Part shown: piece by piece, positions 1-42,091 of the stretch
Layout of the letters: every line of letters starts with the position of its first letter
Numbering within the stretch: the stretch's first letter is position 1
Assembly: GCA_020853095.1 (NCBI GenBank)
Contig: JADYZN010000023.1
Span: 1-42,091, forward strand
Direction of reading: 5' to 3'
Origin: Phycisphaerales bacterium
GTDB lineage: Bacteria; Planctomycetota; Phycisphaerae; Tepidisphaerales; Tepidisphaeraceae
Length of the DNA stretch: 42,091 bases
The notes under the pieces: generated by a model
Databases searched by the model: none
Told to the model about the DNA's origin: nothing
The model's input: only the letters and a program-made list of their open reading frames with translations
Position numbers and translations under genes: made by a program

Positions 1-120
1 AACGAGTGCAGCATCTACACGATCGGCCTGATCATGCTCCAAAAAATCGACGCCACCGCGGCACAGGCCTTTGCCGCCGTCTTACGGCTATCCGAAGCGG
101 TCTCGCCAAAGTGGGGATGA
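1..120 (+). CDS. C-terminal fragment of an unidentified protein
   Basis: Frame 1 is open from the first base and ends at TGA 118-120, giving 39 residues that begin NECSIYTIGLIMLQK and end LSEAVSPKWG. The composition is protein-like, with a hydrophobic stretch followed by an Ala-rich helix. The stop lies 17 bases before the convergent stop of the ABC exporter, which is a normal gene boundary. The start is outside the window. I do not recognise the family. It could be chance open reading, but codon use looks ordinary. Confidence 0.45.
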   Translation, partial: NECSIYTIGLIMLQKIDATAAQAFAAVLRLSEAVSPKWG

Positions 121-137
121 GTCAGGCAGCGCGGGAT

Positions 138-2345
138 TTACGCGGGGGCGGACAAAAGCTGGCGTTCGTAGAGTTGCTCGTAGGTGGGGCAATTTCGCAG
201 CAATTGTTCGTGCGGGCCTTGGCCGACGATCCGGCCGCGTTCGAGCACCACGATGGTGTCGGCCGACAGGATCGTGCTGAACCGGTGGGCGATGATGAAG
301 GTGGTGCGCTGGTGCATCAGGCTCTCAATGGCCTGTTGAATCAGGTGTTCGCTTTCGGCGTCGACCTGGCTGGTCGCCTCGTCGAGCACGAGGATCGGGT
401 TGGCCTGATAGATGGCCCGCGCGATGCACAGCCGTTGTTTTTGGCCGCCGGAAAGCTGCGCGCCGTTTTCGCCCACGGGCGTGTCATAACCTTTCTCTTT
501 TTGCAGAATAAATTCAAGCGCGAAGGCGCGCTGGGCGGCGTCGATCACCCGCTGGCGGTCGGGGCGAAAGTCTCCATAGGCGATGTTTTGTTCGATGGTT
601 CCCGGAAAGAGGACCGAATCCTGCGTGACAATGCTGATCTGGCTGCGCAGGGAGCGCAACGTCGCCTGTCGAATGTCCACGTCGTCGATCAGCACCCGGC
701 CGACCTGCGGGTCGTAAAACCTGGGCAGCAGGGCCAGCATCGTCGTCTTGCCGCTGCCGTTGCGGCCGACCACCGCCACCGACTGGCCCCTGGGGATGGT
801 CAGGCTGAGGTCGATCAACGCCGGCCCGGTCGCGTTGGGATAAGTAAACGTGACGTTCTCGAATCGCACCTCGCGCTGGATCGGCGGGAGTTTGATCCGG
901 GCCAATTCCTGCCGAGGCGGGGGCGGCACGGATTTGCCATCGGCCCGCACGCCGCGCCGTCGTTCGATCGGCACGGCCAGCGTCTCAAAAATCCGCGTCG
1001 CGGCGGCGTTGGAGCGCTGCAGGATGTTGTTCACCTTGGTCATTCGCCGCAGCGAGTCTCCCATGCTCGCCAGGCACGCCATGACCATCAGAAAATCATC
1101 AGGCTCCAGCGACCGCGCCTTGAGCACCAGATAGGCCGCGTACATCACGATGCCCCCCACCAGCAGCAACGTCAGCGACTCGATGATCGGCCCGCTCATG
1201 GCGTCGATCCTGCTCATGCGAAGCTGCTGGCGCACCCGCTGGGCCATGATCACCCGGTAGCGTCGTCGCTCGTAACTTTCGGCGGTGGAAGCTTTTACCA
1301 CCCGCAAACCCAGGAGCGTTCCTTCCAGATGACCCAGCATGTCCGAGGAGCTTTGCAGCATTTTTTTGCTGGCCCGGCGCATTTTCTTGCCGAATTTTCG
1401 GATCAGGACGTAGATCGCCGGGGCGAACAGCACCACGAACAGCGTCAATTTCCAACTGAGGAGCATCGCCAACCCAAACGCCATCACCGCGTTGATCGGT
1501 TGCTGGATGCTGTTGCCGAGGACCTGTTTGAATCCTTCCTGAAGGCCGTTGGCATCCTGCGTCAGGCGGCTGGTGGCGTCGCTGGTGCCGCGAAGGCCGA
1601 AGAATTCAAGCGGAATGTGCAGGACGTGGTCGTACAGATGTCGGCGCAGATCATCGGTCGCCAGGATGGCGGCTTTTTCGGATAGGTATTCCTGAAAAAA
1701 CCGCACGAAATTGCCAAGCAGCGCCAGCGCCGCCAATACCCCGAAGACGGCGCCGATCGCCAGGACCTTGTCTTGCGGCAGGAAGCTGGATGCCTGCCGA
1801 ATGCCCAGCCAGTACCAGGGGAGCGGCCGAAGCTGCACCGTTCGCGTGATGCGTTGATCCCCTTGTCGGACGATCACGGCGGCGTGTTGGGATTCGGGGT
1901 TGGCCAGTGCGCCAACCACCGCGCCGGCGTCTTGGTCGGTGGGTTTGGCAAAGGCGACGGTCAATTCATCGTTGCGCTGCAAGTGATTGTTGGCGGCCAA
2001 CTTAGTGTCTGTGATCTTGATGATCTGGACCGATTGGCCATTTTCTGACAGCGAGACGCCGAGGCGCGACTGGGCGACCTGGCGGTCCACCCAGGTTTGC
2101 ACCCGTTCACCATAAATCAGGACGCGCAGGATCGGCAGCATGGCGCTCAGGCCGCTGGTGAAAAAAATTCCCGCGGCCAATGCGCAGAAGATGGATATGA
2201 TGACGATCCGGCGGTGCGGCCAGAGGTATCGGCAGGCACGCCAGAAATCGGCGCTGCTTTTGTGGTTGGAAGGAGGCGGTTGGCTCATGCAAAAAGGCTT
2301 ACGGGTCGATACACTTGCCTCGTCGGGCCGGTACAGACTGGACAT
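138..2345 (-). CDS. MsbA-type ABC exporter (fused permease and ATPase) with PDZ-like periplasmic insertion
   Basis: This is a half-transporter of about 735 residues that should work as a homodimer, flipping or exporting a lipid, lipid-linked glycan or drug across the inner membrane. The first membrane segment is near residues 45-73 and the second near 190-212, followed by the remaining exporter helices. The ATPase domain has Walker A GRNGSGKTT (about 527-535), signature LSGGQ (about 631), Walker B ILVLDE (about 651) and the H-loop histidine (about 687). Residues 94-173, between the first two helices, are far longer than in MsbA and read like a PDZ fold (LGVSLSE, then a D-E-L step, ending RTVQLRP). 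The start at 2345 is preceded by a purine-rich AAAGAAGA; an ATG at 2288 (716 residues) is also possible. It is divergent from the aminotransferase. The substrate is unknown; a lipid-linked sugar fits the neighbourhood. Confidence 0.9.
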   Translation of the reverse strand: MSSLYRPDEASVSTRKPFCMSQPPPSNHKSSADFWRACRYLWPHRRIVIISIFCALAAGIFFTSGLSAMLPILRVLIYGERVQTWVDRQVAQSRLGVSLSENGQSVQIIKITDTKLAANNHLQRNDELTVAFAKPTDQDAGAVVGALANPESQHAAVIVRQGDQRITRTVQLRPLPWYWLGIRQASSFLPQDKVLAIGAVFGVLAALALLGNFVRFFQEYLSEKAAILATDDLRRHLYDHVLHIPLEFFGLRGTSDATSRLTQDANGLQEGFKQVLGNSIQQPINAVMAFGLAMLLSWKLTLFVVLFAPAIYVLIRKFGKKMRRASKKMLQSSSDMLGHLEGTLLGLRVVKASTAESYERRRYRVIMAQRVRQQLRMSRIDAMSGPIIESLTLLLVGGIVMYAAYLVLKARSLEPDDFLMVMACLASMGDSLRRMTKVNNILQRSNAAATRIFETLAVPIERRRGVRADGKSVPPPPRQELARIKLPPIQREVRFENVTFTYPNATGPALIDLSLTIPRGQSVAVVGRNGSGKTTMLALLPRFYDPQVGRVLIDDVDIRQATLRSLRSQISIVTQDSVLFPGTIEQNIAYGDFRPDRQRVIDAAQRAFALEFILQKEKGYDTPVGENGAQLSGGQKQRLCIARAIYQANPILVLDEATSQVDAESEHLIQQAIESLMHQRTTFIIAHRFSTILSADTIVVLERGRIVGQGPHEQLLRNCPTYEQLYERQLLSAPA

Positions 2346-2435
2346 TGTAATCTTCTTTGATTGCGGCGGACAGCACAACGGGCGCCGATAAATTCAGTTA
2401 CGAACATAAGGCATTGCAACCAAACAGGTTATCGC

Positions 2436-3581
2436 ATGACCACACCCATTCCATTGTCATTGCCCGACATCACCCAACGCGAAGTTGACGCGGTGGTGGA
2501 TGCATTGTGGTCCAACACGCTGTCGATCGGGCCGCGGATCGAGCAGTTTGAGCGGCGATGCGCCGAGGTGGCTGGGAGGCGGTTCGCGGTGGGGGTGAGT
2601 TCCGGGACGGCCGGGCTGCATTGTGCGATGCTGGCGGAGGGGATCGGCCCGGGGGACGAGGTGATCACCACCTCGTTTTCGTTTGTCGCCAGCGCCAACT
2701 GTATTTTATTCGTGGGGGCCAAGCCGGTGTTTGTGGACATCGACCCGCGCACGCTGAACATGGATTTGGGCAAGATCGAGTCGGCGATCACCAAGCAAAC
2801 CCGCGCGATCGTGGCGGTGGAGACCTTTGGCCACCCCGGCGGGATGGTGGAGCTGGAACTGCTGGCCCGCAAGCATGGATTGACGCTGATCGAAGATTGT
2901 TGCGAGGGGTTTGGCGGGCGGATCGACCAGCGACCCATCGGCTCGTTCGGGCAGGCGGGGATATTTGGATTTCATCCCAACAAACAGATCACCACCGGCG
3001 AGGGAGGGATGATCGTCACGGACGATGAGACGTTCGCCGATTCATGCAGGGCGTTGCGCAACCAGGGGCGTGAAGGAACCGCCTGGCTGTCTCATCAACG
3101 GCTGGGATACAACTATCGTCTTGGCGAGTTGAATGCGGCGTTGGGGTTGGCACAGGTGGGCCGGCTGGATGAGATTCTGGAAAACCGCCGGCGGGTCGCC
3201 AATACGTACATGCGGCGATTGATGACCAACCGATGCCTGATTCTGCCGACGCTGGATGAACATGAGCTGGTGTCGTGGTTTGTTTTTGTGGTTCGGCTGA
3301 ACGATTTGTTCTCACCCGCCAATCGCGATCAAATTCTGGGCGATCTGCGCGATGAGGGGATCGGATGCAACAACTATTTTCCCCCCATCCATCTCCAGCC
3401 GTACATGATCGAACGGTTCGGATTCGCGCCGGGTGTTTTGCCCGTCACCGAATACGTCGCCGCCCGCACCATCGCGCTGCCGTTTTTCTCGCAGATGACC
3501 GAACGGCAGGTCATGCGGGTGTGCGACACGCTGGAACAACTGCTGGAAAAGACGCTCATCAAGCCCAATTCACGTTTTTGA
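2436..3581 (+). CDS. DegT/DnrJ/EryC1/StrS family PLP-dependent sugar aminotransferase
   Basis: This 381-residue protein is of normal length for enzymes that transaminate keto-sugars on nucleotide diphosphates, making amino sugars for polysaccharides. It shows the GVSSGTAGLH segment near residue 53, the PLP-ring aspartate in LIEDCCEGFG (D154), and the Schiff-base lysine in FHPNKQITTGEGG (K183). The C-terminal half has the usual GYNYRLGELNAALGLAQ and NYFPPIHLQPY segments. The ATG at 2436 fits the family N-terminus (PLSLPDITQREVDAV); the longer open frame back to 2361 has no family support. It is divergent from the ABC exporter and convergent with the adaptor gene. The oxidoreductase at 9732-10772 could make its keto-sugar substrate, but that link is inference. 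Confidence 0.93.
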   Translation: MTTPIPLSLPDITQREVDAVVDALWSNTLSIGPRIEQFERRCAEVAGRRFAVGVSSGTAGLHCAMLAEGIGPGDEVITTSFSFVASANCILFVGAKPVFVDIDPRTLNMDLGKIESAITKQTRAIVAVETFGHPGGMVELELLARKHGLTLIEDCCEGFGGRIDQRPIGSFGQAGIFGFHPNKQITTGEGGMIVTDDETFADSCRALRNQGREGTAWLSHQRLGYNYRLGELNAALGLAQVGRLDEILENRRRVANTYMRRLMTNRCLILPTLDEHELVSWFVFVVRLNDLFSPANRDQILGDLRDEGIGCNNYFPPIHLQPYMIERFGFAPGVLPVTEYVAARTIALPFFSQMTERQVMRVCDTLEQLLEKTLIKPNSRF

Positions 3582-3620
3582 TTTCGTCGCCGGCGTTCGC
3601 GTACGCGCGGGGGGGGTCAT

Positions 3621-5225
3621 TTATCGGTCGACGGAAACTTTTGCGGTTTGGGTGTCCGTCGGGGCGGGTTTGCGACGTGCCCGCAGGGCGTCGGTGGGGG
3701 AGGTCGTCGGGCCGAGTTTGATCCCGGCGCTTTCGAGCAGTTGGCGGCCCTGGCCCATCTGCAACAGCAGCACCTGGTCGCCGGCGGACAAGCCGCTGAC
3801 GATCTGCACGTGGGTCTGGTTGCTGGTCCCGACGGTGACTTTTCGAGGCTGGGGATGGGCCTGGCCGCGAACGAAGACGTAGTTTTCCTTGCCGACGGAG
3901 TAGATGCAGGCCAGCGGGACCGCCATCACGTCCGCGAGGCTGTCGACGAGCACCTCGGCCTGCACGCCAAGGCCGGGTTTGAGGTCCGGTGGCGTGAAAT
4001 CCAGCGTCAGATCGACGGGGTATTCCTTCAGGTCCGGGTTCCACCAGCGCTGGCTGTTGTCGGCCAGCACGCTGATCTTGGTCAGCTTGGCGGTCACGGG
4101 GTCGGGGATGCCGACGATTTTGACCACGGCCAACTGGCCGAGGTGGAGCTTGGAGACCTGCGCCTCGGGCACGCGGATGACCGCCTTCATCGAGCTGGTG
4201 TCGGGCAATCGCAGAAGCAACTGCCGCTCGCGGACGGAAGTGCCCTCCTGGATGGGCGTCTGCTGGCTGCGGTCGAAGCTGGAGGAATAGACCACCATTC
4301 CATCGGCCGGCGCCTTGATGGTGCAATTGACCACCTGTTCCCGCATGTGTTCCACGCGCCGGCGGCGGAGCATCACGGACTGGTCGCGCGCCTGTTCATC
4401 GGCGATTTTCTGGGACAGGTTGCTGGCGTTTTCACGTTTGACACGGGTGAGTTTCTGTTCGGCCTGGGCGAGGGCGTTTTTCTTGCTGGTCAAATCCTTT
4501 TCGTGGGTGTATTGAGCCAGCACTTTCAGGGCGGTGGATTTTTTTTCCAGGTCGTTTTGCGCCGTCAGAAGGTCCAGCTCGCTTTTTTTGACGTCCGCGG
4601 CGGTCACGAATCCCTTGGCGAACAGGCTGCGGGTCTGGTTGAGGTCTTCCTGGCGGTTTTGCAGCGTCGTCTCGGCCATTTCCTTGTTGCGCTGGGCGTC
4701 GGAGAGCAACTGCGGATAAATTCCCTCGGTGTATTCCTGCAAATCCAACTGGGCCAGCGTCAGTTCCACGTGGGCGGCTTCGAGGTTGGCGGCGTTGGTC
4801 AGTTCCTGGATGCCGCGCTGCTCCTTGGAAGCGGTCAGGTCCGCCTCGGCGCGCTGCAAATCGAGGGTCGCATCCTCCAGTTTCTGCTTGATCTGCGAGG
4901 AATCGAGGATCAGGATCACGTCCCCCTTCTTCACGGTGCTGCCTTCCTTGACCACGAAGGTGATGGCGTTTTGCCCCTCGACCTGGCAGGAGACGTCGAT
5001 GTTGTTGATCGACTGCAACTCCCCATCCTTGGTCACGCGCACGTCCAGCGTCATCGGTTCCACCGAATAGTACGTGCCGCCGTCGGCGTTGCCGGATGAT
5101 CGAAGATGGTTTCGCGCCAGCCACGCCAGCCCGATCGCCACCACCAGCACCGCGGGGATCGCCACCCACAGCCAGCCGGATCGGCCCCGGCTCTTCAACA
5201 CGTTTGGAACTGGCACAACGCTCAT
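3621..5225 (-). CDS. HlyD/MacA-like periplasmic adaptor of an efflux system
   Basis: This 534-residue membrane-fusion protein bridges an inner-membrane pump and an outer-membrane channel. One N-terminal anchor lies at about residues 20-37 (WLWVAIPAVLVVAIGLAWLA). Then come the first half of the lipoyl/biotinyl domain (VKEGSTVKKGDVILILDSSQ), a long alpha-hairpin coiled coil of roughly 200 residues, the second lipoyl half (CTIKAPADGMVVYSS), a beta-barrel and a membrane-proximal domain (GLGVQAEVLVDSL onward). The long hairpin and the GDVILILD segment are closer to MacA/HlyD adaptors than to short AcrA-type ones. It lies 12 bases downstream of the TolC-like gene, so the two form an operon. No MacB, RND or ABC pump adjoins, so its pump must be elsewhere, or the exporter at 138-2345. 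Confidence 0.88.
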   Translation of the reverse strand: MSVVPVPNVLKSRGRSGWLWVAIPAVLVVAIGLAWLARNHLRSSGNADGGTYYSVEPMTLDVRVTKDGELQSINNIDVSCQVEGQNAITFVVKEGSTVKKGDVILILDSSQIKQKLEDATLDLQRAEADLTASKEQRGIQELTNAANLEAAHVELTLAQLDLQEYTEGIYPQLLSDAQRNKEMAETTLQNRQEDLNQTRSLFAKGFVTAADVKKSELDLLTAQNDLEKKSTALKVLAQYTHEKDLTSKKNALAQAEQKLTRVKRENASNLSQKIADEQARDQSVMLRRRRVEHMREQVVNCTIKAPADGMVVYSSSFDRSQQTPIQEGTSVRERQLLLRLPDTSSMKAVIRVPEAQVSKLHLGQLAVVKIVGIPDPVTAKLTKISVLADNSQRWWNPDLKEYPVDLTLDFTPPDLKPGLGVQAEVLVDSLADVMAVPLACIYSVGKENYVFVRGQAHPQPRKVTVGTSNQTHVQIVSGLSAGDQVLLLQMGQGRQLLESAGIKLGPTTSPTDALRARRKPAPTDTQTAKVSVDR

Positions 5226-5237
5226 GATGATCTTGAT

Positions 5238-7043
5238 TTATTCAACGGAGGCCCGCTTGTTCATCAACGCTTCCCGATCCATCGCCTGGCCCAGCGCCCC
5301 GGCGCGGGGGTCCACCCGCAGCGTCCCGGTCTCCTGGAGATACCGCAGCACGGAAATCTGCAATTGCGCCCTCGCCTGATCGTAGGCATCCTGCGCGGTT
5401 AAAAGCGAACTTTGCGCCTCGACCACATCCCGCGAGGTGACCTGTCCCTCCTTGAGCAGCTCGCCGGCGTAATCCAGCCGACGGCGGGCCAGCTCGATCC
5501 CCAGCCGCTGAATTTCAAGCGACACCTGCGCCGACCGGATCGCCCGCAGCGCATCGCGCGCCGAGATCGCGACCTGATCCCGCATGGATTCATACGCCCG
5601 CTGCGCCCGCTGCAACAGGATCAGCGAACGGCGATAGGTGTTGCGTTCGGCCACGCGGTCCACCGGCAAATCCAACGTCACGCCCGCGCCATAATTCAGC
5701 GTGCGATTTTCGATGTCGGATGCCGGACCAAACCCCACCGGGTTGCCGACGCTCACATCCGCATCGAGGTCCAGGTCCGGCAGCAGCCCGTTTTTCGCCA
5801 CCGACACCTGCCGGCGGGCATCGTCCACCTGGTCCCGCGCGGTCTGGATGTCCAGCCGATACTGCATCGCCAGTTTGATCACATCCTCCACCGGCGTGTG
5901 CGGGACTTCCAGGGACAATTCCACCGGAATCACTTCCAGTTCCTGGTCGATGGGCATGCCCAGCGCGATCTTGAACCGGTCGATCGCGCTCTGGTAGGAC
6001 TCCTGCGCATCGACCAGCGAACTCTCGGCCGTCAGCAACGCCTGCAACGACCGCTGCACCTCAAGGAAGCTGATCTTGCCCGCTTCGTACAGCGCCTGCG
6101 TGCGCTCGGTCAACGAGGCGAGATTTCGATAATTCAGCCGTCGATTCGACAATCCCTGCTGCTGGGTCAGCAGGCGGAAATACTGGGCGGCGATGTCCAC
6201 GACAAACTGTCGGCGGTAATCCTCAAACGCCCGCACCTGGTAGACCATCTGCCGTTCGCTGGAAATCAGCGGCTCAAGATTCACCATCCCCGCGCCGCGC
6301 AACAACGGAACCGATCCGCTGAGCGCCACCTGCGCTGATTCCCCCTCGGTGATCGCGCCGGTGAGCGTATCGACGAAGCTGACAAGGGTTTGCGCCACGA
6401 CCTCGCCGCCGTACGGAAGTTGCTGTCGAACCCCCGCCGAGGCGGTGGCCGTCAACGCCGACCGATAGGCCACGTCGCGCTGGCCCCCTTTGTAATGCAA
6501 ACCGGTGGTTACGAACGGGCGCGGCTCAAAAAGATGCCGCTGCAACGTCACATCCAGGGCGGCCAGATACAACCCTTCCATCTGCGTCTGGTATTCGCGG
6601 CTGTGCTGGACGGCGTATTCGATCGAACGGAACAGATCCAGTTTGGCGCCCGGGGCATTGGGCGCGGGCGGACCGAGTTCCAGCCGATCCGATCCCAGGC
6701 GTCGTTGCAGTTGTTCGCCGAACAGCTCGGGCAGGTTGGAGGTGGGCTGGGTGCTGGGGACCGGCGGCCCCAACGGCACATCGGACAGTTCAACATGGGC
6801 CGGCTCGATCGGCGCGGTGGTCGGCGGGGCAAGGGGCGTCGTCGGGATTTGGGCGAAGGCTTTGGATTGCGGAGCAGGCTCCACGGTTGTCGGGGCCGTG
6901 GATTGCGGCTGATACCCCAATGTCGTTTCCTTGCGGTCGGCGAGGATGCGCTGTACCTGCTCGTCGGCCGACCGCCGATGGGCTTCCGGCGAACAGCCGG
7001 CCATCATCAGGCCGCTCAGGATGAACACAATCGTCCTTCTCAC
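5238..7043 (-). CDS. TolC-family outer-membrane efflux lipoprotein
   Basis: This 601-residue outer-membrane efflux protein would form the trimeric exit duct used by the adaptor just downstream. The N-terminus is a lipoprotein signal (MRRTIVFILSGLMMAGC, cleavage before C17), followed by about 100 Pro/Thr-rich residues that are longer than usual. Two OEP-type helical repeats follow, rich in QRSLQALLTAESSLVDAQESY-like coiled coil, with the second repeat ending VVEAQSSLLTAQDAYDQARA. The two-repeat structure and total length fit TolC/OprM relatives. It is first in a two-gene operon with the adaptor. It starts 73 bases downstream of the pyruvyl transferase stop, on the same strand. Confidence 0.9.
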   Translation of the reverse strand: MRRTIVFILSGLMMAGCSPEAHRRSADEQVQRILADRKETTLGYQPQSTAPTTVEPAPQSKAFAQIPTTPLAPPTTAPIEPAHVELSDVPLGPPVPSTQPTSNLPELFGEQLQRRLGSDRLELGPPAPNAPGAKLDLFRSIEYAVQHSREYQTQMEGLYLAALDVTLQRHLFEPRPFVTTGLHYKGGQRDVAYRSALTATASAGVRQQLPYGGEVVAQTLVSFVDTLTGAITEGESAQVALSGSVPLLRGAGMVNLEPLISSERQMVYQVRAFEDYRRQFVVDIAAQYFRLLTQQQGLSNRRLNYRNLASLTERTQALYEAGKISFLEVQRSLQALLTAESSLVDAQESYQSAIDRFKIALGMPIDQELEVIPVELSLEVPHTPVEDVIKLAMQYRLDIQTARDQVDDARRQVSVAKNGLLPDLDLDADVSVGNPVGFGPASDIENRTLNYGAGVTLDLPVDRVAERNTYRRSLILLQRAQRAYESMRDQVAISARDALRAIRSAQVSLEIQRLGIELARRRLDYAGELLKEGQVTSRDVVEAQSSLLTAQDAYDQARAQLQISVLRYLQETGTLRVDPRAGALGQAMDREALMNKRASVE

Positions 7044-7116
7044 GGGAAGTTGTCAGTGTATCAGCCAAAAATGAAAAACCCACCCTTTGCGAAGGTTGCG
7101 AACGAAAAAAAATGGA

Positions 7117-8379
7117 TCATTGTTTCGAGCCGGCCGGCAGCGCGGCCAGATGGTCGTAGGCCCGGCGGCCGCGTTCGATCTGCCGGCGGGCGGCTTCCAG
7201 CAGTGGCTGTCGCAATGCCGGCGCGGCGTTCCATTGCGATTCGATCGCCCGGCGCAATCGTCCGGCCAGATCGGGCTGGTCGGCCGGAACGATCAGGCAT
7301 CCATCGGGAAACTGACCCGCGATGCCGCGCATTTTGGCCGTGTAATAATCCGATGCGACGACCCCCACCACCGGCACACCCTGCGACAGCGCGAAAATGG
7401 CCGCGTGATAACTGCCGGTCATCACCACCCGACAACATCCAACCCGCTCCATCACCTCCTGGGGGGTGTCGGGGATCGACCAGTTGCCCGTGTCCATGAG
7501 TTGGCCGATGGATGTCACATCCGAATCCTCATCCTGCAACGCGATCGGCAGCGGGATCAGCGGGCCATTGAGTTGGTTGGACAGGTCGGCCAGGACCATC
7601 TTGAAAACGTGCAGTTGCCCGGCCAGCGCGCCGGCATAACCGGCCACCCGCAGATTCACCCCGATTCCATTGGCCGGGGCATCGGTTCGACCCAGATAGA
7701 CCGCTTCGATGGCATCATCGCCGGTGGTGTCGATGTAGTCCACCTTCACGCCCAGCTCATTGATCAAAGGGCGGCTGGTGACCGCCTCGCGCAAGGTCAG
7801 AAGATGAAGATGGTTCATCACCTCCGCGCCAAAGGACCGCAAAGCCGGATTATGCAGAGGACCCACCCCCTGCCCCACCATCGCGGTCCGTTTGTTCATC
7901 GACTGCGCCATCGCCAGCGTCCCCAGCACCATGCGGGCTTGATGTTCAAACGGGTCGGTGAGGTATCCGCCGCCGGTGCCGATGACCAGGTCCGCGTCGC
8001 GCACGGCCGACAGGTATGCCCGCATCGGCGCATCATCCACGCCCCGCGCACCCAACAACGGCCCCAGGATGGTTTGAATGAACAAAGCCCCCCGCCGGCG
8101 GGCGTTTTCGATCCGATGATAAAGGCGATCGTGGATCATCACCGGCAGCGGGCAACCTTCAAGGATGGAGGTCAGCGTCCATTGGCGCGCTCCTTCGCAC
8201 CACAACGGCTGTGCCTGCGGAACCAGCCGTCGAAGTCGCCGGGCATCGGCCGTCAGGCACTGGATCCGCGCATCGGGAAAACGTTCGGCCAGCCGTCGGG
8301 CGGCGACCTGCAACATGGCGACATCCCCCATGTTGCGAAGCGAATACGAAGAATTGTCCAGCAGGATTCGACGGATCAT
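7117..8379 (-). CDS. Polysaccharide pyruvyl transferase family protein
   Basis: This protein of about 420 residues would add ketal-linked pyruvate to a sugar of a surface polysaccharide. The N-terminus MIRRILLDNSSYSLRNMGDV matches the family opening, in which N-x-GD is followed by a hydrophobic helix. The C-terminal GSYHAAIFALSQGVPVVGV carries the conserved histidine and the G-x-P loop. The start ATG (8377-8379) overlaps the stop TGA of the PP-loop gene in the sequence ATGA, so the two are translationally coupled. A longer frame back to 8559 would run inside that gene and is rejected. It is followed on the same strand by the TolC/adaptor pair. The sugar substrate cannot be told; family members also include the peptidoglycan-linked CsaB group. 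Confidence 0.85.
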   Translation of the reverse strand: MIRRILLDNSSYSLRNMGDVAMLQVAARRLAERFPDARIQCLTADARRLRRLVPQAQPLWCEGARQWTLTSILEGCPLPVMIHDRLYHRIENARRRGALFIQTILGPLLGARGVDDAPMRAYLSAVRDADLVIGTGGGYLTDPFEHQARMVLGTLAMAQSMNKRTAMVGQGVGPLHNPALRSFGAEVMNHLHLLTLREAVTSRPLINELGVKVDYIDTTGDDAIEAVYLGRTDAPANGIGVNLRVAGYAGALAGQLHVFKMVLADLSNQLNGPLIPLPIALQDEDSDVTSIGQLMDTGNWSIPDTPQEVMERVGCCRVVMTGSYHAAIFALSQGVPVVGVVASDYYTAKMRGIAGQFPDGCLIVPADQPDLAGRLRRAIESQWNAAPALRQPLLEAARRQIERGRRAYDHLAALPAGSKQ

Positions 8380-9632
8380 GGCTTTTGTGCGCCCAGGGAT
8401 GCGGGAGGCTTGGCCGTCGGCCGGGGTGATGGGGAGCGGCCCAGAAGACGTTTCAACCGCGTGCGCAGGGCGGTTTTTTCGCGGAGTTTGCGAAACCACA
8501 TGGGACGACTGATTTCCTTCAGGTGATCGTCCAACGTAGCCTGCAGAGCGATGGTCCACGATCCTTCGGTGCCGTGGATTTTGGCCGCCTGAAGAATTTC
8601 CCGGATGGAAGCGGCCGCGTTGGGAGCCATGTCACGCTTATGCCAGGTGCGGATGAACTGGTCATCGGCATCGTGGGCAAAACATTCGGGCAGTTTCGCC
8701 CCCACGGCGCGGAACAACAGCAGCGACCGCATGCACTTGTAGCAGACGCCGCAATTTTGGCTCAGGTCCTGGCCTTCAAAGCAGATGCGCACGTTTCGCC
8801 GGCCGGCGGGCCATTGGGCGATGGCTTCGATTTTCTGGTGTCGCGCGAACGCCACGGCATCGTGTTCGATGGAAAACGAAGAGCCGCCCAACCGCCAATC
8901 CAGCAGAGGTGTGGACCCCCAGGGATTGGTGATTTTGCTGTAGGGGCTGCCGCTGGCGATCAGTCCGCCGCGAAATCCCTTCTGAAACAGCAGCAGCACC
9001 GCCGCCAGCGCGCTGCCGTGCATGTGTTCCCAGTTTTCCTCCGGCGTGATGATCCGCCAGTTGGTCGCCACGCGGGCCAGCGGCACGCCGAGGTCTTCGG
9101 TGATGGCCCGCGCCCTGGCCGATGCGCGGACAAACGTCTGCGTCTGGTTCAGCGGAATGTCGAATCCGTGAACCATGACGGCCGCCCCGATGGGCCGGGC
9201 CAGCCGGCCGCACAGTTTTTTGCAGTGCCGATAGAGCGTGAACGAGGCATCCGCCCCGCCGGAGAACGCCGAGACGTACCGTTCGGGCACTGGAAGCTCG
9301 CCTTCGGCCTCCCGGTCGGCGGTGATGGGGACCGGGGCGTACAGTTCGGGGCGATAATGATGCCAGGCATCCTGAAATTCGGTGAGATTGCGCAACAAGG
9401 AGGGAGAAACCCGGCCGTGAACGTGGATCGGCGCGCGTTTTTTCATCGCCTTGAACAACGTCCCCACCAGGAATGAATCCATCGCGTCGGTGATGAAGGG
9501 CACAAAGTCGTTGGCGACGGCGTATTGCAACGTCAACGGCGCATCACCGGCGCATTCGATCCGGGCGGAATACATGGTGGTATCCGGGCCGCGGGCCGGT
9601 TCGATCGGGCGTATATATAAGGTCTGATCCAT
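8376..9632 (-). CDS. QueC-like PP-loop (adenylating) protein with four-cysteine metal site
   Basis: This 418-residue protein has a PP-loop ATP-pyrophosphatase signature, SGGADAS, at residues 124-130, with one residue between the Asp and Ser compared with SGGLDS in QueC. The cysteines C284, C294, C297 and C300 (in QNCGVCYKC) closely resemble the QueC zinc site. Such proteins adenylate a carboxyl or carbonyl group. I have seen the NCG-x-C-x2-C pattern described in uncharacterised proteins of polysaccharide loci, but I cannot name a function. Residues 1-110 are an N-terminal domain I do not recognise. ATG 9632 is preferred because the longer frame starts only with TTG at 9677. It is coupled by ATGA to the pyruvyl transferase, which implies a shared glycan-modification task. 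Confidence 0.75.
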   Translation of the reverse strand: MDQTLYIRPIEPARGPDTTMYSARIECAGDAPLTLQYAVANDFVPFITDAMDSFLVGTLFKAMKKRAPIHVHGRVSPSLLRNLTEFQDAWHHYRPELYAPVPITADREAEGELPVPERYVSAFSGGADASFTLYRHCKKLCGRLARPIGAAVMVHGFDIPLNQTQTFVRASARARAITEDLGVPLARVATNWRIITPEENWEHMHGSALAAVLLLFQKGFRGGLIASGSPYSKITNPWGSTPLLDWRLGGSSFSIEHDAVAFARHQKIEAIAQWPAGRRNVRICFEGQDLSQNCGVCYKCMRSLLLFRAVGAKLPECFAHDADDQFIRTWHKRDMAPNAAASIREILQAAKIHGTEGSWTIALQATLDDHLKEISRPMWFRKLREKTALRTRLKRLLGRSPSPRPTAKPPASLGAQKP

Positions 9633-9731
9633 CGTACCTGCGTATTTTTTATCGGACGGCCGGTTGCCGGAAGGCAAATCATGACGGCCTCGTGTTCAAT
9701 GTTTATCGTCGAAACGCGGGCGGGACCGGAA

Positions 9732-10772
9732 TTATACCGCCCATGAGTCGCCGTTGATCTCCACCGCCACCCCGCGGCGGGCGCTTTCCCGCGCCGCATC
9801 CAGCAATTGCATCGTCGGCAGGACGCTGTGGGCCGTGACCGCCGGTTCGCCCTCGCCGCGGGTCGCGGCGGCGAATTGTTCCCAGATGATCGGCTCGTTG
9901 ATCCCTTCATCGGCCATCGCCAGACGGGCAGGCGAACCGGCCGCCGGGATGAAATCCAGCTCGGCCCACCGCCGCGTGTCGTAATCCGCCGAAGCGGGGC
10001 TTTGGCCGCTGCCGAGGATTCCATCGACATGCCATCGCGGCGGAGCGAACCGCGTCGTCGTGTTGATTTCCACCAGGCCGGCCGCCCCATCCTCAAAATC
10101 TATGCACACCCGTGCCAGATCATCGCAATCGTTTGCCCAGACGTTGCCGTGCAGTTGAGCGAACAGTCGCACCGGGCGGTTGGGCCACATCAATCGCCAC
10201 AACTGATCCACAAAATGGCTGCCCCAGTCATACAGCCCGCCGCCGCCATAGGCCGACTCGTTGCGCCAACCGGGCCGAAATTCCGTGGCGGCCGGACCCA
10301 CGCAACTGGCCCACTGCCCCAGCCTGCTTTCGACGTTGAACACCCGGCCGAACACCCCCGATCGAACGTGCTTGTCGATCGTCAGAAAATCCACATCCCA
10401 CCGCCGGTTGTGGAACACGCTCAGGGTCTTGTTGCGCCGATGGGCCTCCCGCATCATCTCCTGAGCCTGCGGCAAATCCAGCGCCATCGGCTTTTCGACC
10501 ATCAAATGCTTATCCGCTCGCAACGCGGCCATCGCCTGTTGGTGATGCATCGCGGTCGGCGTGGAAACCAACACCGCCCCCACCCGCACATCGTTCAACA
10601 GATCGTCAACGGACTGATAAACCGCCAACCCGCGCGACGATGCCATCTCCCGCCGGGCCGCGGTGACATCCGCCACGGCCACGACACGCACTCCCTTCGT
10701 CTGTCGGATCCACCGCTCATGCTCCGCCCCAATCCGTCCAAAACCGATGATGCCAACGCCAAGGATGTCCAT
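9732..10772 (-). CDS. Gfo/Idh/MocA family NAD(P)-dependent oxidoreductase
   Basis: This 346-residue dehydrogenase oxidises or reduces a sugar or inositol-like substrate in the cytoplasm. The N-terminal Rossmann fold has GFGRIG at residues 10-15. The family EKP motif is at 93-95 (MVEKPMAL), and the catalytic-type His lies in GGGLYDWGSHFVDQL. Length and domain order are standard. It lies 99 bases upstream of the PP-loop gene on the same strand and may share its transcript. With the DegT aminotransferase it could form a WlbA/WlbE-like dehydrogenase-transaminase pair making an amino sugar; this rests on family knowledge and proximity only. A TATAAT hexamer overlaps its stop codon and might serve the PP-loop gene, but no good -35 goes with it. 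Confidence 0.9.
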   Translation of the reverse strand: MDILGVGIIGFGRIGAEHERWIRQTKGVRVVAVADVTAARREMASSRGLAVYQSVDDLLNDVRVGAVLVSTPTAMHHQQAMAALRADKHLMVEKPMALDLPQAQEMMREAHRRNKTLSVFHNRRWDVDFLTIDKHVRSGVFGRVFNVESRLGQWASCVGPAATEFRPGWRNESAYGGGGLYDWGSHFVDQLWRLMWPNRPVRLFAQLHGNVWANDCDDLARVCIDFEDGAAGLVEINTTTRFAPPRWHVDGILGSGQSPASADYDTRRWAELDFIPAAGSPARLAMADEGINEPIIWEQFAAATRGEGEPAVTAHSVLPTMQLLDAARESARRGVAVEINGDSWAV

Positions 10773-10817
10773 GCGGATGGATTATAACGGCAAGGAAATG
10801 AACACCCGAATCAGGCG

Positions 10818-10885
10818 TGGAGGGCGTCGCTGCCGCGACGCCGTGGTTGTCGGTGAACCCGGCGGCAGAGGACTGCCGCCCTCCA
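10818..10885. repeat. REP-like double hairpin with an outer stem
   Basis: Two perfect 8-bp hairpins lie side by side: GGCGTCGC/GCGACGCC at 10823-10842 (loop TGCC) and GGCGGCAG/CTGCCGCC at 10861-10880 (loop AGGA). An outer 9-bp stem, TGGAGGGCG at 10818-10826 with CGCCCTCCA at 10877-10885, encloses both but competes with them for some bases. It fills the gap between the universal stress gene and the oxidoreductase gene. There is no T-run, so it is not a classical terminator. It has the look of a repetitive extragenic palindrome. Confidence 0.7.
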
Positions 10886-10930
10886 TGGATGGTCGTGGGT
10901 GTTGGAGAAATCGCGCGACGACCCTCTTTG

Positions 10931-11350
10931 TCAGGCTTTCACCCGCACCAGCAACACCGGCACGTTGACTCGATGCTGGACGGTGTGCGCGGTGGCGCCG
11001 AACAGCATGTCGCCGATGAATCGATGGCCATGCGTGCTCATCGCGATCAGGTCGCAATGGTCCCGTTCCACCCATTTGACGATTTCCTTGGCCGGATCGC
11101 CGAAGGCCAGGTGGGCCTCGACTTCAAACCCCTCTCCCTGCAACTCTTTTTTGATCCCCTCCAGGTACGCGCGGTCCTCGGTGACTTCGCGGCTGACGGC
11201 CTCCTCGCCATGCACCTGCGCCGCCCAACCATCGGCCACGTGCAACAGCACCAGCCGGCTCTTGAACGCCCTGGCCAGCGGGCGAATGTGCGTCAGGATC
11301 GTCTGGTCGGCGCTGGTGGTGTCCAGCGTGATGAGAATCCGCTCATACAT
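10931..11350 (-). CDS. Universal stress protein (UspA family)
   Basis: This 139-residue single-domain stress protein begins MYERILITLDTTSADQTI and ends PVLLVRVKA, the usual family borders. The nucleotide loop reads THGHRFIGDMLFGATAH. Compared with the G-x2-G-x9-G-S/T form of ATP-binding members, the second Gly is Phe and the last pair is G-A, so ATP binding may be weak or absent. ATG 11350 has a GCAGGTGG ribosome site just before it; GTG 11356 falls inside that site and is rejected. The gene starts 21 bases after the Nramp stop, so the two are co-transcribed. I recall Nramp proteins with a fused USP domain in other bacteria, which would make a regulatory link plausible. Confidence 0.92.
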   Translation of the reverse strand: MYERILITLDTTSADQTILTHIRPLARAFKSRLVLLHVADGWAAQVHGEEAVSREVTEDRAYLEGIKKELQGEGFEVEAHLAFGDPAKEIVKWVERDHCDLIAMSTHGHRFIGDMLFGATAHTVQHRVNVPVLLVRVKA

Positions 11351-11371
11351 AACCACCTGCCTTTTTTCCCA

Positions 11372-12772
11372 TTACCCGCCGGTGATCGCTCCCACCAGCA
11401 TACTCCCCAACCCATACACATCCAACGCCGTGATCAACAGGCACGAACCCCATCCCGCGATGAGCAAAAACCAGCCGTTGGCGAATTTTCCCATCCGTTT
11501 TTTCGAGCTGGTGAACTGCAACAGGGGAAACATCGCCAGCGGCAACTGGATCCCCAGAATCACCTGGCTGAGGGTCAACAGCGCCGTCACGCTCTGGTCC
11601 CCCTTGATCGCGATCACCACGATCGCCGGCACGATCGCCACCAGCCGGGTGATCATCCGTCGAACCCACGGGCGCATCCGCCAGTGCATGAACCCCTCCA
11701 TCACCACCTGGCCGGCCAGCGTGCCGGTCACGGTGCTGCTTTGGCCGCTGGCCAGCAACGCCACCGCGAACAGCACGCTGGCGGCGGCCGTCCCCAACAA
11801 AGGCGCCAGCGTCAGATACGCCTCCTGGATCCAATCGTTGCCGAACGTCACCACCTCGCCGCCCGGCAACGTCGTGTGGCTCTTGCCGTAAAACGTGATC
11901 GCGGCCAGCACCATGATCGAGGCGTTGACCATGAACGCGATCGACAACGAAATCACCGAATCGAAGCTGTTGAACCAGATCGCCCGGCGGATGGAAGGTT
12001 CATCCTTTTGAAATCGCCTCGTCTGCACCAGCGCGCCATGCAGATACAGGTTGTGCGGCATCACGGTCGCCCCGATGATCCCGATGGCGACGTAAATCAT
12101 CCCTTCCTGGGCAAATCCCGGCGAGATCAACGCCCTGCCCATCTCCATGAAACTGGGTTTGGTCGCCGGCAGGACGAATATCTCGATGAAATAACACCCC
12201 GCGATGGTCATCACCAACACCAGGATGAACGCCTCGATCAATCGCATCCCGAACGATTGCAACGACAACAGCAAAATCACGTCAAACGCCGTGATGACCA
12301 CCGCCCAGATCAATGGAATCCCGAACAACAAATTGATCGCCACCGCCGACCCCAGCACCTCGGCCAGGTCGCACGCCGCGATCGCCACTTCGGAGCTGAG
12401 CCAGTTGGGCCAGCGCGTCCATTTCGGATAATAATCGCGGCAGGCCTGCGCCAAATCCTTTCCCGCCACCACCCCCAGACGCGCCGAGCAAATCTGCAAC
12501 ACGATCGCCATCATGCTCGACAGGGCCACCACCCACAGCAGGCCGTATCGAAATCGCGCGCCCCCTTCCAGGTCGGTCGCCCAGTTGCCCGGATCCATGT
12601 ACCCCACGCTCACCAGCAACGCCGGGCCGGCAAACGCCAGATACTGACGCCAAAAGCTTGCCCCGGCCTTCGGGACCGGCACCGTGTCATGCAGACCTTC
12701 CAATGAGGGGTGCGGCCCCTCTTTCATACGATCCATCAGCTCCCCGTGCGGCATTGAAGGTTCCCAGTTCAT
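11372..12772 (-). CDS. mntH: Nramp-family proton-coupled manganese/divalent metal transporter
   Basis: This 466-residue inner-membrane importer has 11 or so hydrophobic segments. The metal-site motifs of the family are intact: DPGNW at residues 60-64 in the first helix, and MPHN at 238-241 in the sixth, supplying the Met thought to select transition metals over calcium. It carries about 45 extra hydrophilic residues before the first helix. The ATG at 12772 opens MNWEPSMPHGELM. A near-perfect palindrome lies 26 bases upstream. The ABC metal transporter genes lie just upstream on the same strand and the stress protein just downstream. Mn(II) is the likeliest substrate from family knowledge; Fe(II) is possible. 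Confidence 0.93.
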   Translation of the reverse strand: MNWEPSMPHGELMDRMKEGPHPSLEGLHDTVPVPKAGASFWRQYLAFAGPALLVSVGYMDPGNWATDLEGGARFRYGLLWVVALSSMMAIVLQICSARLGVVAGKDLAQACRDYYPKWTRWPNWLSSEVAIAACDLAEVLGSAVAINLLFGIPLIWAVVITAFDVILLLSLQSFGMRLIEAFILVLVMTIAGCYFIEIFVLPATKPSFMEMGRALISPGFAQEGMIYVAIGIIGATVMPHNLYLHGALVQTRRFQKDEPSIRRAIWFNSFDSVISLSIAFMVNASIMVLAAITFYGKSHTTLPGGEVVTFGNDWIQEAYLTLAPLLGTAAASVLFAVALLASGQSSTVTGTLAGQVVMEGFMHWRMRPWVRRMITRLVAIVPAIVVIAIKGDQSVTALLTLSQVILGIQLPLAMFPLLQFTSSKKRMGKFANGWFLLIAGWGSCLLITALDVYGLGSMLVGAITGG

Positions 12773-12797
12773 AATGTTACCATACCAAAGATAGAAT

Positions 12798-12811
12798 TTT
12801 GATTAGTCAAA
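12798..12811. promoter_or_regulatory. Palindromic operator candidate upstream of mntH
   Basis: The sequence TTTGATTAGTCAAA is a 14-bp inverted repeat with one mismatched pair, in an AT-rich pocket that stands out from the GC-rich surroundings. It sits 26-39 bases before the mntH start, where an operator overlapping a promoter would sit. Length and shape resemble sites of DtxR/MntR- or Fur-like metalloregulators, but the match to any one consensus is only general. Confidence 0.45.
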
Positions 12812-12850
12812 GAGTATATCCCGATGAATCCAAAAATCAATCTCATAAAA

Positions 12851-13714
12851 TTATTGGGAATTGATGGACGTTGCCCGCAGGCATCGTCTCACACCGTAAG
12901 CGATTAAAAATTGAGCAAAAAGCGCCAGTGCGATGCACGGCCCGACCGGCAGATAACGTCGCCAGGCGTGCGCCCCCAGCCCGCCGATCACGCCGATCAA
13001 TCCCACCGCCGTCGAGATCAACAGCACCCTGCCCAGCCGCCGGCTCAGCGCCAGCGCGGTCGCCCCCGGCAGGACCAGCATGGCCATCACCAGGATGCTT
13101 CCGAGCATCCGAATCCCCACCAGCACCATGACTGTCAACAGCAGGATCATTAAATAATGCATCAATCCAGCGCGAACCCCCGACACCTGGGCCATCAGCG
13201 GGTCAAAGCTGTAGGCGATGATTTCCTTGCCAAAGAGCCACATCGACACGATGACGCCGGCGCACGCCACCACCGCCGCGAGGGTGAAGGCGGCCGACAC
13301 CGGCCGCATTTGTCCGAACACCAGCGTGTCAAATCCAACCGGTTCACGATGAAGCACGGCGCGGTACATGCCTTGGGCCAGGAAACCCCACGCCACCGAA
13401 GCCACCAGGAAAATGCCGATGACCGTGTCGCTGTTGAGGATTCCATCGCGCGTGAAATATCCGATCCCCACCGCCATCAGCAGGCAAAACAGCACCACCG
13501 CCGTCATCACCAGCCATTGCTGGTCCCATTGGGGGATCAACAATGCCACCAGCCAGGCGGTCCCCGCGCCCCCCAGGCCGCCGTGGCTGATTCCTTCGCC
13601 GATGAACGCCCATCGACGCAGCACCACGAAGACGCTGAGCAGCGCGCACGCCAGCCCCATCGCCACGACGGCCACCAGCGCCAGCCGCAATCCCGGATCG
13701 GTCAACAATTGCAA
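12851..13714 (-). CDS. ABC-3 family metal (Mn/Zn/Fe) transporter permease
   Basis: This 287-residue permease of the ZnuB/MntB/TroC family has about eight membrane segments, with the family-typical early stretch CALLSVFVVLRRWAFIGEGISHGGLGG that contacts the ATPase. It ends in a basic tail. No ATG fits the N-terminus. A TTG at 13714 has AAGGGA five bases upstream; TTG 13705 overlaps the ATPase stop as TTGA. Either way the gene overlaps the ATPase gene by up to 13 bases, so translation is coupled. No substrate-binding protein gene is adjacent, so the lipoprotein or periplasmic receptor must be elsewhere. Confidence 0.9.
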   Translation of the reverse strand: MQLLTDPGLRLALVAVVAMGLACALLSVFVVLRRWAFIGEGISHGGLGGAGTAWLVALLIPQWDQQWLVMTAVVLFCLLMAVGIGYFTRDGILNSDTVIGIFLVASVAWGFLAQGMYRAVLHREPVGFDTLVFGQMRPVSAAFTLAAVVACAGVIVSMWLFGKEIIAYSFDPLMAQVSGVRAGLMHYLMILLLTVMVLVGIRMLGSILVMAMLVLPGATALALSRRLGRVLLISTAVGLIGVIGGLGAHAWRRYLPVGPCIALALFAQFLIAYGVRRCLRATSINSQ

Positions 13715-14478
13715 TGGAATCCCTTGTTGGCGGCCGCCTGGCCGATGCCCATCGCCTGAAGGTCGCAGGAAAACATCTGGTAGATCAGATCGGCCGGCAG
13801 ATGTTGCGGCACATCATGATAATGCAATTTCACGTTCAAACAGGCGATCCGATCCGACATCGCCGTCACGGCGCGAAGGTCATGGCTGACCATCACCAGC
13901 GTCAGGCCCAGTTCCTGTTTCAGGTTCGTCAAAAATTCGATGAACCGCTGCTGGCCGCTGCGGTCGATCCCGGTGGTCGGCTCATCGAGCAGCAACAGTT
14001 TTGGTTTGGCCGCCAGCGCCCGCGCGATCAACACCCGCTGCAACTGTCCGCCGGACAATTCCCCCACCGGCTGATCGGCCAGTTCGATGATCCCGACCCG
14101 ATCCATCATCCTCTCGGCGAAATCCAGATCGGCCTGGGCATGAGGGCGGAGCATGCCGGTCTTTCCCACCAGTCCAAGGCGGACCACCTGCCGGACGTTC
14201 AACGGAAAATCATCGGGCACGCGCGGATTTTGCGGCAGGTATCCGATCACATCCCCCCGGCGAACGGCCTGGCGGGGCATCATCCCCTGAATCCGGATGG
14301 TTCCGCGTGTCGGTTGAATCAATCCGAGCACCAGCCGAACCAGCGTCGTTTTTCCGCCGCCGTTGGGTCCGATAATCCCCACGGTGCTGCCTTGTTCGAT
14401 GCGCAGGTCGATCTGCTTGAGCACCAACTGCCCGGCATAGGCGAAATCAACCCCGGAAATATCCACAATATCAGACAT
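13702..14478 (-). CDS. ABC transporter ATPase for metal uptake (ZnuC/MntA-like)
   Basis: This 258-residue ATPase shows Walker A GPNGGGKT (residues 37-44), signature LSGGQ (141-145), Walker B LLLLDEP (161-167) and H-loop H199. Overall length and the VSHDLRAVTAMSDRIACLN segment match metal-uptake ATPases of the ZnuC type. It powers the permease encoded directly downstream. ATG 14478 (MSDIVDISGVDFAY) fits the family start; a longer frame begins at 14535 but adds residues with no family look. The last residues (FHCNC) are unusual and unexplained. First gene of the metal-uptake block; its promoter should lie in 14479-14600, where I see no clear hexamers on this strand. Confidence 0.92.
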   Translation of the reverse strand: MSDIVDISGVDFAYAGQLVLKQIDLRIEQGSTVGIIGPNGGGKTTLVRLVLGLIQPTRGTIRIQGMMPRQAVRRGDVIGYLPQNPRVPDDFPLNVRQVVRLGLVGKTGMLRPHAQADLDFAERMMDRVGIIELADQPVGELSGGQLQRVLIARALAAKPKLLLLDEPTTGIDRSGQQRFIEFLTNLKQELGLTLVMVSHDLRAVTAMSDRIACLNVKLHYHDVPQHLPADLIYQMFSCDLQAMGIGQAAANKGFHCNC

Positions 14479-14623
14479 AAATTTTTTGGTCGCGGCCCGT
14501 CGGCCATCATAATCCGCAATTGGGGCCGCTGCCATGAACCAGAAGGGGCGTAATATGCCTTACAGATCAGGCCGCCATGGGGGGAAGGTCCGAAAAAAAT
14601 TTACAAAAGTGAAAAGGAATTGC

Positions 14624-14653
14624 TTGTAACGGTTGGCGAAGGCGGGGTATATG
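14624..14653 (+). promoter_or_regulatory. Possible sigma70 promoter for the PA14/beta-helix gene
   Basis: TTGTAA at 14624-14629 and TATATG at 14648-14653 are spaced by 18 bases in the direction of the surface-protein gene. A run of A-rich DNA lies just upstream. This would give a leader of about 210 bases. The match is moderate. Confidence 0.35.
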
Positions 14654-14671
14654 GGGTCCGATGTTAAAGTT

Positions 14672-14749
14672 GGTCTCAAGAGTCGCCGAATTGAATGGAT
14701 GAATGAACAAACATTCAAGCCATCCCCGCGCCGCAGTCAGCTTGAGACC
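14672..14749 (+). other. Nested inverted repeats in the leader of the surface-protein gene
   Basis: A perfect 9-bp repeat, GGTCTCAAG (14672-14680) and CTTGAGACC (14741-14749), encloses a 7-bp one, TTGAATG (14691-14697) and CATTCAA (14712-14718). Folded as RNA they give a long-range stem with an inner hairpin and a GC-rich bulge. This region is untranslated. It does not match the riboswitch consensuses I could recall (c-di-GMP I, cobalamin, TPP). Confidence 0.5.
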
Positions 14750-14816
14750 CGCCGTTGAGAGGGCATGCCGTTTCCCCCAAGGCCATGCACGCCCGTAAAT
14801 CGTAGTTCATCGCCGC

Positions 14817-14837
14817 GAGGCGCCTTGTTGGCGCTTC
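14817..14837 (+). other. Hairpin 19 bases before the ribosome site
   Basis: GAGGCGCC and GGCGCTTC pair over 8 bp with one G-U, around the loop TTGTT. It precedes the strong AAAGGAG ribosome site (14856-14862) of the surface-protein gene and could affect initiation or mRNA stability. Confidence 0.45.
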
Positions 14838-14869
14838 CGCACAGAGTTTTACACCAAAGGAGTCTCACC

Positions 14870-17056
14870 ATGGCACAGAATTGCAATCAGTATGCTGATA
14901 ATCTCCACCGCTATCTGGCTGGCAACAGCCCCATCGCCATTGTGGCGTTGGAACCGATGGAATCGCGATTATTTCTTTCTTCTTCGCAGCATTCGGATGT
15001 ATGGGACGTTTCCACGCCGATTTCGGCGGCGGCCGGGGCCACCGCCCTGACGGCCACGGCCGCGCCGCAGGAGTCCCATAACGGATTGCGCGGCGAGTAT
15101 TACAACAACAAGAACCTCACCAGCCTGGCCCTGGTCCGCACGGATGCGGCCATCAACTTTGACTGGGGCTGGGAATCGCCCGATCGATCCATCCGGGCCA
15201 GCACGTTTTCCGAACGCTGGACCGGCTACATCCAGCCGCAATACAGCGAAACGTACACCTTCACCACGCGCAGCGACGATGGCGTGCGCGTATGGATCAA
15301 CAATCAACTGGTGATCGACCAGTGGAACGACCACGCCCCCAGCGAACATTCGGGGCAGATCACCCTGGAAGCCGGCAAGAAGTACGACTTCCGCATGGAG
15401 CATTACGAGAAGACCGGCGTGGCCGTGGCCGAGCTGTATTGGCAAAGCGCCTCGCAGAGCCGCCAGCTTGTTCCGGCCGCCGCGTTTTTCATGAAACCGG
15501 ATGCCACCACGCCAACCCAACCGACGCAGCCCATCCCCCCGACCACGCCGGTTGACCCCACGCCCGTTCCTCCGACGACGCCTGTGGAGCCGACTCCGCC
15601 GCCCAAGCCGGTCGAGCCTCCGTTGCCGGTGGCGCCCAACGCGCCCAGCGGTCTGAATGCCAGCGCCATCTCCACCTCGCAGATCAATCTGACCTGGGTG
15701 GACCGCAGCGCCAACGAAAGCCGGTTCATCATCGAGCGCTCCACCGATGGGCAGGGTTTTTCGCGTCTGGCATCGGTGGGCGCCAACACCACCACTTACA
15801 GCGACAAGGCCCTGGCCGAGGGAACGCGCTATTCGTACCGCGTGCTGGCGGCCAATGACGGCGGCAACAGCGCCTATACGGCCGCCGCGCAGGCGACGAC
15901 GCAGACGACCCCCACGCCGCCGCCGGTCACGCCGACGCCTCCGACCAATCCGAATCCGACCCCGACGCCGCCGACTTATCCGACGCCGCCGACCGGGCCG
16001 GTCAATTACACCGGTCCGATCACCATCACCAAGGGTGGCGTCTACACCGGCAACTGGGAAAGCAACGACGCCAAGCGGGCCGCGGTCGAGATCGACACCA
16101 CCGAGGCGGTGACGATCATCAATTCCAACATTCGCGGCCGGGGCCATTTGATCCAATCCTCGGTCAGGGGCGCGAACGTGACGGTGCTCAACACCGCCGG
16201 TTACGCCCTGAACCCCAACGTCTCGGGACGTTCGCCGGGGCGGTTCGTCAACGCCGAATTTTTCAACAAGATCGACGTTGAAAACTGTTACATGGAAGGA
16301 ACCGCCGGCATGTACTTCTACAAGGGGGGCGACATCACCGTCCTGTACAACGCCGCCAAGAACATCGACGGCAGGGCCAGCGACGGCCACGGCGGGTTTT
16401 CCACCAACGACAGCGACAGCGACCTGGTGCAGTTCGTTCAATTGAACGACATCCACGACCAGACCGTCCAGATCGCCTGGAACCAGGTCATCAACGAGCC
16501 GGGCAAGAGCCGGGCCGAGGACGTCATCAGCATCTATGGATCATCGGGAACGGCCAACAATCCGATCTCGGTCCATGACAACTACATCCAGGGATCGTAC
16601 CCGTCCGACCCGGCCAATGACGGCTTCAGCGGCGGCGGGATCATGGTCGGCGACGGCGGCGGCTGCGGATACATCGTGGCGTACAACAACACCGTTGTCT
16701 CGACCAGCAACTATGGCATCGCCATTTCGGCCGGACATGACAACAAGGTGTACAACAACCGCATCGTGTCGGCCGGCATTCTGCCCGATGGGCGTCGAAT
16801 CGACAGCCAGAACGTGGGCTTGTACGTCTGGAACGCCGGCGGCGATGCGAATTTCGCCCGCAACTCGGCCACCGACAACCTGATCGGCTGGTCCAACGGC
16901 GGCGGCGGCCGAAACGACTCGTGGACGCCGGATGGAACGGTGTCCAACAACCAGGGCATGAGCGGTTCGATCACCCTGGCCACCGAGGCCAACGAGCTGA
17001 AACTGTGGCAGGCGAAACTCAACAGCGCCGGCTACGTTGTCGGTGTGAGGAAATAA
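14870..17056 (+). CDS. Large secreted surface protein: PA14, FN3 and parallel beta-helix
   Basis: This 728-residue protein starts at ATG 14870 behind AAAGGAG. Residues 26-37 (ALEPMESRLFLS) are a planctomycete LEPRLLLS-type motif marking large exported proteins; there is no classical signal peptide before it. Domains in order: PA14, about 72-208 (GLRGEYYNN; SDDGVRVWINNQLVID), a likely carbohydrate-binding module; Pro/Thr linker 210-255; fibronectin type III 257-345; second Pro/Thr linker 346-378; and a right-handed beta-helix from about 379 to the end, with Asn-rich turns as in pectate-lyase-like folds. No catalytic set is evident to me, so it may bind or cleave a polysaccharide. It stands alone, facing the exopolysaccharide operon across a shared terminator. 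Confidence 0.88.
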   Translation: MAQNCNQYADNLHRYLAGNSPIAIVALEPMESRLFLSSSQHSDVWDVSTPISAAAGATALTATAAPQESHNGLRGEYYNNKNLTSLALVRTDAAINFDWGWESPDRSIRASTFSERWTGYIQPQYSETYTFTTRSDDGVRVWINNQLVIDQWNDHAPSEHSGQITLEAGKKYDFRMEHYEKTGVAVAELYWQSASQSRQLVPAAAFFMKPDATTPTQPTQPIPPTTPVDPTPVPPTTPVEPTPPPKPVEPPLPVAPNAPSGLNASAISTSQINLTWVDRSANESRFIIERSTDGQGFSRLASVGANTTTYSDKALAEGTRYSYRVLAANDGGNSAYTAAAQATTQTTPTPPPVTPTPPTNPNPTPTPPTYPTPPTGPVNYTGPITITKGGVYTGNWESNDAKRAAVEIDTTEAVTIINSNIRGRGHLIQSSVRGANVTVLNTAGYALNPNVSGRSPGRFVNAEFFNKIDVENCYMEGTAGMYFYKGGDITVLYNAAKNIDGRASDGHGGFSTNDSDSDLVQFVQLNDIHDQTVQIAWNQVINEPGKSRAEDVISIYGSSGTANNPISVHDNYIQGSYPSDPANDGFSGGGIMVGDGGGCGYIVAYNNTVVSTSNYGIAISAGHDNKVYNNRIVSAGILPDGRRIDSQNVGLYVWNAGGDANFARNSATDNLIGWSNGGGGRNDSWTPDGTVSNNQGMSGSITLATEANELKLWQAKLNSAGYVVGVRK

Positions 17057-17072
17057 ACCGATCGGCTGACAT

Positions 17073-17120
17073 CACAAAGGCACGGAGGAGACGAGTGTTT
17101 CTTCCGTGCCTTTGTGTTTT
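17073..17120. terminator. Strong bidirectional intrinsic terminator
   Basis: A perfect 14-bp stem, CACAAAGGCACGGA (17073-17086) with its complement at 17103-17116, extends by four more pairs including two G-U, and is followed by TTTT (17117-17120). It lies between the convergent ends of the surface-protein gene and the deacetylase gene and should stop transcription of both. Confidence 0.88.
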
Positions 17121-17150
17121 ATACCATTGAGCGGGAGTGATGCTCCGACT

Positions 17151-17945
17151 TCAGATGGGCGGGGCGAATCCGACCAGGTTTTGTTGTTTTCGCATCGTCG
17201 CCGCCGAATCGCCCCATCGCCGGCAGATTTCGCCGTTGGTCAGACAGGGCAGGCGGTCTTTGAACTGGCCCATGAGTTGCAGGATTCGTTCCAGCCGGGA
17301 CCACTGTTCCTCGCTCTCCATCTCCCATGAGTGGCCCCAGAGATGAAACACGCCGCCGGCCCGTGCCGTTCGTTCCAGCAGGCGCCGGGCGAGCGGTTCC
17401 CATTGTCCGGCGACGCCCCCCCGCACGATGTAGGTCCACAGGCCGCGCAACGATGCGCGTTTCACCAGATGTCTGAGGATGGTCGTCGGGGCGTGATCGC
17501 GGGCCTGGATCGTGGTAGGCATGATCACCAGCCTTCCCGCCCGGCGCGGAAAACCCATCGACAGCAGCTCGATCGTGCGCACCCCGATGAACCCCGCATC
17601 GGCGATCATCCGCAGGTGTTTTCGGTTGTACCGGCCGGCCGGAGGACAGAACATCGAACAACTTTGGCCGGTGATTTGTTCCAGCCAGGTCTTGCCTTCG
17701 CGGATTTCCGATTCGGCGAGACGATCGCTGAGCCTGACCAGAGACAGATGGTGCAGGGTGTGGCCACCCATCTCGAATCGGCGGGACAGATCGCGCAACG
17801 GCCCGATCGACATCGTGCCGGTTCGCGCCATCATCGGGACGTAAAACGTCCCGTTCAATCCATGCCGGTCAAGCAATTCCCCCACGCGGGCATCGGTTGG
17901 ATGCCCATCATCCCAACTGAACGTCATGCACCCCGTCGGCCCCAT
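17151..17945 (-). CDS. Polysaccharide deacetylase (NodB homology, CE4)
   Basis: This 264-residue protein has the metal-dependent NodB motifs in order: FSWDDG (D12, D13), the HTLHH metal histidines in MGGHTLHHLSL, CPPAGRYN, and a late histidine in FHLWGHSWEM. It probably removes N- or O-acetyl groups from the polysaccharide. ATG 17945 follows a clear GGAGG, 4-5 bases away; the longer frame from 18008 overlaps the upstream glycosyltransferase and lacks a ribosome site. No signal peptide is visible, so it may act in the cytoplasm on a precursor, or be exported in some other way. It lies 11 bases after the GT4 gene and is the last gene of the operon. Confidence 0.9.
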   Translation of the reverse strand: MGPTGCMTFSWDDGHPTDARVGELLDRHGLNGTFYVPMMARTGTMSIGPLRDLSRRFEMGGHTLHHLSLVRLSDRLAESEIREGKTWLEQITGQSCSMFCPPAGRYNRKHLRMIADAGFIGVRTIELLSMGFPRRAGRLVIMPTTIQARDHAPTTILRHLVKRASLRGLWTYIVRGGVAGQWEPLARRLLERTARAGGVFHLWGHSWEMESEEQWSRLERILQLMGQFKDRLPCLTNGEICRRWGDSAATMRKQQNLVGFAPPI

Positions 17946-17956
17946 TTCGCCTCCAT

Positions 17957-19180
17957 TTATTCTCCCGCCAGCAACGTTGGACGATAGCCATTTGCCCGCG
18001 AATCGCAACCGGAGGCGATCGCACGCTCATAACCGGCCATCATCATCTGAACATTGCGAGAGCCGGTAAACCGCCGCAGATACGTCTCCCGGCCCTTTTT
18101 GCCCATCTCCATCATCCGGTCGGGATGATCCCAGGCCAGGCGGACTTTGGAGGCGAAATCCCCGGTGGAAGCCGGATCGAACAACAGGCCCGTGAGGCCA
18201 TCTTCTACGATCGTCGCGGCCGCGCCGGCCTTTGTCGCCAGCACCGGGACCGCGCAGGCCATCGATTCCAGAGCCACCATTCCGAAGGTTTCATACAGCA
18301 GCGAAGCGAACAGGCATGCCCGCGCCCGATGCATCTGTTCGATCACCCCTTTGCGATCCATCGGCCCCAGATATCGAATCGAGGGGCATTTGCCGGCCGC
18401 GTCGCGCACCAGGTCCGCCAGCGGGCCATCCCCCACCACGTGCAACGGGCAGGGCATCTGTTGTTCCATCCACGCCCGCAGGAGAAATTCCACCCCCTTG
18501 TCCCGCGTCAGCCGGCCGACAAACAGAAAATAATCGCCCGTGTGGGTTTTGGGGCCGGGATCCGGCTCAAGAAAATTCGGCTTGACGATGATCTTGTCGG
18601 CGGGCAAGCCTCCCTGGATGAATTTGTCGCGGGCGAAATCCGTCGGCGTGAAATACAGGTCCACATCGTGGGTCCACGTCCGGCGGATGCGGTGGGTCAT
18701 CAACATCGCCGCCACCACGGCCGATTGAGGCCGCGATGCGCGATAACACCCATGTTTCACCCCCGCCCACGGCCCGCAGCCGACGCACTCCTCACATACC
18801 CGGCCATCGCGGAACAACAGCGCGTTGATGCACATCAGCCGGTAATTGTGCAACGTCTGCACCACGGCGGTCCCTTCGGCCCGGCACGCCGAATAGGCCG
18901 ACGGCGAAATCAGCGGAAACGTGTTGTGAAAATGGACGACCTGAGGCCGAAACTGTTGCACCGCCCGGCGCACGCGCTGGGCCGCCGATGCCGACCAGAT
19001 CGTCCCGCCGGCCAGTTTCGCCGACCGCAAGGGGCCGCGCCGATCGGGAATCTCATCGTTGTCAAACGTCAGCCGATGAACTTCCTGCCCGTGCGATTCC
19101 AACAGCGCCCCCTCGGCCGCGAAGACCACATCCTCGCCACCCGCCTCGCGATAAAAATTATGCACCAGCAATATCCGCAT
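17957..19180 (-). CDS. GT4-family glycosyltransferase
   Basis: This 407-residue retaining glycosyltransferase of the GT-B fold starts MRILLVHNFYREAGGEDVVF, typical of GT4. The C-terminal nucleotide-sugar site has VGRLTRDKGVEFLL and the E-x7-E pair in ETFGMVALE. A Cys-rich segment, CEECVGCGPW, in the N-terminal half occurs in one GT4 subgroup and may hold a metal. The start at 19180 is chosen over the longer frame to 19207 because it opens with the canonical beta strand. It is separated from the rest of the operon upstream by the 707-base gap holding the DUF559 unit, and by 11 bases from the deacetylase downstream. Donor and acceptor sugars are unknown. Confidence 0.92.
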   Translation of the reverse strand: MRILLVHNFYREAGGEDVVFAAEGALLESHGQEVHRLTFDNDEIPDRRGPLRSAKLAGGTIWSASAAQRVRRAVQQFRPQVVHFHNTFPLISPSAYSACRAEGTAVVQTLHNYRLMCINALLFRDGRVCEECVGCGPWAGVKHGCYRASRPQSAVVAAMLMTHRIRRTWTHDVDLYFTPTDFARDKFIQGGLPADKIIVKPNFLEPDPGPKTHTGDYFLFVGRLTRDKGVEFLLRAWMEQQMPCPLHVVGDGPLADLVRDAAGKCPSIRYLGPMDRKGVIEQMHRARACLFASLLYETFGMVALESMACAVPVLATKAGAAATIVEDGLTGLLFDPASTGDFASKVRLAWDHPDRMMEMGKKGRETYLRRFTGSRNVQMMMAGYERAIASGCDSRANGYRPTLLAGE

Positions 19181-19222
19181 AACCGACCCAATCACCATTC
19201 CCCCCAACCATACTCCAATACA

Positions 19223-19300
19223 TCCCTCGCGATGCTCCTCTTGTCCCCCTCCCGTTACTCCTCTGGTCCCCTCTCCCGGTACTCCGGGGGAGGGTTAGGG
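19223..19300 (-). repeat. Left repeat array, inverted relative to the right one
   Basis: Read on the minus strand, the innermost unit matches GGAGTAYCGGGRGAGGGGAC and is followed by two progressively decayed copies beginning GGAGTAACGGG and GGAGCATCGCG. Bases 19266-19300 are a perfect 35-bp inverted copy of 19752-19786. The inner end folds on itself: CCCTCTCCCGG and CCGGGGGAGGG differ from perfect pairing at one position. Confidence 0.8.
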
Positions 19301-19702
19301 AGGGGGCGGGGAAGAAGAAGTGCCCCCTCCCAACCTCTCCCTCCTCTGTTCAATCCTTCTTTCTACCTCCCTCAAAATCGTCAACGCCACCGACTCTCCA
19401 TCTTTCATCACCTCATGATTCGTAAACCGAATCACTTCCACCCCCGATTATTCCATTGCATCCGTCCGTCGTCGATCATATTCCATCGCCCGATCCTCCC
19501 CATGTTGGTCTCCATCCAGTTCGATCACCAGCCGTGCGGAATGGCAATAAAAGTCCGCGATGTAATTGCCCATCGGATGCTGTCGGCGAAAGGAGTATCC
19601 GCTCAGGCGACCGCTTTTCACATAGTGCCAGATCCGTCGTTCGGCGTCCGTGCTGGTCTTGCGCAGTTGTCTGGCGAGGTGGATCAGGCGTTTTGTGGGC
19701 AT
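19295..19702 (-). pseudogene. DUF559 endonuclease-like gene interrupted by an in-frame TAA
   Basis: The frame starts at ATG 19702 (MPTKRLIHLARQLRKTSTDA) and shows the DUF559 restriction-like core: ERRIWHYVKSGRLSGYSFRRQ, YIADFYCHSARLVIELDGDQH. A TAA at 19448-19450 stops it after 84 residues. The same frame goes straight on with the family's last strand, SGVEVIRFTNHEVMKD, and ends at TAA 19295-19297, giving about 135 codons, the expected full length. So one nonsense change has split an otherwise intact gene. DUF559 proteins resemble Vsr-type nucleases; the proposed Asp/Glu core residues are before the stop. The reading end overlaps the left repeat array. Confidence 0.75.
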
Positions 19703-19751
19703 GATTCAGATCCTGTTCAAGATACCGATTCGGCTCCCTCCTCCCCCCCCA

Positions 19752-19840
19752 CCCTAACCCTCCCCCGGAGTACCGGGAGAGGGGACAAAGCGGAGTATCG
19801 GGGGAGGGGACAAAGCGGAATTCCGCCAGAGGGGACCAGA
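19752..19840 (+). repeat. Right array: three tandem 25-bp units
   Basis: Units lie at 19766-19790, 19791-19815 and 19816-19840, exactly 25 bp each. Units 1 and 2 differ at two positions; unit 3 is more diverged (starts CGGAATTCCGCC). The consensus core is GGAGTAYCGGGRGAGGGGAC. Bases 19752-19786 are the perfect inverted partner of 19266-19300. The array begins 50 bases beyond the DUF559 start and ends 47 bases before the Wzy/ligase stop. Confidence 0.85.
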
Positions 19841-19887
19841 ATGGCCACGAATATTGTTCGCGGCATGGATGGGGTCCGAGCCGCATT

Positions 19888-21282
19888 TTATGCGAGGACT
19901 TCGGTTGGCTTTTGGATCTCCTTTCGGGCAAATTCGATTTCCTGGCGATGTTGGTGGTTTTTTTGTCTTAAATCCCACTCCTGCGCCACGCGGACGGCCA
20001 TGCCGAAGCCGATCCATGACCAGAACCAGATTCCGGCTTGCGGGCCTTCGAGGTAGACGTCAAAGCTCGCATTGACGTTGAACGCGATCCAGTAGGCCAG
20101 CACCCACGCATCCACCCTGGCCCACCATTCCTGGCCGGATTTGCGCGCCCGCCAGTATCCGCGCAACATCCCGGCCGCGAAAACCCCCTGCAACAACAAC
20201 CACAGCGCAAATCCCGGCACGCCCGATCGCGCCAGGATGGTCATGTGCGCGCTGTGCGGACTGCGCAGCGGCGGGCCTTCCTCGGTCCCCAGAAACCCAT
20301 CGTCCAGCGCCAGGTTCACGCCATACCCTTTGCCGGTCCAGAAATATTTTCCGCCGAAGGTGTAGTCGATGATCCCGCCCCACCAGTTCAGCCGCCATTC
20401 ACGGGTGTCGTCCAGGTCGCCCCGGTTGGTGTCCTCAAAAATGCTCGTCACGTTGGAGATCAACTGCTGGGCGGACACCTCGCGGCGGTTCATCTCGATT
20501 TTCAGGTCGATGAAGATCGCGATGCAGATCCCCATCAGCACCAGCGCCGCCGCCTTGCCCCAATGACCGGCGCTGCGCGGCCGCAACGCCATCACCACGC
20601 CCGCGGCCGCGAAGATCGACAGCATCCCGCCCCGGTTGGCGGAGGCCGCCATCACCACGCCGGCCGACCAGATGATCCACCACCACCAGTCGCGCATCAG
20701 CCGGTTCAGTCCTTTCATTTTCGGCCGCAAAACCTGGTGAAGGCCCAGCGCCATGAACGACGCCGCCCCGGCCAGATGCACGGCCGTGTCGCCCGGTTTC
20801 AGATACAACAACGGCTCATTGGTTCCCGGCACGCTGGGGATCGCACCCTTGAGGATCCGTTGCAGCAGATATCCCACCGGCAGCCACAACAGCACGGCCG
20901 GCAGCAACCGGCCGTACAGCTTCACCGCCTTCACCACCCACCCGCAATGCAGCAGGCAGATCGCGGTCATCATCGCGAAGACCCCGTAACCCCACAACGT
21001 CGCATCGCGCAGCGACAAAATGCCATATTGCTTCAGATAGGGAAGCGTGCAGAGCAGCCCATCGACCGCCAGCATGACCCAGACCCAGACCACCGCCTGA
21101 TTTTTGATCAGTTGGATGCCGCCGCCGATCAGCACCGCCGCCAATCCCAGCGTCAATACGATCTCCCCCACGTACACTGGTCCGGCCCCAAGATAGGCGA
21201 AGCCCTTGTCCAGCGCCAGATACCCCCCCAGCAACACCGCCAGGGCGCGCAACCAGAACTTTTGAAACTCGATTCCTCGCAT
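19888..21282 (-). CDS. O-antigen ligase / Wzy-like polymerase membrane protein
   Basis: This 464-residue inner-membrane protein has about ten hydrophobic segments and one long periplasmic loop (roughly residues 265-365). That loop contains the Wzy_C-type signature around RSPHSAHMTILARSGVPGF, in which S/P-H is followed by a G-x-x-G turn. Such proteins join lipid-linked repeats into a polymer or ligate glycans to an acceptor. Within an operon holding a Wzx-like flippase and Wzc-like kinase, polymerase is the better guess. Its ATG shares bases with the stop of the upstream GT4 (TAATG), so it is translationally coupled. The last 30 residues are charged and cytoplasmic. Confidence 0.85.
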   Translation of the reverse strand: MRGIEFQKFWLRALAVLLGGYLALDKGFAYLGAGPVYVGEIVLTLGLAAVLIGGGIQLIKNQAVVWVWVMLAVDGLLCTLPYLKQYGILSLRDATLWGYGVFAMMTAICLLHCGWVVKAVKLYGRLLPAVLLWLPVGYLLQRILKGAIPSVPGTNEPLLYLKPGDTAVHLAGAASFMALGLHQVLRPKMKGLNRLMRDWWWWIIWSAGVVMAASANRGGMLSIFAAAGVVMALRPRSAGHWGKAAALVLMGICIAIFIDLKIEMNRREVSAQQLISNVTSIFEDTNRGDLDDTREWRLNWWGGIIDYTFGGKYFWTGKGYGVNLALDDGFLGTEEGPPLRSPHSAHMTILARSGVPGFALWLLLQGVFAAGMLRGYWRARKSGQEWWARVDAWVLAYWIAFNVNASFDVYLEGPQAGIWFWSWIGFGMAVRVAQEWDLRQKNHQHRQEIEFARKEIQKPTEVLA

Positions 21283-22505
21283 TATTCCGCCGCGCTCAGA
21301 TTCAATTCGCGCAGATAGGATTCCACCATCGACTCGCGCGTGAAAAAACGTTGAAAATGTTCACGGCCGCGACGACCCAGCTCCGCACGCATGGCCGCGT
21401 CATCCAGCACCGGCCGAAGAATCTGCATTGACGCATTCTCATCGTTCGGGTGCAGCAGCACGCCCCCCTGCAATATCGCGTGAACCTCCGGCACGCCTCC
21501 CGATGGCAGCGCCGCCGAAGGCACCCCCGCCCGCGCCGATTCGAGCAAGGCCAGCCCGAACGATTCCACCAGTGAATAATGGATGTACAGGTCGCACATC
21601 GCCAGCAACGCCGGCACATCCCCGCGTTGGCCGAGCAGTTTCACGCGGTGTTCGATGCCCAGTTGGTGCGCCCGCCGGCGCAGCGCTGAACGGTCCGGCC
21701 CCTCGCCCACCAGCACCAGTTTGGCCCGTTCATATTCCCCGGCGATCCGGGCGAACAGATCGACCAGCGCCATCTGGTTTTTTCTGCGTTCCAGCGAACC
21801 GACCATCAATAAAACCAGGTCCTGATCCGACAATCCCAGCGAACGGCGATCGACCGCCGCCGGCCGGCCATTGTCCGCCAGGCCGTTCCAGATCACCACC
21901 GACCGCTTTGGCCGGATGTCGCGCGCCTGTTCCAGCGATTTGCGGGCGGAATTGGAAACGTAAATGACCCGGTCCACCGCCTGGAAGACGTCCACTTCCT
22001 GTTGCTCGATGCGTTTGGCGGTTTTGGGATCGTTCAACTGGCCGTTGTCCAGCGCCTCGCGGGCGTGGCTGTAGGCGAAATGGCAGATCATCGAGACGTC
22101 AAAGTCGCGCCCCAATTGCGAACGAACCTCCAATGCCGCCCGCGCGCTCAACGGGCAGGTCGCCACGATGTGCGTCACCGGCCGGGATTTGGCATGGCGT
22201 AAAAAACTCTGCTTCAGGGCAACAAAATGCCAGTGGCGATACCAGCGCAGCGCCCAGTTGCGATTGATCCAATCCAACCCCAGCCGGCGGATGGCAAAAA
22301 CCCCTTTCCAATGTTTCCCACCGGAAAAGGGGGTAATCAGGGGTGACAAAAGCCCGCGTTCGGCCAGTCCATCCAACAGCACCCGCGTGTGGGTTTGCAC
22401 GCCGGTGTTGCCAGCCGGGCGCATCATGGTCAAAACGACCACGGCGGCCTTGTCGGGCGATGAAATCTTCGGCGGGGGCATGGTCAATGTCGCCTGGCTG
22501 GTCAT
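21282..22505 (-). CDS. GT4-family glycosyltransferase
   Basis: This 407-residue GT-B enzyme has an N-terminal acceptor half opening with VVVLTMMRPAGNTGVQTHTR and a donor half with VGSLERRKNQMALVDLFA, VGEGPDRSALRRRA and the E-x7-E pair in ESFGLALLE. It should add a sugar to the undecaprenyl-linked precursor. It is coupled on both sides: its ATG overlaps the stop of the APH-like kinase gene as ATGA, and its stop overlaps the Wzy start as TAATG. It is clearly distinct from the second GT4 downstream, so at least two sugars are added after the priming one. Confidence 0.93.
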   Translation of the reverse strand: MTSQATLTMPPPKISSPDKAAVVVLTMMRPAGNTGVQTHTRVLLDGLAERGLLSPLITPFSGGKHWKGVFAIRRLGLDWINRNWALRWYRHWHFVALKQSFLRHAKSRPVTHIVATCPLSARAALEVRSQLGRDFDVSMICHFAYSHAREALDNGQLNDPKTAKRIEQQEVDVFQAVDRVIYVSNSARKSLEQARDIRPKRSVVIWNGLADNGRPAAVDRRSLGLSDQDLVLLMVGSLERRKNQMALVDLFARIAGEYERAKLVLVGEGPDRSALRRRAHQLGIEHRVKLLGQRGDVPALLAMCDLYIHYSLVESFGLALLESARAGVPSAALPSGGVPEVHAILQGGVLLHPNDENASMQILRPVLDDAAMRAELGRRGREHFQRFFTRESMVESYLRELNLSAAE

Positions 22506-23872
22506 GATCCAACCCCCGAATTTTGCAATTCACGGGATGGCGATTGCTGTTCCATCTCCGGCCATCGGCCCATGGGAGCCAATTGGGCCAAAAGATCTCT
22601 GAACCAGATGACCATCGGATCGGCCGGGTCATAATCTTCACCCAGCAACCGCGCGAGCATGTCCAGCAGATAAACGGTCGCCAGGGTGCGGGCCTGGCGC
22701 GGGGTGAATCCCTGCGGTTGCGAGGCCGCCATTTCCAGCAGATGGCGAAATCCCTGTCGGCTGTCCCAGCGGTAAAACAGGTATCCGCAAAAGAGGAGGT
22801 GGTGGAACTGATCGATCAGGGGCAGTCCGTCCACCTGACCATATTCCCAGTCGTACGCGAAAATCCGACCCTCGTTGGCGCGTAAATTCCACGGCCCGAA
22901 ATCGCCGTGGACGATGGTTGAAGGGATGTCCATCCGTTCCAGCATCGGCAAAACATCCGCCAGCGCCTGGTCCAGATCCTCGTGGGGGACCGTCAGCCGG
23001 TTCAACCGTGAAGGCAACTCGCCAACCATGGCGGTCTGTGAGGCGATTTTGCGTTGAGGTCGCTGGAGCGAGGCGAGGAAATTCAGGTGGGCCTCCGACA
23101 GTTTCACCTTGCTGGATCGGCCGTGCAGCGGGCTTTGGACCATCAGCAGCGATCCCTGCACCTCGCCGAAGTACAACAACCGCGGGGCGTCCGCGTTGAC
23201 CTCGGCCAGGGCCTTGAGCAACCGCGATTCGTGTTCAAGCAGGGCGCGCACCGATGGTTCGCGGGCGAGTTTGGCAAAGCCGAGCACCTGTCCCTGGGGG
23301 TCGAAGATCATGATCGAGGGTTTGCGGTTGCGCGATGGTTCGGGGGCGCCGGCGGAGATCGCCATGCGGAACGGACGGCCGTCGAAAAGGCCGCTCAATA
23401 TCGTGAACAGTTCGGGGGCTTTGCGCTGGGCGATGCAGACCTGGTCGTGATACCAGCCGGGCAGGTGGATGCGCGCGGCGATCCGGGCGGCGGCGTGTTT
23501 GAATCGCGACAGGGGTTTGGAAGGCTTGTACAGCGCGAATCCATCGGAAGCGACGGCGGCATTGTCCAGCGGGATGAACCAGCGGGCATGTTTGAAACTT
23601 GGAATCACCGCGAACCGGCGGACGTACTCGAAGCCAAGCTGCCGGATGGACGATTCGGTCAGTTTCGGGCAGTTGATCGCCACCAGGCCGGGCGCGGCAG
23701 ACAGGTCGGGCAGTTGGTTCAACTCGCGCCCGCAGATCACCGGGATGGGGTCGCCCGCATCGCCGGGCTGATCGGCGATGGCCTGATTGAGCCACGCGGG
23801 GCCTTGTTTGCAATCAAAGGCCGCGCGGGGCGCGAACAGGTAGGCCCAGGTCAGTGCGGGCGGGAGGGTCAC
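22502..23872 (-). CDS. APH/choline-kinase-fold phosphotransferase with unknown N-terminal domain
   Basis: Residues 185-440 of this 456-residue protein form a kinase-like fold. A glycine-poor N-lobe (SIMIFDPQGQVLGFAKLARE, likely ATP lysine K201) is followed by the catalytic loop VHGDFGPWNL (321-330) and the DWE metal motif (341-343) before GLPLIDQFHHLL. The substrate is probably a small alcohol or sugar. Residues 1-180 do not resemble a domain I know; they hold Arg/His-rich stretches and a CGRELN segment. Translation starts at GTG 23872 and overlaps the upstream stop as GTGA, with AAAGGCG before it. Position inside the polysaccharide operon suggests it phosphorylates a sugar or modifies the polymer; resistance is unlikely. 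Confidence 0.78.
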   Translation of the reverse strand: MTLPPALTWAYLFAPRAAFDCKQGPAWLNQAIADQPGDAGDPIPVICGRELNQLPDLSAAPGLVAINCPKLTESSIRQLGFEYVRRFAVIPSFKHARWFIPLDNAAVASDGFALYKPSKPLSRFKHAAARIAARIHLPGWYHDQVCIAQRKAPELFTILSGLFDGRPFRMAISAGAPEPSRNRKPSIMIFDPQGQVLGFAKLAREPSVRALLEHESRLLKALAEVNADAPRLLYFGEVQGSLLMVQSPLHGRSSKVKLSEAHLNFLASLQRPQRKIASQTAMVGELPSRLNRLTVPHEDLDQALADVLPMLERMDIPSTIVHGDFGPWNLRANEGRIFAYDWEYGQVDGLPLIDQFHHLLFCGYLFYRWDSRQGFRHLLEMAASQPQGFTPRQARTLATVYLLDMLARLLGEDYDPADPMVIWFRDLLAQLAPMGRWPEMEQQSPSRELQNSGVGS

Positions 23873-26586
23873 GTGGCGCCTTTCAGGCCAAATCGGCGGG
23901 CCGTGCGGCAGGAGAGATGGTCGAGGATGATTTTTTCCACGTCCGAGACGACCTTGGCGGCCGGCTGGGTGGCATCGACGACGTGGCCGTTGCGCATCGG
24001 TTCGACCAGCGAACGGTACGCGCCGCGCTGGCGGGCGGTCTCCTCGAAGGGGACTTCCTTTTTACGCGCCTGCACCACTTCGGGCGGGGCATCCAGCAGG
24101 ATGATGACATCCGGTTTGACGGCCACTTTCCAGACCAGTTTCAAAAGCCAGATGGGGCCTTTGTAGCGATAGCGTTTGGGGTCGGCGATGGAATCGACGA
24201 AATAACGGTGGTTGAGCGCCATGCGCGACCGCGCCAAATCGGGCCAGACGGTGAAGTAATAACCGACGCTGTAATAGATGGCCCAGTAGACCGCCTTGGC
24301 ATAGGCCGCCGGCAGCGAGCGCGGCGGCAGGCCATGCGGTTGTCCCGGCTTGATGTGGCGCATGCCAAGCAAACCGGGCGCGAAGGTGCGGGTGGAAATC
24401 CGGCCGCCAAACGCGGGGGCCAGGTCCTGCTCGACGGCCTCCTGCACGGTGGATTTTCCGACGCCGTCGGGGCCGAGCAGCACGACGTGCAGGCCGCTGT
24501 GGGGGCGGATCCAGCGGCGGATTTTTCGGCCCAACTCGCCCAGGCGGGTGGAAAACCGCGAACGCCTCCGCATGAGCATTTCGGTGCGCAGACGCGGCAG
24601 GTTGCTGATGACCTGGCTCCAGTCGCCGGTGTCGGCGGCCTCGGTGATCAGTTTGCCGCTGCCGTTCCAGAAGCGATCGACGTGCCGGCGGCAACCCTGG
24701 GGGTTGCTGCGATACAGGTCGCTGAGCCGGCGGGCCTGATCGGGGTCCAGGGCGTTCTTGGCGACTTTCTTGACCAGATAGCAGCCGAATTCCAAGTCGG
24801 CGCTGGGGACCCACAGCGAATTGTGCTGCTGTCGGCTGGAGAGGACTTCCTCGCCGAAATAGAACGTGCGGTCCTCGCGGTTGTAGTCGGCGTGAACGTC
24901 GATGCGCACGAACCAGGGTTTGCCGGATTGGTCCTGCGAGGCCATCACGATGTAATTGGAGTCGTGCCACTGGACGAGGTCCGCCCCGATGAAATCGCGA
25001 TTGGCGGCGATCAGCGCGGCCAGCCGTCGCGGCAGATAATTCGCGGGGATCACGCAGTCGATGTCGCCCGATGGCGCCTGTTGGCCGATGCCTTCGTAGC
25101 TGTCGAGGATGCAGTACGGAACGCCGTGGCGCTCGAGCAGTTCAAAAAACCGCAACACCGCGACGGCGGCGGTTGGTGCGGTCGGATGCTCGCCGGGATC
25201 GGCGGGCGCTGAACCGTTGGTGGTGTGTTCCATCATATCTCCTTGGGGCGTTGACTTGGTGGATTCATCGGCCAATTCGGCCGACGGGTTGTTTTCATGG
25301 CGATGACGCCGATAGGTCAGCCAGAAATGGCAGTTGACCATCAACGCCGTCGCCGTCAGGCCGACAAATGTACCATTGACCCCCATCCAGTGCAGCAGCG
25401 CCCAACCGATCCCCACGGTGAACAGGGCGGTGTAGACGTAGGCCATGAAGATGTGGCGGGTCTGTCGCCGGGCCGCCAAAGCCGCATAGGTGATGTGCGA
25501 GACGTAGGCCGGGAAGGCGCACATCGCGTAGAGCATCAGCATCGGCGCATCATCGGCATACTGTTTGCCGTAGGCCAGCCGCAGCAGCGGGCCGGCGAAC
25601 AAGGCCACCAGGCCGCAATAACCGGCCAGCATCGGCGTCACCAGCAGGAACGCCCAGCGGTACTGGCGGTTCATCGCCTCCGGGCCGCCGTGGGCCAGCG
25701 CCTTGGAAAAACGAATCGGCAGGATGGTGTCCAGGAACGAAATCAGCACCCTCGTCGGTCCGAAGATCACCGCGGCGGCCTTCAGCATGGCGGTGGCGGA
25801 CGTGCCGAACATGGCGGCGGCGATGAACAAATACCATTGGATCGAGGAGAGCCACTGCAACAGTTCGGCTCCCAGCAGCCATTTGCCGAAGTTCCAGTTT
25901 TCCCAGAGGGATGACCATTTCCAATCCCGCGCGAGGCTGTGACGAATCTGCCACAGCCCCAGCAGCGCGGCGGTCGCCGAGGTGGCGGCAAGGATGTACA
26001 AGGCGCGTTGCGCGGTTAATTGCTCGGCATGCCAGAGCAGGCCGATGAGCAGGGCCTGGCCGCCATAACTTAGCAGATCGTTGAAAAACGCCGCCGCGGT
26101 GCGCCCTTCGGTATAGAGCACCCGGCGGGTGAATTCCTGTGATTGCCAGGCGATGATGCAGGGGGCGAGCGCGGCCAGCAATCCGGCGACCGACCACCCC
26201 AGCGACCAGCCCAATCCGGCGGCCATCAGCGTCAACAGCGCTGCGACGATGCAAAACAAAAGTTGTCCGGCCCCGGCCGAAGTCGTGTATCGACGGTAAT
26301 CCGCTCCGCCCCGCGTCGACGCCAGCACGTTGTGTGGCTGGGTGATCAACGTCGCCTGCGCGAGGTTGGCAAACAGCAACCCCGAATAGATCAGCGTGAA
26401 CTCGCCGAATTCACCGCGCGACAGGCCGCGCGCCACCAGCACCATGGTGACGAAGTTGCTGCCGCTGAGCAGCATCTGATCGGCCAGCGCCCAGGCGCCG
26501 CGGCGGAGCTTACGGGCAACCGCTGCGAGGGGTTTGGTCTGTTGCTGGCTGATGACCGCGGACATGGCGCAAGTGGTTCCTTTCAT
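23869..26586 (-). CDS. Wzx-like flippase fused in frame to a nucleotidyltransferase / thymidylate-kinase-like protein
   Basis: The open frame is 905 residues. Residues 1 to about 430 are a polysaccharide flippase of the PST/MATE-like type: charged N-terminal helix, about 12-14 membrane segments, and a GPLLRLAYGKQYADDAPML-like segment. After a hydrophilic linker, residues 475-690 look like a nucleotidyltransferase-fold protein (SGDIDCVI at 506-513), and 698-905 are a thymidylate-kinase-like P-loop domain (GPDGVGKST at 705-713; ILLDAPPEVVQARK lid region). A full ribosome site with ATG lies inside the linker, so the second half may also be made alone (residues 452-905). The gene starts 13 bases after the sugar transferase stop, and its end overlaps the APH-like kinase start. 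An upstream Met at 26565 is an alternative start. Confidence 0.85.
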   Translation of the reverse strand: MKGTTCAMSAVISQQQTKPLAAVARKLRRGAWALADQMLLSGSNFVTMVLVARGLSRGEFGEFTLIYSGLLFANLAQATLITQPHNVLASTRGGADYRRYTTSAGAGQLLFCIVAALLTLMAAGLGWSLGWSVAGLLAALAPCIIAWQSQEFTRRVLYTEGRTAAAFFNDLLSYGGQALLIGLLWHAEQLTAQRALYILAATSATAALLGLWQIRHSLARDWKWSSLWENWNFGKWLLGAELLQWLSSIQWYLFIAAAMFGTSATAMLKAAAVIFGPTRVLISFLDTILPIRFSKALAHGGPEAMNRQYRWAFLLVTPMLAGYCGLVALFAGPLLRLAYGKQYADDAPMLMLYAMCAFPAYVSHITYAALAARRQTRHIFMAYVYTALFTVGIGWALLHWMGVNGTFVGLTATALMVNCHFWLTYRRHRHENNPSAELADESTKSTPQGDMMEHTTNGSAPADPGEHPTAPTAAVAVLRFFELLERHGVPYCILDSYEGIGQQAPSGDIDCVIPANYLPRRLAALIAANRDFIGADLVQWHDSNYIVMASQDQSGKPWFVRIDVHADYNREDRTFYFGEEVLSSRQQHNSLWVPSADLEFGCYLVKKVAKNALDPDQARRLSDLYRSNPQGCRRHVDRFWNGSGKLITEAADTGDWSQVISNLPRLRTEMLMRRRSRFSTRLGELGRKIRRWIRPHSGLHVVLLGPDGVGKSTVQEAVEQDLAPAFGGRISTRTFAPGLLGMRHIKPGQPHGLPPRSLPAAYAKAVYWAIYYSVGYYFTVWPDLARSRMALNHRYFVDSIADPKRYRYKGPIWLLKLVWKVAVKPDVIILLDAPPEVVQARKKEVPFEETARQRGAYRSLVEPMRNGHVVDATQPAAKVVSDVEKIILDHLSCRTARRFGLKGAT
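25233..25244 (-). promoter_or_regulatory. Internal ribosome site and ATG inside the flippase-kinase frame
   Basis: On the minus strand the linker codes AAGGAG (25239-25244), five bases, then ATG (25231-25233); a second ATG directly precedes it. This is as good a Shine-Dalgarno start as any in the window, it lies exactly at the domain junction, and it is in the same frame as the flippase. Confidence 0.75.
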
Positions 26587-26599
26587 CCGTTAAAAAAGT

Positions 26600-27814
26600 T
26601 CAGCGGGCGCCTTTGCGGAGCAGAATGGCCGGGACGGTCCGCAGCAGCAGGTTCAGGTCGCGCAGAAGGTTTCGGCGTTTGAGATAACGGATGTCCATGC
26701 GCATCCATTCGGTGAAGGTGACGCGCGATCGCCCCTCCACCTGCCAGATGCAAGTCAGGCCGGGGGTGACATCGAGCCGCCGTTGCTGCCAGACATCGCA
26801 TCCATCCGCCTCATCGCAGGGCAGCGGGCGCGGGCCGACCAGCGACATATCGCCGACAAACACGTTCCACAACTGCGGCAGCTCATCGAGGCTGGTGGTG
26901 CGTAAAATCCGCCCGATGCGGGTGATGCGCGGGTCGTTGGTCAGTTTGAACGCCGGGCCATCCTGCTCGCTGAACTGGCGAAGGGCTTTTTTCCGCGCCT
27001 CGGCGTCGACGACCATGGTGCGGAATTTGTAAATCATGAACGGCCGGCCGCCCAGCCCGGCGCGGGCCTGTTTGAAGATGACCGGCCCCTTGCTGGTCAG
27101 CTTGATGATCAGCGCGATGGCCAGCAGCAGGGGCGACAGCAGCAACAACCCCATCCCGGCGCACAGCATGTCCATCATCCGTTTCCACCAGGGGAGCGGC
27201 TTGACGAAGATTCGTTCCAAGGGGGGCGGGCTGACAATCGACGCCGTCAATCCATCCTTCACGCCATCGACAAGGAACGATAGCAGGTCGTGCCGTCGCA
27301 TCGCGGGGGTTGCGGTGGGGGTTGATACGGTGGATGACACGTTGGGTGTCGCGGCGGATGTCTCGCGGGCCGTCGCGCCCATCTGCCGGCTGACGTGTTG
27401 AAGATCGGGTCCGACGCCGGCGGAACCGGCCGGCCGCTCGCCCGCTGGCGCGGTGGGATATCCGTGAACGCTGAACCGGCATTTGCCGTTGCGCGACTCG
27501 AGTCGATGGGCCACATCCGCCGCGAAGCACCACGCGCCGGCCTGGTTGGTATCGGGCAGAAAGACGCACAGGTAACGGCGGTTCAGCCAGCCGACCTCGT
27601 CTGTGAAGCGGATGCGCTTCAGCACCTCGCGGGCCAGCCGCATCGCGCTGCGATGCCGATGGCGGACGCGGAACAGCACCACCGCGAATTCGTGGCCGTT
27701 GCGCTCCGACCGGGCTCGCTCGCGCTGAAGCATCTGGCCGACATAAGCGGCCGGCAAAATGCTGTGCAACGTGCGCGGCGCGGCGGCCGCTTTCGCATGA
27801 TTCCCGACACTCAT
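26600..27814 (-). CDS. Polyprenyl-phosphate sugar transferase with GGDEF-like N-terminal domain
   Basis: This 404-residue protein starts at ATG 27814 behind AAGGGAA; longer frames to 27892 lack such a site. Residues 205-404 are a bacterial sugar transferase (WbaP/PglC type). They have one membrane or re-entrant helix (about 218-240), KQARAG, IYKFRTM, SLDELPQLWNVF, GDMSLVGPRP and PGLTCIWQV, and transfer a sugar phosphate to undecaprenyl phosphate to start each repeat. Residues 20-120 resemble a degenerate GGDEF fold (RERARSERNGHEFAVVLFRV; FTDEVGWLNRRYLCVFLPDT) with no GG(D/E)EF loop. It replaces the usual four membrane helices of WbaP. A linker of about 80 residues joins the parts. It may sense a nucleotide or protein partner. 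Confidence 0.9.
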   Translation of the reverse strand: MSVGNHAKAAAAPRTLHSILPAAYVGQMLQRERARSERNGHEFAVVLFRVRHRHRSAMRLAREVLKRIRFTDEVGWLNRRYLCVFLPDTNQAGAWCFAADVAHRLESRNGKCRFSVHGYPTAPAGERPAGSAGVGPDLQHVSRQMGATARETSAATPNVSSTVSTPTATPAMRRHDLLSFLVDGVKDGLTASIVSPPPLERIFVKPLPWWKRMMDMLCAGMGLLLLSPLLLAIALIIKLTSKGPVIFKQARAGLGGRPFMIYKFRTMVVDAEARKKALRQFSEQDGPAFKLTNDPRITRIGRILRTTSLDELPQLWNVFVGDMSLVGPRPLPCDEADGCDVWQQRRLDVTPGLTCIWQVEGRSRVTFTEWMRMDIRYLKRRNLLRDLNLLLRTVPAILLRKGAR

Positions 27815-27888
27815 AACTTCCCTTGGCTTCACCCGATTGCCAACGAACAACTCGTCCATTCTACCACGAATCACTTCATTACCTCGTT

Positions 27889-30087
27889 TCACCGTTCACT
27901 GCCGACCAGCAGACCGCGCTTGGCCGGGATTTGATCCTCCTCCGGCGCTGTGTACGAATAGCTCGAACCGTAATACGCCTGGCGGTCGCGCGTACGGGGC
28001 AGGTCGTTGACCACCACGCCGAGGATCGAAGCGCCCACGCTCAAGAGGCTGTTGTGGGCGTCCTCGAACATCCGGCGGGTGGATTTTTGCGCCCGCAGCA
28101 CCATCAGCGTGGCATCGCAGACCGACCCGAGGATGCGGGCATCGGCGAACGGCAGCACCGGCGGCGAATCCAGCAAAATGCGGTCGTATCGGCCGGCCAG
28201 TTCCTTGAGCAACGACGCGAATTTTTTGCTGTTGAGCACCTCGGCCGGATTTCCCGGAACCGGCCCGCACGCCAGAACATCCAGTCGTTCCACGCGGGTG
28301 GATTGGATGGCCCGATCCTGCGATTCATCGCCCGACAGCAGATGCGTCAGGCCGCGTTCCTCATCAAGGCCGAAGATGCGGGCGATGGATGGCTTGCGCA
28401 AATCGGCGTCGATCAACAACACGCGATCACCGGCCTGGGCCATGGTGATGGCGAGATTGGCCGCCAGCGTGCTCTTGCCTTCACCCTGCGTGGGCGAGGT
28501 CAGCAGCAGCGTCCGGGCGCGGGATCGGTTCAGGCCGAAATAGACGGCCGTTCGGACGTTGCGATAGGCCTCGGCGGCGTCCGACATCGGATCCAGATGG
28601 GTTTTCTGGCCCCGTTCGGAACTGGTGAGCCGGCCCTGGATGTGCGGCACCGCGCACAACACCGGCACGCCGGCCACCGTTCGCAGCTCTTCGCCACTTT
28701 GAATCCGTCCGTCCGCCCAGCTCTGCAAAAAGGCGGCCGCGATCCCCAGCATCAATCCCAGCACCAGCGACATCCCCACCAGCATCGCCCGGCGCGGCCG
28801 TACCGGCGTGGGTTCGGCCCGCGCCGGCTCCAACACCGTCACGTTGAGCGATGGAGCGGTGCGCATCATCCGCGCATCCTTGATCCGCCCTTCCAATGCC
28901 TCGTTCATGCGCTGGGCGCGCTGATAATCGGCTTCGAGCACCGCGTATTCGCTGGCTTTGGAATTCAGGTCCGTGGCCTCTTTGCGCTGGGCATCGAAGG
29001 TGGCGCGAATCGACGATTCCTTCTGCTGGGCGACTTCCAGGTCCTGTCGCGCCGCTTCGAGATATCCCTGCGCGAAACGCTGGTTGTGATCGACCAAGCG
29101 GGCCTTGAGTTTTTCCACCAGGACTTTCAACGTCTGGACCTGCGGGTGGTTGGGGGCGAATTGACGCTGCATCGCCGCCATGCGGATTTCGGCGTTGTTC
29201 AAGTCGGTGCGAAGCTGCTCGTATTCGCGGTCGTCGCCAAACTTGCCGCGACGACGGTCGGCATCGACCAGGAGTTGCAACTTGGCCGGGTCGCCGGTCA
29301 TCTGCCGGGCGGCCTCGTAGGCGGCACGGGCGTCCATGGTCTGCAATTCGGCGGCCGTCAGTGCCTCGGACAACCGCGCCAGCCGCTGCACGATGATGTT
29401 GCCCCGGTCATCCTGGAACGACAGCGTGCCGTTGGCCAGCTTGAACGCGATCATCGCCTTGAGCTTTTCCTGCAACTCGGTTTCACGCTGCTGTTTTTCG
29501 CCCTCCAGAACCTTCAACACTTCGCTGGCGTTGGCGTGTTTCTGTTTGGACTGATACTCCATGTAGGATTGAACGACCGCATCCACGATGGCGGTGGCTT
29601 CTTCCGGATGGGCCGACTCGAACGCGACTTCGATCAGATCGTCCTTTTTGCCGACTTCGGCCGTCAGGTTTGATTTGAGCAATCGCAACCGGTCGGTCGA
29701 GGAAGCGAGGTCGACCGAATCCTTGACGGTGGAGGCCTCCAGCGCCGTCATGAGAATGGGCGTGGACCGCAACACCTCGCACTGGGTGTCGAGATAATTT
29801 TTGGAGCGGATTGTTTCGGGGCTGTCGGCGTTGAACGATTGTTCGGCCGGCTCGATGAACAACCGCGAGCTGCTGCGATAGATCGGGGTGGCGGTGACGG
29901 CGTACAACAGCGCCCCGACAAAGCAGAGCACCATGACGCACAAAACCGTCCATCGGCGCGACCAGACCCTGGCCCATGCGTTGACGCCTCCTTCGGCGTC
30001 CACGCCCATCGCCGGCACGCTGGGAATCTCCAGCCGGCCCAGCGTTTCGCGCTCAACTCTCATCACTGACTGCTTCCCGTCCACCAT
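27889..30087 (-). CDS. Wzc-like polysaccharide co-polymerase and tyrosine autokinase
   Basis: This 732-residue protein controls polymer length. The first membrane helix is at about 46-66, then a Wzz-type periplasmic part with long coiled coils, a second helix near 442-465 (MLVGMSLVLGLMLGIAAAFL), and a cytoplasmic BY-kinase. Walker A is SPTQGEGKST (531-540), Walker A' LLIDADLRKP (about 557-566) and Walker B ILLDSPP (637-643). A terminal tyrosine cluster, QAYYGSSYSYT (Y705, Y706, Y710, Y712), is the likely autophosphorylation tail, with fewer residues than in E. coli Wzc. ATG 30087 follows AGGAG by five bases. No wza or phosphatase gene is nearby. It is the first biosynthetic gene of the operon. 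Confidence 0.94.
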   Translation of the reverse strand: MVDGKQSVMRVERETLGRLEIPSVPAMGVDAEGGVNAWARVWSRRWTVLCVMVLCFVGALLYAVTATPIYRSSSRLFIEPAEQSFNADSPETIRSKNYLDTQCEVLRSTPILMTALEASTVKDSVDLASSTDRLRLLKSNLTAEVGKKDDLIEVAFESAHPEEATAIVDAVVQSYMEYQSKQKHANASEVLKVLEGEKQQRETELQEKLKAMIAFKLANGTLSFQDDRGNIIVQRLARLSEALTAAELQTMDARAAYEAARQMTGDPAKLQLLVDADRRRGKFGDDREYEQLRTDLNNAEIRMAAMQRQFAPNHPQVQTLKVLVEKLKARLVDHNQRFAQGYLEAARQDLEVAQQKESSIRATFDAQRKEATDLNSKASEYAVLEADYQRAQRMNEALEGRIKDARMMRTAPSLNVTVLEPARAEPTPVRPRRAMLVGMSLVLGLMLGIAAAFLQSWADGRIQSGEELRTVAGVPVLCAVPHIQGRLTSSERGQKTHLDPMSDAAEAYRNVRTAVYFGLNRSRARTLLLTSPTQGEGKSTLAANLAITMAQAGDRVLLIDADLRKPSIARIFGLDEERGLTHLLSGDESQDRAIQSTRVERLDVLACGPVPGNPAEVLNSKKFASLLKELAGRYDRILLDSPPVLPFADARILGSVCDATLMVLRAQKSTRRMFEDAHNSLLSVGASILGVVVNDLPRTRDRQAYYGSSYSYTAPEEDQIPAKRGLLVGSER

Positions 30088-30430
30088 GTTGCTCCTGTTC
30101 CATCACTTTCCGCTTCACCCGGTGCGCACGCCCTGTTTCGGGGCGGTTGGCCGCGCATCCAGCGGCATCCATGACACACCGGCCCATCCCGCTCCCTTCC
30201 ATCCGCAAATGGATCGGGGCACGAGGGCCGCTGGTCGGCACAAGGCCGATTTCAGTTACTATCCGAGCCTGTTACAGCACCCGGACACGGCTGAGGTGGT
30301 ACATCTTCTCCAAGGCACACCTTCAGACTTGTGCAATTGTTCCCTTCCGACGCCTCACCCACTGAAGCGGCAGAAAATTATACATCAATTTCAACGCCCC
30401 GGCCAATTCAAGATGGGCGATGCCGGGTCA
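30088..30430. other. Long leader between the LamG/PKD gene and the Wzc gene
   Basis: This is a 343-base gap with no convincing gene. It holds a promoter candidate for the Wzc gene at its upstream end and would leave an untranslated leader of about 280 bases. Within it I see only short hairpins: an odd 9-bp palindrome, CTGTTACAG, and a TCCAT/ATGGA hairpin. I found no match to c-di-GMP riboswitch cores or a JUMPstart element. Confidence 0.5.
30377..30406 (-). promoter_or_regulatory. Possible promoter for the polysaccharide biosynthesis genes
   Basis: On the minus strand TTGGCC (30401-30406) and a perfect TATAAT (30377-30382) are spaced by 18 bases, 290 bases ahead of the Wzc start. The -10 is ideal and the -35 weak. 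It would allow biosynthetic genes to be expressed apart from the surface-protein gene. Confidence 0.5.
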
Positions 30431-33400
30431 TCATGCGATTTTGCCCCGCTTCTTGTTCCCGTTAACCAATATATCCAGCGCATCCGTCGGAGTTGCATCG
30501 TCCAATAAAGAATTTCCGCCGGCCGAGGGGATCAACGACGTTGAGAACAGGCTCGATGAACCCTGGGAACCGGCCAGCAATCCCGAACTCAACGGAGCGG
30601 GAAACGTGATTTTCACGCTGTCCATTCGTGTTGAATCATCCGTGCCCGCCAGGACCACAATCTCATCGCTGAAATTGGCCTTGGCGGTGGTCACGTTGTT
30701 GTGTCCATTGCCGATCAACACCTGTTTGGGCGAAAACGAAATAGTCCCCAGGGGCGAGGTCCGGTAATAAATTTTGCCGGATATTTCCGTCTCGGTGTAC
30801 ATATACAATAGCGTGTTGGTGGATTGGCTGATCGTCACCACCGACCGCGTGCCGTCGTTGTCCACGGCGTAAAACGGATCCCATGTCCCATCGGGCCGGC
30901 GAACCAGCAGCCCCATCTTCGGATATCCATCGGTGTCGTAGCTGGTTTTTACTGCGGCGTAAATCGTGCCATCCGATGACGCCGCCAGGTGCAGGTGGTC
31001 ATCGGCAAAGCCGTCGCCGACGTTCAAGGCCGAGCTGCCGGCCGGCACTTCATCGGCCGTCCAGGTGTTGGGGTCGGTCCCATCCACGTGCGTGCGGAAT
31101 CCAAACCGCTGGGTGTTCTGGTTCGACCACAAAACGCCGATCCGGCCGTTGGGCATGGCGATGATCGAACCGATGTCATCGGTCGTCACGCCGGTTGCCA
31201 GCGTGATCGGCGAACTCCAGGTCCCATACGGGAAGTCGGCGTAACGCACCTCGATGCTGTTGTTGGTGTCCGACACCATCCACATCCGACCGGTGGAATC
31301 GATGTCGAAGCTGGCCGTCTCCACACCCTGCGTCAAGGGCACATTCACCACGGCCGGGCGAACCGTCCAGAGCTTGTACTTGCCCGGCGCGCCGGCGACG
31401 TATTGCACCGAAACCAGCTGCGCCCCATATCCCGATTGATCCCCCTGGCTGACCGAATCGCGGGCGCTGCCGTGATACATCAGGATGTGCGTGACGTTGC
31501 CGACGACCTTGGTATCTGAGTGGGTGTTGGTCAGGCTCGACAGCTTCAAAATCGCCTTCCACTTGGTCCCATCCAATCGCCAGACCCACGTGCCGCTGTC
31601 GTTGGGCATCACGCACCACCACGCCTGGTTGTATTGCCAAACCTTGGATTGCGGTTTTTCGCCCGTGTCGGCCGACACGTTCACGGATTGGAGCGACTGA
31701 ACGTTCAAACCCTGCGAACCCACGGTGATCGTGGCGTCGGAACTGCCAACCAACGCCCCGTCGTTGGCCGTCAGCCGAACAACGTAGGTTCCGGCGACCG
31801 AAAACGTCGCGGTGGTCTGCGGCGAATTGGCGTTGGTGAAGACCACGCTTCCCGGCCCGCTGATTTTCGACCAGTTGATCGTCACCGAGCCGGGCGGGTT
31901 GGGCAGGCCATCGTCACTGACCGAGCCGTTGAGCGAAATCGGCGACAACACGTCCGCGGTCTTGTCTCCACCCGCATTGACGACCGGCGCCAGATTGACG
32001 CCGCTGTCCAGCGCCGCGATCTCCGCCGCCGACAGCGCCCGGCCATAAATCCTCACATCATCCACGCCGCCCTGGAACGGCGCGGTGTTTTGCGTGTCCG
32101 ATCCGAACGTCAACGGCAGCGCGTTGGCCGCGATCGTCAGCGTCTTGTCCACCGAAGCATCCAGAACGCCGTTGATGTACAGCTTGATGGTCGTGCCATC
32201 GTACGTCGCCGCGACGTGAATCCACGTGTTGCCGTCGGTGGGATAGCTGGTGTTGGAATTCAGTCGATAGGTGTTGTCAGACGAGGCCTGGTTGAACCGC
32301 ACAAACACCTTGCCGCTGGAACTGAGCGACAATTCGTAACCATCCACGCTGTCGTATGCCGCCTTGTTGATCGGATATTGCGTGTCCAGCTTTCCGGGGC
32401 GAATCCACGCCGCGATGGTGATCTGGTTGGTCAAATCCAGTGAATTGTTGTCCGCGATCGAAACCCGCTGATTGGTCCCGTTGAAATTCATCCCCCCGCC
32501 CAACACGCCGCCGATCCAGGCGGGGTTGTTCACCAGCGTGCCGTTGTTGCCCGTGCCGGAACTGTCCGCCGCCGTGTTGCCGCTGCCATCGTCCAGTTGC
32601 CACCACCCCACCGGCCCGGCAAGCGCCTGCGGGTTGACCAGGATCGACACATCGTCGCTACCATTCAACGCGCCATCGCTGGCCGACAAACGCAGCACAT
32701 AATTGCCAGCGGCCGAAAAACTCGCGCTGGTCTGGGCCGCGCCGGCATCCGCGAACACCACATCCCCCGGCCCGCTCACCTTGGACCAGACGCTGGTCAC
32801 CGCGCCGGGCGGGTTGGGGTTTCCATCATCATTGACCGAGCCGGCCAGTTGCGCCGAACCGGGCAGTGTGATCGTCTGATCCACCCCCGCATCCACCACC
32901 GGCGCTGAATTGTTGGCCGGTTGCGATTGCACGACCACCATCAGATCATCCGAAGCCGACCAGAACCCGTCATCCCCCGTCAGGCGAAGAACGTAAATCC
33001 CTGCCTGTGAAAAGGTTGCGCTCGTTTGCAGGGCATTGGCGTCGCCGAAGACGACATTTCCCGGCCCGCTGACCATCGACCAGGCGCCGCCGACCGCGGC
33101 CGGCGGATTGGGAAGCCCATCGTCGCTGATCGACCCGCTGAGTTGTGCCGCATTGGGCAGCACGATCGTCTGATCCACCCCGGCCGCCACCACCGGCGGC
33201 TTGTCGCTGAGGGTCTTGATCTCCGCCGCCGTCAAGGCGTGGTCATACACCCGCACATCATCCAGTTGACCTTTGAAAGGCGCGGTTCCCGAATCTTCCG
33301 CGCCCAAGCCCAACCCCACGCTGTTGGTCCCGATGGTGAACGTCTGATTCGACGAGGCATTCAGTTCGCCGTTGATGTACAGCTTGATGGTGGCCCCATC

Positions 33401-33901
33401 ATAGGTGGCCGCCACGTGCATCCAGGTGTTGCCGTTGCTCGGATAGCTGGTCGTTGAATTGACCCGCAGCGCGTTGTCCGAAGTTTTTTGATTGAACCGG
33501 ACAAACACCTTGCCCGATGAACTGAGACTCAGCTCATACCCATCGGTCACATCGTAACGGGCCTTTTTGATGATGTACTGCGTGTCCTGCTTTGTCGGCT
33601 TGATCCACGCCGACAAGGTGATTTGACTGGTAAAATCAAGCGAATTGCTGTCGGGCGCCACCGCCCACTGGCTGGAGCCGTTGAGGTTGATCGCCCCGCC
33701 GGCCACGCCGTTGCTCCACGTCGCCTGGCTCAATACCGAAGCGTTGTTGGCATTGGATGATGAATCCACCGCCAACGCCCCGGCCGCATCGTCAAAGCGC
33801 CACCAGCCGGACGGGTCGCTGACACTGAGCAACACCCGCCCCTCGAGATTTTCCACCGGAACCATCCCACACCGATCGGTTGATTTTCGATTCGCCGACA
33901 T
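30431..33901 (-). CDS. Giant surface protein with LamG, PKD-like and beta-propeller-like domains
   Basis: This 1156-residue protein starts at ATG 33901 behind AGAGGAAA. It has a LEPRLLLS-type motif at residues 18-26 (ENLEGRVLLS). Domains: LamG-like 30-230; PKD/Ig-like 234-326 and 333-424; second LamG-like 428-632; third PKD-like 638-728. A region of about 350 residues (745-1100) has repeated W/Y-rich strands (WQYNQAWWCVMPNDSG, SPITLATGVTTDDIGSI) that look like a BNR/sialidase-type propeller. The tail is basic (GNKKRGKIA). LamG1 and LamG2, and the PKD units, are close copies, implying internal duplication. It likely binds carbohydrate outside the cell. It precedes the capsule genes on the same strand, suggesting it anchors or processes the polymer. 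Confidence 0.88.
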   Translation of the reverse strand: MSANRKSTDRCGMVPVENLEGRVLLSVSDPSGWWRFDDAAGALAVDSSSNANNASVLSQATWSNGVAGGAINLNGSSQWAVAPDSNSLDFTSQITLSAWIKPTKQDTQYIIKKARYDVTDGYELSLSSSGKVFVRFNQKTSDNALRVNSTTSYPSNGNTWMHVAATYDGATIKLYINGELNASSNQTFTIGTNSVGLGLGAEDSGTAPFKGQLDDVRVYDHALTAAEIKTLSDKPPVVAAGVDQTIVLPNAAQLSGSISDDGLPNPPAAVGGAWSMVSGPGNVVFGDANALQTSATFSQAGIYVLRLTGDDGFWSASDDLMVVVQSQPANNSAPVVDAGVDQTITLPGSAQLAGSVNDDGNPNPPGAVTSVWSKVSGPGDVVFADAGAAQTSASFSAAGNYVLRLSASDGALNGSDDVSILVNPQALAGPVGWWQLDDGSGNTAADSSGTGNNGTLVNNPAWIGGVLGGGMNFNGTNQRVSIADNNSLDLTNQITIAAWIRPGKLDTQYPINKAAYDSVDGYELSLSSSGKVFVRFNQASSDNTYRLNSNTSYPTDGNTWIHVAATYDGTTIKLYINGVLDASVDKTLTIAANALPLTFGSDTQNTAPFQGGVDDVRIYGRALSAAEIAALDSGVNLAPVVNAGGDKTADVLSPISLNGSVSDDGLPNPPGSVTINWSKISGPGSVVFTNANSPQTTATFSVAGTYVVRLTANDGALVGSSDATITVGSQGLNVQSLQSVNVSADTGEKPQSKVWQYNQAWWCVMPNDSGTWVWRLDGTKWKAILKLSSLTNTHSDTKVVGNVTHILMYHGSARDSVSQGDQSGYGAQLVSVQYVAGAPGKYKLWTVRPAVVNVPLTQGVETASFDIDSTGRMWMVSDTNNSIEVRYADFPYGTWSSPITLATGVTTDDIGSIIAMPNGRIGVLWSNQNTQRFGFRTHVDGTDPNTWTADEVPAGSSALNVGDGFADDHLHLAASSDGTIYAAVKTSYDTDGYPKMGLLVRRPDGTWDPFYAVDNDGTRSVVTISQSTNTLLYMYTETEISGKIYYRTSPLGTISFSPKQVLIGNGHNNVTTAKANFSDEIVVLAGTDDSTRMDSVKITFPAPLSSGLLAGSQGSSSLFSTSLIPSAGGNSLLDDATPTDALDILVNGNKKRGKIA

Positions 33902-34110
33902 GGCGCACTTTCCTCTTCCATTGAGCTTCTCGATTCGCACGAGAAGCCCGCATTTTCTCCTCGCCCGTTTCCTCAATTGGCCACGGTTCGCGAGCGCATT
34001 TCCCAATGACCCTGGGGCAAGTCATCGGCTCCAATGCCACATTTCGCTTTTTACAACCAGACCGGAACGTGATCGTCCATCCAAGCTGTAACCCACAGAT
34101 GATGAACGTT

Positions 34111-34139
34111 AGTATAACCACCTTATTTCTTCATTCCAA
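34111..34139 (-). promoter_or_regulatory. Sigma70-like promoter for the LamG/PKD gene and downstream operon
   Basis: On the minus strand TTGGAA (34134-34139) and TATACT (34111-34116) are spaced by exactly 17 bases. The expected start near 34104 leaves a leader of about 200 bases to ATG 33901. The surrounding DNA is AT-rich. Confidence 0.6.
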
Positions 34140-34248
34140 TGATAAATCGGATATGGCCAATCCGAAATTGCGCCAACCCGCCCCCACCACCAATCCAACC
34201 CAAAAATCCCGACAAGATGGCCTGATTAGATGTTCTTGCCCCATTTAA

Positions 34249-34278
34249 CATGCCTCCCACCATTCACAGGCAGGCATG
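34249..34278. promoter_or_regulatory. Inverted repeat overlapping the HTH gene promoter
   Basis: CATGCCT (34249-34255) and AGGCATG (34272-34278) are perfect 7-bp inverted halves, 23 bases centre to centre, lying across the -35 and spacer of the HTH gene promoter. It is a natural candidate for autoregulation by that protein. Confidence 0.45.
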
Positions 34279-34290
34279 GGCAGGTACAAT
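34263..34290 (+). promoter_or_regulatory. Promoter giving a near-leaderless HTH mRNA
   Basis: TTCACA (34263-34268) and TACAAT (34285-34290), each one base from consensus, are spaced by 16 bases. Transcription would begin around 34297, one to three bases from the ATG at 34299, and there is no Shine-Dalgarno before it. Confidence 0.6.
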
Positions 34291-34298
34291 GATCCGGC

Positions 34299-34781
34299 AT
34301 GAAATCCCACGAAGTGATCCGACAGGCCGTCGATGAGCCGGGCGTCAAGGCGGTTGCCGCCGCTTTGCGTGTTTCGCCGGCACTGGTCTACAAATGGTGC
34401 GAACCCCCCGCCGACACCACCGACCCCGACCAGAGCGGAGCCAAAAACCCCCTCGACCGTGTTCGCGAGATGTACGCCCTCACCAAGGACATCCGGCTGG
34501 TCCGCTGGCTGTGCAACGAGGCCGGCGGATTTTTCGTCGCCAACCCCGACCCCAAACTGCGCGACAACCTCGACCAGACCATCTTCGACGAAACCCGCTC
34601 CATGGTCCGTGATTTCAGCAAACTCCTCGAAACCGTCACCTCCTCGGTCGAGGATGACCGGAGCATCGACCTCAAGGAGGCGGACGACATCCGACAAAAA
34701 TGGGAAGATTTGAAATCATGCGTCGAACGCTTCGTCACCGGCTGCGAACGGGGACGATATCATCTGAAACGCAAAGCGTGA
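34299..34781 (+). CDS. Small HTH regulator resembling phage CII-type proteins
   Basis: This 160-residue protein has an N-terminal helix-turn-helix (EVIRQAVDEPGVKAVAAALRVSPALVYKWCEPP, residues 5-37). Helical regions follow, with an acidic stretch and SVEDDRSIDLKEADDIRQKWED near the end. The overall plan resembles the phage regulatory CII (CP76) family, with an HTH and then an oligomerising helical part. No phage genes are nearby, so it may be a chromosomal relative. The start is fixed by the promoter position and by the HTH beginning at once. It is divergent from the LamG/PKD gene, whose promoter lies within 150 bases, so it may regulate that gene as well as itself. Confidence 0.75.
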   Translation: MKSHEVIRQAVDEPGVKAVAAALRVSPALVYKWCEPPADTTDPDQSGAKNPLDRVREMYALTKDIRLVRWLCNEAGGFFVANPDPKLRDNLDQTIFDETRSMVRDFSKLLETVTSSVEDDRSIDLKEADDIRQKWEDLKSCVERFVTGCERGRYHLKRKA

Positions 34782-34892
34782 TTTGAAAATTCAGCCTGTT
34801 TTGCAATCGTTCAAAAACACCGGCCGCCAAGGCCGCTAACGTCATGTGAAGCAAATTGTGAAGCAAAGACTTCAGATGTAACCGCCGTGGCT

Positions 34893-35636
34893 TTAATTAT
34901 GGTGGTGTCGATGTCGTCCGAGCAGGCCGATCAGGGCACAGCACAGCGGCAGAGCCATCGTCGCGGGTTCCGGCACCGCGGTCACCTCAATGCTGACGTT
35001 GCCTGGCGGAATGCCCAGAACAAATTCATCCAATGAATCGACACGGCCAATTCCCCCTGTCGTTGCAAACTCGCGGAAACTGACCACCAGCGTCGGGGCA
35101 AAGCCATTGATCGCCCCTTGCAATGCGGTCAAAGCCTCCGGAGAAAATGACAGTGATTGCGGCCCGGTCATTCCATCGGTGAATGTCGCCGATCCGACAA
35201 TTGTGTGTGCGCCGCCGTCGCCGGAAAGTCCCGCGAATACATCACGGTTGGCGAAATTCAACTCGGTTTCATAAGTCTTGAACAGCCGGACCTCGGAAAC
35301 GCCTGTTTCACCGGCCTCCGCAAAATCGCTGGCGACGGAGTAATGCAGCGTCGCCGAGACGATGGTAAGTCCGGACAGACTCGAAAAAGCGCTCAGCGGA
35401 AACTGAATGATCGGACGGTCCCAGGAGGGATCCAATCCCCAATCGCCGGCCGGTCCGACCCCATGGTTGCCATAACCGATCGACTCGGCTGTCGCCGATC
35501 CTGGTGAGATAACCCGCAAATTCTGCGCGCCGCCGACAACATCCGGCACGGATATCGCGATGGCGCGGGCACTGTTCGAGGCGACCAATCCCGTCAGAAC
35601 CGCCGCCAGAACACCGGCGCCAACAAAAACCCTCAT
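34893..35636 (-). CDS. PEP-CTERM sorted secreted protein
   Basis: This 247-residue protein has an N-terminal signal peptide (MRVFVGAGVLAAVLTGLVAS, cleavage near NSARA) and a C-terminal sorting signal at 221-247: VPEPATMAL, a hydrophobic stretch and the basic tail RHRHHHN. The mature part is Ser/Gly/Thr-rich beta, of the kind often found in DUF-like extracellular domains (WDRPIIQFPLSAFSSLSG), which recalls DNRLRE-type modules. ATG 35636 has AGGAGG eight bases before it. An exosortase elsewhere must process it. It lies 70 bases downstream of a second PEP-CTERM gene on the same strand. Confidence 0.88.
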   Translation of the reverse strand: MRVFVGAGVLAAVLTGLVASNSARAIAISVPDVVGGAQNLRVISPGSATAESIGYGNHGVGPAGDWGLDPSWDRPIIQFPLSAFSSLSGLTIVSATLHYSVASDFAEAGETGVSEVRLFKTYETELNFANRDVFAGLSGDGGAHTIVGSATFTDGMTGPQSLSFSPEALTALQGAINGFAPTLVVSFREFATTGGIGRVDSLDEFVLGIPPGNVSIEVTAVPEPATMALPLCCALIGLLGRHRHHHN

Positions 35637-35706
35637 TTGCCACCCTCCTGCAAGACAACGTGACCCAACCAACGGCTTTTACCTCAGCGCGGCCAATGAT
35701 ACCCCA

Positions 35707-36345
35707 TTAACTGAGGCGGCGACAGCGTAACATCGCCCCTCCCGCGAAAAGAAGCCAACCCAATGCCGCCGGTTCGGGGACACAGATCGTGTCCACCACG
35801 ACTTCGGAAATATTGGTGCTCTCTGGAAACGTGTACGTGATGGACTCATTGGGCGGATTAAAGGGGATGTCGATCTGAGCGGTATAGGTGTACCACAGTG
35901 TGTTGCCGTGCTTGATGGCGGGTTTGGGATAGGAAACCGACCCAGGGGGATTGCTCGTCGGTGAACCCAGTTCAGCGCCCTTGTCTGAAGTGACCTGGAT
36001 GAAGATGATTTTTTGCGCGTTGGGCAGCGGATTGTTGGGCACGAAAATCGTCATCGAGCCGCCATCCTGATCAATGTGCCACGTGGGAATCGTCGTGTTG
36101 CCATCCGGGCCGACGACATAATCAGGGTAGGATGCATTTTGAAAACCAACCAGCGGCGTGCCAAAGATATTATCCACCGCCACGGGATTGGACTGATTTT
36201 CCGAAAACTCCCATCGTTGATAGGTCGTGGCGCCGCCTGCCCATTGCGGGTCGGATGGATTCTCCACCCATGGTGGATCCCAGATGTCCTCCCCCTGTGC
36301 CGAGGCCGCCAGGACCATGACCAGCAAAATGGCAATCTTTTTCAT
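35707..36345 (-). CDS. PEP-CTERM sorted secreted protein
   Basis: This 212-residue protein has a signal peptide (MKKIAILLVMVLAASAQG) and a C-terminal VPEPAALGWLLFAGG signal with basic end CRRLS (189-212). The mature part is Trp/Tyr/Pro-rich with a likely beta-sandwich; I do not recognise the domain. AAAGGAGG precedes ATG 36345 by seven bases. It lies downstream of the AraC gene on the same strand, with 196 bases between them that contain two ATCCGAGA direct repeats. Confidence 0.87.
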   Translation of the reverse strand: MKKIAILLVMVLAASAQGEDIWDPPWVENPSDPQWAGGATTYQRWEFSENQSNPVAVDNIFGTPLVGFQNASYPDYVVGPDGNTTIPTWHIDQDGGSMTIFVPNNPLPNAQKIIFIQVTSDKGAELGSPTSNPPGSVSYPKPAIKHGNTLWYTYTAQIDIPFNPPNESITYTFPESTNISEVVVDTICVPEPAALGWLLFAGGAMLRCRRLS

Positions 36346-36492
36346 CGATGGCCTCCTTTAAGTTTGGAGTGACGTCAAAGAAACGCACCCATGCCTCGCG
36401 GCGGCCGTGACGGATCCCTCGGCCCGACCAGGCCCAAAGACAGGATCAAGGATCAGATCATGCCGGCCGAGAATCCAGCACAAAATCCTCAA

Positions 36493-36520
36493 ATCCGAGA
36501 CAAATGAAGATGATCCGAGA
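36493..36520. promoter_or_regulatory. Two ATCCGAGA direct repeats spaced 20 bases
   Basis: ATCCGAGA occurs at 36493-36500 and 36513-36520 in the same orientation, one start-to-start step of 20 bases, close to two helical turns. AraC-family regulators often bind direct repeats with such spacing. They lie between the AraC gene and the PEP-CTERM gene. A 10-bp palindrome, ACTGCGCAGT, is at 36524-36533. Confidence 0.35.
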
Positions 36521-36541
36521 AATACTGCGCAGTTGCGGAAT

Positions 36542-37744
36542 TCAACATGAAGCCCGCGCCGTGGCACGACATTGGAGGGGCGTCTGGCCGGTATGTTTGC
36601 GGAAAACCTGGCTGAACCAGTTGGGATTGGCGTAACCGACTTCCAGCGAGATTCGTTTCACCTGCCAGTCGGTGTCGGCCAGCAATTTCCTGGCGTGTTC
36701 CATGCGCCGGGCGGAGATGAACCAGCTCATGCGCTGACCCAACTGTTTAACAAACAGCTCGCTGAGATAGGTGGGATTCATCCCCAGCACCGATGCAACT
36801 CCGGCAACATTCAGATGGGGATCGGAGATGTTCGAGTCGATCTGTTCCATGGCACGAAGAACCTGCGGATGGGTCGGCGACAATGGATGATTCCGCCCGG
36901 CAGACAAATCACCGCCTTCCGCCACGGCCGCGCGGGCGGGGATGCCGCCGGGCACGCGATGGAGGAAATCGGCGTGCATCGTCACGAAGTCTCGAACCAG
37001 AAGCTCCACGAGGTCAACAACCCGCCTGAACTCGGCTTGTTCGGTCGATGCGGGCGCGGCCAGTTGGACCACCGCAAGACTCCGGCCCTGACAGGTGATG
37101 GGGATCATCGCACAAACACGCTGATGCAGGCACGTCCCCCAACAGGTTCGCGGGCAGCGATTGAGCCGGGCAAGATATCCATCCCATGACTTTCGGCAGT
37201 AGCTGGATGAGGCGAATTCCATACAGGCCGGATGGCATGGGCCGGGCGATGAATGCTCATCGTTGGGCCGGCAAACCGCCAGAACAACCGCGTGCATATC
37301 CGTGGTGTCGATTTGCCCAAGCCGGTCAATCACTTGTTCCTCGACCCGCTTCAGCAGTTTGACCATCGTCGGTTTGCCAAGCGTCCTGGGTTTGGGTTGC
37401 GTGTCATGTTTGCGGATCAGGAACGGCCGAACCCCCTTCGACAACCTGATGTTGGCCGCGCTGAACCTCATCTCGACAAACCCCTTCCCATTCGGATCAA
37501 TCGTCCAAAAACGCTGACATGCAAAATGGACGTCCTGCGATGGCCAATATATCTCACCACTCACGCCCAGATAAAGCAAAATTTTATAATTTAGCAAACT
37601 CCGAGGCATCCGATGGAGCTGCGGGAATAGTGAAAAACCGGCTTCTTCGAGCAACAATTTGTCTTCGATTTCGTTTGATTTCCTCAGAAAATATGCGATT
37701 TCATAATATTTTCCTCGGCATCCCTTGACAGAGGATAATTTCAT
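36542..37744 (-). CDS. AraC-family regulator with Cys-rich PocR-like sensor domain
   Basis: Residues 296-395 of this 400-residue protein are a two-HTH AraC DNA-binding domain (DPHLNVAGVASVLGMNPTYLSELF; VKRISLEVGYANPNWFSQVFRKHTGQTPLQ). Residues 125-255 resemble the PocR ligand domain and hold nine cysteines in 61 residues (158, 170, 174, 183, 197, 201, 205, 211, 218), including RCPRTCWGTCLHQRVC. This suggests a metal or Fe-S site, or redox sensing. The N-terminal 120 residues are of unknown fold and use more AT-rich codons. The start is uncertain: ATG 37744 has no ribosome site and overlaps the divergent promoter; ATG 37609 is an alternative. It is divergent from one PEP-CTERM operon and upstream of two other PEP-CTERM genes. 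Confidence 0.85.
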   Translation of the reverse strand: MKLSSVKGCRGKYYEIAYFLRKSNEIEDKLLLEEAGFSLFPQLHRMPRSLLNYKILLYLGVSGEIYWPSQDVHFACQRFWTIDPNGKGFVEMRFSAANIRLSKGVRPFLIRKHDTQPKPRTLGKPTMVKLLKRVEEQVIDRLGQIDTTDMHAVVLAVCRPNDEHSSPGPCHPACMEFASSSYCRKSWDGYLARLNRCPRTCWGTCLHQRVCAMIPITCQGRSLAVVQLAAPASTEQAEFRRVVDLVELLVRDFVTMHADFLHRVPGGIPARAAVAEGGDLSAGRNHPLSPTHPQVLRAMEQIDSNISDPHLNVAGVASVLGMNPTYLSELFVKQLGQRMSWFISARRMEHARKLLADTDWQVKRISLEVGYANPNWFSQVFRKHTGQTPLQCRATARASC

Positions 37745-37752
37745 ATTATTTT
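37725..37752 (+). promoter_or_regulatory. Possible promoter of the PEP-CTERM / pseudopilin operon
   Basis: A perfect TTGACA (37725-37730) is followed after 16 bases by TATTTT (37747-37752). The leader would be about 33 bases. The region is AT-rich. An 8-bp inverted repeat, GAAAATAT with ATATTTTC (37687-37713), lies just upstream and could be an activator site, although it is inside the annotated 5' end of the AraC gene. Confidence 0.4.
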
Positions 37753-37791
37753 CTGGTTATATCGAGACTCAATCTCAACTAGGAGCGAAGA

Positions 37792-38721
37792 ATGAAGAAC
37801 CTGTTTTCGATTGTCCCGGCGATGGCCGGCTTGGGCCTGGGCGTTGTCCCGGCATTTGCCTCGACCTCCGCACAATTCAACCTGATGACCTGGGGAAATG
37901 GTCAGGCCACGGTACAACTACCATCGGCCGTGGGGCTGAAGCCCTCATCCGCATTGCCGGCAACAGGCGATTGGCTGGTTTTCAATGGGGATGATCAATC
38001 CGGCCAGTCCAATCCCCAAGGGTCGCTCAGCCACAATTTCGCGGATTTGTCCGGGCAGGGTGGAGCGGCGGGATACAACATGGCCCCATCACTGACCGGC
38101 TCTCTCACGCTGGATTTCGATCCATCGGGCAACAATACATGGGATGTCTCGGTGTCCGGTTTGACCTACAGCGGCCAGGCCACGTCGATGATCTTCATGA
38201 ACCAATATCTGATCACGCCGGGAAGCCCCGCCACACTGGATTCCAAATATCAGGTGGATGGCAATGGCAACGCCGGAACCTGGTCATCGGATACCAACGG
38301 CGGCTGGGCGATCCAATACAACATGGATTTCTACTTCGACGCCAACATCAGTGGCGATGCCATCGACGTCACGTTTAATAATGCCCCGCAAGCCGGCTAT
38401 CTGCTGCCGGTCAGCTTGTTGACCACGCAGGGCCTGGCGAATTTAACCCTGGATGATCCGGCCAACCTCTACGGCGGCGATTTTGAAAACTATCTGCTCA
38501 CGCAAATCGCCCCGCGACTTCCGGCCAACGCGACTTACCTGCTGGTCACGCAAATGAACAAGGTGCATCCCGGTTATGCCAGTACAGGGATGCCACTGGG
38601 CGTCAGCGGGCTGGTCGGCAACACGACCTTCGCCTACACCACCAGCGCCATCCCCGAACCGGCCACGTTGGGCTTGATCGGCATCGGTGGATTGCTGCTC
38701 ATGCGGAGGCGGTTCAACTAA
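37792..38721 (+). CDS. PEP-CTERM sorted secreted protein
   Basis: This 309-residue protein has a signal peptide (MKNLFSIVPAMAGLGLGVVPAFAST) and a C-terminal IPEPATLGLIGIGGLLLMRRR signal at 287-309. The mature part is rich in Asn, Gly and Thr with alternating beta strands and Tyr. It looks like an extracellular adhesin or matrix protein, but I do not recognise the domain. An AGGAG sits eight bases before ATG 37792. It is the first gene of an apparent four-gene operon, with 23 bases to the methyltransferase gene. It differs from the two PEP-CTERM proteins on the other side of the AraC gene apart from the sorting signal. Confidence 0.9.
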   Translation: MKNLFSIVPAMAGLGLGVVPAFASTSAQFNLMTWGNGQATVQLPSAVGLKPSSALPATGDWLVFNGDDQSGQSNPQGSLSHNFADLSGQGGAAGYNMAPSLTGSLTLDFDPSGNNTWDVSVSGLTYSGQATSMIFMNQYLITPGSPATLDSKYQVDGNGNAGTWSSDTNGGWAIQYNMDFYFDANISGDAIDVTFNNAPQAGYLLPVSLLTTQGLANLTLDDPANLYGGDFENYLLTQIAPRLPANATYLLVTQMNKVHPGYASTGMPLGVSGLVGNTTFAYTTSAIPEPATLGLIGIGGLLLMRRRFN

Positions 38722-38744
38722 ACGTCTATTTCAAAGGTGATCCC

Positions 38745-39593
38745 ATGATGACCCATTCAGCTTCCGTGGAGAACAGTTGCGATTGTCTGCCCGGCGCTGG
38801 CCTCGACCCGGCCAAGATGCCCGGACACTGGCTGCTGGCTCGGTTGGGCAAGCGTGTCCTGCGTCCCGGCGGGCTGGGTTTGACCCGCCAGATGCTGGGT
38901 GCGCTGGCGCTGTCATCCAATGACCATGTGGTTGAATTCGCCCCTGGTTTGGGTGTGACGGCCCGGATGGCCCTCTCGGCAAATCCGGCCAGTTACACCG
39001 CCATCGAACGCGACCCGGCGGCCGCAACGCAGGTCCGCCGATGGCTGGGCGAAGGGTCCGCCGGACAATCACGACAGGTCATCAACGGGCTGGCACAGGA
39101 GACCCACCTGCCCGATGCGTGCGGCACGGCCGTCTATGGCGAGGCGATGCTTTCGATGCAGACCGAAACCCGCAAACGCCAGATCATCCGCGAGGCCTAT
39201 CGGCTGCTTCAACCGGGCGGCCGATATGGTGTGCATGAACTGAGCCTCGTGCCGGACGACCTGCCGGCCGATGAGGCCGAGCGCATCTGCCACGATGTCA
39301 CCCACGCGATTCATCATCAGGCCGTCCCGCTGACCCATCGCAAGTGGGAGGAGCTGTTTCGGTCCGAAGGTTTTGAAATCGCCCACCGATCCAGCGCCCC
39401 GATGGCGTTGCTGGAGCCGGCCCGACTGATCAAGGATGAAGGATTCTGGGGGGCGACACGGTTTTTCGGGCGGTTGCTGGCCGATGGGCCGGCACGACGG
39501 CGGGTCAGGGAAATGCGCCGGGTGTTCCATCAATACCGCCATCAACTGGCGGCCATCTGCCTGGTTCTCCGCAAACCTCAGGGCGCGCCATGA
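38745..39593 (+). CDS. Class I SAM-dependent methyltransferase
   Basis: This 282-residue protein has SAM motif I VVEFAPGLG at 62-70, an acidic residue after the second strand (YTAIERD), a GEAMLSMQ motif and the RLLQPGGRYGVHELS strand typical of UbiE/Methyltransf_11 relatives. The C-terminal part (FWGATRFFGRLLADGPARRR) is basic and could hold a substrate site. The start codon follows AAAGGTGA; a second ATG directly after it is equally possible. The stop overlaps the pseudopilin ATG (ATGA), so the two are translationally coupled. The substrate is unknown. Location suggests a link to the pseudopilin-like protein, perhaps modification of it or of a lipid, but this is inference. Confidence 0.85.
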   Translation: MMTHSASVENSCDCLPGAGLDPAKMPGHWLLARLGKRVLRPGGLGLTRQMLGALALSSNDHVVEFAPGLGVTARMALSANPASYTAIERDPAAATQVRRWLGEGSAGQSRQVINGLAQETHLPDACGTAVYGEAMLSMQTETRKRQIIREAYRLLQPGGRYGVHELSLVPDDLPADEAERICHDVTHAIHHQAVPLTHRKWEELFRSEGFEIAHRSSAPMALLEPARLIKDEGFWGATRFFGRLLADGPARRRVREMRRVFHQYRHQLAAICLVLRKPQGAP

Positions 39594-40408
39594 ACCATTC
39601 ATCACGCCAACGCCGCCGGCGCGGGTTTACCCTGATCGAGCTGCTGACGGTCGTCGTCATCATCGCCCTGCTGATGTCGCTGCTGATGCCGGCACTGGGC
39701 AAGGCGCGACAATTGGCCCGACAGGTTCAGTGCCAGAGCAACCTGAGCCAGATCGCCAAGGCCATTTTCGCCTATGCCAGCGAACATGGCGGCATGATGC
39801 CGATGGCCGCGCCACAGGAACTCGGCGGCCCGCAGGGAATCGTCCCGGCGGATGATCCGTGGCTGACGGCCCGGATGTTCGGCGGATCGTTGCCGGCCGA
39901 CCAGCGACCGCTCAATGCGTATTTGAAATCCCACGAGGTCTTTCGTTCTCCCTGCGATCGCGGCGAGCCGTTGTGGTGGTTTGACACCGCCCCGTATCAG
40001 GCGGCCGCCACCTGCTATGAACTGTACGGCAGCAGCTATTTTTACGCCTCGGGTTACAACCGCATGGGGGGCGTCGTCGCACCCATGGGCATCGCCAAAT
40101 TCATCGGCCTGGAATTTTCGTATGACCGGTTCGCCTCGATCCCGCTGGAAACCGGCCAACCCTTGAAAATGACCGCTTATCCCTCCTCCTCCCGCAAGGT
40201 GCTCATCGGGAGCATTCCGATCCACCGCACCATGAGCGGCGTCGTCGCACCCAATTCGCGGGCGCAATGGTATAAAAACGACCCCGACCACCTCTGGGCC
40301 AACGCGGCCTTCGTCGATGGCCACGTTGAGCTGGTGCGGGTCTTCCCGTACGACCCCGATTTTCAAAGCGTCTTCACCGCGCCCGATGAAGCCAACCCCT
40401 ATTTCTGA
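39590..40408 (+). CDS. Type II secretion-like pseudopilin with planctomycete DGH ending
   Basis: This 272-residue protein has a prepilin leader RRRRG before FTLIELLTVVVIIALLMSLL; cleavage by a PilD-type peptidase is expected after G12, leaving F13 with E17 in the +5 position. The C-terminal part has the DxGH-like segment LWANAAFVDGHVELV, seen in the many DUF1559/H-X9-DG proteins of planctomycetes, and several aromatic residues. It is probably anchored in the inner membrane or assembled into a pseudopilus. The start is fixed by the leader and by ATGA overlap with the methyltransferase stop. Its own stop overlaps the next ATG as TGATG. Confidence 0.92.
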   Translation: MNHSSRQRRRRGFTLIELLTVVVIIALLMSLLMPALGKARQLARQVQCQSNLSQIAKAIFAYASEHGGMMPMAAPQELGGPQGIVPADDPWLTARMFGGSLPADQRPLNAYLKSHEVFRSPCDRGEPLWWFDTAPYQAAATCYELYGSSYFYASGYNRMGGVVAPMGIAKFIGLEFSYDRFASIPLETGQPLKMTAYPSSSRKVLIGSIPIHRTMSGVVAPNSRAQWYKNDPDHLWANAAFVDGHVELVRVFPYDPDFQSVFTAPDEANPYF

Positions 40409-40827
40409 TGAATCCGCCGCGGCCATTCCGTTACAAAAAATTGGCGCTGCCGGGAATCCTGCTGTGCGCGCTGGCTTTGTGGTGGATTTACAACTGGCGA
40501 TCCGGCCGGTTCAATGAATCGGAACTTCGCGACACCGCCGGCATCGAAGTCGCCATCACGCAAACCCGACAAACCCCCCAGGGATTCCTAATCGCCTACA
40601 CGATCGAAAACCATTCGCAAAAGACGGCCTCATCCATCATCCTCACCGCCAACGTGCTTACTCAATCCGACAAACCCCTCGCCAACAATCCCCTGATCAA
40701 TGTCCTGGTCCTTGCCCCGGGCGAAAAACGAACCCTCTCCACCCTCGCCCCGCTGTTGCCCGGCGTCCAACCCACCGCGAACATCAAACCACAACTGCAA
40801 ACCACCCTCGTCCGCTGGATGGAATAA
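40408..40827 (+). CDS. Hypothetical single-pass membrane protein with Ig-like soluble domain
   Basis: This 139-residue protein has one N-terminal membrane segment (about 13-28, LALPGILLCALALWWIY), followed by about 105 residues predicted from pattern to be a beta-sandwich. The segment GFLIAYTIENHSQKTASSII and the later VLVLAPGEKRTLSTLAP look like FxLYD/DUF-like Ig folds used by envelope proteins. I cannot name the family. Its start overlaps the pseudopilin stop, so it belongs to the same operon and may be a partner of that protein in the periplasm. Confidence 0.75.
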   Translation: MNPPRPFRYKKLALPGILLCALALWWIYNWRSGRFNESELRDTAGIEVAITQTRQTPQGFLIAYTIENHSQKTASSIILTANVLTQSDKPLANNPLINVLVLAPGEKRTLSTLAPLLPGVQPTANIKPQLQTTLVRWME

Positions 40828-40974
40828 TCACTTTCGCCGGCAACCATTGACGCGGATGATGGATTGTCGCTATCAATTAAGCCTTCACCGGCCGTCGGTG
40901 CGGGTGGGGGATGTTCCCCGTACCCAAGCCATTCACAACGGCCTGACATCCCAATGCTGCGAGTTGGGAGGTCA

Positions 40975-41925
40975 ATGAGTTCTGAACACCCTGCCAACAA
41001 TGGAACAACGACCATGGAATCGATAAGACTGTTGGTGATCGGCGCTCATCCGGCCGATATTTTCGATCAATCCGCCGGAACCATGGCCCATCACACCGCG
41101 CGTGGTGATTGGGTGGGATGCGTCGTTCTCACGCACGGGGCGCGAATCCACGATGAGGTCATCTCCGAACAAATGTTTCACCGTACCGAGGTTCCCGAAG
41201 CGGATGTACTCAGTCAGATGATGACGGAGAGATCGGACGTGAAGGCCGATGAAGTCGTTGCGGCCTGTGCCCTGGTGGGGGTGAAGCAGGAAGATATTTA
41301 TTTCTTTGGCGAAGATGATGCGGTGTTGACGGTCAACGAATCAAACGTGCGCCGGTTGGCGTGCCTGGTTCGCCGGCTTAAGCCCGATTTGGTCATCACC
41401 CATTTCCCCAAGGAAGGCGGCGCGATCGGCAATCCGCACGCCACCGCGGGTCAAATTGTCATGCACGCCCTGCCTTTGGCCGCCGGGGTGGACCCGGGAG
41501 ACCGCCTGCCCCCTCACCGAGTCGCCAACGTCTTTTTTTTCGGCCAGGGCGCGGCCGCCACACGCCGCGGGATTTGGAGCGCGGAAGGTGGTTTCTACAA
41601 CGACGTCTTTATCGACATCACGGACGTGGCGCATATCAAGGTCGCCTGCCTGGATGCGATGAAATCGCAAGGATACGATGGCGCATACGCCCGCAAACGC
41701 ATCGAAGCCAGTGATGGCTCCTTTGGCGACCATGCCGGTGTCGCCTACGCCGAAGGGTTTATCCGCTGCGATTCAACCGTTTGCACCCATCTGCCCCTGT
41801 CCGATCTTGACCTGAAAATTGCCCGGATGTCCGACCACGAAATCATCCGGCAGCGAAGTTATAAAATTGATGAACGACAAATCCCGCAGGTCAAGGTGTT
41901 TGCCCGCAACAAAAAACAGTCGTGA
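40975..41925 (+). CDS. PIG-L/LmbE family hydrolase with altered AHPDDE motif
   Basis: This 316-residue protein is of the N-acetylglucosaminyl deacetylase type. The usual first motif AHPDDE is AHPADIFDQSAGT (H25, A27, D28): the metal ligands His and Asp are kept, but the Asp that acts as general base in MshB is Ala. A later histidine is in GNPHATAGQI, where HPDH is usual. It could deacetylate a sugar or amide by another route, or bind without hydrolysis. ATG 40975 follows GGGAGG with only three bases between; ATG 41014 is an alternative. It is separated from the upstream operon by about 150 bases. Confidence 0.8.
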   Translation: MSSEHPANNGTTTMESIRLLVIGAHPADIFDQSAGTMAHHTARGDWVGCVVLTHGARIHDEVISEQMFHRTEVPEADVLSQMMTERSDVKADEVVAACALVGVKQEDIYFFGEDDAVLTVNESNVRRLACLVRRLKPDLVITHFPKEGGAIGNPHATAGQIVMHALPLAAGVDPGDRLPPHRVANVFFFGQGAAATRRGIWSAEGGFYNDVFIDITDVAHIKVACLDAMKSQGYDGAYARKRIEASDGSFGDHAGVAYAEGFIRCDSTVCTHLPLSDLDLKIARMSDHEIIRQRSYKIDERQIPQVKVFARNKKQS

Positions 41926-42028
41926 ATTCAATAAACTATCCGCGTCACTGTATCGTTGAGCAAGTCCCGTAATCCCATGAAAGGCTCTGCAGATCGAGCG
42001 GTATGATACCCGATCAAAGGAGATTCTC

Positions 42029-42091
42029 ATGGAAAACACCACAATCGTATCGTACGCCGGCATGGACTGCCATCGCACCTTCAGTCGTCTG
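42029..42091 (+). CDS. N-terminal fragment of an IS110-type transposase
   Basis: Only 21 codons lie inside the window: MENTTIVSYAGMDCHRTFSR. The YAGMDCH segment matches the start of the DEDD transposase of IS110 elements (usual form YVGIDVHK), with the first catalytic Asp. The ATG at 42029-42031 has AAAGGAGA before it. The gene continues past the edge, so completeness is unknown, and I could not define an element end in 41926-42028. Confidence 0.6.
   Translation, partial: MENTTIVSYAGMDCHRTFSRL

Follow-up and report, generated by a model that had tools for sequence, protein, structure and literature searches.

A QueC-like PP-loop ATPase of a planctomycete is encoded in overlap with a protein of the polysaccharide pyruvyl transferase family (PF04230), and this pairing recurs across bacterial phyla. 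The gene lies in the window, by which we mean the whole 42,091-nucleotide stretch of DNA analysed (Phycisphaerales bacterium, contig JADYZN010000023.1), and its product belongs to an unnamed family whose members are ~400 aa long. The family keeps the PP-loop and the four-cysteine (Cys4) site, has lost the substrate motifs of QueC, is predicted to fold like members of the QueC superfamily, and is specifically linked to genes for PF04230 enzymes and for a glutaminase-less homologue of asparagine synthetase. By analogy with QueC and its relatives, we tentatively read the window protein as an ATP-dependent carboxylate ligase that would form an amide on a glycan building block.

The overlapping gene pair

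A preliminary description of this DNA had placed the gene at 8376-9632, with an SGGADAS motif, cysteines at C284, C294, C297 and C300, and an ATGA overlap with a pyruvyl transferase gene. All of these were borne out (Table 1), and the strand, absent from that description, is minus. The two motifs are not chance resemblances, as they include invariant residues of a 62-member alignment. The TGA of the QueC-like gene (8378-8376) and the ATG of its neighbour (8379-8377) share 4 bases, and the product of the neighbouring gene scores 87.7 bits with PF04230 PS_pyruv_trans (1.6e-24; cut-off 25.3). An alternative TTG start at 9677 would add 15 residues to the 418-aa QueC-like protein. Gene order is identical in a second genome of the same genus, G320 (oxidoreductase, QueC-like, transferase, TolC, HlyD), and both G320 and the window genome (G000) contain one PF04230 gene each, which adjoins the QueC-like gene. 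An exopolysaccharide cluster identified with Pfam (17151-30087; deacetylase, glycosyltransferase, Wzy_C, bacterial sugar transferase, and Wzz/AAA_31 genes) lies ~7.5 kb upstream, at higher coordinates.

Table 1. Features of the QueC-like locus in the window
Feature	Coordinates	Strand	Evidence
QueC/QatC-like PP-loop ATPase, 418 aa, ATG start	8376..9632	-	Translation, conserved family, AlphaFold2 model
N-terminal domain, residues 1-113	9294..9632	-	AlphaFold2 model
PP-loop SGGADAS, residues 124-130	9243..9263	-	Translation; G126 and D128 invariant
Cys4 site C284-x9-C294-xx-C297-xx-C300, zinc presumed	8733..8783	-	Invariant in 62/62; pairs with QueC zinc site
ATGA stop/start overlap, QueC-like gene to PF04230 gene	8376..8379	-	Sequence
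Polysaccharide pyruvyl transferase family protein (PF04230), 420 aa	7117..8379	-	Pfam, 1.6e-24
S323-Y324-H325 of PF04230 protein, in place of R-x-H motif, Arg missing	7405..7413	-	R-x-H roles as in PMC6801904
Gfo/Idh/MocA oxidoreductase, upstream	9732..10772	-	Pfam; present in same-genus G320, absent in G646
TolC-type outer membrane efflux protein, downstream	5238..7043	-	Pfam; also in G320
HlyD-like adaptor, named by eye	3621..5225	-	Also in G320

Conserved residues and relation to QueC

The distribution of the family is sparse and patchy: with the window protein as query, matches were found in 21 of 294 genomes of the phylum (at 1e-10) and in 21 of 397 genomes of the class (at 1e-8). A cross-phylum scan gave 206 pattern matches, from which 128 relatives were taken and 80 loci retained. 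G126, D128, G156, C284, N293, C294, C297, and C300 are invariant in the 62-member alignment, in which no Cys other than the four is conserved; the last Ser of the PP-loop, present in 53 of the 62 members, is replaced by Ala129 in the window protein. Among 104 full-length representatives, the PP-loop is exactly SGGxDS in 70 and S[GC]GxD in 83, the remainder being mostly TGG or SAG, and C(x)6-16CxxCxxC is present in 103. The residue after the first Cys of the site is Phe in the window protein and mostly Trp in relatives; the corresponding QueC residue, Tyr189, is also aromatic and is reported to be essential (PMC13329287).

The Cys site had been described as laid out like that of QueC, which is right at the sequence level: a profile alignment pairs CFEGQDLSQNCGVCYKC of the window protein with CYDP...CGHCDSC of QueC, the comparison covering the Cys site alone (probability 69, 38 columns). 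The spacing is C-x9-CxxCxxC in the window protein and C(x)8CxxCxxC in the QueC zinc motif. The family differs from QueC in being ~185 aa longer and in lacking YxQxHxxE, VPxRN, and YPDC, the QueC substrate motifs (PMC13329287), each of which occurs in 0 of 104 representatives. The window protein has no match to Pfam QueC (PF06508) or to any NCBIfam model, and of 24 relatives, 8 reach E <= 0.1 with PF06508, the best at 1.1e-4. Its best Pfam match is DUF6395 (PF19932), a family of no assigned function, and this likeness is weak and local, around the Cys4 site (residues 278-316; 20.8 bits where 25 are required); DUF6395 is matched by 9 of 24 family members (best 3.1e-5). A full canonical queC is carried on a different contig of the window genome (G000:C24; TIGR00364, 196.6 bits against a cut-off of 150.3), and a search of 20 other carrier genomes found a separate canonical queC in all 20. 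These results support the view that this is a QueC-superfamily protein outside queuosine biosynthesis. It also lies far from queuosine genes, as none appeared in the set of window ORFs to which Pfam was applied.

Predicted fold and comparison with QatC and Cap9

The AlphaFold2 model, built from 62 sequences (mean pLDDT 93.9, pTM 0.89), comprises an N-terminal domain, a QueC-like core with the Cys4 site, and a helical C-terminal extension. Foldseek with the full model returned no match at E <= 0.001, so that the match to QatC depends on a second aligner, VIA-align, which was run on the Foldseek candidates. QatC ranked top (9y01_B: Z = 16.7, rmsd 4.5, 299 residues aligned, model residues 1..369), with a lead of >3 Z over the other matches, and was the sole top match to cover the N-terminal domain. 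QueC (2pg3: Z = 13.2, 185 aligned; 3bl5: Z = 13.2, 179 aligned), Cap9 (9nto: Z = 12.4, 168 aligned), PP-loop sulfurtransferases (Z 9-11), and the nitrile synthetase ArtA (Z = 9.0) ranked below it. QueC shares the core fold, the SGGxDS loop, and the C-aromatic ... CGxC..C site with the model, whose closest solved fold is nonetheless predicted to be QatC, not QueC. The N-terminal domain (residues 1-113) is modelled as three antiparallel strands followed by helix-strand-helix-strand, an RNase H-like arrangement; compared alone, it gave no Foldseek match at E <= 0.001 and a best Z of 5.9, which is too weak for naming it RNase H; QatC was absent among the matches listed, an absence that does not count against a likeness to QatC.

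QatC belongs to the qatABCD anti-phage systems (PDB 9y01, 9y02), and the modelled window protein resembles it in full-length fold, three-part build, PP-loop, and Cys4 site. Identity, however, is 11%, the RxR...F and W-R motifs are missing, and hhalign against QatC aligned the Cys site alone (23 columns, probability 43). The QatC zinc variant C(x)19CGxCxxRR, with a spacer of 15-28 residues allowed, occurs in 0 of 104 representatives and the QatC motif D(x)4R(x)7WxR in 1 of 104. The PADLOC QatC profile did not match the window protein and matched 1 of 24 relatives (E = 0.069), no QatC was found in the window genome at 1e-10, and no PADLOC defence family was found in the window protein and six neighbours. 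The window carries no qatA, qatB, or qatD, the absence of qatB, which has no Pfam model, being read from the PADLOC run alone, and the partner here is a PF04230 enzyme. Membership in qatABCD is thus ruled out by profile, zinc pattern, and neighbours. Cap9 of type IV CBASS shares the core fold, PP-loop, and Cys4 site, but is ~185 aa long and sits beside a CD-NTase (PMC13329287), whereas the window protein is 418 aa long and its family ~400 aa. WbpG-type N-sugar and WbpS-type amidotransferases are also PP-loop/asparagine-synthetase enzymes that add nitrogen to surface sugars; the WbpG cluster, however, carries CxxC(x)6CxC (PMC13329287), WbpS is AsnB-like, and none of 62 family members matched WbpG- or WbpS-type models of NCBIfam.

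Specific gene partners

In 37 carrier genomes, a PF04230 search returned 58 matches, including some partial ones and one that did not reach the cut-off. Of these, 14 lay within 0.5 kb of a family gene, 17 within 1.5 kb, and 19 within 3 kb, against 0.05, 0.09, and 0.15 expected when gene numbers and genome sizes are taken into account and contig breaks left out, and 17 of 54 family genes had a PF04230 neighbour. The coupling proposed in the preliminary description is therefore conserved. Neighbours were also labelled in 109 dereplicated representatives with HMMs built from the neighbours; Pfam upheld the transferase label in 5 of the 5 representatives given, and Asn_synthase in 2. PF04230-type genes are concentrated next to the family gene (23/199 at positions +-1, 3/286 at +-3/4, 3/368 beyond; Fisher P = 1.3e-10), with 21 of the 23 adjacent genes on the same strand, and so are asparagine-synthetase homologues (14/199, 3/286, and 1/368, respectively; P = 1.2e-6). 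These two are specific partners of the family. Glycosyltransferases have no such gradient (13/199, 29/286, and 33/368; P = 0.93) and therefore mark only the kind of locus.

Adjacent pairs occur at loci titled as Planctomycetes, Chloroflexi (Anaerolineae), Cyanobacteria (Nostoc), Acidobacteria, Geobacter, Calditrichota, Bacteroidetes, and Gammaproteobacteria including Psychrobacter, and ATGA-type four-base overlaps with the transferase recur (window, L087, L183). The asparagine-synthetase homologues keep SGGxDSR and start with MANF or MTNF, so that their second residue is not Cys. Cys2 is the glutaminase nucleophile of asparagine synthetase, and its absence fits an ammonia- or amine-dependent ligation. 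The window has no such partner, and the window genome gave only a 24.8-bit match.

Within four genes of the family gene, the 109 representatives had a transferase in 31 cases, an asparagine-synthetase homologue in 18, both in 11, a glycosyltransferase in 31, and a second family member in 16. Glycan neighbourhoods of homologues, as anticipated in the preliminary description, were found in part: at least one of the three markers (transferase, glycosyltransferase, asparagine-synthetase homologue) lay within four genes in 48 of the 109 and none in 61, with many contigs being short, so that conservation extends to the pyruvyl transferase and only partly to the wider neighbourhood. In 21 loci hand-picked as glycan-type, the 128 neighbours included 24 GT2, 11 PF04230, and 8 Asn_synthase proteins, and families of uronate-making dehydrogenases were absent among the 25 most frequent of 137 families. 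Close relatives in G220 and G135 are surrounded by unrelated genes, some members have YcaO and nitroreductase genes, or a gene for a radical SAM protein, as neighbours (Pfam), and a DHDPS/class V aminotransferase/AhpC cluster surrounds members in Pragia (Pfam) and Kitasatospora (by eye). No tRNA-modification cluster was seen among the recurrent neighbour clusters examined, for which Pfam was run on selected members. Natural fusions were considered as clues, and several long ORFs, among them one of 1,231 aa in L177, had the look of fusions; the L177 extension is arginine- and proline-rich and shadow-like, and we therefore claim no fusion.

The R-x-H motif of the transferase

In Pvg1p, R337-L338-H339 (R-x-H) has been modelled to contact PEP (PMC6801904). 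The window transferase and those of G320, L087, L118, L181, and L183 have S-Y-H in its place. Among transferases adjacent to a family gene, 15 of 23 keep the Arg, as do 18 of 21 non-adjacent ones, and the proportions missing it (8/23 vs. 3/21) are too close for its loss to serve as a mark of the gene pair. The loss is true of the window branch and the L131/L146/L160 branch only. Since the window transferase has no R-x-H Arg, pyruvylation itself is unsure, and this enzyme may possibly transfer no pyruvate at all. The missing Arg and the position of QatC as the closest solved fold are two points that the preliminary description did not contain. The pyruvyl transferase partners inspected start with MIRRILL or MRILVDSG.

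Discussion

The adjacency of the family to polysaccharide pyruvyl transferase genes across many phyla suggests that it probably serves an amide-type modification of surface sugars. In this reading the window protein, a QueC-superfamily member with the QatC domain build, would be a PP-loop ligase that uses ATP and acts in glycan building. It would adenylate a carboxyl group of a sugar or of a glycan intermediate that the adjacent PF04230 enzyme handles, and the acyl group would then be passed to ammonia or another amine to give an amide. QueC converts a carboxylate to an amide and a nitrile with ATP and ammonia (PMC13329287), and Cap9 couples a carboxylate with the N terminus of a protein (PMC13329287, PMC12424860); we infer adenylation, an amide product, and a glycan-carboxyl substrate from the chemistry of QueC, Cap9, and WbpS, and the PP-loop and predicted fold make adenylation of a carboxylate, the step common to QueC and Cap9, likely. 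The carboxyl may be one installed by the PF04230 enzyme itself (a pyruvate-type ketal), which is the most economical candidate because the PF04230 gene alone is tightly linked. A nitrile had also been suggested as product, and nothing in the analysis favours it. Counter to the amide-ligase reading are Ala129 at the last PP-loop Ser, the marker-free surroundings of 61 of 109 representatives, the unrelated genes around the close relatives in G220 and G135, the S-Y-H transferase, the missing asparagine-synthetase partner in the window, the other cluster types, and the lack of uronate-making dehydrogenases among the 25 most frequent neighbour families.

With a QatC-like build, protein modification of the QatC/Cap9 type stays open. 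Here a carboxylate (deazaguanine or another acid) would be attached to a partner protein, at its N terminus or at a side chain, and would serve defence or regulation; the partner might be the PF04230 enzyme or else the asparagine-synthetase homologue. We consider this unlikely: the close pairing with a single partner gene is as in QatB-QatC, but the partners come from unrelated PF04230 subgroups, those inspected do not start with MG(T/G)S as QatB or CD-NTase does, the loci are glycan-type rather than defence-type, and the PADLOC results and the absent QatC zinc pattern also speak against it. It is quite unlikely, in our view, that the protein amidates, in the manner of WbpS, the uronic acid of a nucleotide- or lipid-linked sugar, with pyruvyl transfer as a separate decoration of the same repeat unit. 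WbpS, which is AsnB-type, makes uronamide sugars in such loci (PMC7468200), and asparagine-synthetase homologues often adjoin family genes; the absence of uronate dehydrogenases from the 25 most frequent neighbour families argues against it, however, and the close position effect belongs to PF04230 and not to sugar-acid genes.

Similarly unlikely is a different acceptor, through ATP-dependent sulfur transfer (as in LarE, MnmA, and ThiI) or formation of a small-molecule lactam or ester, with the glycan link confined to one branch. Relatives do occur in YcaO/nitroreductase, radical-SAM, and DHDPS/aminotransferase clusters, and PP-loop sulfurtransferases are among the structural matches, but these rank below QatC, QueC, and Cap9 and cover the PP-loop core only, and the four site cysteines are the only conserved ones. 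That the window protein is canonical QueC, or a paralogue in the preQ0 pathway, is hardly credible; PP-loop, Cys4 site, and core fold are shared, but the separate queC of the same genome, the missing substrate motifs, and the lack of an NCBIfam match rule out canonical QueC identity for practical purposes. The amide ligase acting on a glycan thus stays our preferred, tentative reading, and the family may also be a general carboxylate ligase that was recruited many times, the glycan branch being one use.

No publication on the family or on a QueC/pyruvyl-transferase pairing was found among the literature matches listed, and the main text of a 2026 PF06508 survey contains neither "pyruvyl" nor "polysaccharide" (PMC13329287); that survey was built on PF06508, so that proteins missing this model would fall outside it. 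What is new here is the partner and the setting, QueC-superfamily chemistry and the QatC-like build being known. The capsule of Psychrobacter marincola has GalNAcA with amide-linked lactic acid (PMC7281560), from which we draw no inference, as carriage of the gene in that strain is not established.

In two defence systems the QueC scaffold has moved from base making to protein modification. The literature leaves the reaction of QatC open (PMC12424860, Discussion), and the present family, far more widely placed, with the same predicted build and a dedicated glycan partner, offers a second and possibly easier handle on the extended scaffold. It is conceivable, if somewhat unlikely, that we see a third use of this scaffold, in which an amide ligase for glycan carboxylates caps pyruvate-type ketals (or the products of R-less PF04230 enzymes) on surface polysaccharides. 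Such a modification has no published description so far, and the family would be a possible non-defence origin of QatC. If amidation of glycan carboxylates is true, it would be a charge-neutralising surface modification, and it would give a function to genes that now stand unnamed in many polysaccharide loci, those of culturable Psychrobacter among them.

Conserved residues and additional family copies

Asp52 of the window protein (encoded at 8376-9632, reverse strand) is kept in 56 of the 62 aligned family members and starts a helix, D-P-F-V-x-A, that by eye only is akin to D-F-L-x-x-A, the region of the invariant Asp62 in the anti-phage protein QatC. An additional family gene lies at most four genes away in 16 of the 109 representative loci. 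Family genes are consecutive, two or three each, in L053, L054, L124, L094, L101, L170, L176, and L180. In the tandem pair at L050 (see table), a motif check showed the PP-loop and the four-Cys site to be both lost from copy 1 and both retained in copy 2; copy 1 is perhaps a pseudo-enzyme partner.

Gene neighborhoods of relatives

The tabulated asparagine-synthetase homologues share the N terminus MANF, in which the residue after Met is not Cys, and SGGxDSR is present. The surroundings of the Melainabacteria relatives are like peptide natural-product clusters. In Pragia fontium, the QueC-like gene is grouped with class V aminotransferase, DHDPS, AhpC/TSA-like, and leuA-like genes (Pfam), and a similar cluster, its genes named by eye, occurs in the actinomycete Kitasatospora phosalacinea (L126); the cluster type common to both looks like a small-molecule pathway of no known kind.

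Features in the window and at loci carrying relatives of the window protein
Feature	Location	Strand	Remarks
Two further family genes, tandem	L050 2018-3127 and 2641-4317 (contig C68)	+	Second occurrence of the family in the window's own genome (G000)
Melainabacteria relatives' loci	L134 4561-6764; L151 2110-3321	both -	Adjoin nitroreductase and YcaO genes, or radical SAM gene
QueC-like gene cluster	L150 5150-15075		Pragia fontium, gammaproteobacterium
763-aa surface-type protein, PA14 and fn3 domains	Window 14765-17056	+	Adjoins exopolysaccharide cluster
Asparagine-synthetase homologue	L108 8120-9928	+	Immediately precedes QueC-like gene, polysaccharide locus
Asparagine-synthetase homologue	L087 10499-12364	-	Immediately precedes QueC-like gene, polysaccharide locus
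Asparagine-synthetase homologue	L118 8211-10004	+	Immediately precedes QueC-like gene, polysaccharide locus

Follow-up and report, generated by a model that had tools for sequence, protein, structure and literature searches.

The operon described here shares its gene set and gene order with Wzx/Wzy-dependent exopolysaccharide operons, which encode a Wzc-like protein, an initiating sugar transferase, a flippase, glycosyltransferases, and a Wzy-like polymerase. Mycobacterial MviN is a flippase of the MurJ type. It holds a flippase-like membrane protein and a kinase-like domain in one chain, and this second domain is a pseudokinase with the Ser/Thr-kinase fold that recruits FhaA and has no ATP binding (PMC12599244). 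One paper discusses translational coupling where starts and stops overlap, as well as adjacent genes whose homologs are fused in another genome (PMC3711429). A study in Campylobacter mapped in-frame starts inside genes and cautioned that products of proteolysis can be mistaken for theirs (PMC11955535). Our literature search turned up nothing relevant on fusions between a flippase and a thymidylate-kinase-like protein.

We analyzed a stretch of 42,091 nucleotides from a Phycisphaerales bacterium (contig JADYZN010000023.1), referred to as the window. Its minus strand carries, in order, a Wzc-like chain-length regulator/tyrosine autokinase (27889-30087; Wzz, TIGR01007), a bacterial sugar transferase that is the initiating enzyme (26600-27892; PF02397), the frame that joins flippase and kinase (23869-26586), an APH-type phosphotransferase (22502-23872), and, by domain search, a GT4 glycosyltransferase (21282-22505) and a Wzy_C/O-antigen ligase-like polymerase (19888-21282). 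In relatives, the genes likewise follow one another as wzc, sugar transferase, flippase, kinase, APH, GT4, wzy wherever they were detected, up to the ends of the contigs. Upstream of the operon, 34893-35672 (minus strand) has a weak match (26 bits against a cut-off of 80) to a flocculation-associated PEP-CTERM protein. The explanation that we favor, and hold to be probable, is an ordinary fusion of two co-translated genes of such an operon in which the start of the kinase has been retained and is probably active.

The joined frame runs from 26586 to 23869 for 905 codons with no in-frame stop, which bears out the claim of the initial annotation that one frame connects a Wzx-like flippase to a kinase-like protein. 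Its first ATG (26586) is not conserved in the congener G009, and its second methionine, at 26565 (MSAVIS...), is the residue to which the first methionines of the relatives align (MFAVIS in G009, MSVATL in G010, and MSVVIE in G011). Because only the latter position is conserved, the real start is probably the ATG at 26565, giving a product of 898 aa and not 905. Since no stop separates the two domains, translation of the flippase yields the fusion, and the full-length protein must be produced wherever this frame is translated. RNA folding of the join revealed no special structure (z of −0.2 and 0.9).

The flippase domain (25288-26565) lies in an exopolysaccharide operon together with the initiating transferase, Wzy, and Wzc, and it reaches the Pfam gathering score of PF13440 (24.1 bits against a cut-off of 23). 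Hydropathy and the positive-inside rule, a simple method, predict 12 transmembrane segments, and the loop charges place both ends inside. Because this predicted topology leaves the C-terminus in the cytoplasm, the kinase part would be on the cytoplasmic side of the membrane, where ATP is.

According to alignment and profiles, the kinase part (23872-25233; 454 aa) consists of a nucleotidyltransferase-like N-terminal half with a DxD pair and a thymidylate-kinase-like C-terminal half with a P-loop (GPDGVGKST). The P-loop GxDGxGK(S/T)T, the DxD pair (D57 and D59), and an RKxE motif are invariant in an alignment of nine sequences. A profile matched thymidylate kinases of the PDB at E = 9e-9, with the C-terminal half aligning to them. 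Identity as a dTMP kinase was rejected because the kinase part missed both curated cut-offs (23.9 vs. 27 bits for PF02223 and 27.6 vs. 83.25 bits for TIGR00041), and the DR motif of dTMP kinases reads HRY in the window and close relatives and DR in Leisingera, Agrobacterium, and G119. For the N-terminal half, PF14907 (NTP_transf_5) matched none of nine members of the kinase family at E ≤ 1, and comparison with this fold by hhalign reached a probability of 46 to 74% over only 47 to 48 columns. Assignment to NTP_transf_5 was therefore rejected, as Pfam was negative and the profile comparison suggestive at most. A fold search placed CCA-adding and Pol mu/lambda enzymes among its weak matches; this counts as a hint only because the AlphaFold models, built from three-row alignments, were poor (mean pLDDT of 44 and 40). 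Of the label that had been given to this part, "kinase" is thus fair in view of the Walker A motif and the thymidylate-kinase-like half, and "nucleotidyltransferase" is suggestive only. In G514 (L065:2896-5947), about 1.7 kb lies between the piece that holds the nucleotidyltransferase-like half and the piece that holds the kinase half, an arrangement which suggests that the halves are separable modules. In G015 (L039:3991-4633), the C-terminal half is split over two frames and no N-terminal half was found, as in a broken gene or an assembly error. Among viral contigs, we found one distant relative of the kinase and no fusion.

Comparison with relatives suggests how the two genes came to be joined. 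G009 (JADLBV010000086.1, Phycisphaerales MAG SJ194), a separate assembly from the same genus, has the same fusion, with 89% protein and 85% nucleotide identity to the window and no gaps over 900 codons. Between these two genomes, dN/dS is about 0.11 overall, 0.14 in the flippase, 0.06 in the kinase, and about 0.38 in the linker before the internal ATG, where 8 of 11 changed codons are non-synonymous; the linker is therefore under looser constraint than both domains, as expected of a tether. G010, from another genus of the same family, is fused as well, and its join lacks any ATG. Four relatives of the same class have a stop before or at the start of the kinase, and their genes are separate and touch or overlap: G011 has an ATGA overlap with AAGGAG upstream, G119 has TGATGA at the boundary, G177 has an overlap of 11 bases, and G013 has TGATGA followed by an ATG in the same frame. 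Whether a stop divides the domains in relatives, a point raised by the initial annotation, thus has a split answer: it does in these four genomes and does not in G009 and G010. The proposal that two genes merged by loss of a stop stands insofar as this is a true fusion of genes that are separate in relatives; a small indel is just as likely as plain stop loss because only one of the four unfused relatives has flippase and kinase in the same frame. Since the unfused genes touch or overlap, flippase and kinase most likely overlapped and were coupled before they fused.

Concatenating five proteins of the operon gave a tree in which G010 groups with G011, G013, and G022 (99/96); no fusion is known in any of these three, the locus of G022 being cut by a contig end. 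Constraining all fused genomes to group together was disfavored (p-AU of 0.02 with seven taxa and 0.19 with five). Two independent fusions are likely, as G010 is placed among unfused relatives in this operon-wide tree, and a single fusion with later re-splitting is a possible alternative history. Single-gene trees of the kinase and of the flippase did not resolve the order of the genera, and resolution is poor in the deep branches of the trees.

At the join, the initial annotation had reported AAGGAG, five bases, and an in-frame ATG, and a product of 454 residues. Every one of these positions is exactly right: on the minus strand, AAGGAG (25244-25239) is followed by ATATG and then ATG (25233-25231), all in frame and exactly within the linker between the domains, and translation from 25233 gives the expected length. 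A tandem in-frame ATG (25236-25234) is spaced just two bases from AAGGAG, and the ATGA that it begins holds a TGA in the +1 frame, resembling the gene overlaps of unfused relatives; in G009, GTC takes the place of this ATG. We scored matches to the Shine-Dalgarno consensus in 176 ORFs predicted from about 240 kb of the genome that contains the window; no 16S gene, from which the anti-Shine-Dalgarno sequence would be read, was found in this MAG. Matches of at least six bases in range preceded 16 of the 176 gene beginnings (9%) and 6 of 1,094 in-frame internal ATGs (0.5%), two of these six being the tandem pair at the join, a site that had been chosen from the whole window before this count. By these counts, Shine-Dalgarno use in this organism is modest, and an internal ATG equipped like the one at the join is rare. 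Two further internal ATGs with strong matches (AGGAGGT and GGAGGT), at 7452 and 7818 on the minus strand, lie in the ORF 7117-8559 and may indicate a wrong gene call.

The join reads GAAGGAGAAGTCATG in G009 and CAAGGAGATATGATG in the window. AAGGAG-N5-ATG is present in both; 8 of the 21 bases preceding the ATG differ and none of these lies within AAGGAG (hypergeometric p = 0.03, a weak value that rests on two genomes, all that are known for the genus). The motif could also be preserved by protein constraint or recent ancestry. Because the ribosome-binding site and ATG are retained and conserved, a second product is plausible, and a free kinase of 454 residues is likely made from this start. 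Merging of two genes and production of two proteins, which had been put forward as alternatives, are compatible with each other.

The neighboring gene gives a better clue to function than the flippase. The APH-type gene overlaps the kinase by four bases in the window, and of the 14 loci compared, 12 have such a gene close to the kinase (window 22502-23872, L037-L045, and L063-L067), mostly directly downstream; G015 and G485 are the loci with none detected near the kinase. Free-standing kinases also have an APH gene nearby in plasmid exopolysaccharide clusters of Leisingera and Agrobacterium, and kinase and APH share one frame in G119 and G013. In G013 (L043:6088-8859, minus strand), that frame is bridged by a palindromic repeat-like insert ending in GGGAGGGACG-ATG, making it a second fused join with an internal ribosome-binding site and start. 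Given the proximity at 12 of 14 loci and these fusions in two other lineages, gene arrangement suggests a functional unit in which the partner of the kinase is more likely APH than the flippase. The most likely role would be to give the repeat unit or its precursor a phosphate-type modification ahead of flipping. Kinase and APH are an uncharacterized pair that recurs in planctomycete and alphaproteobacterial exopolysaccharide clusters, and this context indicates a likely pathway step for it.

Several other readings of the locus must be weighed. That the fusion is a sequencing indel or a misassembly of two real genes would agree with the separate genes and differing frames of most relatives outside the genus, and with the +1 frame of the window, which ends in a TGA overlapping the first ATG of the tandem pair as in G011. 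We regard this as highly improbable and reject it: G009, independently assembled and about 15% divergent in nucleotides, has the same open frame without the +1-frame TGA, and G010, a third genome from another genus, is also fused. Somewhat unlikely, in our judgment, is that only the fusion is made and that the Shine-Dalgarno-like site and ATG are a functionless relic in a linker that is simply diverging. Internal starts may be suppressed by elongating ribosomes, which would fit a relic, as do the weak constraint on the linker and the lack of an ATG at the join of G010, from which it follows that not every fused form needs a free kinase. Against a relic, AAGGAG and the ATG have kept their correct spacing while neighboring bases changed, and so strong a match occurs at very few internal ATGs.

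Tethering could instead be the point of the fusion, with a flippase-bound kinase modifying the lipid-linked precursor at the mouth of the channel and so linking export to phosphorylation or nucleotidyl transfer. The apparent double origin of the fusion, the predicted cytoplasmic C-terminus of the flippase, and the joining of kinase and APH in other genomes, a Rosetta-stone indication that they work as a unit, speak for this idea. We think it unlikely, as the kinase is free in most relatives, in some of them distant from any flippase, and has no known substrate. Quite unlikely is that two products are made in a set ratio, a tethered kinase modifying the lipid-linked repeat unit and a free one partnering APH; if true, phosphorylation of the precursor and its export would be coupled. 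Under the favored explanation, an ordinary fusion with a retained kinase start, flippase and kinase would have been adjacent, overlapping, and translationally coupled genes in the ancestor, and a stop loss or an indel, small in either case, at the 3′ end of the flippase gene would have made them one frame. Ribosomes on the flippase would then run on into the kinase, producing a membrane protein of about 898 residues with the kinase on its cytoplasmic face. The ribosome-binding site and ATG, left in place, would probably still start some free kinase, which may act with the APH-type phosphotransferase on the precursor before flipping.

The relatives would thus present a gene fusion in mid-process, as separate coupled genes, as a fusion with the start kept, and as a fusion with the start lost. 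The unfused relatives have start and stop within a few bases of each other, like the coupled overlapping pairs described previously (PMC3711429), whereas in the window the boundary stop is lost and the pair is one frame. From Wzx/Wzy operons in general, the locus differs by the cytoplasmic kinase-like domain on its flippase and by the kinase-APH pair. The C-terminal half of the kinase aligns with thymidylate kinases (PF02223, TIGR00041) but scores below their cut-offs, has HR for DR, and follows an added N-terminal half of 240 residues. Like MviN, the fusion belongs to a cell-envelope pathway and unites in a single polypeptide a membrane protein and, at the C-terminus, a kinase-like domain; unlike MviN, its kinase domain has an unrelated fold, P-loop and thymidylate-kinase-like, with an intact Walker A motif and an internal start codon.
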